Counted from the first letter of the stretch, positions 1-55,707 are shown. The stretch is 55,707 nucleotides of DNA from Candidatus Poribacteria bacterium (GCA_026702755.1 JAPPBX010000088.1:1-55707), one strand, 5' to 3'. The notes: generated by a model not told the origin, from the letters alone. Made by a program: numbers and translations.

Positions 1-27
1 CGTGTTCAAAGTTTCTGGCTAAAACCC

Positions 28-118
28 GGCGCAGTTAGAAACAGCGCCTACCGGGCCTGGGGATCAATGCCACCATTTTTCTAAAATTGACAGTTATGGT
101 GCGGTTGCAAACCACACC
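28..118 (+). repeat. two 21-nt hairpin repeats followed by CCTACCGG
   Basis: Two copies of a dispersed hairpin lie at 28-48 and 98-118. The first has arms GGCGC/GCGCC and inner GTT/AAC around a short loop. The second has GGTG/CACC and GGTT/AACC. Each is followed directly by TACCGG. Other members of the same length occur at 30189, 38377, 44794 and 45501. Nothing else is visible in 1-190, which is the spacer downstream of the minus-strand gene ending at 191. Confidence 0.6.
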
Positions 119-190
119 TACCGGATCTGGGGCGAATTAGAATTACCGATTTAAATAATTAAACTTCATCAAAGTGCGCCTATCTACTCG

Positions 191-673
191 TTACTCTATA
201 TCTCTCTGTATCTGATACCGCGCTTCCATCCCGCTATCCCAATCACAATCGAGACAGAACATCACCTTCGGTCCCAAGTACTGGATGTTTTTACTGTCAC
301 ACTCTGGACATATTTTTATCGGCTTTTCTATTTCGTCCTCTGCGTTGTGTTGGAAAATATTCAGGTAGTATATCTTTAACTCACCCGGGTAACGATGTCC
401 CATCGGACAACGAATCAGATTGGAACTATTGTCCGTGAAGCGTTCCATTGTTTCCCGAAGAAACGTCAAGCGGTGCTGACAGACGGGACAGGGGTTAGGG
501 GTCAATTCTTTTACGATGACGAGGTCTGTGTCTTCCGCTCGGATAGAGACTGTCAAGGCGAGGTGATGTGCGAGTTGCAAATGCGATACGCCTTGGGTTC
601 CAAGCTTTTCAGCGAGTTCCGAGACAATTTTCGCGTAACTTTGTGGGCTTAGGACCAATTCCGTTGGAATCAT
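191..673 (-). CDS. zinc-ribbon-like hypothetical protein
   Basis: Encodes 160 residues of unknown function. The N-terminal 50 residues are probably helical. The rest carries cysteine pairs typical of small zinc ribbons: CPVC at about 62-65, a later C-P-M-G-H, CPEC near 122-125 and CLDC near 139-142. These could bind one or two structural zinc ions and suggest nucleic-acid or protein binding, which is inference. There is no signal peptide, so it is probably cytoplasmic. The ATG at 673 is preceded by AAAGGG, a usable ribosome site. It lies 86 nt downstream of another small minus-strand gene and is probably co-transcribed with it. I do not recognise a named family. Confidence 0.6.
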   Translation of the reverse strand: MIPTELVLSPQSYAKIVSELAEKLGTQGVSHLQLAHHLALTVSIRAEDTDLVIVKELTPNPCPVCQHRLTFLRETMERFTDNSSNLIRCPMGHRYPGELKIYYLNIFQHNAEDEIEKPIKICPECDSKNIQYLGPKVMFCLDCDWDSGMEARYQIQRDIE

Positions 674-759
674 CGTTCCGCCCTTTAAGCTGGAGAGAAG
701 CCGATAGATGCGTTCTAAAATGGGCAGCCACCTCCTGTAATTTCGTAATGGAAAGAGAA

Positions 760-1140
760 TTAGACTGTCCTGCCTTCAGTTGGTTCAGAAGCTAAGGGTG
801 TTTCGTTACTCCGCGCGAGGGGTGATGATGATGCACCTCTCTGGGAACGGTAAGCGTCAGCAGGTTGATTTCGGATTAAGATCAGGTCTTCTCCATCACG
901 TTCAATGATGTCATTTTGCATTAACGTGATTTCAAACTTTCGCATACTGGTCATAAAGTTGATGGTGACACGTGCCGCTGCTTCCAACTTAATTTGCCAA
1001 CCGGTTTCAGTTTTCGTTCGAGTGAATCGATCACCAATATCAAGCGACTGCATTTGCACAGCGTTAATAATTATGCCGCTTTGTGCTTGCATCTGATTTT
1101 GGGTTTCGGTTGCATTCTCGTTAGTGTTTTGTTCCGCCAT
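760..1140 (-). CDS. small hypothetical protein
   Basis: Encodes 126 residues not matching a family I recognise. The first 20 residues are rich in Asn, Gln, Glu and Thr. The centre (about 22-90) alternates hydrophobic and charged residues as expected for a small beta-rich domain. The tail is Ser/Pro/Arg-rich and likely disordered. No signal peptide or membrane segment is seen. The ATG at 1140 is preceded by GAGGTGGAG, a strong ribosome site, and a near-consensus promoter lies at 1176-1205. It is the first gene of a probable two-gene unit with the zinc-ribbon protein downstream. Confidence 0.6.
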   Translation of the reverse strand: MAEQNTNENATETQNQMQAQSGIIINAVQMQSLDIGDRFTRTKTETGWQIKLEAAARVTINFMTSMRKFEITLMQNDIIERDGEDLILIRNQPADAYRSQRGASSSPLARSNETPLASEPTEGRTV

Positions 1141-1175
1141 GTGCTACTCCACCTCTATAAATATGAATTGCGGAT

Positions 1176-1205
1176 ATTTTAGCATAGAGGGTTGTCTATT
1201 GTCAA
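1176..1205 (-). promoter_or_regulatory. sigma70-type promoter for the minus-strand pair
   Basis: On the minus strand, TTGACA (1200-1205) is followed after 18 nt by TAAAAT (1176-1181). The -35 is perfect and the -10 matches five of six positions. The ATG at 1140 follows with a leader of about 30 nt that contains the ribosome site. Confidence 0.6.
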
Positions 1206-1278
1206 AATTATTTTTATGTATCCTTGGGGATGCGCTGAACCTTGTTAGTGGGGTATTTCGTCCTCCATAGAGAAGAAA

Positions 1279-1388
1279 GTCGGGAATCGGAGTTGAGAGT
1301 CGGGAATCGGAGTTCCCTCCTACCGGAAAGAAAAAGCAGGTTGAGAGTCGGGAATCGGAGTTCCCTCCTACCGGAAAGAAAAAGCAGG
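1279..1388 (+). repeat. 48-nt tandem repeat, 2.3 copies
   Basis: Two identical 48-nt copies lie at 1293-1340 and 1341-1388, and a partial copy starts at 1279. Each contains GGGAA...TTCCC, a small hairpin, followed by TCCTACCGG. This tail is shared with the dispersed hairpins at 28, 98 and 44794. The array fills most of the gene-free stretch 1206-1444; nothing else is seen there. Confidence 0.8.
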
Positions 1389-1444
1389 TTGACAGCTGCT
1401 TCTGAATTAGATTATAATATGTTGTGAAAGGATTGAAACCAGAT

Positions 1445-3820
1445 ATGCGATTCACCTATTTTTGGCCCGGGTGGGCAGTTGCGCTCGGTATTGGCATCGT
1501 CATCGGTATAACTGTATTCTTTTATTTGCGGGTCGCGCGCCCCATAGATCCAAGATATAGATTTTTACTTGTCGTGCTGCGGGTCGTTGCAGCGTCGATT
1601 CTGCTTGGATGTCTCTTGGCACCTGTTGTCATTGAAAAGAAGGATGTCACGCCGTCAACGCATCTTTCCATTTTAGTGGATACCTCTCGAAGTATGCAAC
1701 TCGTCGATCCGTCTACACGTGGGATGTCCGAATCAAGGATCAGTCAGGTAAATCAACTTCTATTCAATGCACCACAGCAATTCCTGCAAACTTTACAGGA
1801 CAGGTTTGAGGTTCATCTTTATCCTTTTGATACGGGACTGCATCAAAGCGTTCTCTTGGTACAAGATGACAGTCCTCCTATGCCAGCGTTTGAACCGGAA
1901 GGCGCACTCACTGATATTGGAGCCGCTGTTCGAGAGGCGGCAGCAGCATGGAAAGGGCAACAGAGTGCTGGTATTGTCCTTATTACAGATGGTGCACACA
2001 ATTCTGGGCAATTTCCGTTGGAACAGATGACTGCATTGGAGGTGCCAATCTATCCGATAGGTGTCGGTTCTGCGGATCCACCGAAAGATATTCAGATTCA
2101 ACGTGTTGACTACACACCGATTGCTTACACAAACCATGAAAGCATTGTTCGTGTAAGCGTTATGCAAACGGGCTACACTGGTAAAACAACACGACTCTCT
2201 TTGCGAGAGGCGAAGAATAAGCGTTTCATAGATGACGCAACCTTGACGTTTGAACCGCATCAGGACGCAGATTCCACGAGTGACAGCACAAAACAGGTTG
2301 TTGAATTAAAGTTGACACCTCAGACAGAGGGGAACTTTCAATATACTGTTATGCTTCCAACGCTTGACGGTGAACTCACGGAGGCAAACAATCAAAAGAC
2401 ATTTTCGGTGAAGGTTGTAAAAGCGAAACTCAACGTTTTTTATCTGGAAAGCGCACCGAGGTGGGACTACACGTTCTTAAAACGAGCATTGGAGCGGGAC
2501 CCGGATATTGAGGCGACTTGTGCGATTTTATCGTCCAATAGGTTAAATGCGGGACTTACTGGGACTGCACTCAACCGCTTAGATGGGTACTATCCACAAG
2601 CAACGCCAGTATCGGACACGCCACGATTTCCCGAAACGCTGACTGCACTTTCCGAGTATGATGTCCTGATTTTAGGTGATTTGGAGGCAGCGCATCTTAC
2701 CGAAAACCAACAACGCGCAATTGTTGACTTCGTTGAAACGCAGGGGAAATCGATTATCTTTCTGCCCTCTCGGCGTATGCTCAGTCTGAATGGACTTGGA
2801 ACCACAGAGTTGGCGCAGCTTTTACCGATTGAGATTCCGCGAAACGGGTGTCGTGTAGAGGATATGGAATTCACTGTGCAGCCGACTCCATCCGGAGCGT
2901 TTCACCCGATGTTGCAGCTGAGTGATACACAAACGGGCCGAACCGAAATGTTAGGCGAGAGCAGTGTAACTTTATGGCGAAATATGCCGGCGTTGTCGAG
3001 GTCCTTTAGTGGATTTCGTCTCAGGGGCGGTGCCACCCCTCTGATGGAGAACGGGAAAGGTACACCGATTCTGATTCTTCAGAGAGCAGGATTGGGCAAA
3101 AGTCTACTCATCGCTGCAGAAGGTCTCTGGAATTGGGACTTCGGGGTTAAAACGTTTAAAGACACTCGCTATCACACGATCTATCCGCGCTTTTGGGCAC
3201 AGGTGTTGCGATGGATGGCAACAGACACCGACGACAAGAACATATACCTTACGACTGATGCCTCGGCTTACGCAATAGGGGATACAGCGAAGGTTACAGC
3301 GTATTTGTACTCTGAAACATATCAACCCCAAGCAGGCGCGACGGTGCAGATTGAAGTGATGCCACCCGATGGAGCGACCTTCCAACTCCAGATTCGCTCA
3401 GCGATTGAAAGCACTAATGAAGGGGTGACACACCAAAATACAATCGCCAACATGGGGAACCTCTACACGGCTCAATTCGCACTACGACAGAAGGGGAACT
3501 ACCGTATTCGCGCAACGGGTAGAAGTGGCAATCTAAACTTAGGCGAGGATCGGCTCGATATTTTCGTCCACCCGCAGCTTGCGGAATTAGAGAGTCCGCA
3601 ACTCAATGAGGACTTACTGAAACAACTCGCCTCGCAAACGGGTGGTGCCTATTTTCCGATCGCTGATGCGGAATTGATGCTTGAGAACATTGCCGATGTT
3701 CAAAACGCGATGTTTGTCGATGCTGAACGTGAACTCTGGGCACATCCTTTGATTCTTCTTACAGTCGTTGGGTTGTTGGGAACTGAATGGTTTTTGCGCA
3801 AGCGGATTGGAATGACTTGA
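1445..3820 (+). CDS. vWA/amidotransferase-like membrane protein
   Basis: Large membrane-anchored protein of about 790 residues. Two N-terminal membrane helices are followed by a von Willebrand A domain whose metal site DTSRS and later TDGAHNSG are clear, then beta-rich segments, a class I glutamine-amidotransferase-like fold (the region of SEYDVLILGDLE), and a C-terminal membrane helix. Such proteins belong to the BatA-like, MoxR-linked group, thought to act in envelope assembly or stress; their exact activity is unknown. It is followed by DUF4159 and a DUF4175-like gene, the usual order, but no moxR or DUF58 gene is upstream. A GTG at 1424 is in frame, but ATG 1445 fits the AAAGG at 1427-1431 better. 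Confidence 0.8.
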   Translation: MRFTYFWPGWAVALGIGIVIGITVFFYLRVARPIDPRYRFLLVVLRVVAASILLGCLLAPVVIEKKDVTPSTHLSILVDTSRSMQLVDPSTRGMSESRISQVNQLLFNAPQQFLQTLQDRFEVHLYPFDTGLHQSVLLVQDDSPPMPAFEPEGALTDIGAAVREAAAAWKGQQSAGIVLITDGAHNSGQFPLEQMTALEVPIYPIGVGSADPPKDIQIQRVDYTPIAYTNHESIVRVSVMQTGYTGKTTRLSLREAKNKRFIDDATLTFEPHQDADSTSDSTKQVVELKLTPQTEGNFQYTVMLPTLDGELTEANNQKTFSVKVVKAKLNVFYLESAPRWDYTFLKRALERDPDIEATCAILSSNRLNAGLTGTALNRLDGYYPQATPVSDTPRFPETLTALSEYDVLILGDLEAAHLTENQQRAIVDFVETQGKSIIFLPSRRMLSLNGLGTTELAQLLPIEIPRNGCRVEDMEFTVQPTPSGAFHPMLQLSDTQTGRTEMLGESSVTLWRNMPALSRSFSGFRLRGGATPLMENGKGTPILILQRAGLGKSLLIAAEGLWNWDFGVKTFKDTRYHTIYPRFWAQVLRWMATDTDDKNIYLTTDASAYAIGDTAKVTAYLYSETYQPQAGATVQIEVMPPDGATFQLQIRSAIESTNEGVTHQNTIANMGNLYTAQFALRQKGNYRIRATGRSGNLNLGEDRLDIFVHPQLAELESPQLNEDLLKQLASQTGGAYFPIADAELMLENIADVQNAMFVDAERELWAHPLILLTVVGLLGTEWFLRKRIGMT

Positions 3821-3852
3821 GGAACTGAAAGCCTGTGTAGCAGGCGAAAAAT

Positions 3853-4545
3853 ATGATACTATCAATTAAATGGAAACTATTTTGGGTCGGTTGCCTCCTA
3901 CTTTGTGCGATGATTGGAACACACGGATGGCAAGGTTTGCTGGCTTCCAATGTCCCACTAACGATCGCACAAGTTCACTATGGCGGCGGTGGCGATTGGT
4001 ACGGCGACGCGACGACGATTAAGAATTGGCTCCGGCTCGTCCGAACCCGAACAGGTATTGAAACCGCTAAGGATAGGGTAATCCTTAAGTTGACGGATCA
4101 TACGCTTTATCAATACCCGATGCTCTACTTGGTAGGACACGGGAATATTCGGTTGACCGAGAGTGAAGTTGAGGCGTTGCGTGACTATCTCACGCGGGGC
4201 GGCTTCCTATTCGCCAATGACGATTACGGACTTGATGAAAGTTTTCGCCGTGAAATGCGTCGGGTCTTTCCAGAACAGGAGTTGCAACCGATACCGAATA
4301 CACATCTAATTTATCGCTGCTTCTATGAACTGAAAGGCTTACCGAAAATTCATGTGCATGATACGGAGCCTGCCCAAGGATTTGGACTCTTTCACGACGG
4401 ACGCATGGTTGTTTATTACGCTTACAGTGCTGACATCGGGGATGGGCTTGAAGATGCCGATGTACATCCAGATGATACCCCCCAAGTACGCGAACTTGCG
4501 GCAAAGATGGCAGTAAATATCGCTGTATATGCCCTAACGCATTAA
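3853..4545 (+). CDS. DUF4159 domain protein, exported
   Basis: Encodes 230 residues. An N-terminal hydrophobic segment of about 30 residues is a signal peptide or anchor. The rest matches the DUF4159 pattern: an opening strand VPLTIAQVHYGGGGDWYGD, a middle PMLYLVGHG, LRDYLTRGGFLFANDDYG, and a late segment on display of a receiver- or amidotransferase-like fold. The family has no proven reaction. It lies 32 nt after the vWA gene and shares its probable transcript. In many bacteria DUF4159 genes accompany MoxR/vWA/DUF4175 genes, so a role as a partner in one envelope complex is likely but inferred. Confidence 0.8.
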   Translation: MILSIKWKLFWVGCLLLCAMIGTHGWQGLLASNVPLTIAQVHYGGGGDWYGDATTIKNWLRLVRTRTGIETAKDRVILKLTDHTLYQYPMLYLVGHGNIRLTESEVEALRDYLTRGGFLFANDDYGLDESFRREMRRVFPEQELQPIPNTHLIYRCFYELKGLPKIHVHDTEPAQGFGLFHDGRMVVYYAYSADIGDGLEDADVHPDDTPQVRELAAKMAVNIAVYALTH

Positions 4546-4555
4546 AGGAGGTTCT

Positions 4556-4684
4556 CGGTTATCAGTTTTCGGTTATCAGTTTTCAGGGACAAGAGGTACT
4601 GTGGCTGCCACAAGAACCCTCTTAACTCTCACTGCGAGGCAAACTGATGACTCTTCCTCTGACAACTAATAACTGACAACTATT
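4556..4684 (+). repeat. inverted heptad-repeat tracts in the leader
   Basis: The spacer before the 1204-residue gene holds two facing tracts. At 4556-4586 the minus strand reads CTGAAAA, CTGATAA, CCGAAAA, CTGATAA. At 4659-4684 the plus strand reads CTGACAA, CTAATAA, CTGACAA. The period is seven bases. They could pair across a ~70-nt centre. Similar tracts occur at 33028-33189, 40686-40737, 43088-43134 and 45524-45553. Confidence 0.6.
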
Positions 4685-4689
4685 ATACG

Positions 4690-7600
4690 ATGGAAACACG
4701 AGATGTGAACCGTGCTTACGAAAATATTATGACGCGCTTGCGTGCCGTTCGGCGACAATGGCGATGGCTCGTTTTCTCCGAAAGTGTACTAAAATGCTTT
4801 GCGATTCTTGCGCTGCTGATGACAAGCACGCTTATCATTTTAACCGTTAGTTTTCAAGCATGGCAGTTTCCTTTCTCGCGTTGGATACGTATCGCGATCC
4901 TTTTGTTGGCAATAGGCGGTGCTATCTATGCGGTCATCCGAATACTTATTCTACCTCTCCGCGGTAAATTCACGGATACTGCGGTCGCGGCGCGCCTTGA
5001 ATCGACACAGACGGAAACGGAATTTTCCTCCGAAAACCGAATCCTCAGTGCTATCCAGCTTCGGAAAAACTTAACAGATAATCCGCTTGGATATGCGCCT
5101 GAGTTTATCGAACACCTTATCGTTCAAGCCAGTCAAGACGTAGAACAGGTCCAACCTAAGAGGGTATTCCAAACCGAGTTTCAGAAGATTAAACGAAATG
5201 CTGGTATCGCTGTCGCAGGTGCTGTGCTTCTTTTGCTTACACATCTTCTCTTACCTACGGCTTTTACAGGCTTTGCACTGGCATTTCAAACCTTACCAAA
5301 AGCACTACAGGAAGATGCATCATATCTGAAAGACACCATTCAAATTACAGAGATCCAACCCGGCAGTATCCAAATTGAACGGGGGAGCGATGTTAAGGTG
5401 ACTGCCAAAGTAGATGGACATTTCGACGCGCCTGTCTCGCTTTACTATCGCGTTGGAAGTGTTGATGAGGTGACATCAACCGCTGAATGGCAACCGCTAC
5501 CGATGTACCGTACCTCCATTGACCCTGGGCGCGTCTCACAAACTTCTGATACGCTATTTCCATACAGGGCGACACTTGAAAATGTGGCGCGTCCGCTTCA
5601 ATATTATATCTCTGTCAATGGGGTGGTATCGGCACGGTACCAGGTGACAATCAGCAATGAGCCAATTGTCACGCAGTTCCAGTATCGACTCAATTACCCA
5701 GCCTACACGCAGCTGCAGCCCCAAACGCTTCCCGCGGACATCGGAGACATTCAAGTGCTTTTTGGAACGGAAATTGTGTTCACTGGGAAGAGCAATAAAC
5801 CACTTCAGAAGGCATCCCTCGTCTTTGAAACGTCAGGCGACGTTCCATTAGAAATTAAGGAAAAACATTTACAAGAGACTATTACACAAGATGGAAGAGT
5901 GGAAGGGTGGAAGGGTGGAAGGGTGGAAGGGTGGAAGGATGAGAGAATAGAAGGATCTTTTATTGCGCAACAGAGTGAGAATTATCATATCCAAATTACA
6001 GATGTTGAGGGTTTCACAAATCGGGACCCGGTGAAGTATATGCTCACTGTTCTGGAGGATGCCGCACCTGAAGTTGCTATCATTGAACCAGCACGGGATA
6101 CCGTCTTGGATGACGCTATGCTGGTAGAACTAAAGGTAGAAGCCACAGACGATTATGGCATACAGGAACTCCAATTGGTATATCGTGTTGAGAGTGAAGG
6201 TGCCGAAGAGGTGAATGTCCCGTTGAAGCGTTGGGATTCAGCGGGTACCGCTGTGCGCAGCTCGGTTTCTGTGACATACGCATGGGACGTGGATCGGATT
6301 GGCATTTTTCCGGGTGAAGTGCTTGCTTATTACGTCCAAGCATTGGATATCGACAACGTCTCAGGACCGAATATCGGGAAATCTCATACCTATACGCTCC
6401 GTTTCCCGTCTCTCTCCGAATTATACGATGCAATTGCTTCCGAACAAGAGGTTGAACAACAAGGACTTGAAGAGCTTGTTGACGAACAGGCGGATGCTAC
6501 CGGTTTGGTTGACACGCTCCTTGATAAGATTAGGAAGAGCCAGGAGCTTACCCTCAACGATGAGAGCGTGATGCAGCAGGTGCTTGAAAATCAGAAGCAG
6601 ATTGAGGAAACAGCCAAGCAGCTGATCGAAGATATGAAGCAGACGGCAAAGGAGATGGAGCAGGATCAGCTCTTTGATACTGAGACGATCGAAAAATATC
6701 AGGAACTGCAAAATCTGATGGAGAAAGCACTTTCTGAAGAGCATAAAGAACTTTTGCGGAAACTTTCAGAAGCACTGGCGAAACAACAGATGAACGAGCA
6801 AGAGCAGTCGATGACGGAAGCGAATCTCAATCAGGAACAGTTTTTACAACAATTGGAACGCGCCAAGTCGCTTTATGAACAGATACTTCTCCAACAAAGA
6901 CTTGAGGCTGCCGCCAAACAAGCGAAGGCTCTCGCTGAACAACAGAAGCAGCTGATGGATACGTTGGAATCGGAGGCACAATCCGCGCCTATAAATGATC
7001 TTGCACAAAAGGAGGACAGAGTCGCAAGCGAATTTGAACATCTCAGCGAAGAGTTAGATGAACTCGGCACAGAGATGAAAGATATGGCTCAAAACAGTGA
7101 CAATGCTCCACCGCAAATAGAGCGGCTTGCGGACGAGATCAAACGGCTCAATCAGTTTGCCCGCGATCAGAATTTGTCGGAAATGCTTGAGGCAACCAGT
7201 GAAAGTCTCCGAAGTGGACAGAACAGTGAGGCACTCGAATCGGGGCGAGAAGCGCAACAGACACTCACAGAGGTCGCGCAAGGATTGGATAACGCGCTCG
7301 CATTCATGGAGGGTGCGAATGCGAACGAAACGCTGACCGCAATGCAGGAAGCCGTTCAAAGTGGGCTGCATCTCTCACATCTCCATGAAAAGGTGCTCAC
7401 CCAAACCAATGACATTCTCATCGCTGGGCAAACTGATGCCTATATCCCGAATGAGATCGTGCGCTTGCAGCAACTCGCTGCCGATGAACTCGGTGCGGCG
7501 GAGAGCATTACCCAACTTTCCAGTAAGCTTTGGGAGTTAGGGAATCGCCAGATGGAGGTGCCGCCTGAAGTGATAATGCATCTTAACGCCTCAAACGATG

Positions 7601-8304
7601 CACTCTCGCGTGCTGCACGGGCATTGGAGGATAGACAGCCGAACCTCGCACTGCCGATCCAAAGGGCTGCACTTGCCGATCTCAATCAGGCAATCTTTGA
7701 ACTGCTTGACGCGATGGCACAGATGAATCAGCAGATGGGTGCCAGCGGGTTTGAGAATATGATGGAACAGTTGCAACAACTTGCCGAGAGTCAGGAACAA
7801 CTGAACGAGATGGCGCAGAACTTGAACCAGCAGCTGCGAGAACAGGGGCGAACTCCCGGACTTGAACAGATGATGCAGCAACTCGCCGACCAACAGCAGC
7901 TTATTCGAGAGGCAGCCGAACGACTCGCTGAACGGGCAGAGCAGATGGCACAGATGCTCGGCAGTCTTGAAGATGTTGCTGAGGAGATGACAGAGGTTGA
8001 AAAATCGCTTCGTCAAGGTGAACTTGACGAGCAGGTACTCGATAGACAAGCGCAGATTTTGACGCGGATGCTCGACAGTCTGAAATCGCTGCAGAAACGG
8101 GATGTCGGTAAACAGCGCAAGGCGGAAGTCGCTGAAAATCCTGAGGCACCTGCACAGGAAGTTCCGCCTTTGCACCCTGAATTACTCGAAATCGTTCGGA
8201 AGTTAGAAATGACACCGCACGCAAAAGAGTTTGAGGACATTCCGTTCCAGTATCGAGAGCAGCTACGAAAGTATTTTAAAGCACTTTCGCAGAAAACACA
8301 GTAA
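4690..8304 (+). CDS. large DUF4175-like membrane coiled-coil protein
   Basis: Encodes 1204 residues. Two membrane helices lie at about 31-52 and 66-90, a third at about 172-197. Residues 200-580 look like extracytoplasmic beta sandwiches. From about 580 to 1190 the chain is rich in Gln, Glu, Leu and Met with long heptads, clearly coiled coil. This matches the DUF4175-like proteins that follow DUF4159 genes; a scaffold role is inferred. An 8-bp repeat (GTGGAAGG, five units) at 5899-5938 encodes a low-complexity insert near residues 401-418. The start ATG has no Shine-Dalgarno sequence and sits directly after a heptad tract. Many antisense open frames here are shadows of the coiled coil. Confidence 0.8.
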   Translation: METRDVNRAYENIMTRLRAVRRQWRWLVFSESVLKCFAILALLMTSTLIILTVSFQAWQFPFSRWIRIAILLLAIGGAIYAVIRILILPLRGKFTDTAVAARLESTQTETEFSSENRILSAIQLRKNLTDNPLGYAPEFIEHLIVQASQDVEQVQPKRVFQTEFQKIKRNAGIAVAGAVLLLLTHLLLPTAFTGFALAFQTLPKALQEDASYLKDTIQITEIQPGSIQIERGSDVKVTAKVDGHFDAPVSLYYRVGSVDEVTSTAEWQPLPMYRTSIDPGRVSQTSDTLFPYRATLENVARPLQYYISVNGVVSARYQVTISNEPIVTQFQYRLNYPAYTQLQPQTLPADIGDIQVLFGTEIVFTGKSNKPLQKASLVFETSGDVPLEIKEKHLQETITQDGRVEGWKGGRVEGWKDERIEGSFIAQQSENYHIQITDVEGFTNRDPVKYMLTVLEDAAPEVAIIEPARDTVLDDAMLVELKVEATDDYGIQELQLVYRVESEGAEEVNVPLKRWDSAGTAVRSSVSVTYAWDVDRIGIFPGEVLAYYVQALDIDNVSGPNIGKSHTYTLRFPSLSELYDAIASEQEVEQQGLEELVDEQADATGLVDTLLDKIRKSQELTLNDESVMQQVLENQKQIEETAKQLIEDMKQTAKEMEQDQLFDTETIEKYQELQNLMEKALSEEHKELLRKLSEALAKQQMNEQEQSMTEANLNQEQFLQQLERAKSLYEQILLQQRLEAAAKQAKALAEQQKQLMDTLESEAQSAPINDLAQKEDRVASEFEHLSEELDELGTEMKDMAQNSDNAPPQIERLADEIKRLNQFARDQNLSEMLEATSESLRSGQNSEALESGREAQQTLTEVAQGLDNALAFMEGANANETLTAMQEAVQSGLHLSHLHEKVLTQTNDILIAGQTDAYIPNEIVRLQQLAADELGAAESITQLSSKLWELGNRQMEVPPEVIMHLNASNDALSRAARALEDRQPNLALPIQRAALADLNQAIFELLDAMAQMNQQMGASGFENMMEQLQQLAESQEQLNEMAQNLNQQLREQGRTPGLEQMMQQLADQQQLIREAAERLAERAEQMAQMLGSLEDVAEEMTEVEKSLRQGELDEQVLDRQAQILTRMLDSLKSLQKRDVGKQRKAEVAENPEAPAQEVPPLHPELLEIVRKLEMTPHAKEFEDIPFQYREQLRKYFKALSQKTQ
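5899..5938 (+). repeat. 8-bp tandem repeat GTGGAAGG x5 inside a gene
   Basis: Five perfect copies of GTGGAAGG run in line, preceded by one diverged copy (ATGGAAGA, 5891-5898). Eight is not a multiple of three, so gain or loss of one unit would shift the frame of the 1204-residue protein after about residue 415. Confidence 0.9.
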
Positions 8305-8355
8305 GTGGGTTTGTCTGAGATTAGGTTCTGTTGAAACAGCGTGGTGGAAGAATTC

Positions 8356-9513
8356 ATGAACCGTAGAAATTTTTTGATTAACGGAGGCACCGCATTGGCA
8401 GGACTATTTCTCGCTAACGGGACCTCACGACTGTGTGCGGACAGTCAGGCAATTCATATTGACGAATATATAAACGAAAGGGAAAAATCAATGAAGACAG
8501 CGGTTAGTATTGTTGACGATGCGTTTTATATCAATGGAGAAATCACATATCCGGGACATTTCTACCAAGATCATAAAATAGAAGGGTTGCTTATTAACAC
8601 CCGCATGGTGCAAGGTATCTTTGATGATCGGAACCCAGAAACCGTTCATCTGTGGGAATATCCAGATACAGGTGAATGGGACGCTGAGCGCAATACTCGT
8701 GAATTTTTGGCGGCAATGCCGACGTGGCGTGCCCACGGTGTATTGGCGTTTACCATCAATCTCCAAGGCGGCAGTCCGGAAGGCTACTCTAAAGCGCAAC
8801 CGTGGCATAACTCCGGTATAGAAGCCGACGGCAGCCTCAACGCTGATTATCTGTCGCGGCTTGAACGCATTATCGACTTTGCTGATATACTCGGTATGGT
8901 TGTCATTCTCGGTTATTTCTACTTTGGGCAGGACCAGCGGGTTAAGAACGAGAACGCTATCAAAAAGGCTGTTGACAATGCAACCGGTTGGCTCTTCGAC
9001 AAGGGATACACCAACGTTATCGTTGAGGTGAACAACGAATGCAACGTGAGAGCATATACCCATGAAATACTACAACCGCAACGGGTACACGAATTAATTG
9101 AAAGAGTGAAAGAGACAACACGCGACGGCAACAGATTTCTCGTCGGAACGAGTTACGGTGGTGGTAGGGTGCCGTTTGAAAATGTCGTCCGCTCCTCCGA
9201 TTTCCTGCTTGTCCATGGAAATGGTGTGAGCGATCCGAACCGCATCATTGAGATGGTCCAACAGACACGCGAGGTGCCGGGCTACCGTCCGATGCCGATT
9301 CTTTTCAACGAAGACGATCATTTTGATTTCGATAAACCACTCAACAACTTCGTTGCTGCTGTGAGCCAATACGCCTCATGGGGCTACTTCGACCCCGGTG
9401 AAAACGACTATTGTAACGGTTACCAATCCGTGCCAGTGCAGTGGCAAATCAACACACCGCGCAAACGCGCTTTTTTTGAGAAGGCTCGCGACATCACTGG
9501 CTTCAACGCTTGA
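8356..9513 (+). CDS. exported glycoside-hydrolase-like (beta/alpha)8 protein
   Basis: Encodes 385 residues from the ATG at 8356, which has GGAAG five bases upstream; an in-frame GTG at 8341 is less likely. The N-terminus has Arg-Arg followed by a hydrophobic stretch (NRRNFL...), a Tat-like signal. The body looks like a clan GH-A barrel: VEVNNECN gives Asn227-Glu228 in the acid/base position, and PILFNEDDH gives Glu319 as a possible nucleophile. Substrate is not predictable, and the family assignment (GH5-like) is inference. An internal ATG at 8491 could give a signal-less form. It stands alone, 36 nt from a repeat array, between the DUF4175-like and slipin genes. Confidence 0.6.
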   Translation: MNRRNFLINGGTALAGLFLANGTSRLCADSQAIHIDEYINEREKSMKTAVSIVDDAFYINGEITYPGHFYQDHKIEGLLINTRMVQGIFDDRNPETVHLWEYPDTGEWDAERNTREFLAAMPTWRAHGVLAFTINLQGGSPEGYSKAQPWHNSGIEADGSLNADYLSRLERIIDFADILGMVVILGYFYFGQDQRVKNENAIKKAVDNATGWLFDKGYTNVIVEVNNECNVRAYTHEILQPQRVHELIERVKETTRDGNRFLVGTSYGGGRVPFENVVRSSDFLLVHGNGVSDPNRIIEMVQQTREVPGYRPMPILFNEDDHFDFDKPLNNFVAAVSQYASWGYFDPGENDYCNGYQSVPVQWQINTPRKRAFFEKARDITGFNA

Positions 9514-9823
9514 TAGCATCAGGAACCGAGCCTAAAACGAAGTGAAAGGAATTCTACGTAAAAGATCGTCAATATTCAAAACCACTTGAACGAACCGCAA
9601 GGAAAATTAAAAAGGTGTTTATCTTCATAGCATCAGGAAAGTAGCCTGTAATGTAATGGAAGGCGGATTTACGCACAGAAGCGTCAAAGTCCCAAAACCA
9701 CCTGAACGAACCGCAAGGAAAATTTAAAAAAAACGTAGTCCGTAATGAAATGGAGGACGGCTATACGGACAGGAACGTCAAAATCCAATCCATCCTCAAC
9801 GAACCGCAAGGAAAATTAAAAAT
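9514..9823 (+). repeat. three tandem copies of a ~100-nt element ending in a ribosome site
   Basis: Copies lie at about 9514-9612, 9627-9733 and 9735-9823. Copies 1 and 2 begin ATAGCATCAGGAA. All three end with CGAACCGCAAGGAAAATT plus an A-rich run. Copies 2 and 3 share TAATGNAATGGA and an ACGNACAGNANCGTCAAA motif. The third copy ends exactly at the slipin start codon, so its AAGGA probably serves as the ribosome site. No gene lies in this 310-nt stretch. Confidence 0.8.
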
Positions 9824-10594
9824 ATGCCACAAATTGATCCAATTTATTTTGCTATTGTTGTTGCTGTTGTCATTATGCTTGGGACGAGCGTCCGAATTCT
9901 TAAGGAATATGAACGTGCTGTTATCTTTCGTCTCGGACGATTAACGGGTACCCGCGGTCCCGGACTTGTATTAATGATACCGTTCTGGATTGAACGGATG
10001 CAACGCATCAGTCTACGGGTTATCGTCAACGATGTCACCCCTCAAGATGTGATTACAAAGGACAACGTTTCCGTGAGCGTCAACGCAGTATTGACCTTCA
10101 GAGTAACCGAAGCGGATAGAGCAGTAATCGAGGTTGAAGACTTCGGGTTTGCCATCTCCCAAGTTGCTCAGACGACGCTTCGTAGTGTGCTTGGACGCGC
10201 TGAACTGGATGACCTACTCTCCGAACGTGAAAAACTGAATCAGGATTTAGAGGAGATTATCAAGAAACATTGTGAACCGTGGGGTGTCGAAGTGCTTGCG
10301 ATGGAGATTAAGCATGTGGATTTGCCCGTTGAGATGCAACGCGCGATGGCGAAACAAGCGGAAGCAGAACGGGAACGGCGTGCCAAAGTTACACACGCCG
10401 AAGGTGAATTTGAATCTGCCGAGGTTTTAACCAATGCTGCGGAAATCCTTAGTAGGATCCCGACCGCTGTCCAACTCCGATTCCTTCAAGCGTTGGTAGA
10501 AGTCAGCGCGGAGAAAAACTCGACCATGGTTTTCCCAATCCCGATAGATCTGCTCAGTCCGTTCCTTGAAAAGATAAAGGGTTCAGAGGAATAG
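9824..10594 (+). CDS. slipin/stomatin family (SPFH) membrane protein
   Basis: Encodes 256 residues, the usual length for slipins. One membrane helix lies at about 7-25, followed by the SPFH core: a [11 protein letters not shown] motif, [10 protein letters not shown], then [21 protein letters not shown] helical segment rich in Glu, Ala and Arg (about 165-205) follows. SPFH proteins form oligomeric rings in membranes and organise microdomains or proteases. Slipins are often paired with NfeD, but no nfeD gene is adjacent here. Translation probably starts at the ATG directly after the third copy of the upstream tandem element, whose AAGGA is about 12 nt away. Confidence 0.9.
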
Positions 10595-10663
10595 TTGATA
10601 TATTTTGAGAGTATTCTCTGAAATGGAGGCTGTGCTGACGGATACGGTCTCTTGGGGGAGCAG

Positions 10664-13600
10664 TTAATCTGTTTTGAGTGTATACACACCGCGTCGAACC
10701 CTCACAATCTCACCGGTGTTAACAAGTTTCATGAGAGCATGGCGTATCGCTGTTGGGTTCCCGTCAATAACCGCGATCATTTCAGATGCCTTTTTCTCAC
10801 CATCTGAAGCCAGGAGCGTGAGAATTTGCTGGCGGAAGGTAATGCGTTCCGTACCGCTGAGTTTTCTCAGTACACGGTTGGCATGAATGTGGGTGCATCC
10901 GAGAATATGCTGCACTTTGTCTCTACCGGATTCCGCAGTTAGATTGGCTCTCTCAACTTCAAAATGTTGACGTGTGGCTATTATCTCAGGAAGTTTGTCC
11001 AGCCCACCGGCGATCTCAAAGTCTTCCCAGTCAAAAAGGAGGGTTTCAGGTCTATCGGTGATGTTCGGCAGTTCCAACCCAGTGAGCAACATGACATTTT
11101 TGCCTGTCTGGGAATTCAATGGAATAAGTCCAACAGCCTCTGTAATGATTCGGCGTGCAGCCGTTTCATAAACGTTCTGGATTCGTTCGTCTTTGTAGTG
11201 ATAGGGTTGCATGACTCTATCATAACAGAGAGGTTTGTCATCGTTTCCAAACAGAGCCTGCGAATACCTCCAAGTAGCGTCTATGGGTGGTGTTGGCATG
11301 CCGACCATCCAGATGACCTCAGCATCTGCGAGATTTGTGTTTCCCCGTATTATTTTTCTGGAATAGCTTATGAAACAGACATTCTCTTTTTCTACGATCC
11401 TCACCAATTTTTTTAAAATCATATTATTGGCGATAATTGCATGCTTAACGTCGGGTTCTCTTTCAATTTCTGCTCGGATACCAGCAAAAAAGCGTTGCCC
11501 CATTTTAGAAGCACCAGCAACTGCTCCGTTATCGCCGTAGTCTAAAATCGTCTCGGGTTGGTAATGACCTGTCCGAATCTGAAAGACTCGGTTTTCCGGT
11601 CGCCATGGTGTCGGTTGAATACGCTTAACTTCAACTTCGTCAGCTGGAAATATCCTACGAAGATGTTGCTCGGAGAGTGTTTCCGATACTAACACAAGTC
11701 GTCTAACGCTCGAATGCAGTATTGGGGGAATAGTAAGCGTCAGTACCTTGTGATCCCACTGAATCGGTGCATCAGCATCCCGTGTGTAATGCGCAAAGAA
11801 ACGCTTGAGTTGATGCCAAAACGTCCATGTTGGATCCGGATAGACGGTCGGGAATGCCTGAATACTTTGGACGGTTTCCGGATTCAGGATACCTAATTGA
11901 ATCGCTTCTGCCATCGGCATTTGGATTTTCATTTCTTCGTTCTTGCCTTTCTCCACCACCTTGCCACGTACATTGACTTGTGTCATCTGCTGGATAACTT
12001 CTTCTTTCTGCCATTCAAATGTCTGCAGTGCTGCCCGGACCCGTTTGACCGCATCGCCGTGGGGCTTACCTCTGATTTCTAAAGCATTCAGTAATGTCTT
12101 GGCGAAGTTCCCTAAGGCACTCCCCTGCCAGTTAGCGATCCACTCTTCTAACACCTTTCTTGATAATCCACATCTCAGAAACAGAGGATGCACATCCGTC
12201 ACACCATTGATGATACAAAGCCTATTTTCTCTTCTATCGACTGGCTTCAGCAACGTGTCCACCAATTTAGCGTGTTGTGGATCGAAAAATAGTTGATTGG
12301 ACACTACTATTTGTGTTTTGGCGCGTTGTAGTGCGGCGGGTTGGGATAAATAGCCACGCGCCTGACACGTCTCGTAAACCGGGCACTGCGGGCAAATACT
12401 TTCACTCGGATCTCCACCTTTCTCCTCAAGCGCATCGCACCGCTCTGGATCCTCACAGACATTTCCGTGTTGAAACGGATTTGCCATACGCGCATCGACG
12501 GGTATCTCTTTTACCTGCTCCCAGAGGTGCATCCGAGGTTTCCAACGAGCAACAGAGCGGACACCTTGTTCTTGAAGACCTTGTTCTGCTGCATCTGCTA
12601 ACTCGGCACTTGGCGCGTTTAAGCAGGTTGTACCACTGTTAAGAAGATGGTATTCTGTATCAGCGTAGCCGATTCCCTCTGTTTCAACATTAAGTCCAAT
12701 GATACGCTCGGTTCCATCGAGAATGCTCCCTATCCGAGTGGTAATTTCTTCAGGGGTTTCCGGTTTTCGTAGGACTGGACGGGAACGTCTTATCGCCAAC
12801 GGGCTGAGTTTTCCTGCCCTCACAGCGAGCATCTTATCAGAGACAGACAGCACAGGAGCGAGTGTCGGCGGCGCAATACCGGTATCGCTCCAGATCTCTG
12901 TGATAGGTGTTGCTTCCGTCGGAAGCTCAGCATCGGGTATAGATGTGCGGAGCCATACGGTTCCCTCGTTCTCCCAGAGCAGTGCGTCCGTATTGTTAGC
13001 ATCACCGCCGTAACGTATCCAGTGGTGAAAACCGTCTGATTGTCGGATATAAGAGAAACCGCGTTTTGAAAGTGCCTCTCTTGCGAGGTCAAGGTCGCGT
13101 GAACCGAGAGATAATGGTGTGTCGGTGAAAGCTTCGTCCTGTTCAGTTTTCTGCGGAACAGGTTCGTGAAGTTTTGCGCGGAGCGCGTCAAGAGGGGCAA
13201 AGAGGACCTCTTTAGAAATCACGGGTGGGTCTAACAGATTTCCGAGCAAAATTTCGTAGCGTGCATCCCAGCGACTGTATCCGTTTTCTCCAAGAATTTC
13301 AAGGTATACGTCTCGATAGCCCGGATTTTCAGGGGTCGACGTGTGTTTATAGACATACAGTTTTTCTTCCTCGGTATTTGGATGAAGATACTCTGGCACT
13401 CTGCAGGAAAAGCGCAGCCCACCCGACCTTGACAGCGTCAACAGCGGGTTCTCGACAGCGTTCACAAGCACTTCAATATAGGTAAGAATGTCGTCTGGAA
13501 CAGCGGAAATCGCTTCGTATTTAAAATCGAGGTCATGCCACCGTGCGCCGTCGCGTTCGGAAGGGATACCGGTATAAATCTGGAGTCCCCATGACGCGTC

Positions 13601-13894
13601 CCATCGTCTGGCTCTCCAGTTTCTCATCCCTTGGCGTTTCAAAAATCGATTAGGCATCAAACTCTTTGGACCGCTATCGTGCACAGGTGCTCGCCCTATC
13701 GGCATAACGGAGATGTCCGCCTGTTCCAAATCATCAAGCAACACAGGGCATTTGTGGGCGCAGTAAACCGTGTATTGGTGCGGATGCGCTGCACTCAACA
13801 TCGTGGGTATTGCTACTGTCTTCTGCTGCCGAAGCGGCTTTTGGTGACGTTGATGGCAGCGTTGAATAAGATCGTTAAAGAGGTCTGTCGGCAT
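10664..13894 (-). CDS. large orphan protein, degenerate primase/Fe-S helicase-like
   Basis: Encodes 1076 residues. An N-terminal region has HDLDF (about 120-124) and SRSGGLRF (156-162), resembling the D-x-D and SGGxH motifs of archaeo-eukaryotic primases, with Arg replacing His. Cys480, 486, 501, 504 and 510 form a cluster like the Fe-S domain of XPD/DinG helicases. The next strand, QIVVSNQLFF, fits the segment before DEAH, but the DEAH position reads IINGVT. No Walker A motif is seen. The last 70 residues form a winged helix like replication or transcription regulators. It may be a replication protein of a past mobile element or a structural adaptor. It is a single gene, convergent with the slipin, and the ATG lacks a ribosome site. 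Confidence 0.5.
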   Translation of the reverse strand: MPTDLFNDLIQRCHQRHQKPLRQQKTVAIPTMLSAAHPHQYTVYCAHKCPVLLDDLEQADISVMPIGRAPVHDSGPKSLMPNRFLKRQGMRNWRARRWDASWGLQIYTGIPSERDGARWHDLDFKYEAISAVPDDILTYIEVLVNAVENPLLTLSRSGGLRFSCRVPEYLHPNTEEEKLYVYKHTSTPENPGYRDVYLEILGENGYSRWDARYEILLGNLLDPPVISKEVLFAPLDALRAKLHEPVPQKTEQDEAFTDTPLSLGSRDLDLAREALSKRGFSYIRQSDGFHHWIRYGGDANNTDALLWENEGTVWLRTSIPDAELPTEATPITEIWSDTGIAPPTLAPVLSVSDKMLAVRAGKLSPLAIRRSRPVLRKPETPEEITTRIGSILDGTERIIGLNVETEGIGYADTEYHLLNSGTTCLNAPSAELADAAEQGLQEQGVRSVARWKPRMHLWEQVKEIPVDARMANPFQHGNVCEDPERCDALEEKGGDPSESICPQCPVYETCQARGYLSQPAALQRAKTQIVVSNQLFFDPQHAKLVDTLLKPVDRRENRLCIINGVTDVHPLFLRCGLSRKVLEEWIANWQGSALGNFAKTLLNALEIRGKPHGDAVKRVRAALQTFEWQKEEVIQQMTQVNVRGKVVEKGKNEEMKIQMPMAEAIQLGILNPETVQSIQAFPTVYPDPTWTFWHQLKRFFAHYTRDADAPIQWDHKVLTLTIPPILHSSVRRLVLVSETLSEQHLRRIFPADEVEVKRIQPTPWRPENRVFQIRTGHYQPETILDYGDNGAVAGASKMGQRFFAGIRAEIEREPDVKHAIIANNMILKKLVRIVEKENVCFISYSRKIIRGNTNLADAEVIWMVGMPTPPIDATWRYSQALFGNDDKPLCYDRVMQPYHYKDERIQNVYETAARRIITEAVGLIPLNSQTGKNVMLLTGLELPNITDRPETLLFDWEDFEIAGGLDKLPEIIATRQHFEVERANLTAESGRDKVQHILGCTHIHANRVLRKLSGTERITFRQQILTLLASDGEKKASEMIAVIDGNPTAIRHALMKLVNTGEIVRVRRGVYTLKTD

Positions 13895-14372
13895 ATTTAA
13901 AATCTTATAATGTAGTAACTTGGGCTACAGTAAATGAACTTTGGAAGACTAAAATCCAATGCAAGCATCTTCAACACTACTGCATAATAGCACAAAGTCC
14001 CCTCTTAATCAAGATTTTCGTACGATTCAAAGCGAAAGAACCGAGTGCTTAAAAGGATGCTGCTGCACCCGCAGTATCTGATTGCATTCCACATTGCAAA
14101 TCCGCTTTTTATGAAATTAGTTGTGAAAAAATTGTGTTTTTGATATATTTAAACCTATAATTTATAAAATTGTATTGTAAAAATAATAGGTTTAATGATA
14201 ATATTATTCTGTGTCGTTGGCGGATTCGCTGGATAGCGTGTTAGTTCAATATATACACGATTCAGAGGATACTGTGTAGTTTGCTCAAAATCATTAGTTA
14301 TGTAAAATCCTCTATTAGATTTAACCTTCGCGTTTGCTTAGGGAATCCTAATGACAAAGGAGTAGCAAATAT
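13895..14372. other. 478-nt AT-rich gene-free spacer with an inverted repeat
   Basis: This spacer separates the divergent 1076-residue gene and the first small glycine-rich gene. It holds a 10-bp perfect inverted repeat, TTAAACCTAT (14149-14158) and ATAGGTTTAA (14186-14195), in a very AT-rich context. A possible weak promoter for the rightward gene is TTGCTC at 14281 with TAAAAT at 14303. No coding sequence is apparent. Confidence 0.5.
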
Positions 14373-14903
14373 ATGTTTCGTTTACTTGCTTTTTTGACAA
14401 TTGCCGTTTTCGCTTTTAATATGCTACCTTCCAGTTACGCTCAAGAACTATCGGTGCAGGCACAGGCGAAAGCAGATGCCAAAAAAGACTCAAGTCCGGC
14501 TCTCAATAGCGAATTTTTTTCGCTCGGTGTTGCCGGGGGTTTTTTGGGGTGTCTTGCCGGCAGTTATCTCGGTTGGCAAATAGGAACCGCTATTGACGAC
14601 TCAGTCCCAGGTGGAGTTGTTTACTCTTTCGGAAACGACGCTCAGATTTATGGATGTTGTGCTGGTGCGATTCTCTTGGGTGTCGTTGCAATGCCACTCT
14701 ACATAAACTTAAGACCCTACAAACCAGATCCACCACCAGAGCGGCTGCTTGGCAAATCGCCAGCGTATATTGAGGCGTACACCCAAGTCTATCAATCTGA
14801 AGCATCGCGCCTCAGTAAACTACATGTCACCAGAGGTACAGTCGTTGGTAATTTGGCAGCTATAGGGGGAGCTATATTACTTGCCGCAGGGCTTGTAAAT
14901 TAA
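14373..14903 (+). CDS. small glycine-rich membrane protein, family member 1
   Basis: Encodes 176 residues. A signal peptide ends near SSYAQ (about 24). A short QAQAKADAKKD segment follows, then two glycine-rich membrane helices (about 50-72 and 92-112) with G-x-x-x-G spacing and Cys residues, the motif PPPERLLGKSP.YIEAYTQVY (121-140), and a last hydrophobic helix (156-175). Three paralogs occur in this window at 20258, 44248 and 44856. The family has no function that I recognise. The glycine zippers suggest helix packing or pore-like assembly in the membrane (inference). It has AAAGGAG upstream and is followed by an LRR gene, a pairing repeated at 20258/21032. Confidence 0.7.
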   Translation: MFRLLAFLTIAVFAFNMLPSSYAQELSVQAQAKADAKKDSSPALNSEFFSLGVAGGFLGCLAGSYLGWQIGTAIDDSVPGGVVYSFGNDAQIYGCCAGAILLGVVAMPLYINLRPYKPDPPPERLLGKSPAYIEAYTQVYQSEASRLSKLHVTRGTVVGNLAAIGGAILLAAGLVN

Positions 14904-14955
14904 GGGACAGAACATTTGATAGTAAGAGGAACCGGTTGTCCACGCGGAAAATGTT

Positions 14956-14980
14956 GATAAGAAAGTAGGCTTTTCTTATC
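14956..14980 (+). terminator. 9-bp stem-loop downstream of small membrane gene
   Basis: GATAAGAAA (14956-14964) pairs perfectly with TTTCTTATC (14972-14980) around a seven-base loop. It lies 52 nt after the stop at 14903. The stem is AT-rich and no T-run follows, so a terminator role is only possible. Confidence 0.35.
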
Positions 14981-15156
14981 GCTGCGGGTGGATACACTAT
15001 TGTAAAAAAGTGTCGGACGGGAGATGCTGCAGCCGCCTGTTTTCGGCACAAACGATTTATGAACCCTTCTTAGGGGAGGCTGCTTGGTTTTCAGTAGACA
15101 GACGTTTCATTTTTTCAAACAAAATAGATTAACTCACCTTAAACGGAGGTAAAACC

Positions 15157-17817
15157 GTGAAAAAGTATTTCAGATTTTTTGTTATTTTTTTTGTGTTCAG
15201 TTGTTTAACCCCACATATTGCATCCGCGCAGGTCGTGAACGTGCCGGATCCGAATTTAGCAGCGGCATTACGAGAAGTATTTGGCTTAGCACCAAATGCA
15301 CCCATTACCAGACAGGATATGCAGAGATTAATAGGCTTTGAAGCTATTAATCGTCAGATAAGGGACCTTACTGGATTGGAACATGCTCCGCAATTACGTG
15401 CTTTAGATCTCGGTGATAATCAGATCAGTGACATTCGCCCACTGGCAGGATTGACGCAGTTAGGCGCATTATCTCTTGCTGAGAACCGCATCCGAGACGT
15501 GACTCCACTGACACAGATGACACAGTTAGAGTGGCTATTCCTTTGGACTAATCAGATTAGTGATATCCGTCCACTGGCAGGATTGACGCAATTAGAACGG
15601 TTATCTCTCAGAGATAATCAAGTGAGCAATCTCACTCCACTCACAAGATTGACGCGATTAAACGAATTACGGCTTAGTGATAATCAGATCCGAGATTTGA
15701 CACCGCTTGCTGGATTGACACAGTTAAGATTATTATGGCTTGCCGACAATCAAATCAGTGATATGTCTCCACTCGCTGGATTGACGCAATTAGAATGGTT
15801 AAATCTTAGAGGGAATCAAATCAATGATGTAAGTCCGCTTGCGGGATTGGCGCGATTGGAGGAGTTGTATCTCATTCAAAATCAAATCAGCGATGTGTCC
15901 CCGCTCGCTGGATTGACACAGTTGGCAATTCTAAATCTCAGGACGAATCAAATCCGTGACGTATCCCCCCTCGCTGGATTGACAAACCTAACAGAATTAT
16001 ACCTTGAGGGGAACCCAATTCAGGATACATCGCCGCTGGCGAGCCTGACAAAACTCAGGGTAGTGGATGTTAGGATTACTGCGCCTCCTACGGGACCCGT
16101 TAGTAGGGTCTCAATACCCGATCCGAATTTGGCGGCGGCAGTACGGGAGGCATTGCGCTTAGCACCAAATGCGTCTATTACCACACAGGATATGCAAAGA
16201 TTAATAAATCTGGATGCGAATAATCGTCGGATAACAAATCTCACTGGGTTAGAGCACGCCACACAATTGAGAGAGTTATACCTGCATCAAAATCAGATTC
16301 GCGATATAGAACCCCTCGCTGGATTGCCGGAGTTAAAATGGTTAGCTCTTGAAAGTAATCAAATAAGTGACGTGAGTCCGCTCGCTAGATTGCCCCAGTT
16401 AGAGCGTTTAACCCTCAATAGCAATCGAGTCAGTAACCTTAGTCCGCTCGCTGGATTGATCCAGTTAGAACTGTTAATTCTCAGTGACAATCAAATAACT
16501 AATCTTAGTCCGCTCACTGGATTGACGCGATTGACAGTATTATGGCTCACTGGAAATAATATTCGTGATGTGTCCGCGCTCGCGAAATTGGTAAACCTGG
16601 AGGTGTTAAGGCTTTCGGGGAATCCGATTCAGGATACGTCACCACTTGCGAGCCTCACAAAATTAACGGATGTGGATGTTAAGATTACCGCTCCGCCTTC
16701 ACAGCCACAGCCGATATCGGAAGACCCAACTCAGCCAAGTCCTGAACCAGCACCTCAAGAAACTGCAGAAACTCCTCAAGATGAAGGCACGCAACCGACT
16801 GAAACACCCGCACCTTCGACGATAACCGAAGGACAAATTACGTTTAGCGAACTAATGTTCGCGACAAGCGGAGGGCTCTTTTCTCAACCGCAGTGGATAG
16901 AGTTATTCAACAATGGTCCTGTTGGTTCCGAACCAGTGAATCTCAGAGGATTGAGGTTAGTCATTGAGGCACGCGATAGTGAAACCCGACATCGGTACTC
17001 AACTATCGTGTTTGAAGACTTAGTTATTAAACCCAAATGGACAGTGTTGCTGGTGACACGAGGGAATAGTCGGAACTCAGGATATTTGTCCGAGGATCGA
17101 GTCTATAGTCTCTACGATCATAGTAATGTAAGTAGCCTCGGTTTGCATGATAATGCAGTCTTACCAGCCTCCGGATTCTCGCTAAAGTTGTTCGCCGCAG
17201 ATGGCACGTTAATTGATAGTGCTGGGAACCTTGATGGTGTGAAAAGGAGCAAGGATACCCCTCTGTGGGAGCTGCCGGCAGGCTGGACAGAAGACAGAAT
17301 GCGAACGTCATTGATTCGTCGGTATGAAGACGGCACGGCACTACCGGGTACGGAAGCAATGAGTTGGGTGCGTGCTGCAGATGTAGAGTTATCTATGGAA
17401 CTTTATTATGGACATAAGGCCGACATTGGCACGCCTGGGTATAGACGCGGTGGACCGCTGCCGGTTGCGTTGTCGCATTTTGGTGCGAATAGGACAGACG
17501 CGGGTGTTATCATCGAATGGACGACAGCATCGGAGACCGACAATGCCGGTTTCAATATCCTACGCGGTCAAACCAAGGAAGGTTCGTTTGTGAAGGTGAA
17601 TCCAACGCTAATCCCGGGTGCAGGGACAACAGCCGAACGGACGAACTACACATGGGTAGATATGACTGCGAAATCGAATGTCGCTTACTATTATCGAATA
17701 GAAGATGTTTCATTCTCAGGGAATCGTCGGCAGTTAACAACGGTTCGTATGAGAGGACATCTCTCAGCAGCAGGAAAATTCGCTATGACGTGGGGTGGTT
17801 TGAAGACGCGGGATTAA
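15157..17817 (+). CDS. secreted LRR / lamin-tail domain protein
   Basis: Encodes 886 residues. The GTG start follows GGAGGT. A signal peptide ends at ASAQ (about 25). Two LRR blocks follow, each opened by a cap of type DPNLAAALRE....ITRQDMQRL: the first has ten internalin-type 22-residue repeats, the second six. A Pro/Thr/Gln linker (about 510-560) leads to a lamin-tail domain (from ITFSELMFATSGG) and a C-terminal FN3-like module ending in TWGGLKTRD. The protein is exported and likely surface-attached, with LRRs for binding a protein or glycan partner. The C-terminal part is nearly the same in two neighbours at 17883 and 22825. Internal cap duplication suggests fusion of two LRR units. Confidence 0.85.
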   Translation: MKKYFRFFVIFFVFSCLTPHIASAQVVNVPDPNLAAALREVFGLAPNAPITRQDMQRLIGFEAINRQIRDLTGLEHAPQLRALDLGDNQISDIRPLAGLTQLGALSLAENRIRDVTPLTQMTQLEWLFLWTNQISDIRPLAGLTQLERLSLRDNQVSNLTPLTRLTRLNELRLSDNQIRDLTPLAGLTQLRLLWLADNQISDMSPLAGLTQLEWLNLRGNQINDVSPLAGLARLEELYLIQNQISDVSPLAGLTQLAILNLRTNQIRDVSPLAGLTNLTELYLEGNPIQDTSPLASLTKLRVVDVRITAPPTGPVSRVSIPDPNLAAAVREALRLAPNASITTQDMQRLINLDANNRRITNLTGLEHATQLRELYLHQNQIRDIEPLAGLPELKWLALESNQISDVSPLARLPQLERLTLNSNRVSNLSPLAGLIQLELLILSDNQITNLSPLTGLTRLTVLWLTGNNIRDVSALAKLVNLEVLRLSGNPIQDTSPLASLTKLTDVDVKITAPPSQPQPISEDPTQPSPEPAPQETAETPQDEGTQPTETPAPSTITEGQITFSELMFATSGGLFSQPQWIELFNNGPVGSEPVNLRGLRLVIEARDSETRHRYSTIVFEDLVIKPKWTVLLVTRGNSRNSGYLSEDRVYSLYDHSNVSSLGLHDNAVLPASGFSLKLFAADGTLIDSAGNLDGVKRSKDTPLWELPAGWTEDRMRTSLIRRYEDGTALPGTEAMSWVRAADVELSMELYYGHKADIGTPGYRRGGPLPVALSHFGANRTDAGVIIEWTTASETDNAGFNILRGQTKEGSFVKVNPTLIPGAGTTAERTNYTWVDMTAKSNVAYYYRIEDVSFSGNRRQLTTVRMRGHLSAAGKFAMTWGGLKTRD

Positions 17818-17882
17818 CAACGGTCGCGCTTTCACCCTCGCTACAACGAATCGTTGTATACTTCATTCAGAGGAGACTTAAT

Positions 17883-20219
17883 ATGACCTGTTTAACAGAA
17901 TCGTGTTATAGAACCGTTTACAAATTCGTGAGAAAAATGTGGACCCCAGCTAAATGCTTCGTGTTAATTTGCACGGCGTTGTTCTTAACGTCTCAAGGTG
18001 TAAGTTACGGTCATAATGTGCTCCCTGTGGGGCACAATCACACCCCTTACTTTGATGAGATTGCTTCTCCTCCCATATTTGTGTTAGAGAACCTATCAAA
18101 TCATTTAATAGGAAATGTAAGGGCAATTGATGAAGATGAAGATGATACGTTAACTTATAGTTTGGCTTATGATCTTATGTTTTATTTCATTCCTGGTGAT
18201 GAGCATCATCTTCAGCATTATGGTCATTATTACACGATTAACTCTGAAACGGGTGAGGTACGCACGGGTAGTGATGGATTAGATTTTGAGGCATTGCCAT
18301 ATACATACTACCCTCCATATAAATACCACACAGTAGTGGTCACGGTTGAAGATGGTAAAGGTGGCAGTGCTTTGTTCGTGTATCAGATCTTTGTCACAGA
18401 TGTAGATGAAAATGGAGACCAACCGTCAGATGCCACAAGCCCGGTGCTGACGAACGCAAATACCACAAGCCCGGTGCCGACGCCGGAACAGTTTCGCATC
18501 CTTCCGCGGAATAATGCAAAGCCAGCGAATTTAAGGCCTTCTCCGGTCGCACAGGACCGAATCATCTTCAATGAAATTCAAAATGCTCCGAACGATTCTG
18601 AGGACTGGATTGAACTCAAGAACATCAGCGATGAAGATGTTTCCCTCACAGACTGGGAGATAAGCATCGTCACGCCTTCTGAGGTTCGGCAGGTAAATAG
18701 GGCGGAGGATGCTGGAAAAGACGAAGACATCGTTACCTTTCCAGACTACACGCTTCCCACAGGCGGTATTTTGTTGGTTGTCAATACTGATCCGAGTGAG
18801 ACGCGACTTGAATCTGGGGCGGATATAACCGACCTGGAGCACGACCCCAATGAGCAACCGCAATATCTTGTTGCCTCGGAGATGCGTTTGCCGGATACAC
18901 CGTATCTCCTGATTCTGCGGAGTGCGACGGATAAGAATGGCAAGTCTGAGGCGTTTGAGGATATCGCTGGCAATTACTTCCGAAGTTCCATTTACTACCA
19001 CACACAGGTCTGGCCCCTCATGTACACCTTCTCACCACCTAACAGGGAAGGAGCGGAGTTGACGCTGGGTCAAGCGTGGCGGCGAGTTGCTGTTGAAGAA
19101 CGCGGTTATACAAAAGGCGCGTGGGCATCGAGTGGGTATCAATCTGGGATTGGATATAAAGCTGGGACTTCAATAGAAGTATGTCTTGGCACCCCCGGGT
19201 ATCCCAACGATACAGTTGCCGATGAGAGTCTCACGGGACGCATCGCTTTTAGTGAGTTGATGTATGCAACCAACGGTGGATTGTTTTCGCAACCCCAGTG
19301 GATAGAGTTATACAACAATACAGCGACGGCAGCGGAAGCGGTGAACCTTGAAGGTTGGACGTTGGTCATTGAAGCACGTGATAGTGAGACGCGTCACCGG
19401 TATACCGAAATTGAGTTGACAGCATTAGAGATCGCCTCAGGTGAAGCGGTTCTCTTAGTAACGCGAAATCGTCGCCATTCAGAACATCTGTCTGAGGATC
19501 AAGTTTATGATCTCTACAACCATAGTAACGTATTTAGCCTCGGTTTGCGTGAAAACGCTGTGATTCCTGCTTCTGGTTTCTTGCTGAAGTTGTTTGCACC
19601 CGATGGCACGTTAGTGGATAGCGCAGGGAATCTTGATGGTGAAAAGGGTATAGATATCCCAACTTGGGAGCTGCCCTCAGGACGGACGGAGGACGGTGCT
19701 CGGACATCGTTGATTCGTCGTTACAACGAAGATAGCATCGCCCTAATAGGGACAGAATCGACGAGTTGGGTGTCTGCTGCGGCTATGGCGTTATCTGAGA
19801 GCATGTATTATGGGCATAAGACCGATATTGGCACACCTGGGTATAGACGCGGTGGTGCTGCGCCTGTGATGTTATCAGATTTCAGTGCGAATCGGACGGA
19901 AGTCGGTGTTATCGTTGAATGGAGGACGGCATCAGAGACGAACAATGCGGGTTTCAATATCCTAAGGGGTCAGACGAAGGATGGTTCGTTTGTGAAGATC
20001 AACCCAACGCTGATTCTGGGTGCTGGAACAACGGCTGAACAGAATAGTTACACGTGGACTGATACGACTGCGAAACCGAATGTTACGCATTATTACCAGA
20101 TAGAAGATGTTTCCTTCTCAGGGGATCGTCAACGTCTCGCGACGGTTCGGATGAAAGGATATGTCTCCGCGAGTGACAAACTCACTACAACATGGAGTGA
20201 ATTGAAAGTTCAAGATTAG
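17883..20219 (+). CDS. secreted cadherin-like / double lamin-tail protein
   Basis: Encodes 778 residues from ATG 17883, preceded by AGAGGAGA. The frame is open further upstream but that stretch overlaps the previous gene in another frame. A signal region ends near VSYGH (about 42). A cadherin-like domain (about 50-180) shows DTLTYSL, TGEVRTGSDGLDFE and VTVEDGKGG. Then come a short Thr/Ser/Pro repeat, a first lamin-tail domain (IIFNEIQNAPNDSEDWIEL), a second (IAFSELMYATNGG), and the FN3-like end (TTWSELKVQD). It is probably an adhesive or scaffold surface protein. The second lamin-tail and the end are shared with the LRR and beta-lactamase-fold neighbours, and the last ~60 bases are almost identical to 25100-25161. 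Confidence 0.8.
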   Translation: MTCLTESCYRTVYKFVRKMWTPAKCFVLICTALFLTSQGVSYGHNVLPVGHNHTPYFDEIASPPIFVLENLSNHLIGNVRAIDEDEDDTLTYSLAYDLMFYFIPGDEHHLQHYGHYYTINSETGEVRTGSDGLDFEALPYTYYPPYKYHTVVVTVEDGKGGSALFVYQIFVTDVDENGDQPSDATSPVLTNANTTSPVPTPEQFRILPRNNAKPANLRPSPVAQDRIIFNEIQNAPNDSEDWIELKNISDEDVSLTDWEISIVTPSEVRQVNRAEDAGKDEDIVTFPDYTLPTGGILLVVNTDPSETRLESGADITDLEHDPNEQPQYLVASEMRLPDTPYLLILRSATDKNGKSEAFEDIAGNYFRSSIYYHTQVWPLMYTFSPPNREGAELTLGQAWRRVAVEERGYTKGAWASSGYQSGIGYKAGTSIEVCLGTPGYPNDTVADESLTGRIAFSELMYATNGGLFSQPQWIELYNNTATAAEAVNLEGWTLVIEARDSETRHRYTEIELTALEIASGEAVLLVTRNRRHSEHLSEDQVYDLYNHSNVFSLGLRENAVIPASGFLLKLFAPDGTLVDSAGNLDGEKGIDIPTWELPSGRTEDGARTSLIRRYNEDSIALIGTESTSWVSAAAMALSESMYYGHKTDIGTPGYRRGGAAPVMLSDFSANRTEVGVIVEWRTASETNNAGFNILRGQTKDGSFVKINPTLILGAGTTAEQNSYTWTDTTAKPNVTHYYQIEDVSFSGDRQRLATVRMKGYVSASDKLTTTWSELKVQD

Positions 20220-20257
20220 ATCGTTAGAACCTATCTCATAAATACAAGGAGTGCTTT

Positions 20258-20773
20258 ATGACCCGCAACATCGCTGTATTGATGATAGGAGTCATGTTTT
20301 TCAATCTCGCCGGTAATTGTTTTCCACAACCCATAGACGTAGAAAGTCAAGCGAAAGCTGACGCAACGGCGGATATGAAACCAGCAGCCTGGTTTCTTTT
20401 AGGGGCAATGGCACCCATCGGGTGTCTCATTGGATACGCTATAGGAACATCTATTGACCCGGAACCTGTCAAATCCGACTACTATTCCTATAGTTGTTGG
20501 ACGACCCCGAATGAGACACAGATTAATGGTGCCTGTATCGGTGGTGTTGTCGGTGTTCTCATGTTACCGGTTTCCTATGCGCTGACACCTATCAATCCGT
20601 CACCGGAGCGTTTGCTCGGCAAACCCCCTGAGTATGTTTCGGCTTACACCTCTGTCTACAAACGGCATACCCGGTACTCTCGGATAACGTCGGCGGTGTC
20701 GGGTTTCGCTGTCGGATCTGCCATATCCTGCTTATTCGGCTTGAGCATCTGGGAGAATCTACAGGAAGACTGA
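20258..20773 (+). CDS. small glycine-rich membrane protein, family member 2
   Basis: Encodes 171 residues. It has a signal peptide (to about 24), then ESQAKADATAD, a glycine-rich helix with GCLIGYAIGTSID, a second with INGACIGGVVGVL, the family motif SPERLLGKPPEYVSAYTSVY, and a final hydrophobic segment. The ribosome site AAGGAG and the bases up to the ATG resemble those of member 4 at 44856. It sits upstream of an LRR gene, as member 1 does. The stop TGA is followed immediately by an ATG (20774) that opens the broken LamG frame. Function unknown. Confidence 0.7.
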   Translation: MTRNIAVLMIGVMFFNLAGNCFPQPIDVESQAKADATADMKPAAWFLLGAMAPIGCLIGYAIGTSIDPEPVKSDYYSYSCWTTPNETQINGACIGGVVGVLMLPVSYALTPINPSPERLLGKPPEYVSAYTSVYKRHTRYSRITSAVSGFAVGSAISCLFGLSIWENLQED

Positions 20774-21013
20774 ATGCGAATTTATCTAATCAACTGTCCA
20801 TTTACCCCCAATACCGGCGAAGTGGACTTTGATGGTGTAGGTGACGCTCTTGTGGTTAAAGACTATCCAACATTTGACATTACAGAAAACATGACCTTTA
20901 TGGCATGGTTCTGATCGACCGATACCTTGACAAATCGCGCATTTATAGTGAAACACGACTCTTTCTACGTGGGTTTCGGTGAACAGAATCAACTTAAATT
21001 CGGCGTACAATCC
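20774..21013 (+). pseudogene. LamG-domain gene remnant with in-frame stop
   Basis: Read in one frame, this stretch gives the hallmarks of a LamG/concanavalin-like domain: a D-G-V-G-D-A-L-V-V segment, then FDITENMTFMAWF, a TGA at 20912-20914, and STDTLTNRAFIVKHDSFYVG followed by GEQNQLKFGVQ. Poribacterial-type LamG domains have this order. The domain lacks its N- and C-terminal parts. The frame is the same as that of the downstream LRR gene and remains open into its GTG start, so a single base change would fuse the fragment to the LRR protein. It is best seen as a relic of a recombination event. Confidence 0.65.
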
Positions 21014-21031
21014 AAAAACGGAGGTAAAACC

Positions 21032-22576
21032 GTGAAAAAGTATTTCAGATTCTTTGTTATTTTTCTTGCGTTCAGTTGTTTAACACTGCATATTGCATCC
21101 GCACAAGTCGTGAATATACCAGATCCGAATTTAGCAGAAGCATTGCGAGAGCGGTTGGGTTTAGCACCGAATGCACCTATCACCAGACAGGATATGCAAA
21201 GATTAGAAGGATTTACGGCTATAGATATCCAGATAAGAAACCTTACTGGGTTGGAACACGCGACGCAGTTACAGGTGTTACATCTTAATGGAAATCAGAT
21301 TCGAGACTTAAATCCGCTAACTGGGTTAACACAGTTATTGGTGTTAAGTCTCAGTGATAATAATCAAATCAGCAATATCAGCCCACTGGCAGGATTAACG
21401 CAATTATTTGGATTAGGTCTTAGTGGTAATCAAATCAATGATATAAGTCCACTTGCACGATTGACTCAGTTAGAACAGTTATACATTAGTGGTAATCAAA
21501 TCAGTGATATAAGTCCACTCACACAATTGACTCAGTTAGAACAGTTACATATCAATCGTAACCAAATCAGTGATATAAGTCCACTCACACAATTGACTCA
21601 GTTAACGGAATTAGCGATTCGGGAGAATCAAATCAGAGATGTGAGTCCGCTCACAAGACTGACACGATTAAAGGCGTTAGGTCTTGAGGGGAATCAAATC
21701 AGCGATATCCGTCCTCTGTCAGAATTGACACAGTTAGAGGTGTTAAGTCTTAGTCATAATCAGATCCGAGACGTGAGTCCGCTTGCAAGACTAACGCAAT
21801 TGAAGCAGTTATATCTCCATTGGAACGATATTCGCGATGTATCTCCGCTTGCGAAGTTGGTAAACCTGGAAATATTACGGCTTGCGGAGAACCCGATCGC
21901 AGATACCTCACCGCTGACGAGTCTGACAAAACTTGTTGACGTGGACATTGAAATCACCGCATCTGTTGTTGAAGATATCAACGCCGATGGTGTCATCAAC
22001 ATTCAAGACTTAGTGTTAGTTGCCTCCAACTTCGGTGAAACAGGAGAAAGTGCTGCGGATGTCAATGCGGATGGAATTGTTGACATCAGGGATCTCGTCT
22101 TGGTTGCGAGCGCTTTCGGCACTGCCCCAGCAGCACCGTCCTTAGACCCACAGGCACTGAAAATGTTCACTGCTGTAGACGTGGAAAACTGGCTTATCCA
22201 AGCACAGCATCTAAACCTACCAGGCACAACATCGCAAAAGGGTATCCGCTTCTTAGAACAATTTCTCGCATCGTTGATTCCAAAGGAAATGGCTCTCTTG
22301 CCTAACTATCCGAATCCGTTCAATCCAGAGACGTGGATACCCTATCAGTTGGCGAAGCCAGCAGATGTACAGATCGCTATCTATGATGTACGTGGCATGA
22401 TCGTCCGACGATTGGCATTGGGGCATCAATCGGCGGAGGTCTATCACAACCAGAGTCGTGCTGCGTATTGGGATGGTAGAAACGCATTCGGTGAAGCTGT
22501 GGCGAATGGTGTGTATTTCTATACGCTTACCGCAGGCGACTTCACGGCTACGCGCAAGATGTTGATACGGAAGTAA
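21032..22576 (+). CDS. secreted LRR / dockerin / C-terminal sorting domain protein
   Basis: Encodes 514 residues. The GTG start and its GGAGGT leader match the LRR gene at 15157 almost base for base, as does the signal peptide (KKYFRFFVIF...ASAQ). A DPNLAEALRE cap is followed by ten 22-residue internalin-type LRRs. Two EF-hand-like loops (DINADGVINIQDL and DVNADGIVDIRDL) form a dockerin-like module. The end, with NYPNPFNPETWIPYQL and NGVYFYTL, is a FlgD/type IX-like C-terminal sorting domain. It is exported and may be displayed or docked through the dockerin. Unlike its paralog it lacks the lamin-tail cassette, so the same LRR head occurs with two kinds of tail. Confidence 0.85.
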   Translation: MKKYFRFFVIFLAFSCLTLHIASAQVVNIPDPNLAEALRERLGLAPNAPITRQDMQRLEGFTAIDIQIRNLTGLEHATQLQVLHLNGNQIRDLNPLTGLTQLLVLSLSDNNQISNISPLAGLTQLFGLGLSGNQINDISPLARLTQLEQLYISGNQISDISPLTQLTQLEQLHINRNQISDISPLTQLTQLTELAIRENQIRDVSPLTRLTRLKALGLEGNQISDIRPLSELTQLEVLSLSHNQIRDVSPLARLTQLKQLYLHWNDIRDVSPLAKLVNLEILRLAENPIADTSPLTSLTKLVDVDIEITASVVEDINADGVINIQDLVLVASNFGETGESAADVNADGIVDIRDLVLVASAFGTAPAAPSLDPQALKMFTAVDVENWLIQAQHLNLPGTTSQKGIRFLEQFLASLIPKEMALLPNYPNPFNPETWIPYQLAKPADVQIAIYDVRGMIVRRLALGHQSAEVYHNQSRAAYWDGRNAFGEAVANGVYFYTLTAGDFTATRKMLIRK

Positions 22577-22590
22577 TTGGAAAATGCTGC

Positions 22591-22616
22591 ACGGACGGCA
22601 CCGCGTTGTCGTCCGT
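22591..22616 (+). terminator. stem-loop after LRR/dockerin gene
   Basis: ACGGACG (22591-22597) pairs with CGTCCGT (22610-22616), and the stem can extend further with one mismatch. It begins 14 nt after the stop. There is no clear T-run. Confidence 0.4.
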
Positions 22617-22824
22617 AAACATTGAATAGAGGCAGCAGCCGTTGCGGATGCTGAAAATGAGGTCAATAAAACCTTTTGGTAGCCAGTGTTGAAAAGATTC
22701 ACACATTTCTTGTCAATTTTAGGTGTTCTCGGTTTTGGGTGGGTATAATGACATGATAATAGCCACAAAGCCAGTGCTTCAGAAGAGTTGCGGCTTAACT
22801 GAAGTCTTAAAGGATGGAAAAACC

Positions 22825-25161
22825 ATGAAAATGAAAAATCCAGTCTCGAATTCAAAATACCTTGTGTTGTTTTTGATGACCATATTACTAATTTATGGCC
22901 GGCAAGATGTTATGCCAAATAAGGCGTTCGCACAAACTGGTCAATTTGTTCAGGAAATGATAAATGTAGACAAAGTTTTCTCCAATTTTATGAATGACTG
23001 GAACATACCTGGTGGATCCATAGCCATTGTGAAAGATGGACGTTTGATTTACGCCCGGGGTTTTGGATACGCGAATAAAGAATCCAATGAACGCATGAGC
23101 CCCGACCATCTTTTTAGAATTGCAAGTGTATCTAAGTCGATTACTTCGATTGCAATAATGAAACTCATTGACGAAGGGGCAATTAATGTTGATGCTAAAG
23201 TTTTCGGGGCTGATGGTCTACTTAGTGGTCCTAACTACAACACTATTCTTGACCCAAGCGTCAAAAATATTACCGTGAGGCATTTATTACACCATACGTC
23301 TGGATGGGGTTTTATTAACAAAAACGGTGATCCCATGTTTTTGAATCGGTATATCGCTCAGCAAATGGGAGAAAACCCTCCAGTCGATTCAGAGGCTATA
23401 ATTCAATTTATGCTTACGACCCAAACGCTAAATAATGAACCAGGCACCAATTATTTTTATTCTAATTTTGGATTTTGTATTCTCGGCAGAATTATCGAAC
23501 ACATCTCAGGAAAAAGTTATGAAAATTATGTAAAAACCGAATTGTTGAATCCCTTAGGTATCTCTGAAATGCAATTAGGTCGGAATCTGTATGAGAATAA
23601 GGCACCAAATGAAGTTAAATATTATGACTCCCCGGGTGCCCCTTTAGTTAATTCGGTTTATGGAGCAGGTGCAGGTGTTCCATTTCCCTACAGTGGATTC
23701 AATATCGAAGCAATGGATTCCCACGGTGGATGGATAGCCTCGGCAATTGACTTAGTGAAATTACTTGTTGCCGTAGATGGATATGATACAAAGCCAGACA
23801 TTCTCAATCAAGCAGCAATACGATTAATGACCACTCCTTCAACTGCAAATAGTGGGTATGGGATGGGATGGGCAGTTAATCCTTGGGGGAACTGGTGGCA
23901 CGCTGGCGATTTACCGGGCACCTCTTCAATATTGGTAAGAACCTCCAATGGCTTAGGCTGGGCAGTATTGTTTAATACACGTCCCTCGAATTTGCGAGAC
24001 TTTAGGGTCCAAATGGATAACATGGTTTGGGAAGCGATTAAGGGAATAGATCATTGGCCCACTCATGACCTGTTTGAACAAGCAGCATCGGTTCAACAAG
24101 ATTCTGCAGAAGTCCCTCAGGATGCAGGCACGCAACCGAAACCTGAAACATTTACACCTTCGGTTATAACCGCAGGACAAATTACGTTTAGCGAGTTGAT
24201 GTTCGCGACGAGCGGGGGGCTCTTTTCGCAACCGCAGTGGATAGAGTTATTCAACAATGGTCCTGTTGGTTCTGAACCGGTGAATCTCAGAGGATCAAAG
24301 TTAGTCATTGAGGCACGTGATAGTGAAACAAAGCATCGGTACTCAACTATTGTATTTGAAGACTTAGTTATTAAACCAAAATGGACAGTGCTTCTGGTGA
24401 CGCGAGATAATAGCCGAGACTCTGGACATTTGCCTGAGCATCGAGTTTATAGTCTTTCTGATCATAGTAATGTAAGTAGCCTCGGTTTGCGTGATAATGC
24501 GGTTTTACCAGCCTCCGGATTCTCTCTAAAGTTGTTCGCCGCAGATGGCACGTTAATTGATAGTGCTGGAAATCTTGATGGTGAGAAAAGGAGCAAGGAT
24601 ACTCCTGCGTGGGAGCTTCCCACAGGCTGGACAGAGGACCGAATGCGAACGTCATTGATTCGTCGGTATGAAGACGGCACGGCACTACCAGGCACAGAAG
24701 CAATGAGTTGGCTCCGTGCTGCGGATGTACAGATAACTACCAACACGTATTACGGTCATAAAGCGGATATCGGTAACCCTGGGTATAGACGCGGTGGACC
24801 GCTGCCGGTCGTGTTGTCGGCGTTCCGTTCAGAACGGGTAAACGCGGGTGTTATCATCGAATGGACGACGGAATCGGAGACCGACAATGCCGGTTTCAAT
24901 ATCCTACGGAGTCAAACGAAGGATGGTTCGTTTGTGAAAGTGAACCCAACGCTGATTCCGGGGGCTGGGACGACAGCCGAACGGAATAACTACACGTGGA
25001 CAGATACGACAGCAAAACCGAATGTTGCTTACTATTACCAGATAGAAGATGTTTCCCTTTCAGGGGATCGTCAACGTCTTGCGACGGTTCGGATGAAAGG
25101 ATATGTCTCCGCGAGTGACAAACTCACTACAACATGGAGTGAATTGAAAGTTCAAGATTAG
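22825..25161 (+). CDS. secreted serine beta-lactamase-fold protein with lamin-tail cassette
   Basis: Encodes 778 residues from ATG 22825, which has AAAGGA upstream; the longer frame from 22723 has none. A signal peptide ends at KAFAQ (about 37). Residues 45-410 are a class C beta-lactamase/DD-peptidase fold: SVSK gives Ser101/Lys104, YSN is at 212-214, HTSGW follows HLLH, and HAG is at 359-361. All catalytic positions are present. The substrate could be a peptide, ester or lactam. From about 450 on it carries the lamin-tail and FN3-like cassette found in 15157 and 17883. The catalytic part looks more AT-rich than the tail, suggesting a domain acquired and joined to a local cassette. Confidence 0.85.
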   Translation: MKMKNPVSNSKYLVLFLMTILLIYGRQDVMPNKAFAQTGQFVQEMINVDKVFSNFMNDWNIPGGSIAIVKDGRLIYARGFGYANKESNERMSPDHLFRIASVSKSITSIAIMKLIDEGAINVDAKVFGADGLLSGPNYNTILDPSVKNITVRHLLHHTSGWGFINKNGDPMFLNRYIAQQMGENPPVDSEAIIQFMLTTQTLNNEPGTNYFYSNFGFCILGRIIEHISGKSYENYVKTELLNPLGISEMQLGRNLYENKAPNEVKYYDSPGAPLVNSVYGAGAGVPFPYSGFNIEAMDSHGGWIASAIDLVKLLVAVDGYDTKPDILNQAAIRLMTTPSTANSGYGMGWAVNPWGNWWHAGDLPGTSSILVRTSNGLGWAVLFNTRPSNLRDFRVQMDNMVWEAIKGIDHWPTHDLFEQAASVQQDSAEVPQDAGTQPKPETFTPSVITAGQITFSELMFATSGGLFSQPQWIELFNNGPVGSEPVNLRGSKLVIEARDSETKHRYSTIVFEDLVIKPKWTVLLVTRDNSRDSGHLPEHRVYSLSDHSNVSSLGLRDNAVLPASGFSLKLFAADGTLIDSAGNLDGEKRSKDTPAWELPTGWTEDRMRTSLIRRYEDGTALPGTEAMSWLRAADVQITTNTYYGHKADIGNPGYRRGGPLPVVLSAFRSERVNAGVIIEWTTESETDNAGFNILRSQTKDGSFVKVNPTLIPGAGTTAERNNYTWTDTTAKPNVAYYYQIEDVSLSGDRQRLATVRMKGYVSASDKLTTTWSELKVQD

Positions 25162-25682
25162 AAGGCTAAATCCAGTAGGAGTGGTTAAATGAAGGTTAAG
25201 AATTTAATCGGGTAATTCCCAACGTGCCATAAACGCTGTCCTTACGACAAGTAGTTCCGTTTGTAGTCAGAAAAACATTCATTGTTTGTCAATTGCCGAC
25301 ATGTTTTTTACCTTCATAAAACCGCTCCTATTTTATATCGTAGTTTGGACAATCTGAATAGTATTGCTACCTATTTATCAACAGTCGGAGCCGCTTTCAC
25401 CGAAAAACCGTCTAATATTACGCGTTTTCTTTCGTTGATCCAACGGATAGAAAAAGGCATGTCAAAACAGAAAGCGCAGCCCCAGTAGGGCGATATATTT
25501 GGGTGATTTCAGGTTCTCTGTCCTGTAAAAAACTCTGTGCTGTGTGTAATTTTTACTAGGTCTGCGTTCAACCCAATCTATGGGACGCTTTAATTTTTAT
25601 TTTTAAACTCACGTTGTCACAAATAGACGCTTAACTTTTTGTCAACTATTTAATCTATAATTCAGAATAAGGAGCATCAATA
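25162..25682. other. 521-nt gene-free region with an 84-nt repeat element
   Basis: The first half shows no convincing gene; a 68-codon frame at 25282-25488 has no ribosome site and no recognisable features. The segment 25503-25586 aligns nearly end to end with 33084-33167. Both begin GTGATTTCAGG and both contain GTTCAACCCAA near the end. The remainder leads to AAGGAG at about 25670, the ribosome site of the small lipoprotein gene. Confidence 0.6.
25503..25586 (+). repeat. 84-nt interspersed element, copy 1
   Basis: Shares GTGATTTCAGG, TTCTCTGT, a T-rich TTTTTA stretch, TAGGT and CGTTCAACCCAA with 33084-33167 in the same order and spacing. The two copies have the same length and lie 7.6 kb apart. 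It could be a small non-autonomous element or a structured RNA. Confidence 0.6.
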
Positions 25683-25877
25683 GTGTTAAAATTTCAGATA
25701 ATTCTAATTGTCGTTTTAATTGCCTGTGTTCCATTAGTATCGTGCGATCGCGCACGGCAAACGATAGCCCCGGTTCTACCAGATGAGGACACGATGGAGC
25801 CTAGGTTGTGTTTACATTTTGTGAATGGTTACAAGTATAGCTGCGAAATAGACGAATCCGAGATACCGAACACCTAA
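25683..25877 (+). pseudogene. small lipoprotein gene interrupted by IS5-type element
   Basis: The GTG start follows AAGGAG. The product begins with a hydrophobic segment ending LVSC, a lipobox, then a short acidic stretch. After codon 40 the frame runs into the IS at 25805 and ends inside it at 25877. Removing the IS and one CTAG copy gives a frame that stops after only a few more residues (TAA just right of 26671). The original protein was therefore about 45 residues, or had already lost its 3' end. Its function is unknown. Confidence 0.55.
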
Positions 25878-26246
25878 CTTATCGTAGCGCGTCGCCACCC
25901 GACGATACTGTTTCAACCAGCCAAAGAAACGTTCTATCAAGTTCCGGCGTTTATACAACGTTTCGTCATACGCACGCGGCTCCGTCCGCCCTTTGCGGGG
26001 CGGTATCACCGCAATCGCATCCCGGGAGGTGATCTCCTCTATAAACGCATCCGAGTCGTAGACCTTATCGCCTATGACATGTTCATAACAATAACCTTCA
26101 ATCAGCGCAGACGCTTGTGTAATATCATTGCGGTGTCCCTCTATGAAAATAAAACGCAACGGGACACAGGCATCACTGAGAGACAGATTCAGTTTCGTCG
26201 TAAATCCACCGCGCGTCCGTCCGAGTGCTTGTGCTTCTTGGCCTCC
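25812..26246 (-). CDS. IS5-type transposase, C-terminal frame (orfB)
   Basis: Carries the second half of the DDE transposase. The frame opens upstream of its first Met and encodes GRTRGGFTTKLNL, then VIGDKVYDSDAF (second Asp) and RRNLIERFFGWLKQYRRVATRYDK (catalytic Glu). It has no ribosome site of its own and is expected to be made as an OrfAB fusion by a -1 shift on the A8 run at 26247-26254, which is followed by GGAGG on the coding strand. The stop codon lies within the left terminal repeat. A 115-codon version starting at 26159 is the part downstream of the first Met. Confidence 0.85.
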   Translation of the reverse strand, partial: GGQEAQALGRTRGGFTTKLNLSLSDACVPLRFIFIEGHRNDITQASALIEGYCYEHVIGDKVYDSDAFIEEITSRDAIAVIPPRKGRTEPRAYDETLYKRRNLIERFFGWLKQYRRVATRYDKLGVRYLGFVYFAAILVTIHKM

Positions 26247-26608
26247 TTTTTTTTAGGGGCACCCGCTGCGGAGGCATGTGCGCGCACGATCGTCGAATCA
26301 ATGAGAATACCTGAGATGTCGCCAGCATCGTGAAAATGTTCGTGGAGTGCCTGAAAAACACCCGCATCACACCATCTACTGAAGCGACGATAGATCGCAT
26401 TCCAATTGCCATAGACTTCCGGTAAAGCGCGCCACGTCGCGCCTTCTTTAGCGATCCAAAGCACAGCAGAGAGAAAGTGTCTGCACTTTTCAGGGTTTCC
26501 AACATAGACGTTTCGACAGTCTCTAAGGAACGGCAAGATGCTATTCCAAGCAGCATCACTCACTTGCTTTGGAAGGTCTTGAGAGGTAACTGTATTTTGA
26601 GTTTCCAT
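26189..26608 (-). CDS. IS5-type transposase, N-terminal frame (orfA)
   Basis: Encodes 139 residues. It contains the IS5-type N-terminal domain (about 15-90, with WNAIYRRFSRWCDAGVF) and the first catalytic Asp in GILIDSTIVRAHASAAGA, followed by PKKKEAKKHKHSDGR encoded by the A8 slippery stretch. Alone it would lack the second Asp and Glu. It reads into orfB by a -1 frameshift. It starts about 60 nt inside the right IS end. Confidence 0.85.
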   Translation of the reverse strand: METQNTVTSQDLPKQVSDAAWNSILPFLRDCRNVYVGNPEKCRHFLSAVLWIAKEGATWRALPEVYGNWNAIYRRFSRWCDAGVFQALHEHFHDAGDISGILIDSTIVRAHASAAGAPKKKEAKKHKHSDGRAVDLRRN

Positions 26609-26708
26609 AAACAGAGCATACTAAAATCTCTACGAAAAGTCAATACCTTTTCAAATGTAAACACAACCTAGGGGCCCACCCCAATAACGAACATAGATTT
26701 TCTTAGAC

Positions 26709-27764
26709 CTACCAATCTTCGTCAAAGAACGGTGTACTCGGATAACTATAGACATTGCCTTCGTAGTTGCGGAGTTGGATTTCATCGTCATCGAAGGCGA
26801 CGATTGGGTCGGGGATTAGCGCGATTTTTCCACCGCCACCGGGGGCATCGACGACATAGTGCGGCACGCCAAGCCCAGATATGTGACCACGCAACGCGGC
26901 AACGATGTCTAATCCCGTCTGGACTGCTGTCCGAAAATGATCGGTGCCGACAATGAGATCGGCTTGATAAATATAGTAAGGCTTAACCCGAATCCGTAAC
27001 AGTCCCTTCATGAGTTCGACCATCACATCGGGATCGTCGTTCACGCCTTTCAGGAGGACTGTCTGGTTACCGAGCGGTATACCCGCATCTGCCAGCATAC
27101 CACACGCCTTTTCCGTTTCAGGTGTGATCTCGCGTGGATGGTTGAAATGCGTGTTGATATAGAAAGGGTGGTGCCGTTTCAAAATCGCACACAACTCTGG
27201 TGTAATACGTTGGGGTAACGTTACGGGGACGCGCGAACCAATCCGAATGATTTCTAAATGTTCAATTGCCCGCAAGCCACCGACAATCGTCTCAATTTTC
27301 TTGTCCGTCAGCATGAGCGGATCGCCCCCAGAAATGATGACATCGCGAATCTCTGGGTGTGCTTGAATGTATGCAAGCCCTGTTTCAATGTTGTTATCGG
27401 AGATTGAGTGTGGGTCGCCGACTTTCCGCTTACGGGTACAGAAACGGCAATAGATTGGGCACATATAGTTGACATAAAAGAGTGCCCGGTCGGGGTATCG
27501 GTGTGTGACGTTCGGTACTTCGCTGTCGTCTTCTTCGTGGAGTGGGTCCTCTACACCGGTACTAATGAGTTCCTTGGGGTCCGGGACGACCTGTTTCCAA
27601 ATCGCGTCACCCGGTTTTTCTATGAGGCTGAGATAATAGGGGTTAATACGGATCGGAAACTCTTCATGAATGCGCCGCATCTCATCCACATCAACATCGA
27701 ACACGGCGGCGAGTTTTTCTGGTGTGTTGACAGTATCTCTAACAAGTTGTTTCCATTCTTCCAT
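26709..27764 (-). CDS. KamA-family radical SAM aminomutase
   Basis: Encodes 351 residues. The radical SAM cluster motif is C102-x3-C106-x2-C109 (MCPIYCRFCTRKRKVG). It is followed by VIISGGDPLM, RIGSRVPVTLPQRI and NTHFNHPREIT, all typical of lysine 2,3-aminomutases and the EpmB-like branch, which use PLP and SAM to shift an alpha-amino group to the beta position. At 351 residues it is shorter than clostridial KamA (about 416) and near EpmB (about 340). EpmB would need EpmA and EF-P partners, none of which is adjacent. The lysine-binding PLP region (near LRNYEGN at the end) is present. It lies 126 nt downstream of the cyclophilin gene on the same strand. Confidence 0.85.
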   Translation of the reverse strand: MEEWKQLVRDTVNTPEKLAAVFDVDVDEMRRIHEEFPIRINPYYLSLIEKPGDAIWKQVVPDPKELISTGVEDPLHEEDDSEVPNVTHRYPDRALFYVNYMCPIYCRFCTRKRKVGDPHSISDNNIETGLAYIQAHPEIRDVIISGGDPLMLTDKKIETIVGGLRAIEHLEIIRIGSRVPVTLPQRITPELCAILKRHHPFYINTHFNHPREITPETEKACGMLADAGIPLGNQTVLLKGVNDDPDVMVELMKGLLRIRVKPYYIYQADLIVGTDHFRTAVQTGLDIVAALRGHISGLGVPHYVVDAPGGGGKIALIPDPIVAFDDDEIQLRNYEGNVYSYPSTPFFDEDW

Positions 27765-27818
27765 TGATTATGTCCATCCTTTCCAAATTTCCGCTGTTAT
27801 ACGTGTTGCTCCGTAGGC

Positions 27819-27850
27819 GCGGTGTAACCTGAAAAACTCGCAAACACCGC
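27819..27850 (-). repeat. hairpin and decayed CCTACGG-tailed repeat between kamA and cyclophilin genes
   Basis: GCGGTGT (27819-27825) pairs with ACACCGC (27844-27850). The left arm, read on the minus strand, gives ACACCGCGCCTACGG, like the 3' arm and tail of the dispersed 21-nt hairpins. It may be a decayed member or a regulator between two co-directional genes. Confidence 0.45.
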
Positions 27851-27890
27851 TTTGCGTTAAGACTGTGGTGCGTGGAATTAATAAGACGTG

Positions 27891-28424
27891 CTACGGTGCT
27901 GGCGTGTAGTTCTCAATTGTTACCTTGTTCATGACATCGCGTTCGCGTAGCGCGTCTACGACATCCATTCCTTCGATAACCTTTCCGAATGTGGTGTAGT
28001 TGCCATTTAGATGCGTATAAGGTGTTGTATCTGAACTGATACAGATATAGAATTGGCTGCCAGCGGAGTCAGGGTTCTGTGTGCGTGCCATCGCGATAAC
28101 GCCTTTTTCATGCTTCGGCATCTTTTCGAGGAGGTCTGGGTCTTGGAATTCACCGGGAATTGTCCACCCGGGTCCACCTCTACCTGTTCCCTGTGGGTCG
28201 CCCCCTTGAATAACAAAACCGGGGACATACCGGTGAAAGATCACGCCATCGTAGTACCCGGCTTCGATCAACCGAGCGAAGTTTGCAACCGTTGCCGGAG
28301 CCGCTTCGGGATAAAGTTCAATAATAATGTTTCCTTTTTCTGTTTCAATCGTTACATAAGGTAATTGATCCGTATTACATGAGACGATCGTCGCGAAAAA
28401 CGCGCCTAATAAGCTAAATCGCAT
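27891..28424 (-). CDS. exported cyclophilin-type peptidyl-prolyl isomerase
   Basis: Encodes 177 residues. The N-terminus MRFSLLGAFFATIVSC is a lipoprotein signal with Cys16. The cyclophilin fold follows: VIFHRYVPGFVIQGGDPQGTGRGGPG with the catalytic Arg, GVIAMAR, SAGSQFYICI and HLNGNYTTFGKV. All main active-site residues are present. It would speed proline isomerisation of proteins in the periplasm, anchored to a membrane. The gene is compact, as bacterial PpiA-like forms are. No good ribosome site precedes the ATG. It may be co-transcribed with the aminomutase gene downstream. Confidence 0.9.
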   Translation of the reverse strand: MRFSLLGAFFATIVSCNTDQLPYVTIETEKGNIIIELYPEAAPATVANFARLIEAGYYDGVIFHRYVPGFVIQGGDPQGTGRGGPGWTIPGEFQDPDLLEKMPKHEKGVIAMARTQNPDSAGSQFYICISSDTTPYTHLNGNYTTFGKVIEGMDVVDALRERDVMNKVTIENYTPAP

Positions 28425-28485
28425 AGTTTTTGGTGTGAAAATTTGGGAGTCTTCACGAATTCCTTTTTGGTTATCTTAATGTCGC

Positions 28486-28535
28486 AAGGTTTACGCAAAA
28501 TTCGTTCTGTTCAGAAAATCAGCGACGTAAGCCTT
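28486..28535. repeat. inverted repeat with TTACG core, element related to 30144
   Basis: AAGGTTTACG (28486-28495) and CGTAAGCCTT (28526-28535) are inverted with one mismatch around 30 nt. The outer sequences resemble the GACTTACGCA/TGCGTAAGTC ends at 30144-30231, but without the central hairpin. It lies in the 296-nt spacer between the divergent cyclophilin and disA genes. Confidence 0.4.
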
Positions 28536-28798
28536 AACTGGGTTGGGTCAGAAGTCTCCGACGAGCATTCACATTTATAAATGCATCAATAACGCTCTCG
28601 GTAAAAGCAAAAGTTGGTATACATTATACACTTATTTGTGCGTGAAGTCAAGCAAAATTTTGAAGGTATCTGCTTCGGTTCTCTGCAAACCTCGCGTTTT
28701 TTGAAGAAGAATAACACGATATGCTTCTGATAGCAGGTCGATTCGCCTTGACGCTGCAAAGTTGGACATGGTACCCTATTAATGAGGAGGTGGTTGCA

Positions 28799-29941
28799 GT
28801 GCAAAACATCTCGACGGAAAATCAGAAGACGCGCGAACTATTTGCGACGCTGAAGCTGCTGTCGCCTGGGACCTATCTGAGGGAAGGTATTGACTATATC
28901 ATCCAAGCCAAAACTGGTGGACTCATCGTCATTGGTGATACACCAGAGATTCTGGACTTGACAGAAGGTGGCTTTCGGATTAACTGCCCCTATACGCCGA
29001 CACGCTTATATGAGTTGTCAAAAATGGATGGAGCGATTATCCTTTCTGAAGATATGAAACGCATCGTGCGTGCCAATGTGACGCTGCAAACAAGCCCGTC
29101 TATCCCTTCAAGTGAAACTGGGCTTCGCCATCGCTCGGCGGATAAATTTGCGAGAGAGACTGAGCATGTCGTGCTTGCTGTGTCGCAGAGTCGGAATACC
29201 CTTACCTTATATCTCAAAAATCAGCACTACATGTTCCGAGAACGTACCACATTGCTTTCCGGAGCGAACCAAACGATGCTTGCGCTTACGCAGCACCTCA
29301 AAGCACTGAAAAACGCTATTACGATTCTCAATTGGGCAGAATTAAATGGAAATGTCTCTTTAGTGGAGGTCGTCACTGCTATCCAGTTGTGTGAGCGGGC
29401 GCGGCGCGCTGAGCAAGAATTACGCCGCTACAGAACCGAATTGGGAACGCAGGCGCAATCGCTACAACATATTCCCGAACTCACCACTGAGATCGAGAGC
29501 GGTTTTCTGATTACAAAAGATTACTATCACGAAAGTCAGCACGGCGAATCTGAGGCATTTGAAAAAATTCTGGCACTTGACGCAGATAGTCTCGCGAGTC
29601 AGCATAATATTAGTGAGGCTTTAGGGTATCCGAGTGATATTGGGAACACTTTCGATGATCTCAAACCACGCGGCTACCGGATGCTGAGTCAGGTGCCTTG
29701 TATGCCATTCGATACTATTGAAAACATCGTTCACAGATTCAAAACGTTGGATGGCATCTACACAGCTGCTGTTGGTGAACTTCAGGCAGTCGATGGGGTA
29801 GGGAAAGCGAGGGCATTGACTATTAAGGATGCCCTCGCACAAATGAAAACAACGACTACGCAACCTCATGTCCTTGATTTGTCTGTGTTGAATACTGAAA
29901 AGAAAAACTTATCCTTAGAAGATTGTGTTTTTGGCAACTAA
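28799..29941 (+). CDS. disA: DNA integrity scanning diadenylate cyclase DisA
   Basis: Encodes 380 residues from GTG 28799, which follows GGAGG by eight bases; the frame is open 78 nt further up but without a ribosome site. The DAC domain shows DGA (77-79) and RHR (110-112), both needed to join two ATP into c-di-AMP. A helical linker follows, and the C-terminus has a helix-hairpin-helix (VDGVGKARALTIKDAL) for branched DNA binding. Length is close to the usual 357. DisA is known from Gram-positive bacteria and deep-branching phyla, where c-di-AMP controls osmolyte balance and DNA damage delays. No radA, gdpP or c-di-AMP target is adjacent. Confidence 0.95.
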   Translation: MQNISTENQKTRELFATLKLLSPGTYLREGIDYIIQAKTGGLIVIGDTPEILDLTEGGFRINCPYTPTRLYELSKMDGAIILSEDMKRIVRANVTLQTSPSIPSSETGLRHRSADKFARETEHVVLAVSQSRNTLTLYLKNQHYMFRERTTLLSGANQTMLALTQHLKALKNAITILNWAELNGNVSLVEVVTAIQLCERARRAEQELRRYRTELGTQAQSLQHIPELTTEIESGFLITKDYYHESQHGESEAFEKILALDADSLASQHNISEALGYPSDIGNTFDDLKPRGYRMLSQVPCMPFDTIENIVHRFKTLDGIYTAAVGELQAVDGVGKARALTIKDALAQMKTTTTQPHVLDLSVLNTEKKNLSLEDCVFGN

Positions 29942-29997
29942 GGTAGATTTTAGAATTACTTGAACATTATGACTGGTGAGTTTGTGGGCACCCACAA

Positions 29998-30061
29998 GGG
30001 GTGCCCCTACAAGAGAAAGATGTGGGGTAGGGGTGCCCCTACAAGAGAAAGATGTAGGGTA
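29998..30061 (+). repeat. 32-nt tandem duplication
   Basis: Two copies of a unit starting GGGGTGCCCCTACAAGAG lie end to end and differ at one position (GTGGGGTA versus GTAGGGTA). The first copy overlaps the 3' arm of the hairpin at 29986-30006. Confidence 0.8.
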
Positions 30062-30143
30062 GGAAAACCCAAGACCTATCCGTATAGACTGAGTGGCTTA
30101 ATAGAGAAAAAATAAAACTTAAACGAGAACCCTATACACATAG

Positions 30144-30231
30144 GACTTACGCAATTTGCTGATGGATACCTATTGCACGCACGCCGCTGACGAGGTTTAA
30201 AACCTCGCCAGCAAAGGTCGCTGCGTAAGTC
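30144..30231. repeat. MITE-like element with 10-bp terminal inverted repeats
   Basis: GACTTACGCA at 30144-30153 is perfectly inverted as TGCGTAAGTC at 30222-30231. The interior carries a perfect CGAGGTTT/AAACCTCG hairpin followed by GCCAGC. No protein is encoded. The size and ends suit a non-autonomous element, but no target duplication is obvious. Confidence 0.5.
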
Positions 30232-30264
30232 TTGACAGAAAAATATGTAATAAGGAGTCAGAAA

Positions 30265-31584
30265 ATGAAATGGTTCGTCGCTTTATCGCGGAAGAACAAC
30301 ATCGCCTTGAGTTTATTCATCGGGCTGATTCTCGCTTCGTTGGGTTTGGTAGGATGTGGCGGGAAACTCGGAAAGATTGAAATATCAACGGTTGACACGG
30401 CAATTGTGAACGCGGAGGCAGCTATTGCAGCGGCACAGGACGCTGATGCTCCCTCGCTTGCGTCTGATCTGTTTGAATCCGCAAAAACCAACCTTGAAGC
30501 AGCGAAAACGGCTCTTACTGAGAAAAGAGGGGACGATGCCCTCCGTCTCGCATATCAAGCGACTGTTGATGCGAGACTCGCACAAATGAATTCCGTCAAC
30601 GTTACAATGAACTCGGAATTGAACGCCTCCATACTTCAGAAGGACGTTGAGGCGCAAGATCTCCGCCATACACTCCGTCATAAAGAGACGGAACTCGCAG
30701 GCGTTCAGTCTGAGATTCAGGACATTCAGAAAGAGGAAAAGCAGCTGAAACAAGCTGTTCAGGACCTACAGAACGAGAACCGTGAATTGGGCAATACACG
30801 GGCAGCCTATGGGAAACAGGTGGCACAGCTCTCTGAAACTTTAGCGGAAATTCAGGCACGTGCGCAACAGGCAGAAACTGAGATTCGCAATTACGGTAGG
30901 GAGGTCGCTTCACTCCGTCGAAGACTCGAAGTCGCTGACAGAAGGGTGAAAGAAGAGGGGTATCAGAAACGAGCGGTTGTCGCTGAGATAGATTCTCTGA
31001 GAAGGCAACTCCGCGAACAAGCGCAAATCTATACCGAGAAACTCGCCGAAGCAAGTCAGGTGAGTTCGGATACGGAGCATGCGGAATATCTCAAGCAGAA
31101 GGCAGCAGAGGCGCGCGCTTATGTTGACAGTCAACCTGCACTTCATCCCACTAAAACAGGTCGGACTTCGCTCTCTGAGGCACAGATCGCAACGGGTAAA
31201 ACTGCCCTCGGTAATTGGGCACGGGCGTGGCATGCGAAAAACCTCAGTGCCCATCTTGCGTACTATGAACCGAGTCTTATTGCCGATAAAGTCGTGATTC
31301 GCGAGAGCAAAGAGCAACGGAGTAAAATCGATCTGCAACAACTGGAATCCGAACTCCACCAGATGAGTACCGGTGCTTGGAACAAAGCCAAAACGGACAC
31401 TGAGGTTGAAGGCGAAAACGTCATCGGTATCCACCGATTGACCCAGTTGGCTACTCCGGCAGACGAAAACACTGCGGCACTCTACAACATTTGGATTCGC
31501 GAAGTCTGGATGCATCAAGTCGGTAACGACTGGAGAATTCATCATGAAATCTGGCAGATCTATGAAAATGTGCCGAATTTCTAA
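30265..31584 (+). CDS. coiled-coil lipoprotein with DUF4398-like and NTF2-like domains
   Basis: Encodes 439 residues from ATG 30265 (AAGGAG upstream). A lipoprotein signal ends at LVGC (about 31). A DUF4398-like helical pair (about 42-110, AAIAAAQDADAPSLASDLF...AKTALTEKRGDDAL) is followed by a long coiled coil (about 125-290) and an NTF2-like domain at the C-terminus (ALGNWARAWHAKNLSAHLAYY to the end). It is expected in the envelope, facing the periplasm. The NTF2-like part resembles the repeats in the next gene, suggesting that both bind the same kind of ligand or the cell wall. It is 33 nt upstream of that gene and probably in the same operon. Confidence 0.75.
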   Translation: MKWFVALSRKNNIALSLFIGLILASLGLVGCGGKLGKIEISTVDTAIVNAEAAIAAAQDADAPSLASDLFESAKTNLEAAKTALTEKRGDDALRLAYQATVDARLAQMNSVNVTMNSELNASILQKDVEAQDLRHTLRHKETELAGVQSEIQDIQKEEKQLKQAVQDLQNENRELGNTRAAYGKQVAQLSETLAEIQARAQQAETEIRNYGREVASLRRRLEVADRRVKEEGYQKRAVVAEIDSLRRQLREQAQIYTEKLAEASQVSSDTEHAEYLKQKAAEARAYVDSQPALHPTKTGRTSLSEAQIATGKTALGNWARAWHAKNLSAHLAYYEPSLIADKVVIRESKEQRSKIDLQQLESELHQMSTGAWNKAKTDTEVEGENVIGIHRLTQLATPADENTAALYNIWIREVWMHQVGNDWRIHHEIWQIYENVPNF

Positions 31585-31617
31585 GTGCCCATCTCAACCA
31601 AGAACGGAGGTTAAATT

Positions 31618-33024
31618 GTGAACGACGCACAAAATCGGCAAGACAGCCAAGATAAATTCACTATGTCCCGGAATCTGATTTGGGGTGGTGCTATTGTAGC
31701 AATTGTTATCGCTTTTGCTTTATTCCTTGTGATCTTTATGAGTTCCAGTGAGACACCTGCCTCCTTTATGGCGAAATGGAAAAATGCGCTCGAATCTGGG
31801 GATATTAAGAGGTATGAATCGCTTTGGATAAAAAGTGCGCGGCAGCGTCCTGATTCTGGCTATCGATATACGGCGCAACTCCTTATGGATAACGTAAGTT
31901 TTGAAGTTAACCTTGGAGGTGCCAACCAACCCTATCGAGTGCCCCGTTACGCGAATCGTTTCCGAATCGAGGCGATTCCGCTCACTGTCACTTACCCTGG
32001 CGAAGTGCAACAGCAGTTCCGAAATCTCGTCATTGAAAAGAGAGGGCTTATTCAACAGCGATGGAAAATTGTCACGGATGAAACAGCTGGCAGTGAGTTA
32101 ACTGCTACACTGTCAACGCCTGAGCCTACGCCACAGACTGGAACTGTAGAACAACCAAACAGCCCTGTGGCACCTGTGGTCATCGCATGGAAAAATGCGT
32201 TAGAGACCCAAAATGTAAAGAGCTATACTGACTTGTGGGATAAATCCTCCCGAAAACGGCGAGCTGCAAGTTTTGGGCGTGCCACCGAAATGATGTCGCA
32301 AACCCATATTATAGATATCACGGGTGCTACCTATACTGCTGTTCCACGGCATAAAAATCGCCACGTTGTTGACCACATTCACGTAACTTTGCAAAGTGGC
32401 GATGATGTTATTGAGACACACATCCGCACACTTACTATTGAGAAAAAGGGGTTTTTCAGACGAAAATGGAAAATCATTAACGATGAGATCGGTGTGGTCT
32501 CTGATGCTATCGCATACTTACCAGACGAATCAGGAGCAGATACTGTCTCTGGTGAAGAGTCGGGTAGTGCTTTCGATGGGAACGCCCCGCTGGACACGCA
32601 GCTCAAGGTGCGACAGGTCTTAGGAAAATGGCAGGCGGCTTGGGAAGAGAAGGACCTGAAAACCTATATGTCCATCTATTCGGAAAGATCCCGAATTACC
32701 CGTGTCAGCGTGCGTGGTGGCAAGGAAACTAAGCGTCATCTCTCAAAAGTGCAGCTTCACGAACAGATGAAGAAACTGAACAGAATGTACGCTGAGATTC
32801 AGGTGTCTATCTCTAATTTACAGGTTAACGGGGACCGAGCAGTGGCGGATGTCAAGTTCTTACAAAAATTCACTGGCACACCCGCGAGCGGTAGCCGTCC
32901 TGCCTACTCTGACTATGGTACGAAAAAACTGAATCTGATGGTGGATCCGGCAGATGGACATTGGCGAATTTACTCTGAAACCTGGAGTCGCTATGAAGAT
33001 GTCCCGGATTTCCCGAAGATGTAA
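31618..33024 (+). CDS. membrane-anchored protein with three NTF2-like repeats
   Basis: Encodes 468 residues from a GTG start with GGAGGT upstream. One membrane helix lies at about 20-42. Three related domains then follow (about 46-145, 182-285 and 320-468). Each opens with a W-K/Q-x-A-L/W-E...Y..LW/IY pattern, such as FMAKWKNALESGDIKRYESLW, and ends with a strand that closes the NTF2/SnoaL fold. Proteins of this kind include the C-terminal domains of L,D-transpeptidase-linked proteins, but catalytic residues are not evident. The third copy resembles the end of the preceding lipoprotein, whose last residues also read YE-D/N-V-P-x-F. Confidence 0.7.
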   Translation: MNDAQNRQDSQDKFTMSRNLIWGGAIVAIVIAFALFLVIFMSSSETPASFMAKWKNALESGDIKRYESLWIKSARQRPDSGYRYTAQLLMDNVSFEVNLGGANQPYRVPRYANRFRIEAIPLTVTYPGEVQQQFRNLVIEKRGLIQQRWKIVTDETAGSELTATLSTPEPTPQTGTVEQPNSPVAPVVIAWKNALETQNVKSYTDLWDKSSRKRRAASFGRATEMMSQTHIIDITGATYTAVPRHKNRHVVDHIHVTLQSGDDVIETHIRTLTIEKKGFFRRKWKIINDEIGVVSDAIAYLPDESGADTVSGEESGSAFDGNAPLDTQLKVRQVLGKWQAAWEEKDLKTYMSIYSERSRITRVSVRGGKETKRHLSKVQLHEQMKKLNRMYAEIQVSISNLQVNGDRAVADVKFLQKFTGTPASGSRPAYSDYGTKKLNLMVDPADGHWRIYSETWSRYEDVPDFPKM

Positions 33025-33027
33025 TTG

Positions 33028-33189
33028 CCGTTGTCGGTTATCAGGACGTAGTATCTAATACGTTGGGTTTCACTCGGTTTTTTGTGATTTCAGGTTTCTC
33101 TGTTCTTCCGAAAACACTATACTGTGCGATTTTTTAGTAGGTATCCGTTCAACCCAACCTACAGGACTGATAACTGATAACTGACAACT
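33028..33189 (+). repeat. heptad tracts flanking an 84-nt element, copy 2
   Basis: TTGTCGGTTATCAGG (33031-33045) and the tract CTGATAA, CTGATAA, CTGACAA (33167-33188) are inverted. Between them is the second copy (33084-33167) of the 84-nt element found at 25503, and GTTGGGTTTCACTCGG (33062-33077) faces CCGTTCAACCCAACC. The thioesterase start at 33199 follows 10 nt later with no Shine-Dalgarno sequence. Confidence 0.65.
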
Positions 33190-33198
33190 CATAAAAAA

Positions 33199-33615
33199 AT
33201 GTCCACTGAGTACCGAACCAAACGCAAAATTGAGTTCGCCGATACCGATATGGCGGGCATTGTCCATTTTACACGGTTCTTTGTCTTTATGGAGACAGCG
33301 GAGCACGAGTTCCTCCGTAGTTTAGGCACGAGTGTTGCGACGGAATGGAATGGGGATAAAATCGGGTGGCCCCGGCTCGCTGCTTCTTGTGAATATCTAA
33401 GTCCGCTCCGATTTGAAGATGAGGTGGATATTCACCTCTTGGTCTCCAGAAAAGGGACGAAATCGCTCACCTACCAGTTTCACTTTACACATCAGGGAGA
33501 GGACATCGCACGTGGGCAACTCACGACGGTCTGTTGTATAACAAATCCGGGTGAAAAGCTGCGTGCAATTCCTATCCCCGATTTCATCGCCAATCAGATA
33601 CACAGTTCATCGTAG
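33199..33615 (+). CDS. YbgC/4-hydroxybenzoyl-CoA-type thioesterase
   Basis: Encodes 138 residues with a hot-dog fold. The signature FADTDMAGIVHFTRFFVFME has the catalytic Asp and the G-I-V-H stretch used to hold acyl-CoA, and the segment FEDEVDIHLLVSRKGTKSLTY is the usual second strand pair. It would release acids from short or aromatic acyl-CoAs in the cytoplasm. YbgC itself sits next to tol-pal genes, which are absent here. The neighbours are an NTF2 protein upstream and a LolD-like ABC gene 41 nt downstream. The ATG follows an A-rich stretch and lacks a Shine-Dalgarno sequence. Confidence 0.85.
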   Translation: MSTEYRTKRKIEFADTDMAGIVHFTRFFVFMETAEHEFLRSLGTSVATEWNGDKIGWPRLAASCEYLSPLRFEDEVDIHLLVSRKGTKSLTYQFHFTHQGEDIARGQLTTVCCITNPGEKLRAIPIPDFIANQIHSSS

Positions 33616-33656
33616 AAGATCCTTCCAATCTCACCTCACAGAGGATTACAGAAATC

Positions 33657-34346
33657 ATGCGTCAACCCTCTACCAACACATCCATGCTTCAAGTATCCAA
33701 TCTCTCTAAAGACTACGGTTCTGTTGAGGTTTTACGAGATGTTTCATTTCGTTTTACGGATGGTGTATCCGTCGCTATCACCGGTCCCTCCGGTTCCGGT
33801 AAAAGCACCCTTTTACACATCATCGGCACTTTAGAGAAACCGACTAACGGACAGGTTAGGATTAACGACACGGATCCGTTTGCCCTCTCCGAACCTGAAT
33901 TGGCGCGATATCGAAATTCCGTGATCGGGTTTGTGTTTCAGGAGCATCACTTGCTCCCGCAATATTCTGTGCTTGAGAACGTTCTCGTGCCTACATTCGC
34001 TTTTAAACAGCAGCCTGACGCAAACGAGCGAGCGCATGAACTCCTAAACCGGGTTGGGCTTACGGATCGGATATCGCACCGGCCTGGTGAGCTTTCAGGT
34101 GGTGAACGACAGCGCGTTGCGATCGCGCGTGCACTTATCAATCAACCGGATATTCTCCTCTGCGATGAGCCGACAGGCAACCTTGATACTACTACAACTG
34201 AAACTATCGCCAATCTGCTCTTTGAACTACATCAAGCGGAAAAAAACGTGTTGATTGTCGTCACACACAATCGGACGTTCGCCTCGCGTTTTCAGCAACA
34301 CCTCCAACTCGCGGATGGCACTTGCACAGTAGATAGCGATTCATAA
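33657..34346 (+). CDS. LolD/MacB-type ABC transporter ATP-binding protein
   Basis: Encodes 229 residues, the size of LolD. Walker A is GPSGSGKST (43-51), the signature is LSGGERQRVAIARAL and Walker B is ILLCDEPTGNLD, all intact. This subgroup (MacB/LolD/FtsE type) works with FtsX-fold permeases rather than classical channel subunits and powers lipoprotein release, efflux or cell-wall hydrolase control. The permease partner begins 18 nt downstream. The numerous lipoproteins in this window make a Lol-like role plausible, but the partner is larger than LolC/E. Confidence 0.9.
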   Translation: MRQPSTNTSMLQVSNLSKDYGSVEVLRDVSFRFTDGVSVAITGPSGSGKSTLLHIIGTLEKPTNGQVRINDTDPFALSEPELARYRNSVIGFVFQEHHLLPQYSVLENVLVPTFAFKQQPDANERAHELLNRVGLTDRISHRPGELSGGERQRVAIARALINQPDILLCDEPTGNLDTTTTETIANLLFELHQAEKNVLIVVTHNRTFASRFQQHLQLADGTCTVDSDS

Positions 34347-34364
34347 TCTTCTTAAGTATAGACT

Positions 34365-37300
34365 ATGCGTAGGTTTTTTGGGCGTTCATTCAAATACTTT
34401 TGGCAGATACACCTTACCGTTGCACTTTGTACGGCTGTGGCGACAGGTGTACTTGCAGGCGCGTTAATTGTTGGAGATTCTGTGCGTGGGAGCCTACGGA
34501 GCCTCACAACGGAACGACTTGGCACCATCCAACATGCCCTCCTCGCAGATCACTTTTTTCAGCCTGACTTATTGGATCGACAGGATAAGGTGCCAGCGGT
34601 TTTGCTGAATGGAACCATCGTTGCGCCGCAAACGCAGACGCGGGCATCGAAGGTGAATATCCTCGGCGTAACGGAAAGTTTCTTTACGTTCTGGGACGCG
34701 AAAACCGCACCAAATCTAAACAAAGCAGCTGGACAACCCTTCAATGCGATCGTCATTAACGAGGCACTTCAAAGCGAATTGAACGTCCAAGTTGGTGACA
34801 CACTGCTGGTGAATATCCCGCAGATAGCTGACATCCATCCAGAATTCATCCTCGGCGAGCGCGATGCGTCCGAGGCTATCCAAAGCCTTCGTTTGATTGT
34901 CAGCGACACTGTTCCTTCCGAAAACGTTGGTAGATTCAGCCTGCGTGCGCATCAAAACCTTCCTCTGAATGCCTTTATTGCACTTCCGGTATTACAAAAA
35001 GCACTTGGACAGGAAGGTAAAATAAACGCTCTGTTTACAAAAGAGATGACTCCGATTTCACCTGACGATTTGGCATTGACGCTTGAAGCACTGGAGTTAA
35101 ATATTCAGGAACATGAAACCCATTTCGATCTCCAAAGTCAAGAGTATCTCCTTAAGCCGATCCTTTCAGAGACTGCGTTGACGGTTGCAGCGAGGCACCG
35201 CATTCCGATCTTTCCGACGCTCACCTATCTCGCGAATACGATTTCTGCGAATGGCAGAACGGTTCCATACTCCACAATTGTTGCACTCCCTATTGACAAA
35301 GGAACATTTGCAGAACTGCTTAGCAAACACACCACTGAATCAGACCGACTTGCATATAATTTGGAAGCACAGCGCACTCAGACCAAGCCGAATGAAATTG
35401 TTTTAAACGCATGGACGGCAGCAGATCTTGGGGTGAAAGTCGGAGACAGAATCAATATTACATACTATCGTGTTGGGATAGATGAAGAATACATTACAGA
35501 GACGGCATCTTTCCTTTTGAAAGCAATCGTGCCAATTGAAGGCATCACTGCGGATAGAGGGATCATCCCTACCTTTCCCGGCATCCATGATACTGCCGAT
35601 ATGTCCGAATGGGAATCGCCTTTTCCAATTGATTATGCTATCATTCGCGACAAGGACGAGGCGTATTGGGATGAATACGGTGCGACACCGAAAGCGTTTA
35701 TCTCGTTGGAGACCGGTAAACAATTGTGGCAGAACCGATTCGGCGACCTCACGACTCTTCGGATGACCGCTGCACCGGACACAGACATTCATAAAACACG
35801 CACCCTTTTTGAAACCGAGTTCCTCAAAGAAATTCAGCCAGAGGCGGTTGGATTTCAATTTTTATCGCTTCAGGCAGATGGGCTTCAAGCCTCCGCAGGA
35901 GCAACAGATTTTGGGATGCTCTTTGGCAGCCTGAGTGCTTTTATCATTATCGCTGTTGCCTTGTTGGTAGGGATGCTTTTCCGTATCGGTGTAGAGCAGA
36001 GATCGCGTGAAATCGGTATCTTACAAGCCATTGGTTACCCGCTTGTCAAGGTCCGCCGCCGTTTTCTTTATGAGGGAGGCATCATCGCTGGTATCGGTAG
36101 TCTGATAGGGTGTCTGCTCGCTGTGGGCTACGCACAACTGATGATATTTGGGCTGCAGACGTGGTGGCTGCCTGCCATCGGCACGCCATTTATGGAACTT
36201 CACGCCAGCCCATGGAGCCTACTGAGCGGTGTGCTTATCTCGCTGGCTGTTGTGATGATTTCCATCCGACTGACTGTCCACAAATTAGGGAGAGCATCGG
36301 CTGTGTCACTCCTCGCCGGTGGAACCGATTTTGTTGACGCGACAACAGGTAAACCCAAAATTCGGAAAAAGGGATATCTTCCATTCCTGCTCGCTTTGAT
36401 GGGGGGAATAGGCGTGGGCATACTGGTGGGGCATCCTATCGTTCGTTTACTGGGTGTGGCACTCGTTGTTATTGGTGTAGGATGGGAGCTATTTGATAGA
36501 TGGTTAAAATCACAGACTGTGCCTAAACAACTGAGCAGGGCGCGGTTTGCTATCAGAAACGCGGCACGGCAGCCCGGACGGAGTACAACCTGCGTTACGA
36601 CAATCAGTATCGCGTGCTGCATCATCGTTGCAGTGGGTGCGAATCGACACGATGCACCGCCAAAAACGGAATACGCCTTTGTTGCTGAGTCGGCACTTCC
36701 ATTGCATCACAGCCTCAATACACCGGACGGCAGGTTTGAACTCGGTTTCTCCGAGCGTGCCTCCGAGCTGCTAAGTGCGTCAGAGATAATTCCGTTTCGC
36801 GTGCTGCCCGGTGAAGATGTGAGCTGCCTCAACCTTTATCAGCCTCAGAAACCTCAGATTTTAGGTGCTTCTGAGGCTATATTGACCGAATATCCTTGGA
36901 ATCAAATAAAAGTTGTTCAACCTGAAGGCGGTAGAGCGCGCGCTATTGGTGATGCAAAGTCGCTTCGTTGGATTTTACACCATGACCCAGATGAGGATTT
37001 CCTGGTCCAAGATGAGTTTGGCAAAACCCTCCGTCTTGAACTTGAGACAGTTGAAAACAGCCTTTTCCAAAGCCAATTGATTATCTCTGAGTCAAATTTC
37101 ATGAAATACTTTCCGAGCCAAAGCGGTTACCAGTTTTTCCTCATCAAAACGCCGCCCGCGCTGCGGGAGGAAACCGCACAGATTTTGGAGAAAACATTGG
37201 GCGATTACGGTTTCGACCTTACGTCAGCAGCGGCGCGGTTGGCAAGCTATCGAGCGGTTGAAAATACCTATATCTCCACTTTCCAGAGCCTCGGCGGTTT

Positions 37301-37643
37301 AGGCGTGCTACTCGGTACCTTCGGATTGGCACTGGTTTTCTTTAGAAATATCATTGAGCGTCGCAGAGAATTGGCGACCCTACGCGCCTTCGGTTTCCAA
37401 CGGCGACTCCTGTCTCGGATGCTCTTTATTGAAAGCTGCTTTCTTCTCGGCATAGGAATGTTCATCGGAATTGTCGCTGGGCTTGCTTCAATTCTCGCCT
37501 CGCAGGGACATCTCCCTTCCTTTCCGTGGTTTTCCCTCACAATTACCTTGCTTTTCATCTTCGGTTTTGGTATAATTGCAAATGCTGTTGCTGTTGCCGT
37601 GGCACTCCGAAGTCCACTCTTGTCAACGCTTAAATCGGAATAA
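34365..37643 (+). CDS. large FtsX/MacB-family ABC permease
   Basis: Encodes 1092 residues. One N-terminal membrane helix (about 14-38) is followed by a large extracytoplasmic domain (about 45-520), a group of FtsX-type helices (about 525-730, starting GMLFGSLSAFIIIAVALLVG), a second extracytoplasmic part (about 755-955), and a last group of three helices (about 965-1085, containing FRNIIERRRELATLRAFGF). This double-FtsX layout is known in large MacB-like permeases that move lipoproteins or peptides using energy from a LolD-like ATPase, here encoded just upstream. The ATG lacks a clear ribosome site. A hairpin with T-run follows the stop. Confidence 0.85.
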   Translation: MRRFFGRSFKYFWQIHLTVALCTAVATGVLAGALIVGDSVRGSLRSLTTERLGTIQHALLADHFFQPDLLDRQDKVPAVLLNGTIVAPQTQTRASKVNILGVTESFFTFWDAKTAPNLNKAAGQPFNAIVINEALQSELNVQVGDTLLVNIPQIADIHPEFILGERDASEAIQSLRLIVSDTVPSENVGRFSLRAHQNLPLNAFIALPVLQKALGQEGKINALFTKEMTPISPDDLALTLEALELNIQEHETHFDLQSQEYLLKPILSETALTVAARHRIPIFPTLTYLANTISANGRTVPYSTIVALPIDKGTFAELLSKHTTESDRLAYNLEAQRTQTKPNEIVLNAWTAADLGVKVGDRINITYYRVGIDEEYITETASFLLKAIVPIEGITADRGIIPTFPGIHDTADMSEWESPFPIDYAIIRDKDEAYWDEYGATPKAFISLETGKQLWQNRFGDLTTLRMTAAPDTDIHKTRTLFETEFLKEIQPEAVGFQFLSLQADGLQASAGATDFGMLFGSLSAFIIIAVALLVGMLFRIGVEQRSREIGILQAIGYPLVKVRRRFLYEGGIIAGIGSLIGCLLAVGYAQLMIFGLQTWWLPAIGTPFMELHASPWSLLSGVLISLAVVMISIRLTVHKLGRASAVSLLAGGTDFVDATTGKPKIRKKGYLPFLLALMGGIGVGILVGHPIVRLLGVALVVIGVGWELFDRWLKSQTVPKQLSRARFAIRNAARQPGRSTTCVTTISIACCIIVAVGANRHDAPPKTEYAFVAESALPLHHSLNTPDGRFELGFSERASELLSASEIIPFRVLPGEDVSCLNLYQPQKPQILGASEAILTEYPWNQIKVVQPEGGRARAIGDAKSLRWILHHDPDEDFLVQDEFGKTLRLELETVENSLFQSQLIISESNFMKYFPSQSGYQFFLIKTPPALREETAQILEKTLGDYGFDLTSAAARLASYRAVENTYISTFQSLGGLGVLLGTFGLALVFFRNIIERRRELATLRAFGFQRRLLSRMLFIESCFLLGIGMFIGIVAGLASILASQGHLPSFPWFSLTITLLFIFGFGIIANAVAVAVALRSPLLSTLKSE

Positions 37644-37665
37644 AGCCTTTGTATACAAGGCTTTT
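37644..37665 (+). terminator. rho-independent-like terminator after the ABC permease
   Basis: AGCCTT and AAGGCT arms enclose TGTATAC, and the hairpin ends in TTTT. It starts one base after the stop codon of the permease gene, closing the thioesterase-ABC-permease unit. Confidence 0.6.
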
Positions 37666-37747
37666 CGTGCAGATGAACTCTTCAAGTCCGTTTCTTTAAA
37701 GTTTTAGCAGGTGGGTTTCCAATCAGGTCAGTTTTGGGGAACACGCT

Positions 37748-38353
37748 ATGTATCCTGTTACATTCAGAACTACGTCTCGCATTCTTTGTGCAGCTATACT
37801 CGTTTTCTGTTTTCTGATGCAGAGTGGGTGTTCCAGCGATTCCGATCCGAATACGCCAAGCGCGCTGGATCATACGGAACGCGGATGGCACTTCTATGAG
37901 GCAGGTGACTACCCGCAAGCGTTGCTCAATTTTGAACGGGCAATCAATTTCGATGCAGAACTTGCCGATGCGCATAACGGGGTCGGATGGAGCCATCTCA
38001 GTCTATCCTTGAATCCGCCGTTGGCACAGGAAGCGTTCCAAAACGCTGTCCAACTCGACGCGTTAAATGCGGATGCGTGGGTTGGGCTTGCGAACCTCCT
38101 CTATTTACGGAATAAAGATGCTACTGATTTCAGGTCGGCTATCCGAGCGGTTGATAATGCCTTACAGGGGGACCCACAATATCTCTTTCGGCACGACTAT
38201 TACTCCAATGCCGAGCTCTACGCGCTTAAAGCGGCGTGTTACTATTATCTTGGCGAGAGTCAGTCGGCACAGCAGGAGGCTAACAAAGCACTCCAAATTG
38301 ATACGACAAACAGGACTGCCATTGTCCTACAAAACTTACTGAAAGAGGAATAA
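37748..38353 (+). CDS. TPR-repeat lipoprotein
   Basis: Encodes 201 residues. A lipoprotein signal ends at LMQSGC (about Cys28). At least three tetratricopeptide units follow (HTERGWHFYEAGDYPQALLNFERAI; AELADAHNGVGWSHLSL; ALNADAWVGLANLLYL), and the last repeat is ELYALKAACYYYLGESQSAQQEANKAL. TPR units bind other proteins. Attached to a membrane and facing the periplasm, it may scaffold envelope complexes. It sits between the permease and purC and appears to be transcribed on its own. Confidence 0.8.
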   Translation: MYPVTFRTTSRILCAAILVFCFLMQSGCSSDSDPNTPSALDHTERGWHFYEAGDYPQALLNFERAINFDAELADAHNGVGWSHLSLSLNPPLAQEAFQNAVQLDALNADAWVGLANLLYLRNKDATDFRSAIRAVDNALQGDPQYLFRHDYYSNAELYALKAACYYYLGESQSAQQEANKALQIDTTNRTAIVLQNLLKEE

Positions 38354-38376
38354 TATCTAAATTGCTTGTTTGAGAG

Positions 38377-38397
38377 GGCGAGGATATAATCCTCGCC
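38377..38397 (+). repeat. 21-nt perfect hairpin, CGAGGAT stem
   Basis: GGCGAGGAT pairs perfectly with ATCCTCGCC around ATA. It is followed by AGCGG, as the 30189 copy is followed by AGC. A second inverted pair (TTGGAAAGTTGAAAG near 38425 and CTTCCAGCCTTCC near 38465) lies downstream in the same 185-nt spacer. Confidence 0.7.
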
Positions 38398-38538
38398 AGC
38401 GGTGGTGGCAAAGCATCCAATTGGGTTGGAAAGTTGAAAGTTTGGAAGACAGCGGAACGGCATTTCTTCCAGCCTTCCTCTTCCACACTTCCTCAGAACA
38501 TAAAATTTATTTTTTAATATTGCTTAGGAGAACGAAAT

Positions 38539-39432
38539 ATGTCTCAAAATGTTATCACATCTACACAGTTAACCAACTTAACCCCTGCCCACAGTGGTAA
38601 GGTGCGCGATCTCTACGACCTCGGAGACGAACTCCTGATTATATCCACAGATCGGATTTCCGCCTTTGATGTCGTTTTACCGAACGGCATACCCGATAAA
38701 GGCAGAGTTTTAACCGGTCTGTCCAAATTCTGGTTCAACTACACGGAATCTGTCTGTAAGAACCACCTCATTGCGACTAATGTTGAAGATTACCCCGATA
38801 CGTTACACCCTGACGCGGAACTCTTAGAAGGACGCTCTATGCTCGTCCGTAAAGCGAATCGGGTTGATATTGAATGCGTGGTGCGCGGTTATCTCGCTGG
38901 GTCCGGCTGGTCCTCATATCAGAAGACAGGCGAGATCTGCGGACAGAAACTCCCAGATGGACTACAGGAATCTGATCGACTGCCCGAACTCCTATTTACA
39001 CCCACAACTAAAGCCGAACATGGCGAGCATGACGAACCAATCTCTATTGAAGATATGAAGAACGAAGTCGGTAGCGAACTTACGGATCGCTTGATTGATG
39101 CGAGTTTCGCGCTCTTTAGAAGTGCCAGTCAGCACGCGGAAAGTACCGGTATTATCCTTTGTGATACTAAGTTTGAGTTTGGGGAGCTCAATGGCGACCT
39201 GATTCTCATCGACGAAGTGTTTACGCCGGACTCATCCCGCTTCTGGCCCGCCGAGCTTTACGAACCGGGTAAACCGCAGCAGAGTTTCGATAAACAGTTC
39301 GTCCGGGATTATCTCTCCGAAATCGGTTGGAACAAAGAACCCCCCGCACCTGAGTTGCCAGAGACGGTCATCTCCAAAACGAGCGAGAAGTATCGCGAGG
39401 CGTATCGTCTCATCGTCGGCGAAGAGCTGTAG
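38539..39432 (+). CDS. purC: SAICAR synthase PurC
   Basis: Encodes 297 residues. It joins aspartate to CAIR in purine synthesis using ATP. Signatures are SGKVRDLYDLG (ATP loop), ISTDRISAFDVVLPNGIPDKG, VECVVRGYLAGSGW and LLFTPTTKAEHGEHDEPIS, and DTKFEFG later. The length is that of the longer branch (yeast ADE1-like, about 300), not of E. coli PurC (237). AGGAG precedes the ATG. No other pur genes are adjacent; a CoA-transferase gene follows 33 nt downstream and could share the transcript. Confidence 0.95.
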   Translation: MSQNVITSTQLTNLTPAHSGKVRDLYDLGDELLIISTDRISAFDVVLPNGIPDKGRVLTGLSKFWFNYTESVCKNHLIATNVEDYPDTLHPDAELLEGRSMLVRKANRVDIECVVRGYLAGSGWSSYQKTGEICGQKLPDGLQESDRLPELLFTPTTKAEHGEHDEPISIEDMKNEVGSELTDRLIDASFALFRSASQHAESTGIILCDTKFEFGELNGDLILIDEVFTPDSSRFWPAELYEPGKPQQSFDKQFVRDYLSEIGWNKEPPAPELPETVISKTSEKYREAYRLIVGEEL

Positions 39433-39465
39433 CGTCGGACTTCTGTTGGACAGAGGAGATGAGAG

Positions 39466-40653
39466 ATGGCAAGTCCACTTGACGGCATAAAGGTTTTGGA
39501 TCTCACGCGGGTACTCGCGGGGCCTTACACGACGATGCTTCTTGGTGATCTTGGAGCAGAGGTCATCAAGATTGAGCAGCCCGGCACAGGGGACGAATCT
39601 CGCAATTTTGGTCCCTTTAAAAACGGGTTCAGCCTCTACTTCATGAGTGTGAATCGTGGAAAACGGAGTGTGACGCTCAACCTTAAAACCGAACGTGGAC
39701 AGGCAATCTTCAAGCAGTTGTTGAAACAGACTGACATTCTCGTCGAGAATTTCCGTCCGGGAACAATGAAAAATTTGGGCTTGGATTACGAGACACTGAA
39801 AGCCGACCACCCATCGCTCATTTATGCAGCGTGCTCCGGCTTCGGACAGACCGGTCCGTATGCACAGCAAGGGGCGTACGACATGATTATCCAAGGCATG
39901 GGCGGTATCATCAGCATTACGGGTGAACCGGAAGGACCGCCCGTGCGTGTCGGCACGTCTATCAGTGACATCACCGCTGCCCTCTTCACGACGATTGGTA
40001 TCCTCTCCGCCCTGCATCATCGCAATCAAACAGGCAAGGGACAGTTTGTTGATGTAGCGATGTTAGACAGTCTCGTTGCTGTTTTGGAAAACGCTGTTGT
40101 CCGTTATTTCGCCACTGGTGAGGCACCCAAACCGCTCGGTGCCAGACACCCGGCGATTACACCGTTTGAGGCGTTCGCGTCCGCGGATGGATACGTAATT
40201 ATCGCACTCGGAAACGATGTGCTTTGGTCTAAGTTCTGTGAACATGTGGACCGGAAGGAACTCATCTCAGATGAACGGTTCCAAACGAACGCAGATCGAA
40301 CAGAAAATCATAGTGAACTGTTTCCGATTCTCTCGGAGATCATGTCTCAACGGACGACCGACGATTGGATTGACGCACTCGGAAACATCGGTGTGCCGTG
40401 TGGTCCCATCAATACAATGGATAAGGTCGTCAGTCATCCACAGGTGCAAGCGCGAGAGATGATTACACGCGTCGCACACCAGATTACGGGAGAAGTGGAG
40501 GTGCCGGGGGTGCCGATTAAACTTTCGGAAACGCCCGGAAATGTGGACGCACCTGCCCCCAGTCTCGGTGAACATACAACCGAGATTCTAACCGATGTAT
40601 TGAAAATGTCTCCAGACGAAGTAGCAAAGTTAAAACAGGATGGTGTTATATAA
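39466..40653 (+). CDS. CaiB/BaiF-type class III CoA-transferase
   Basis: Encodes 395 residues. The N-terminus LDGIKVLDLTRVLAGPYTTMLLGDLGAEVIKIE is the family signature, followed by NRGKRSVTLNLK and YAACSGFGQTGPYA. Asp139 in AYDMIIQGMGG is the expected catalytic carboxylate. These enzymes move CoA between carboxylic acids (formate/oxalate, carnitine, bile acids, succinate and others). The substrate cannot be read from sequence. The ribosome site AGAGGAG is strong. The gene lies after purC and before a tandem hydrolase gene. Confidence 0.9.
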   Translation: MASPLDGIKVLDLTRVLAGPYTTMLLGDLGAEVIKIEQPGTGDESRNFGPFKNGFSLYFMSVNRGKRSVTLNLKTERGQAIFKQLLKQTDILVENFRPGTMKNLGLDYETLKADHPSLIYAACSGFGQTGPYAQQGAYDMIIQGMGGIISITGEPEGPPVRVGTSISDITAALFTTIGILSALHHRNQTGKGQFVDVAMLDSLVAVLENAVVRYFATGEAPKPLGARHPAITPFEAFASADGYVIIALGNDVLWSKFCEHVDRKELISDERFQTNADRTENHSELFPILSEIMSQRTTDDWIDALGNIGVPCGPINTMDKVVSHPQVQAREMITRVAHQITGEVEVPGVPIKLSETPGNVDAPAPSLGEHTTEILTDVLKMSPDEVAKLKQDGVI

Positions 40654-40685
40654 GTGAACGACACCATCCGGTAGACGCGCTTTAC

Positions 40686-40737
40686 GGACCACTGATAACT
40701 GATTGCTGATAGCCGACTGCTGACGGCTGATGGCTAA
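40686..40737 (+). repeat. heptad tract upstream of the hydrolase gene
   Basis: Seven-base units run in line: CTGATAA, CTGATTG, CTGATAG, CCGACTG, then CTGACGG, CTGATGG, CTAAT. It ends 17 nt before the ATG at 40755, leaving only AAAGGAG between. Confidence 0.75.
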
Positions 40738-40754
40738 TCCTCAAAGGAGTTTGC

Positions 40755-43022
40755 ATGTCAAACAAAACCGCAGAAGTGTTACATGGAACAGCTGCTCTGA
40801 CGTTAGAGGGTGATCTTGCTGCACAAATGGTCGAGGCTCTTGACGGTTACGTTACCGACGCGGTGGCGCGTTCCGTTGAAAAACGGGAAACCTTGTGGCA
40901 TCGCGATTATAGTTCTCACGAGGCGTATACTGAATCTGTCGAACCGAACCGCGCACGGTTTAGGAAACAGATTGGGTGTCTCGATCCGCGTCTGCCAATC
41001 GAGGACCTCGCTTATGTGGCTACAACAACATCCGCCGCGCAGATTACAGAAGATGAGAATTACACCGTATCTCGCGTGCGTTGGCAGGTTTTCGATGAGG
41101 TAGAAGGTGAGGGGCTTTTGTTGGAACCGATGCACAACGCCCCTATTGTTGCTCAAGTCGTTGCTTTGCCCGATGCTGATTGGACACCGGAGATGATAGC
41201 CGGTGTAACGGATGAATTGCCACCGAGTGCCCAGTTTGCGAGACGTTTGGCAAGAGCAGGATGTCGCGTCGTTGTTCCGCTCCTTATTAACCGCGAGGAT
41301 ACCTATTCCGGCAATTCAACCATCGGTAGAATGACGAACCAACCACATCGCGAATTCATCTATCGGATGGCGTATCAACTTGGAAGGCATATCATCGGGT
41401 ATGAGGTGCAGAAGGTATTGTCGTTGGTGGACTGGATGGCTTCTACTGACGCACCAATAGGTGTTATCGGCTACGGTGAAGGTGGATTGATCGCGCTCCA
41501 TAGTGCAGCGGTTGATACACGAATTCAAGCGGCAGCTGTCAGTGGATATTTCCAATCGCGGCAAGAGGTCTGGCGAGAACCGATCTACCGAAACGTTTGG
41601 GGGCAGTTACACGAGTTTGGCGATGCTGAAATTGCGAGCCTTATTGCGCCACGGCCGTTGGTTATAGAGGCAAGCATTGGACCTGAAGTTGCCGGTCCGC
41701 CACCGGTTGGTAATGGACGCGGCGGCGCGGCACCCGGGCAACTCGTGTCACCACCCGCCGATTCCGTTGAGGCAGAATTCAGTCGCGCACACGATTTTTA
41801 TTGTCAGCTCGGCAGTGAAGATGCCTTGCGCCTCGTCTCTTCTGTAGATGGATCCCCGGGTTCTGAAGAAACTTTAACCGCTTTTCTTACGGGACTCGGT
41901 GTTGAGAATGCGCGCATTGACAGCTACCATTTGCTTTCTTCTCCCAGCGTTGACGATTTTGATTACGAGGCGAGGCAGAAGCGGCAGTTTACACAGTTGG
42001 TTAATTTGAGCCAACGTTTCTTGCGGGAAGCAGCATCGCGGCGACAACAATTTTTTTGGGAGAAAACCGATACCTCTTCGCTCGCAGAATGGGAGGAGAC
42101 GTGTACCGATGCTAAAGCCTATTTCTGGGGCGAAGTCATCGGCAGGTGTCCAGCACCCGATGTGCCTGCTAATCCGAGAACGAGGCTCATTTATGACGAA
42201 CCCCGCTGGAAAGGTTATGAGGTCGTCCTTGATGTGTGGGACGGTGTTTTCGCCTACGGTATCTTGTTGCTTCCAAACGATCTTCAGCCGGGTGAACAGC
42301 GTCCTGTCGTTGTCTGTCAGCACGGTTTAGAGGGTAGACCACAGGATACGGCGGATCCGAGAATAGAATCGGTTTATTACTCTTACGCTGCAAGCTTGGC
42401 GGACAGAGGGTTTATCACCTACGCACCGCAGAATCCCTATATCGGTCAAGATGCTTTCCGTGTCATTCAACGCAAAGCGAATCCGATAAAATGGTCGCTC
42501 TTTTCGTTGATTATCCGTCAGCATGAACGGACGCTTGATTGGCTTGCGGAACAGCCCTTCGTTGATGCCGATCGGATTGGGTTTTATGGATTATCCTACG
42601 GTGGTAAAACGGCGATGCGTGTCCCCGCAGTGCTTGAACGTTACGCCTGTTCTATCTGTTCCGCTGATTTCAACGAGTGGATCGTCAAAAATGCGACGTT
42701 TGACTCTGGCTACAGTTATATGTTCACGGGTGAATACGAGATGCCGGAGTTCGATTTGGGAAACACATTCAACTACGGTGAGATGGCAGGATTGATTGCG
42801 CCGCGTCCGTTCATGGTGGAACGTGGGCATGACGACGGTGTCGCGCCCGATGAATGGGTGGCGCATGAATTCGCTGTCGTCCGGCGGCTTTATGTTCGGT
42901 TAGGTATCGCTGATAGAACGGAGATCGAATTCTTTGATGGCGGACACCAGATTAATTCTGATCGGACGTTCCGATTCCTACATCGGCACCTCGATTGGCC
43001 CGAACCTTCTTCTTCTGTCTGA
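40755..43022 (+). CDS. tandem alpha/beta hydrolase (dienelactone/acetyl-xylan esterase-like)
   Basis: Encodes 755 residues with two alpha/beta hydrolase halves. In the second, GLSYGG (612-617) gives Ser614 as nucleophile, HGLEGRP is an oxyanion-side motif, and APRPFMVERGHDDG and DGGHQI supply the expected Asp and His. In the first half the elbow reads GYGEGG (239-244), with Glu242 in place of Ser, and IAPRPLVIEA is kept. Planctomycete-like polysaccharide esterases also show such elbows. No signal peptide is seen, so it is probably cytoplasmic. A dual role, one half catalytic and one structural or with other chemistry, is inference. The ATG is preceded by AAAGGAG. Confidence 0.75.
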   Translation: MSNKTAEVLHGTAALTLEGDLAAQMVEALDGYVTDAVARSVEKRETLWHRDYSSHEAYTESVEPNRARFRKQIGCLDPRLPIEDLAYVATTTSAAQITEDENYTVSRVRWQVFDEVEGEGLLLEPMHNAPIVAQVVALPDADWTPEMIAGVTDELPPSAQFARRLARAGCRVVVPLLINREDTYSGNSTIGRMTNQPHREFIYRMAYQLGRHIIGYEVQKVLSLVDWMASTDAPIGVIGYGEGGLIALHSAAVDTRIQAAAVSGYFQSRQEVWREPIYRNVWGQLHEFGDAEIASLIAPRPLVIEASIGPEVAGPPPVGNGRGGAAPGQLVSPPADSVEAEFSRAHDFYCQLGSEDALRLVSSVDGSPGSEETLTAFLTGLGVENARIDSYHLLSSPSVDDFDYEARQKRQFTQLVNLSQRFLREAASRRQQFFWEKTDTSSLAEWEETCTDAKAYFWGEVIGRCPAPDVPANPRTRLIYDEPRWKGYEVVLDVWDGVFAYGILLLPNDLQPGEQRPVVVCQHGLEGRPQDTADPRIESVYYSYAASLADRGFITYAPQNPYIGQDAFRVIQRKANPIKWSLFSLIIRQHERTLDWLAEQPFVDADRIGFYGLSYGGKTAMRVPAVLERYACSICSADFNEWIVKNATFDSGYSYMFTGEYEMPEFDLGNTFNYGEMAGLIAPRPFMVERGHDDGVAPDEWVAHEFAVVRRLYVRLGIADRTEIEFFDGGHQINSDRTFRFLHRHLDWPEPSSSV

Positions 43023-43087
43023 ACCAGGATTTATAGGATTCACAGATTTTCAAGATTACGCTGGTGTCCTACTTTTTGCTCAGAAAG

Positions 43088-43134
43088 CGGAAACGGGTCC
43101 CTGCTGACAACTGAGAACTGACTACTGACAACTA
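43088..43134 (+). repeat. heptad tract before the THUMP methyltransferase gene
   Basis: Units CTGACAA, CTGAGAA, CTGACTA, CTGACAA run on a seven-base period and end 10 nt before the ATG at 43144. No Shine-Dalgarno sequence lies between. Confidence 0.75.
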
Positions 43135-43143
43135 TTAAAAACC

Positions 43144-44190
43144 ATGCTTTATTCTATCATCGTTAGTGCAGGATTAGAGAACATCGCACGCGAGGAGTTA
43201 TCCGCGCGTTTTGAAACCAATCTGAAAATCCTGGAACGTAAACCGCAGCGCATCATCTTCCAATATGCGGGTAACCCGCGTGAGCTGCTATCTCTGCGAA
43301 CAGCCGAACATCTCTTTCTCATTCTAAAGCGGATACCAAAGATGACACGCTCGCGCAGTTCATTGGCAGTGCTGCGTGGTTCACTGACGCGTTTAAGTTT
43401 CAAGGAGCTGTTCGAGTGCTGTCGGCAGGTGGGTATCAATGTGCGGAAACGGATGCCGTTTCGCGTGACGAGTCGGTTGTCTGGCAAACGCAACTTCCGC
43501 CGTCTCGACCTGCAGCGCGTGATTGAGCGCGCCTTATCGGAGCGCGGGTGGTATTTGGCATCGACTCAAGCAGCACTGGATGTCTGGGCAGAGGTACACG
43601 GAGACGATGGCTATATCAGTATCAAACTTTCCCCAAACGATATGGCACAGCGTCCATATAAACAGGCGCATATCCCCGCGTCCCTCAAACCGACGTTGGC
43701 GTATAGCATGGTGCGCCTTTCAAAACCCCATCCGGACGATGTCTTTTTAGACGCTATGTGTGGTGCTGGGACGATTCTTTTGGAACGTGCACTTATCGGT
43801 CGCTACCGTTATCTCATCGGTGGTGATGTCTCTACAGAGGCGTTAGATGCTACCGTGATGAATTTCGGCAGGAAACATCAACCCCGTCAATTTTTCCATT
43901 GGGATGCACGCACTTTACCACTACAACCGAACACAGTTGATAAAATCGTCTGTAATCTCCCATTCGGTGAGACTATCGGAAACATTCCTCAGTTGACGAA
44001 TCTATATCGGCACTGTCTCAAGGAGTATGCACGCGTCTTGAAACCGAGGGGGAGGATGGTGCTGCTCACCTCGCAACGTACACTTCTCAATGACGAGCTG
44101 GAAAAACTGCGTTTTCTCGGTGTTCAGCAACGGTTGACAGTCGATGTCCGTGGAAAACAAGCATGGATATATGTCATCCGGTTTACATAA
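43144..44190 (+). CDS. THUMP-domain RNA guanine-N2 methyltransferase (Trm14/RlmL-like)
   Basis: Encodes 348 residues. The N-terminus (about 1-60) is ferredoxin-like, followed by a THUMP domain (about 60-165). The SAM-binding Rossmann domain has DAMCGAGTILLE (203-214), GGDVS and the catalytic NLPFG (271-275). NLPFG is typical of the archaeal/eukaryotic Trm14/TrmG10/THUMPD3 group, whereas bacterial RlmL-like enzymes usually have NPPYG. It would make m2G in tRNA or rRNA. It is a single gene with no Shine-Dalgarno sequence. Confidence 0.85.
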   Translation: MLYSIIVSAGLENIAREELSARFETNLKILERKPQRIIFQYAGNPRELLSLRTAEHLFLILKRIPKMTRSRSSLAVLRGSLTRLSFKELFECCRQVGINVRKRMPFRVTSRLSGKRNFRRLDLQRVIERALSERGWYLASTQAALDVWAEVHGDDGYISIKLSPNDMAQRPYKQAHIPASLKPTLAYSMVRLSKPHPDDVFLDAMCGAGTILLERALIGRYRYLIGGDVSTEALDATVMNFGRKHQPRQFFHWDARTLPLQPNTVDKIVCNLPFGETIGNIPQLTNLYRHCLKEYARVLKPRGRMVLLTSQRTLLNDELEKLRFLGVQQRLTVDVRGKQAWIYVIRFT

Positions 44191-44247
44191 TAATTTCTAC
44201 CATATATGCTATACTTTTTCCAGAACGTACATAAAAGCGGAAGTTTT

Positions 44248-44769
44248 ATGTCGCGTATCCCTGCCTTTTCGATGGCAACTCTACTTCTTTTCAACATGAT
44301 TCCTGTTGGTTTCGCACAACAGAATCCCATACAAGCACAAGCAGAAACCGATGCACATAGGGACGTAAACCACGATATGAGAGAAAGTTTGTGGTTTATG
44401 TCAGGACTGGTGGGTAGTAGCGTGGGTTTTGCCGCGGGCGGTGTCGGAGCGTGTTTATCCGGGTTGCTTATAGAAGATACTAATAGTTGTATATATTCTA
44501 TCTCTGAAGACCCGATGGTGAGTTGTAGCATCGCAGGTGCTATCTTTTGCGGGACTTTGGTCGTGCCAGCCGCTGTTTTCATATATCCGCATAATCCAAG
44601 TCCACCGCTGGAGCGACTTCTCGGTAAATCACCGGAATACATCGAAGCCTATCTCCACGCCTATAGATCAAAAACAGTATCGCTTCGGAAAAGGTGGATA
44701 ACGGTGGGGTCCCTCACCTCTAACTTGGGTATGGGCGCGATGCTACTATTCATGATTAACGACTTATGA
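44248..44769 (+). CDS. small glycine-rich membrane protein, family member 3
   Basis: Encodes 173 residues from ATG 44248; an open frame to 44206 exists, but the signal peptide then matches member 4 poorly. It has a signal peptide ending near GFAQQ, then QAQAETDAHRDVNHD, a glycine-rich hydrophobic stretch with GSSVGFAAGGVGACLSG, a second helix with CSIAGAIFCG, and the motif PPLERLLGKSPEYIEAYLHAY, then RKRW and a final helix. It is the first of a tandem pair with member 4 (86 nt apart). Confidence 0.65.
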   Translation: MSRIPAFSMATLLLFNMIPVGFAQQNPIQAQAETDAHRDVNHDMRESLWFMSGLVGSSVGFAAGGVGACLSGLLIEDTNSCIYSISEDPMVSCSIAGAIFCGTLVVPAAVFIYPHNPSPPLERLLGKSPEYIEAYLHAYRSKTVSLRKRWITVGSLTSNLGMGAMLLFMINDL

Positions 44770-44793
44770 TGCTACAATTTTTTGACGAAGCCC

Positions 44794-44814
44794 GGTGCGG
44801 TTAGAAACCGCACC
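44794..44814 (+). repeat. 21-nt perfect hairpin with CCTACCGG tail
   Basis: GGTGCGGTT pairs with AACCGCACC around AGA. TACCGGG follows. It lies between the two tandem small membrane genes and shares length and tail with the copies at 28, 98 and 45501. Confidence 0.75.
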
Positions 44815-44855
44815 TACCGGGACCCCTCACCATTTGCAATTCAAGGAGATGCTTT

Positions 44856-45368
44856 ATGTTCCGTATATCCGCCTTTTTGATGGCAACCTTATTGATTCTC
44901 AGCACGACACCTGTCAGTTTTGCGCAACAGAATTCCGTGCAGGCACAAGCGGAAGCCGATGCGAATTCCGATATGTCAGATACGGCAAAAGCGATGTTGT
45001 TTATGTTAGGTGGGTTGGGTAGCACTGCGGGGTGCCTCATAGGTTGTGTCGGAGGGTGCTTGTTAGGAACACGGATGGATGGAGGATCTGATGTTTTATT
45101 TTCTCCTGCCGAGGTAGGTTGCGCTGCCGCAAGTGCTATCCTTCTTGGTGCCTTCGCAATGCCGCTCGGTGTGGACCTGTATCCACACAACGTAACGCCA
45201 CCACCGGAGCGACTCCTCGGCAAATCTCCTGAGTATGTTGAGGCTTACACCCAAATCTATACATCGAAAATAACATCGCTTCGCAAGAAATTCGTAATTG
45301 CAGGATCTATCGCCAGCAATGTAGGCTTTGCCCTTGCAACGCTGCTGGCGTACACAAGTGCCTTTTAG
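44856..45368 (+). CDS. small glycine-rich membrane protein, family member 4
   Basis: Encodes 170 residues. The signal peptide ends near SFAQQ. QAQAEADANSDMSD follows, then a helix with GCLIGCVGGCLLG, a second with VGCAAASAILLGAFAMP, the family motif PPPERLLGKSPEYVEAYTQIY, and a last segment RKKFVIAGSIASNVGFALATLLA. AAGGAG precedes the ATG. Cysteines flank the glycine-rich helices in all four members. The role is unknown, but conservation of the ERLLGKSPEY motif across copies suggests it is the functional core. Confidence 0.7.
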   Translation: MFRISAFLMATLLILSTTPVSFAQQNSVQAQAEADANSDMSDTAKAMLFMLGGLGSTAGCLIGCVGGCLLGTRMDGGSDVLFSPAEVGCAAASAILLGAFAMPLGVDLYPHNVTPPPERLLGKSPEYVEAYTQIYTSKITSLRKKFVIAGSIASNVGFALATLLAYTSAF

Positions 45369-45379
45369 AGACAAATCAA

Positions 45380-45511
45380 ATGAAAAAGCATCTCAAACTT
45401 ATATTTATTTTCCATGCTTTGTGCCTTGTGTTATTATCTGTAAGCGTTTCACAGAGATGGGTAAAACCGCCCAAAACCAATTACTTTAACATTGCGGATA
45501 GGCGGGGTTAG
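45380..45511 (+). CDS. 43-codon remnant or small secreted peptide
   Basis: ATG 45380 opens a 43-codon frame that starts MKKHLKLIFIFHALCLVLLS, a hydrophobic signal-like stretch resembling the first 25 residues of the LRR proteins at 15157 and 21032. The frame ends in the hairpin at 45501. No ribosome site is clear. It follows a pair of small glycine-rich genes, where an LRR gene would be expected from the pattern elsewhere, so it may be the stub of a lost LRR gene. Confidence 0.3.
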   Translation: MKKHLKLIFIFHALCLVLLSVSVSQRWVKPPKTNYFNIADRRG

Positions 45512-45521
45512 ATACCCCGCC
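45501..45521 (+). repeat. 21-nt perfect hairpin, GGCGGGGT stem
   Basis: GGCGGGGT pairs with ACCCCGCC around TAGAT, and TACCG follows. The stem differs from the 44794 copy at three pairs, yet pairing is kept. A heptad tract begins at 45524 and runs up to the end of the minus-strand oxidoreductase gene. Confidence 0.75.
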
Positions 45522-45551
45522 TACCGCTTGCTGATTGCTGACGGCTAATAA

Positions 45552-46637
45552 CTAAATCTCCGGCACTCTTACTGCAACCTCTTTACCGGCTGCATGTGAA
45601 CGGAAAATACCATCCATAATCACGTTTGTGAGCAATACACCCTCCGGTGGTATCGGCGACGGAGCATCTGCCTTGATGGCTTCACGGAATGCGATCATCT
45701 GTGCCGCCCAGTTATCAGATTGCGGGAATCCGGAGAACTGAATCGTCGTCATCCCTTCTGGTGGGTTCGGTTCCGCAGTTAATCCTTCTGCTTCGACAAA
45801 CTTCTTGAGCTCACCATCATACGCATCGGCATAAATAACCGGTCCACCCAACGAGAAACCCGCTTTCGTCCCAAGATGGAAGTTGCCACCGAGCGAATCC
45901 TGATGCACTGCCCAAGAGATTTTGAACACCATCACACCACCATTTTCAAACCGGACCCACGCCGCGCCGAACTCTTCAACATCCATGATGCCCTTAAATC
46001 TCGGATCCTGCTGCGAGATGTAATCCTCAGTGATCGCGGAGACCCGTACCGGTTTCGGATACCCCATCGCATACAGCGAAGCGTGCATATTGTAGACACC
46101 GATATCAACGGTTGCCCCCGCACCCGCCGTCTTTTTGTAGATAAAGGTATGTCCTGGATTCCCGCGCCGCCTACAGCCCGCAGATTCAGAGTAATAAATA
46201 TCACCAAACAATCCAGCATCGAACGCTTTTCTGATGAATTGGATCCTTGGATCAAACGTGGGATTGAGACCGATTTGTAAGATTTTGCCTGATGCCTTCG
46301 CTGCGCGCACCATTGCGGTCGCATCGGGGAGTGTCGCCGCCATCGGTTTTTCGCAGAGGACGTGTTTACCGGCGTTCAATGCTGCGACTGTCGGTCGCCG
46401 ATGTCCCTGATTGTAAGTGCAGACACTCACACCATCAAGTTCGTCCATTTCAAGCATTTTGTTGTAGCTTGAAAAAGCGTGCTTTCTTGGGACACCCCAC
46501 TCGTCAGCGGCTTGGTTCGCCTTACTCTTGATGATGTCGCAGACCGCGATGATTTCAAAACCGCCTACCTTCTCATAAGTGCTTCGGTGTGCCCGGGAGA
46601 TGCCACCTGTACCAATAATACCAACCTTGACAGTCAT
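45552..46637 (-). CDS. Gfo/Idh/MocA-family oxidoreductase, copy 1
   Basis: Encodes 361 residues. The Rossmann start VGIIGTGGISRAH binds NAD(P), and the EKPMA motif (KHVLCEKPMAATLPDA) and the later Lys/Asp/His region of the substrate domain are present. Such enzymes oxidise or epimerise sugars, inositols or sugar acids. It is nearly the same as the gene upstream (46686) with changes spread evenly, so it arose by tandem duplication. GGAGGG precedes the ATG. In this lineage many such genes exist, usually next to sugar permeases, but none is adjacent here. Confidence 0.9.
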   Translation of the reverse strand: MTVKVGIIGTGGISRAHRSTYEKVGGFEIIAVCDIIKSKANQAADEWGVPRKHAFSSYNKMLEMDELDGVSVCTYNQGHRRPTVAALNAGKHVLCEKPMAATLPDATAMVRAAKASGKILQIGLNPTFDPRIQFIRKAFDAGLFGDIYYSESAGCRRRGNPGHTFIYKKTAGAGATVDIGVYNMHASLYAMGYPKPVRVSAITEDYISQQDPRFKGIMDVEEFGAAWVRFENGGVMVFKISWAVHQDSLGGNFHLGTKAGFSLGGPVIYADAYDGELKKFVEAEGLTAEPNPPEGMTTIQFSGFPQSDNWAAQMIAFREAIKADAPSPIPPEGVLLTNVIMDGIFRSHAAGKEVAVRVPEI

Positions 46638-46685
46638 AATGTTCCCTCCTCATAACAAATTCTGTATAGAAATAGACGCGATTTA

Positions 46686-47771
46686 CTAAATTTCCGGCAC
46701 GCTTACCGCAACCTCTTTCCCCGCCTCGTGTGATCGGAAAATGCCATCCATAATCACATTTGTGAGGAGTACACCCTCTGGCGGTATCGGTGATGGTGCG
46801 TCCGCCTTAACTGCCTCACGGAATGCCGTCATCTGTGCTTGCCAGACATTGACCTCAGGAAACCCGGAGAACCGAATCGTCGTCATTCCCTCTGGTGGGT
46901 TCGGTTCTGCTGTCAATCCTTCCGATTTTACCAGCTTCTTGAGTTCACTTGTATAGGTATCGGCATAGACGACTGGACCATTTAAGGAGATACCCATCTC
47001 TTTACCGAGACAGAAACTGGGACCGAGCGAATCCTGATGAATCGCCCAAGAGATTTTGAATACCATCACGCCACCATCTTCAAACCGCACCCATGCGACA
47101 CCAAACTCTTCGACATCCATAATCCCTCGAAATTGGGGATCTTGCTGTGAGATGTAATCCTCGGTGATAGCAGAGACACGCACCGGTTTCGGATACCCCA
47201 TCGCATACAGTGAATCGTGCATGTTGTAGACACCGATGTCTACGATCGCACCGGCACCTGCTGTTTTCTTGTAGATGAACGTGCGCGCTGGATTCCCGCG
47301 GCGCCTGCATGCTGCAGATTCAGAATAATAGATGTCACCAAGCAGTCCTTCATCGATCACTTTCTTAGCGAATTGGAGTCTCGGATTAAACGTGCTGTGG
47401 ATACCGATCTGCAAGATTTTGCCAGACGCTTTCGCTGCCCGCACCATCGCTGTCGCATCGGGGAGCGTCGCTGCCATCGGCTTCTCACAGAAGACATGTT
47501 TGCCAGCGTTTAGTGCCGCGACGGTGGGTCGCCTGTGTCCTTGGTTGTAGGTGCAAACACTCACCGTGTCGATTTCGTCCATCTCAAGCATCTTGTTGTA
47601 ACTTGTGAAGACGTTCTTTCTGGGGACACCCCACTGGTCGGCAGCTTCGTTTGCCTTGCTTTTGATGATGTCGCACACCGCGACGATCTCGAAACCGCCG
47701 ACTTGTGTGTAAGCTCGCTGATGCGCACGCGAAATACCACCCGTACCCACAATACCGACTCGAATCGTCAT
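46686..47771 (-). CDS. Gfo/Idh/MocA-family oxidoreductase, copy 2
   Basis: Encodes 361 residues. VGIVGTGGISRAH is the dinucleotide loop and CEKPMA the family motif. It shares most residues with copy 1, including the end SHEAGKEVAVSVPEI versus SHAAGKEVAVRVPEI. The most variable stretch (about 250-290, such as FCLGKEMGISLNGPVVYADTYTSELKK) lies in the substrate domain and suggests different ligands. GAGGAG precedes the ATG. It is transcribed first, and the two genes are 48 nt apart, so they likely share a message. Confidence 0.9.
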   Translation of the reverse strand: MTIRVGIVGTGGISRAHQRAYTQVGGFEIVAVCDIIKSKANEAADQWGVPRKNVFTSYNKMLEMDEIDTVSVCTYNQGHRRPTVAALNAGKHVFCEKPMAATLPDATAMVRAAKASGKILQIGIHSTFNPRLQFAKKVIDEGLLGDIYYSESAACRRRGNPARTFIYKKTAGAGAIVDIGVYNMHDSLYAMGYPKPVRVSAITEDYISQQDPQFRGIMDVEEFGVAWVRFEDGGVMVFKISWAIHQDSLGPSFCLGKEMGISLNGPVVYADTYTSELKKLVKSEGLTAEPNPPEGMTTIRFSGFPEVNVWQAQMTAFREAVKADAPSPIPPEGVLLTNVIMDGIFRSHEAGKEVAVSVPEI

Positions 47772-47828
47772 ACTGTTATCTCCTCATGCGTAGAATAGAA
47801 TTGCCATAAAAGTTTAGACGAAATCGGT

Positions 47829-47858
47829 TTGCAATGCAAGGGAAAAATGTGATATACT
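47829..47858 (+). promoter_or_regulatory. sigma70-type promoter for the 602-residue/PIN pair
   Basis: TTGCAA (47829-47834) and TATACT (47853-47858) are 18 nt apart and match consensus at four and five positions. The start would be near 47865, giving a leader of about 35 nt. The leader holds the inverted repeat TTCTATA/TATAGAA (47871-47888) whose second arm touches the ribosome site AAAGGAGG. Confidence 0.55.
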
Positions 47859-47870
47859 TCAAGGTACATA

Positions 47871-47888
47871 TTCTATATGGTTATAGAA
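47871..47888 (+). promoter_or_regulatory. inverted repeat abutting the ribosome site
   Basis: TTCTATA (47871-47877) and TATAGAA (47882-47888) form a 7-bp stem with a 4-base loop. AAAGGAGG begins inside its right arm. The repeat could be an operator for autoregulation or a hairpin that hides the ribosome site. Confidence 0.45.
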
Positions 47889-47899
47889 AGGAGGACCCC

Positions 47900-49708
47900 A
47901 TGAGTGTTAATGGAGACAAGAGGCGACTCTCACAAGCGCAGAACCTGCAGAATGTGCAGAGCACCCAGAAGTTTAACGAGATGCTCACTGTATATCAAGA
48001 ATATGAGGAGGAATATAGCAAACGTTACATTTATTGTGCGCTGATACCATCTGATCACATTGAAGAAGCCCTGTCTGATTCAACGTGGGATTTGGAATTT
48101 TCACAGGGCATGCCCAGTGGTATGGTTTCCTATAAAGGCACTAAAGAAGAACACAAATATCTCCGTTATGGTGTTGACAATGGGGTTGAACCCCTAATCA
48201 TTGGCAGAAATTTTCATAGATTGCGCGATGACTACAGGGAGATATCCGAAGAATTCCGCCTTTTCCATAATCTCCATCACGAAAGAACAACGGATCCATA
48301 CATCAAAATTGATGAAGATGGAAATGAGGAAGTTGTTGCAGTTGTTGAACCGAACCATGTCCGGATCCGACTCAAAGAAATTCGCCAATTTTTGGCGATC
48401 AAGGAGATGCATCTCGCCATTCAATTCATTTTTAATGAAACCTCAACGCAGTCGTTGGAAAGACTCGGGTTCACAGCAGGTGAGGAAGATAGACGAGATG
48501 GGATGATACGTTGGATGCAACGCTATGGGGATCTTGATGGCATTGGTAATTGTGGAGCGTTTAGTCGGTTAGTCGGAAAACGGCTCGTTGAACCGCTGCC
48601 AAAAACCAAGAGTGGTTTCTGGCCTTTTACCGAAGTATCTGAACAGGAATATGCCTCATTTATTATTGATGTCGATGAGAACGGGAATGAAATTAGTTAC
48701 ACGTCCAATCCAGATGAACTAAAAACGCCGGCGGATCCGGGGAATATTCGCGGTGTGGATGAGGAGGCACCGAGTTATCTAACACCCGTTCACTTCCGTA
48801 AGAAAGTCTTAGACAAATACTACCACGAGCCAAGTAAATACTCTGTAGAGGATTCTATCCTTCGCTGCGGTAGTTTATGGAGCGTGTATATTGATAATCA
48901 TCACGATGATATAGTTTGTGCGTGGTTAGGCGATCTCGGACGCGACTTGCCGTCCAGCGAACAGGGACACTGGCACCTACACAATATTCCACCAATAGGT
49001 GGTGTAAGCAAAACATATTTCGCTCGTCAGATTGAAGCACAATTTGCAAATTCAGGCAGACCAGAACATATATTTAAACAACGTTACGACGATTTGCAAA
49101 AAGTGAGTCAAGCACAGTTGGGTTTGCAGTGGTTGTTGCCACTGCAAACTGCCGATGCTCATCACCGACAATCCTTGAGGATTCCTGCTACTGACGAACA
49201 ACGGGATTTTGATAGCATGGTGTTAAGCCTTACTAAGATGCTAATTGACTCTCTGAATGAAAAATCGCTGAGAAAATTGATCTCTTGTGAGAAACAGGAA
49301 GAGTTTAAAGATAAAAGAGGGATTGCTCTTCTTGAAGTTGTCCTGCATTTGAATGAACTTGAAGGTGCTGATGTTCACGTTGCCTTTCTCCGAAAACTTC
49401 AGAACCTTCGCTCAAGTGGGAGCGCGCATCGGAAAGGACGAAACTATCTAAAAATAGCGGAGCATTTTGGGGTTGAAAATCAGAGTCTACGGCATGTTTT
49501 CGCTAACATCCTGAACAGTGCCTCAGACACGCTCGATTACTTCATTATTCTTGTGAATAGCGGACAAATCCGTGAAATCATTAAGAGAAATCAAATTAAG
49601 GCCGCTTACGCTATCCTTGATGAAATGGTTGGATCTGTCGATTCCGGCACAACTGATGCTTCTGTCAATCACGATGAAGTTATCTATGAATTGCAGTCAA
49701 AAACATGA
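47900..49708 (+). CDS. uncharacterised 602-residue protein, partner of a PIN nuclease
   Basis: Encodes 602 residues from ATG 47900, with AAAGGAGG six bases away. No domain that I can name is present. Residues 290-400 contain PSKYSVEDSILRCGSLW, WLGDLGRDLPSSEQGHWHLHNIPP and KQRYDDLQ, a pattern I have met in uncharacterised bacterial and archaeal proteins. The C-terminal 170 residues are helical, and R504-S-S-G-S-A-H510 fits the R-x(4-6)-H motif of HEPN RNases. It has no signal and is cytoplasmic. The stop overlaps the PIN start (ATGA), so translation is coupled. A role as toxin or defence sensor with the PIN protein is inference. Confidence 0.6.
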   Translation: MSVNGDKRRLSQAQNLQNVQSTQKFNEMLTVYQEYEEEYSKRYIYCALIPSDHIEEALSDSTWDLEFSQGMPSGMVSYKGTKEEHKYLRYGVDNGVEPLIIGRNFHRLRDDYREISEEFRLFHNLHHERTTDPYIKIDEDGNEEVVAVVEPNHVRIRLKEIRQFLAIKEMHLAIQFIFNETSTQSLERLGFTAGEEDRRDGMIRWMQRYGDLDGIGNCGAFSRLVGKRLVEPLPKTKSGFWPFTEVSEQEYASFIIDVDENGNEISYTSNPDELKTPADPGNIRGVDEEAPSYLTPVHFRKKVLDKYYHEPSKYSVEDSILRCGSLWSVYIDNHHDDIVCAWLGDLGRDLPSSEQGHWHLHNIPPIGGVSKTYFARQIEAQFANSGRPEHIFKQRYDDLQKVSQAQLGLQWLLPLQTADAHHRQSLRIPATDEQRDFDSMVLSLTKMLIDSLNEKSLRKLISCEKQEEFKDKRGIALLEVVLHLNELEGADVHVAFLRKLQNLRSSGSAHRKGRNYLKIAEHFGVENQSLRHVFANILNSASDTLDYFIILVNSGQIREIIKRNQIKAAYAILDEMVGSVDSGTTDASVNHDEVIYELQSKT

Positions 49709-50115
49709 TTTTTGTTGATACTGGTGCATGGATTGCTATTTACAAGCGGAATGACCGGCACCATCGCGAAGCTATGGCAATTTACAACAACCTACGAGAC
49801 CGCGAAACCCAACTTTTAACCACTGATTATGTAATTGACGAAGCCGTAACTCGACTCAGATATGATACAAACCATTCAGTAGCGGTTGCGTTCCTTGAGT
49901 TTATTGGAAACGCTGAAATGACAGGTGGTCTAACCATTGTAGAAATTGATAAAGATGTGTTTGAGAAAGCAATAGCACTTTTTCGTCAGTATGACTCGAC
50001 ACGATTATCTTTTACGGATTGCACAAGTTTTGTAGTGTGCAGGGAAAATAACATCCGCGAGGCTTTTGCTTTTGATCAGCATTTTGCGATGATGGGGATT
50101 GACTTGCGTCGATAA
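49705..50115 (+). CDS. VapC-like PIN-domain ribonuclease
   Basis: Encodes 136 residues, the normal size for a PIN toxin. Acidic residues of the metal site are all present: Asp5 (FVDTGAWIA), Glu46 (DEAVTRLR), Asp105 (LSFTDCTSF) and Asp124 (AFDQHFAMMGIDL). It would cut RNA with Mg or Mn. VapC proteins usually follow a small VapB antitoxin, but here the upstream partner is a 602-residue protein whose reading frame overlaps by four bases. It may be an orphan VapC, or the nuclease of a two-gene defence unit. The gene is followed by a convergent HNH gene. Confidence 0.85.
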   Translation: MIFVDTGAWIAIYKRNDRHHREAMAIYNNLRDRETQLLTTDYVIDEAVTRLRYDTNHSVAVAFLEFIGNAEMTGGLTIVEIDKDVFEKAIALFRQYDSTRLSFTDCTSFVVCRENNIREAFAFDQHFAMMGIDLRR

Positions 50116-50211
50116 CTCTCTTGTCTTTCACCCATCACTTCATTGGTATCGTGTTCCCTATCAATTAATCGACTATGTTTTGCAGTATCTCCTCTCAAAT
50201 ACTTCGTTAAT

Positions 50212-51165
50212 TCACTGTCTGAAAACTTCCTCACGATGCCATGTCAACGCTTCTTGAGCTGGGTAAAGTTCATTATGCTCAGGCAATAGTATCGACTTAC
50301 CACGCAAGGTCGTTAGCAACCACTCTGTAGGTCCACGCTCTGACATAAGTTCTGAAACGATCACTTCATAGGTCTTCCCCAAGGAAATCAAGCCCACGTC
50401 AAAAGCCCAGTGATGTAGTTGACAGAGAGAAATCCCGTTCCGTACATCGTTATTTCCTGAAACCTTGAACGGAATGATGTGAGCAGCTTCCGTCACACTT
50501 TCTCCATCCATTGTAACAATACGTAATTGGCAAGCAGCACAAGTGTAATCGTATATTCTCATGATTGCTTGACGGAAACCTGCAGTCCGAATTGGATTAT
50601 CTTCTTCTGTTGGTGTCAACGGTTGTAGAGATGAGAACGTTTGTTTAACTTGCTGCAGTAGTGCTTGTCTGTACTCATCAACCTGCTGTTTTTCAGTTAT
50701 AAGACTCTCAATACCTGTTTTAAAATCTGTGAAATAGGTGTCTATAAGGGTTTGGCGGATTACCTCTCGATCATGGGCATTAGTAAGTAAGAAAAAAAGT
50801 TCATCATCAAAACTCGCAGACGCGATCACCTCACGAATACGAGAAGCCGTTTTAAGTTGAGAGGCAACGCTTAATGCTGTTTCATATCCAGAATTTGCGT
50901 GGAGGTGCCAGAATCCCTCGCTTTTTAAGTGGAAAAATGGCATGGCGATGTTAGGTTTCCGATCTGTTACTTTAGTCCAATATTTCAGGAAAGCCTCCGC
51001 CAAATCAGGGGAAAGGACGATTCTGTTTTCAGGAATCTGTCCTTGTTCAATTAGTTCAATAATTGCTAACAATAAAAGGGGTTTATTAGGTGCTGCACCG
51101 CGTGCTCTGTCTATTCGCAATCTTTCCATTTTCTGGATGTATTTTTGTAGGATATTATTAGGCAT
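50212..51165 (-). CDS. HNH endonuclease with ScoMcrA-like N-terminal domain
   Basis: The frame starts at 51174, but the ATG at 51165 has AAAGGG nine bases upstream and is preferred (317 residues). The N-terminus (APNKPLLLLAIIELIEQ, then MPFFHLKSEGFWHLH) resembles the DNA-reading domain of ScoMcrA-type enzymes that recognise modified DNA, such as phosphorothioate. This is a tentative match. A helical middle leads to an HNH nuclease: YTCAAC (Cys212/215), EAAHIIPF, N-G-I-S-L-CQLHHWAFD, with the numbers from the longer frame. All HNH residues are present. It would cut foreign or modified DNA (type IV restriction-like). It converges on the PIN gene, forming a small defence island. Confidence 0.75.
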   Translation of the reverse strand: MPNNILQKYIQKMERLRIDRARGAAPNKPLLLLAIIELIEQGQIPENRIVLSPDLAEAFLKYWTKVTDRKPNIAMPFFHLKSEGFWHLHANSGYETALSVASQLKTASRIREVIASASFDDELFFLLTNAHDREVIRQTLIDTYFTDFKTGIESLITEKQQVDEYRQALLQQVKQTFSSLQPLTPTEEDNPIRTAGFRQAIMRIYDYTCAACQLRIVTMDGESVTEAAHIIPFKVSGNNDVRNGISLCQLHHWAFDVGLISLGKTYEVIVSELMSERGPTEWLLTTLRGKSILLPEHNELYPAQEALTWHREEVFRQ

Positions 51166-51211
51166 CTTTCGCATCCCTTTGGAAGTTCATACGTGGGTGA
51201 TTTTAGTCTGT

Positions 51212-51240
51212 AGTCTAATACCGTTACATGAAAATGTCAA
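51212..51240 (-). promoter_or_regulatory. sigma70-type promoter for the HNH gene
   Basis: TTGACA (51235-51240, minus strand) and TAGACT (51212-51217) are 17 nt apart. The -35 is perfect and the -10 has four of six. The leader to the HNH start is about 40 nt. Confidence 0.55.
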
Positions 51241-51295
51241 TTTTTTGTTTGGCAATTTTCCCAGAATGAAATTTTATGACCCAATTAAATTTTTC

Positions 51296-51324
51296 TTAAC
51301 ATTTCTGTCCAGATGTGTTATCCT
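51296..51324 (+). promoter_or_regulatory. sigma70-type promoter for the exported protein gene
   Basis: TTAACA (51296-51301) and TATCCT (51319-51324) are 17 nt apart and match the consensus at five and four positions. It points to the gene at 51392, whose ATG has AAGGAGG upstream. Confidence 0.45.
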
Positions 51325-51391
51325 AAATTAGACGATGAAGGTTAGATAACATTAAAACCGATTTGAAATTGCAGACAAGGAGGAATAAAGA

Positions 51392-52189
51392 ATGAAAAGG
51401 CTATTTTGTTTTGCTTGTGTGCTGGTGCTAATTTTCACAGGGCACACATTTGCACAGGATGTCGCTGTTTTTTATGACGCGGCTGTTGAAAATGGAGGCG
51501 GCTTAGCCGTTCCAAACCCGAAGCAGTTGGCTGAGATGATCGTAGATGAACTGGAAGCGAAAAAGTTAACTGCTGAAATTGTGGATAGCGACGAGTTGGC
51601 TGAGTATATGAAGGCGAATCCAAAGGGGATCTACATCATCACGCAGGGGAATACCCCTGGCACCATATTTAAGAAGGAAGGCAAGAAAGACCTTGTCTAT
51701 ACATGGCTAAGAGAAGGCGGGATCGGCGGCTTCATCGGCGATTACGCGTTCTACTATTACTGGGATAAAGGTGCCCGTGTTACCGCTGCCGGTGCCGGAC
51801 AGCAGAGCGTGTTTGGTGCCACAGTCACAAACGGCACAGTTTCGCAAGTTAGCCCGACGGATCTCGGTAAGGAGCTCATTCCTTCTCTCAAGAAGTGGAG
51901 TTCCAATCGTGCGTCAGGTCTCGCTGTTTTGAAAGGGAACGATTTTGAGTATGAAAGTTACGCCGACGACGGTGTAAACGCGGATCCAATCGCTTACCGC
52001 ACGAAAGATATGGAGGGGTGGTTTATCAATTTCCATACCTCGTGTTGCGGAACAGCCATACCGCCGAATGATCAGATCGCTACGGAATACGCAGAACTCA
52101 TTTCCAATCGTTTTGCGACTGCAAAAGCGGTGGATCCAAGTGGTAAGATTAGCGTTGTATGGGGACAACTCAAAAAATCATTACAGTAG
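51392..52189 (+). CDS. exported protein of unknown function
   Basis: Encodes 265 residues. The signal peptide ends at TFAQ (about 21). The mature part begins DVAVFYDAA and contains GIYIITQGNTPGTIF and LREGGIGGFIGDY, which look like a three-layer Rossmann or ThuA/amidotransferase-like fold; no catalytic triad is clear. Two adjacent cysteines (TSCCG) occur in the last third. The protein is expected in the periplasm or outside. A strong ribosome site (AAGGAGG) suggests good expression. I do not recognise the family. Confidence 0.6.
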   Translation: MKRLFCFACVLVLIFTGHTFAQDVAVFYDAAVENGGGLAVPNPKQLAEMIVDELEAKKLTAEIVDSDELAEYMKANPKGIYIITQGNTPGTIFKKEGKKDLVYTWLREGGIGGFIGDYAFYYYWDKGARVTAAGAGQQSVFGATVTNGTVSQVSPTDLGKELIPSLKKWSSNRASGLAVLKGNDFEYESYADDGVNADPIAYRTKDMEGWFINFHTSCCGTAIPPNDQIATEYAELISNRFATAKAVDPSGKISVVWGQLKKSLQ

Positions 52190-52314
52190 CAATTCGTTAT
52201 TGGAACTATCTGTTTACTTGTAGCCTCAATCTTTATATTGGGGCTACAATCAATTTGCACCAACGGAAACTGTGGTGACGGAATACTGACTGTTGACAGT
52301 TTAGACTATATACC

Positions 52315-53184
52315 ATGCCACGAAAAATTATGTTCCACCCACTGTTAACTAACTTTAGCATGAAAGCAACAAAACATTGTGCAGTCTTGTGTCTTATTAT
52401 TGGCTTGAGCGTCAGCCTGATTTCATGCGGTGGTGATGAAGCATCAGAGGATTTCATGGATTCGCAAACCTCTCCGGAGGCTTCTCACACCCCAATTGAT
52501 GTTGAAGAGATGGTTTTGGTTCCGTCTGGAGAGGTTAGGCTCGGCACGGATAGCAAGACCGACTTGACGTTCGGAACAGAAGCCGACACGCGGACAGTGT
52601 TTGTCGCTGCGTTCTATATTGATAAGTACGAGGTTACAAACAAGCAGTACGCCGAATTCATCTCTGAGACTGGACACCGAAAACCGAAGTTTTGGGATGA
52701 TCCGAGGCTGAACGCGCCAGATCAACCCGTTGTTGGTGTCAATTGGGAAGACGCTGAGGCTTACGCTGTATGGGCTGGTAAGCGGCTACCTACGGCAAGC
52801 GAATGGGAAAAGGCGGCGCGCGGCACAGACGGTAGGCTCTATCCGTGGGGTAATGATTATGACGCAGCGCGCGGCAATTTCGACGACGGTGGCAGTATGG
52901 ACGGTAGCACCGACGGCTACGCTATGACATCAGCACCTATCGGAAATTTTACAAGCGGTATAAGTCCTTATGGATTACACGATATGGCAGGAAACGTATG
53001 GGAATGGGTAGTAGAGCAATATTCAAAACACCCAGAGACAATAAACGGGAAAATTTATGCAATCCGTGGTGGTTCGTGGACAAACGGGGCAGGAGACACA
53101 AGAACAACCGTCGCTTATATCTATCCCGCGCAGTGTAGCGATCACAGTAGTTCCGTTGGATTCCGCTGCGCAAAAAATCCTTAA
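52315..53184 (+). CDS. SUMF1-fold lipoprotein, copy 1
   Basis: Encodes 289 residues, or 274 if the ATG at 52360 is used. A lipobox ends SLISC. The SUMF1/FGE-sulfatase domain shows MVLVPSGEVRLGTD, YIDKYEVTNKQYAEF, PVVGVNWEDAEAYAVWAGKRLPTASEWEKAARG, YPWGN, GLHDMAGNVWEW and IRGGSW, ending VGFRCAKNP. The Cys pair of true formylglycine-generating enzyme (the C...YC after RGGSW) is missing, so it is not expected to oxidise a sulfatase cysteine. It may bind peptide, sugar or metal. A second copy follows after seven bases, an operon of two paralogs. Confidence 0.85.
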   Translation: MPRKIMFHPLLTNFSMKATKHCAVLCLIIGLSVSLISCGGDEASEDFMDSQTSPEASHTPIDVEEMVLVPSGEVRLGTDSKTDLTFGTEADTRTVFVAAFYIDKYEVTNKQYAEFISETGHRKPKFWDDPRLNAPDQPVVGVNWEDAEAYAVWAGKRLPTASEWEKAARGTDGRLYPWGNDYDAARGNFDDGGSMDGSTDGYAMTSAPIGNFTSGISPYGLHDMAGNVWEWVVEQYSKHPETINGKIYAIRGGSWTNGAGDTRTTVAYIYPAQCSDHSSSVGFRCAKNP

Positions 53185-53191
53185 CTCAACT

Positions 53192-54091
53192 ATGTCAAAC
53201 ATACTGAAACACACCATCTGTTACTTGATGTTGCTAATAGCGAGCCTCATCGGTTGTGGCAGCGATGAAGAAATACCTGTTGACGAAGAAGTGGAAGAGG
53301 AACAGGCTCTTCAAATTGATGAGGTCCCCGTAGTGGAATCGGAACCTCAACCAACACCCATAGTGGTGCCGGAAGGTATGGTGCATGTCCCCGCAGGTGA
53401 GTTTATAATGGGCAGCGATCCGGATGTCGATCCGATGACGGATGCCCTTGATGAACTCCCACAGCATAAGGTGTTCTTGGATGCCTACTTCATTGATAAA
53501 CACGAGGTCTCCAACGCTGATTACACCAAATTTGTAGAAGTTACGGGACACAGAAACTCAATCTTCTGGGACAATCCAAAGTTCAATCATCCCGATCAAC
53601 CTGTTGTAGGTGTGACGTGGGGCGATGCAGCCGCCTATGCAGAATGGGTTGGGAAACGTCTACCTACTGAAGCGGAATGGGAAAAGGCAGCACGTGGCAC
53701 TGACGGACGTATCTGGCCCTGGGGCAATGAATTCGATCCGACCAAATGTAATTTTGATGATGAACGGAAGTTCGATGGACACCTTGACGGCTTCGCGATG
53801 GCAGCACCTGTGAAAAGTTTTGAACAAGGCGCGAGTCCGTATGGCGCACTCAACATGGTAGGAAATGTAGCAGAATGGGTCGCTGATTGGTTTGACGCGG
53901 AATACTATGCCGTCAGTCCTGCGGAAAACCCGAAGGGCCCCCCAACAAGCGGGATGGGAAAAAAATCGTGGCGGGGGGCAAGTTGGTTTGCCGGTTCAGA
54001 GCAGATGCGGTGCGCCTTTCGAGAATATGATGATATCGTTGCAAGTGGACAGATACTCGGATTCCGATGCGCGATGGATGCCCAAAAATAG
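53192..54091 (+). CDS. SUMF1-fold lipoprotein, copy 2
   Basis: Encodes 299 residues from ATG 53192, seven bases after the previous stop; an open frame starting at 53057 overlaps copy 1 and is not used. A lipoprotein signal ends LIGC, then an acidic linker (DEEVEEEQ). The domain has MVHVPAGEFIMGSD, YFIDKHEVSNADYTKF, VGVTWGDAAAYAEWVGKRLPTEAEWEKAARG, WPWGN, NMVGNVAEWVADW, WRGASWF and ILGFRCAMD. It shares the layout and many residues with copy 1. The FGE catalytic cysteines are absent. It is followed after 77 nt by the di-haem peroxidase gene. Confidence 0.85.
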   Translation: MSNILKHTICYLMLLIASLIGCGSDEEIPVDEEVEEEQALQIDEVPVVESEPQPTPIVVPEGMVHVPAGEFIMGSDPDVDPMTDALDELPQHKVFLDAYFIDKHEVSNADYTKFVEVTGHRNSIFWDNPKFNHPDQPVVGVTWGDAAAYAEWVGKRLPTEAEWEKAARGTDGRIWPWGNEFDPTKCNFDDERKFDGHLDGFAMAAPVKSFEQGASPYGALNMVGNVAEWVADWFDAEYYAVSPAENPKGPPTSGMGKKSWRGASWFAGSEQMRCAFREYDDIVASGQILGFRCAMDAQK

Positions 54092-54168
54092 AAATAGAAT
54101 AAAACTTGTATCAGCTTTAGCACGCCAACCCATATCAAAAAACTAATTCTCAATTCGGAGATATCAAC

Positions 54169-55428
54169 TTGACCATACGGCTTGTAACGCTCTGGATAAT
54201 ATTCAATAGTGTCTTATTTATCTTTGGGTGCGGCGAGGAAAAAACACCAGAAATAGCGGCACCTGAGCAAGAAGATGATATATTCACAGCGCGCGAGTGG
54301 AGTGTAATTCAACGTTTATCGCCATTGCCTGAGACACCGCCCCCCAACCCTACCAACCGTGGGGCTGATAACCCAGAAGCCGCACAGTTGGGACAGATGT
54401 TTTTTTTTGACACACGATTTTCAAAGGATGGGACGGTTGCTTGCGCAACATGCCATTCACCGTTTCACGGGTTCGCCGATGTTGAATCAACGTCATTAGG
54501 GGCAGGTAGAGGCACCAGAAATGCCCCAACACTCCTCAATGCTGCCTATAACCAATGGCAGTTTTGGGATGGTCGGGCGGATACCCTTTGGGCACAAGCG
54601 TTGAGTGCGCTTGAAGGTGAGGCGGAACAGGCAGGAACGCGACTCCAATATGCACATCTCATCCATCGGCACTACGCAGTGGATTATGAAAGAGTATTCG
54701 GGGCACTTCCCGAATTTGAGGATACAACACGCTTTCCGTCCGATGGCAAACCCGGTGACCCCACCTTTGATAATATGTCCGAAGCGGACCAACATGTCGT
54801 TAACACCATTTTCGCGAATATTGGTAAGGCAATTGAGGCTTATGAACGTCTCTTAATTAGCAGGAATGCCCCGTTTGATCAGTATGTCGCAGGCGATCAA
54901 GAGGCTATAACGCCTGAAGCCAAACGCGGATTAAAAACATTCATTGGTAAAGGTGTCTGTATCTTGTGTCACGATACACCAAGTTTCACAAACAATGAGT
55001 TTCATAATCTCGGTGTGCCACAAGGCGAATTGCCAGAAGACCTCGGGCGTTTTGCTGGAATCTCAGAACTTTTAGTGAACCCGTTTAACGGTGGCGGTAT
55101 CTATAGCGACGATACTGCCGTTGCTTCGCGTATTTTAAACTTTCTGGAACCAATACCGCAACATAAAGGCGAATTCAAAACGCCAACCCTCCGCAATGTT
55201 GCACTAACGGCACCCTATTTTCATACCGGCGAATTTCCGACACTCGAATCGGTAATTGAATTTAATAATGCTGGTGGAGCCAGAGGCAATTTTGCTGGTC
55301 AACGGGAAGGGACGTTGGAACCGCTGCATCTCAGTGAAGAAGAAAAACGGGACTTGGTTGAATTTTTGAAGACATTGACAGGTGAATCACCACCAGCACA
55401 TTTGTTAATTAAACCTAACCTTCCATAG
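54169..55428 (+). CDS. di-haem cytochrome c peroxidase / MauG-like lipoprotein
   Basis: Encodes 419 residues. The start is TTG with GGAG upstream. A lipoprotein signal ends IFGC (Cys21). Two haem sites are seen: CATCH (92-96) and CILCH (264-268), the first followed by SPFHGFADVES. NAPTLLNAAYNQWQFWDGRADTL and TPTLRNVALTAPYFHTGEFPTLE are the usual family motifs. It belongs to the bacterial cytochrome c peroxidase/MauG group, which reduces hydrogen peroxide or modifies a partner protein at the periplasmic side. Partner electron donors are not visible here. It could act on the SUMF1-fold lipoproteins encoded upstream, but this is only inference. Confidence 0.9.
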   Translation: MTIRLVTLWIIFNSVLFIFGCGEEKTPEIAAPEQEDDIFTAREWSVIQRLSPLPETPPPNPTNRGADNPEAAQLGQMFFFDTRFSKDGTVACATCHSPFHGFADVESTSLGAGRGTRNAPTLLNAAYNQWQFWDGRADTLWAQALSALEGEAEQAGTRLQYAHLIHRHYAVDYERVFGALPEFEDTTRFPSDGKPGDPTFDNMSEADQHVVNTIFANIGKAIEAYERLLISRNAPFDQYVAGDQEAITPEAKRGLKTFIGKGVCILCHDTPSFTNNEFHNLGVPQGELPEDLGRFAGISELLVNPFNGGGIYSDDTAVASRILNFLEPIPQHKGEFKTPTLRNVALTAPYFHTGEFPTLESVIEFNNAGGARGNFAGQREGTLEPLHLSEEEKRDLVEFLKTLTGESPPAHLLIKPNLP

Positions 55429-55533
55429 AAACATTTTCAACCTTGTCAGAGCGAATTTGCCCTTCGATCCATGCTAACACAAACATTTAATTTTCCGTTG
55501 ACGAAAAACCTCTAAATCCTTGAAAGCATCCGT

Positions 55534-55560
55534 CCGGTAGGGGCGGTTTCCCAATCGTTA
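55534..55560 (-). repeat. decayed CCTACCGG-tailed hairpin
   Basis: The minus strand reads AACCGCCCC then TACCGG, the 3' arm and tail of the dispersed hairpin. The 5' arm is no longer complementary (TAACGATT). Confidence 0.4.
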
Positions 55561-55615
55561 TTTCTTTAATGAAAACAGAGAAAAACCGAATGGCTCCATC
55601 ATACCAAAAAATAAT

Positions 55616-55644
55616 TTGACAAACAGGTGGAAATTGAATAGAAT
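55616..55644 (+). promoter_or_regulatory. near-consensus sigma70 promoter leading out of the window
   Basis: TTGACA (55616-55621), a 17-nt spacer and TAGAAT (55639-55644) match the consensus at six and five positions. No start codon with a ribosome site follows before the end of the window, so the gene it drives begins beyond 55707. Confidence 0.6.
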
Positions 55645-55707
55645 TTATACAGCTGATATTTCTCAAAACATTGTTTGATTCAATAGTTATAGGTATTCTT
55701 GTGGGTT

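Follow-up and report, generated by a model that had tools for sequence, protein, structure and literature searches.

A probable domesticated, non-motor derivative of a primase-helicase in Candidatus Poribacteria

What is a helicase-like protein for once its motor is gone? The question is raised by a gene in DNA from a Candidatus Poribacteria bacterium (GCA_026702755.1 JAPPBX010000088.1:1-55707). It lies at 10664..13894 of the 55,707-nucleotide stretch that we analysed, which we refer to as the window, and encodes a protein that joins primase-like and helicase-like parts. A preliminary description, made from the sequence alone, had called it an orphan and suggested domestication. Here we consider what the protein is, where it came from, and whether selection has kept it; we argue, at a probability of roughly three in four, that the gene is a domesticated non-motor DNA-binding derivative of a primase-helicase.

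The gene is on the minus strand (the strand had not been given before), as are all the features of the protein described below. Its frame is open over 1076 amino acids from an ATG start, it has homologs in a larger family, and omega against its sister copy is 0.25. Every element first noticed in it is there—DLDF, SGGLRF, five cysteines, IINGVT, no Walker A, and a terminal winged helix. The N-terminal domain (residues 1-245, 13160..13894) is AEP/Prim-Pol-like. Its motif I, WHDLDF (residues 119-124, 13523..13540), fits the pattern hhhDhD/E with D121 and D123 both present, and D121 is near-invariant across the family. The motif II region, RSGGLRFSCR (residues 156-165, 13400..13429; SGGLRF at 157-162), is without the sxH histidine: GLR is found instead, and Arg161 stands at the His position in every family member that has the domain. 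The near-invariant E199 (13298..13300), on the strand YLEIL, is a candidate motif III acid, placed by the order of strands in the predicted model.

The motor sites of the helicase part are lost. The P-loop of Walker A, GxxxxGK[ST], is absent from the window protein; the site aligned with intact paralogs (residues 398-418, 12641..12703), IIGLNVETEGIGYADTEYHLL, reads NVETEGIG where they have AETGAGKS. At the Walker B site (residues 559-566, 12197..12220; RLCIINGVT at 558-566) the protein has LCIINGVT against LCIIDEAx in intact paralogs, so that IINGVT replaces the DExx box. A remnant of SF2 motif III, RLVLVSETLSEQHL (residues 732-745, 11660..11701), corresponds to MSSTL or MSATL in other copies, and the decayed motif VI site, IITEAVGLIPLN (residues 905-930, 11105..11182), does not match QxxGR, in contrast to the TQIVGRAGLNR of the genome's motor-intact paralog. 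Five cysteines (C480, C486, C501, C504, and C510; residues 480-510, 12365..12457) occupy the position of the XPD/DinG Fe-S domain, with a spacing of the same class as in intact relatives; four of them form a cluster that sits between the Walker A and B sites, as in XPD/DinG. This is a putative Fe-S domain, although zinc binding would also be compatible with the sequence. A family signature, TDRPETLLFDWEDFEIA (residues 946-962, 11009..11059), separates the RecA2-like part from the HTH region, and the protein ends in an AbiEi-like winged helix (residues 1018-1075, 10670..10843), assigned from the model and from a weak AbiEi_4 match (E 0.0095) in a Pfam profile search. Compared with its 92%-identical sister in another species (L002), the window copy has lost about 49 residues in frame, at the junction of residues 650 and 651 (11942..11947).

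Searches of Pfam, PHROGs, NCBIfam, and PADLOC with the window protein matched the winged helix alone, weakly; the PF08800 BT4734-like profile gave no match in it, phmmer and profile searches found no match to it in the PDB, and no family-level match to helicase models of the PDB, Pfam, or NCBIfam was obtained. The predicted structure does have relatives. A full-length AlphaFold2 model, built on 59 Poribacteria homologs, has a mean pLDDT of 82.3 and a pTM of 0.77; its top Foldseek match in the PDB is Thermoplasma XPD (2vsf, E 1.6e-10), followed by TFIIH Rad3 (5sva_Y, E 3.9e-8), seen in TFIIH-containing complexes. A RecA1/RecA2 core in an XPD-like arrangement is found by this search despite low whole-chain TM-scores (0.29 of the query, 0.47 of XPD), and against viral models the full model matches DinG/Rad3 helicases along with several bifunctional primase/polymerase (Prim-Pol) proteins. 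The C-terminus is modelled as three helices and a beta-wing. The first 250 residues, also folded alone (pLDDT 84.7), give top five PDB matches that are all AEP/Prim-Pol proteins—NrS-1 primase-polymerase (two entries) and LigD polymerase—with a CRISPR-associated Prim-Pol further down the list; with weak E-values, none better than 0.012, we regard the AEP assignment as likely, short of proven. The proposed similarity to XPD/DinG-type helicases is thus borne out, and a fold with neither AEP nor SF2 similarity, which would have spoken against the preliminary description, was not what the models gave; its primase-like N-terminus is supported weakly.

The label of orphan had to be given up, since homologs occur across the host's family: 49 of its 59 genomes have them, spread over two of the four genera. 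A genome may hold no copy at all or as many as about 12. Counts in single-contig genomes are about 12 (G021), about 11 (G084), nine (G009), and five (G005); some near-complete genomes (G016, G071, G081) have none, and with this range the family must be dispensable. Paralogs are typically 45-60% identical to one another, the neighbours of different copies differ, and an internal stop interrupts few of the full-length copies that were listed. The family is divergent and multi-copy, with motor-intact paralogs that include one in the window's own genome, and we found no description of it in the literature searched. Tandem clusters of two to four family genes (L037 and L165 in G021, L145 in G084, L040 in G009) mix motor-intact, Walker-degenerate, and 788-aa mini forms, much like a local gene nursery. 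The sole copy found in G017 (G017:C1:4486283-4489669) has both Walker motifs and one or two in-frame TAG codons; it looks like a motor-intact pseudogene. One motor-dead clade (L117, L130, L132, and L140, from G067, G064, G056, and G068) has an in-frame TGA at a single former Trp codon (about 449-456; YER*KPR[IM]YLWEQVK), a position that falls after the Walker A site and before the cysteine cluster. Comparison of L130, L132, and L140 indicates purifying selection on both halves (omega 0.10-0.14, dS up to 0.67), and the clade may make either a read-through product or a split, two-protein form.

Was the motor lost, or was it never there? We placed 106 distinct family proteins and four outgroup proteins on a tree, using a quick method and pattern-based motif calls of which some are borderline. 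Both Walker motifs are found in 14 of the 106 and at least one is lost in 92, all four outgroup proteins have Walker A and B, and the tree requires a minimum of 10 state changes for Walker A and 12 for Walker B. Motor loss is therefore derived and happened more than once, and the existence of relatives with the same architecture and both Walker motifs supports the preliminary description on this point. The four motor sites of intact paralogs have the sequences AETGAGKS, LCIIDEAx, MSSTL, and QIIGR; the copy in the window's own genome (G000:C96) is fully motif-intact, with AEAGSGKS, IIDEAE, MSSTL, and QIVGR. Intact and dead copies occur together in G009, G021, and G084 as well, and none of the five copies of G005 has both Walker motifs.

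The cysteines have been kept. Across 59 aligned homologs C480, C501, C504, and C510 do not vary, and they are never point-mutated among motor-altered sequences that have the domain (84/84); C486 varies. The expected conservation therefore holds except in eight copies, mainly of one clade, that are without the whole domain. Forms of 780-840 aa are missing the cysteine domain, Walker A, and a large share of the motor around it; across degraded forms, the AEP-like core, a PETxxFDWEDFE block, and the winged helix are retained. The second acid of motif I (D123) is kept in 12 of 13 motor-intact members versus 52 of 88 motor-altered ones—a hint only, because related sequences are not independent.

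The source of the family is suggested by four more distant proteins in which the P-loop, five cysteines, DE box, and a Q..xR.R motif VI are complete. One, L048, has the N-terminal domain of the window protein together with Walker A, the cysteine cluster, and the DE box; the motors of L045, L047, and L049 are likewise intact. Profile-profile comparison of the family with these motor-intact relatives gives 100% probability and E 6e-43 over 793 columns, and sets the decayed sites opposite the P-loop and DE box of the relatives. Taken with the invariant cysteines of the 59 homologs, this E-value puts the motif pattern of the window protein well beyond chance. The N-terminus of L045 matches PF08800 BT4734-like_N (E 3e-12) and resembles CRISPR-associated PrimPol type B. 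Intact relatives have genes for Rep_3 (L045, L194), an N6_N4 methylase (L045), or a Dam methylase (L193) as neighbours, and a tyrosine integrase lies near L195, a further helicase relative; from such neighbours we conclude that the ancestor was a mobile-element replication protein. What the comparison shows of this ancestor is an AEP-like N-terminus (the weak assignment), an XPD/DinG-type Fe-S helicase, and a C-terminal HTH.

Two plasmid-like modules in Poribacteria, L045 (G018, 2833-9229) and L194 (G072), pair Rep_3 with a motor-intact Fe-S primase-helicase; the L045 module also has an N6/N4 methylase and no close match in phage or plasmid collections. Neither L045 nor L048 matches anything among phage records or viral contigs, and in plasmid records the BT4734 domain of L045 is the sole match, with none for L048; relatives of the L045/L048 type are missing from the phage, plasmid, and viral-contig collections searched.

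Selection on the dead copies was estimated as pairwise omega by the Nei-Gojobori method. Motor-dead pairs give 0.12-0.25, with one pair at 0.53, and are no different from motor-intact pairs (0.21-0.29); the window copy and its sister give 0.25 overall and 0.07 over residues 961-1076, the wHTH region. Two dead clades keep the same neighbours at seven and eight loci in different genomes. Low omega and fixed loci are what domestication predicts, unlike neutral decay, which we reject for most dead clades; purifying selection and positional stability across genomes thus favour the domestication first suggested for this gene. With a helicase fold, dead ATPase motifs, and a frame under selection, the protein can be classed as a pseudohelicase.

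The window copy itself is part of an accessory island (10595..26690) of the window gene and LRR/lamin-tail genes, inserted between an SPFH gene and a lysine-2,3-aminomutase gene; at this site G021, G020, G001, and G009 have just 0.5-4 kb of other DNA. The gene lies between the SPFH-type gene and the LRR and lamin-tail stretch. No element genes (initiator or integrase) are found beside it, its neighbours being host-type and LRR/lamin-tail genes; among the island's genes none was identified as a defence gene, and apart from its wHTH the protein matches no defence family. A block at 10594..14209 is shared, at 93-94% identity, with a copy at a different chromosomal place in another species, whereas for core genes at the SPFH locus the identity between the two genomes is about 80%. 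The sister copy sits in an insertion of about 8 kb, and the corresponding site is without this insertion in G000, G006, G017, G005, and G001. By these comparisons, islands were exchanged horizontally and the window copy moved with them. Neither an integrase nor a target-site duplication was found at the window island, and the gene's composition is not foreign (GC 0.49, against 0.47 for the window).

A single-gene transposon was considered for the abrupt ends of the 93% block, and rejected for now because there are no direct or inverted repeats at the island ends and no long flank shared among copies. Near the upstream edge of the block is an AT-rich imperfect hairpin, TAAACCTAT...ATAGGTTTA (14144..14195, minus strand), with a counterpart at about 8846 of L036 and 17-bp perfect arms in the G020 copy; it is not family-wide. 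A promoter palindrome or operator common to the family was not found, palindromes being observed about as often as in shuffles. The junction of the SPFH and lysine-2,3-aminomutase genes is an integration hotspot, with unrelated inserts in different genomes. Within the island's tandem of LRR and lamin-tail genes, 22723-25161 encodes a secreted-type protein with a PF00144 beta-lactamase/transpeptidase-fold and a lamin-tail domain.

How does this protein compare with known systems? It shares with XPD/DinG (Rad3) SF2 Fe-S helicases the predicted core fold and the four to five cysteines between Walker A and B, and intact paralogs add an LLFMSSTL-type motif III and, in some, a QxxGR motif VI; unlike XPD/DinG, the family has an AEP-like domain at its N-terminus and a wHTH at its C-terminus, and the window copy is without Walker A, Walker B, and motif VI. 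AEP families, including mobile-element primase-helicases, have been surveyed (PMC5862659). Such primase-helicases, BT4734-like ones among them, also fuse an AEP-like domain to a helicase and HTH, and the intact relatives described here similarly adjoin Rep_3, methylase, or integrase genes; however, the helicase partner here is XPD-like rather than RepA, DnaB, D5, VirE, or DUF3987, the motif II His is Arg, and the window family is chromosomal and multi-copy, with a dead motor. The closest tested analogue is PriA of D. radiodurans, a pseudohelicase that has no helicase activity but still binds DNA, and also DnaB (PMC4504706). Both are SF2 helicases with degenerate Walker A and B, retained in evolution; PriA, however, is a single ancient host gene, whereas here a mobile-element protein has given rise to a large paralogous family, live and dead. 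The winged helix resembles the N-terminal wHTH of AbiEi-type proteins, but the match covers about 30 residues, and neither an antitoxin domain nor a toxin partner beside the window gene was identified.

Several other accounts of the gene must be considered. It could be the relic of a decaying mobile element, without present function: its relatives are mobile-element proteins, it sits in an accessory island with a 3.6-kb block that recurs elsewhere in another species, the window copy has an internal deletion, and the only copy of G017 has internal stops. For the syntenic dead clades their omega largely refutes this; in addition, internal stops are few among the full-length copies listed, and loci stay fixed. 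The window copy, an island gene of patchy occurrence from which a large internal piece is deleted, could nevertheless be at the onset of decay despite its omega of 0.25. We consider a relic improbable, and to the same degree a primase-polymerase that still makes primers without a helicase. D121, D123, and E199 are all present in the window copy and the fold is weakly of AEP type; against primer synthesis, Arg replaces the sxH histidine of motif II (defined in PMC5862659) family-wide, and the second acid of motif I is lost in 36 of 88 motor-altered members versus 1 of 13 intact paralogs. Slightly less improbable, though still unlikely, are mixed complexes in which dead copies modulate a motor-intact paralog of the same genome. 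Genomes with both kinds, the window's among them (G000:C96), along with G009, G021, and G084, would allow this; single-contig G005, with no copy among its five that has both Walker motifs, evidently does not require an intact partner, which makes the idea less likely.

A stronger contender is a housekeeping or regulatory scaffold, in which dead copies serve host replication, repair, or transcription by loading or positioning the machinery, and have no anti-element role. It draws on the two dead clades that persist at the same locus across genomes, on strong constraint on the wHTH, AEP core, and cysteines, and on the documented D. radiodurans pseudohelicase (PMC4504706). Copy numbers that fall to zero in near-complete genomes, an island-borne window copy, and neighbours that vary between copies do not suit it. 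We regard this possibility as tentative, and as nearly as likely as interference with related elements, which is our leading guess, unproven, and itself held at well under even odds: in related plasmids and phages the protein would occupy origins or forks and block the elements' own primase-helicase. Such a role suits an accessory, multi-copy, island-borne family; against it, immune genes persist vertically at fixed loci less typically than housekeeping genes do. The fuller version, a diversifying, immune-like repertoire of up to about 12 motor-dead decoys per genome, made from the replication primase-helicase of the bacteria's own elements, that recognises and blocks origins or forks of incoming relatives, is more speculative than either.

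The history that we favour, domestication of a primase-helicase as a non-motor DNA-binding protein, takes in sister proteins with intact motors, which are encoded in plasmid- or phage-like replication modules. In Poribacteria, the protein became chromosomal and multiplied to up to about 12 paralogs; several lines, the window's included, lost Walker A, Walker B, and motif VI, while purifying selection retained the full frame, four cysteines, AEP core, and winged helix. Judging by its motor sites, the window protein would be unable to hydrolyse ATP or unwind DNA, and we infer that it works through DNA binding—the winged helix may select the DNA site, the Fe-S and AEP-like domains may grip DNA that is single-stranded or forked, and the dead motor may serve as a scaffold.

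Pseudohelicases, and AEP-helicase fusions on mobile elements, are already known (PMC4504706, PMC5862659); we have found no description of an AEP-like domain joined to an XPD-like Fe-S helicase that grew into a large family on chromosomes, some of its members live and others dead. This single family holds live, half-decayed, and fully dead copies as well as copies without the cysteine domain or poor in motor parts, often in one genome, so the conversion of a mobile-element motor into a chromosomal DNA-binding protein can be read step by step. Pseudo-enzymes are well known among kinases; to our knowledge, proven pseudo-helicases are few. The family is a natural experiment on the purpose of an XPD-type Fe-S domain without a motor, and it provides a candidate, open to testing, for a large gene family of sponge symbionts that is uncharacterised. 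If the decoy reading is true, these bacteria would have built an immune-like multigene family from the disarmed enzymes of their enemies.
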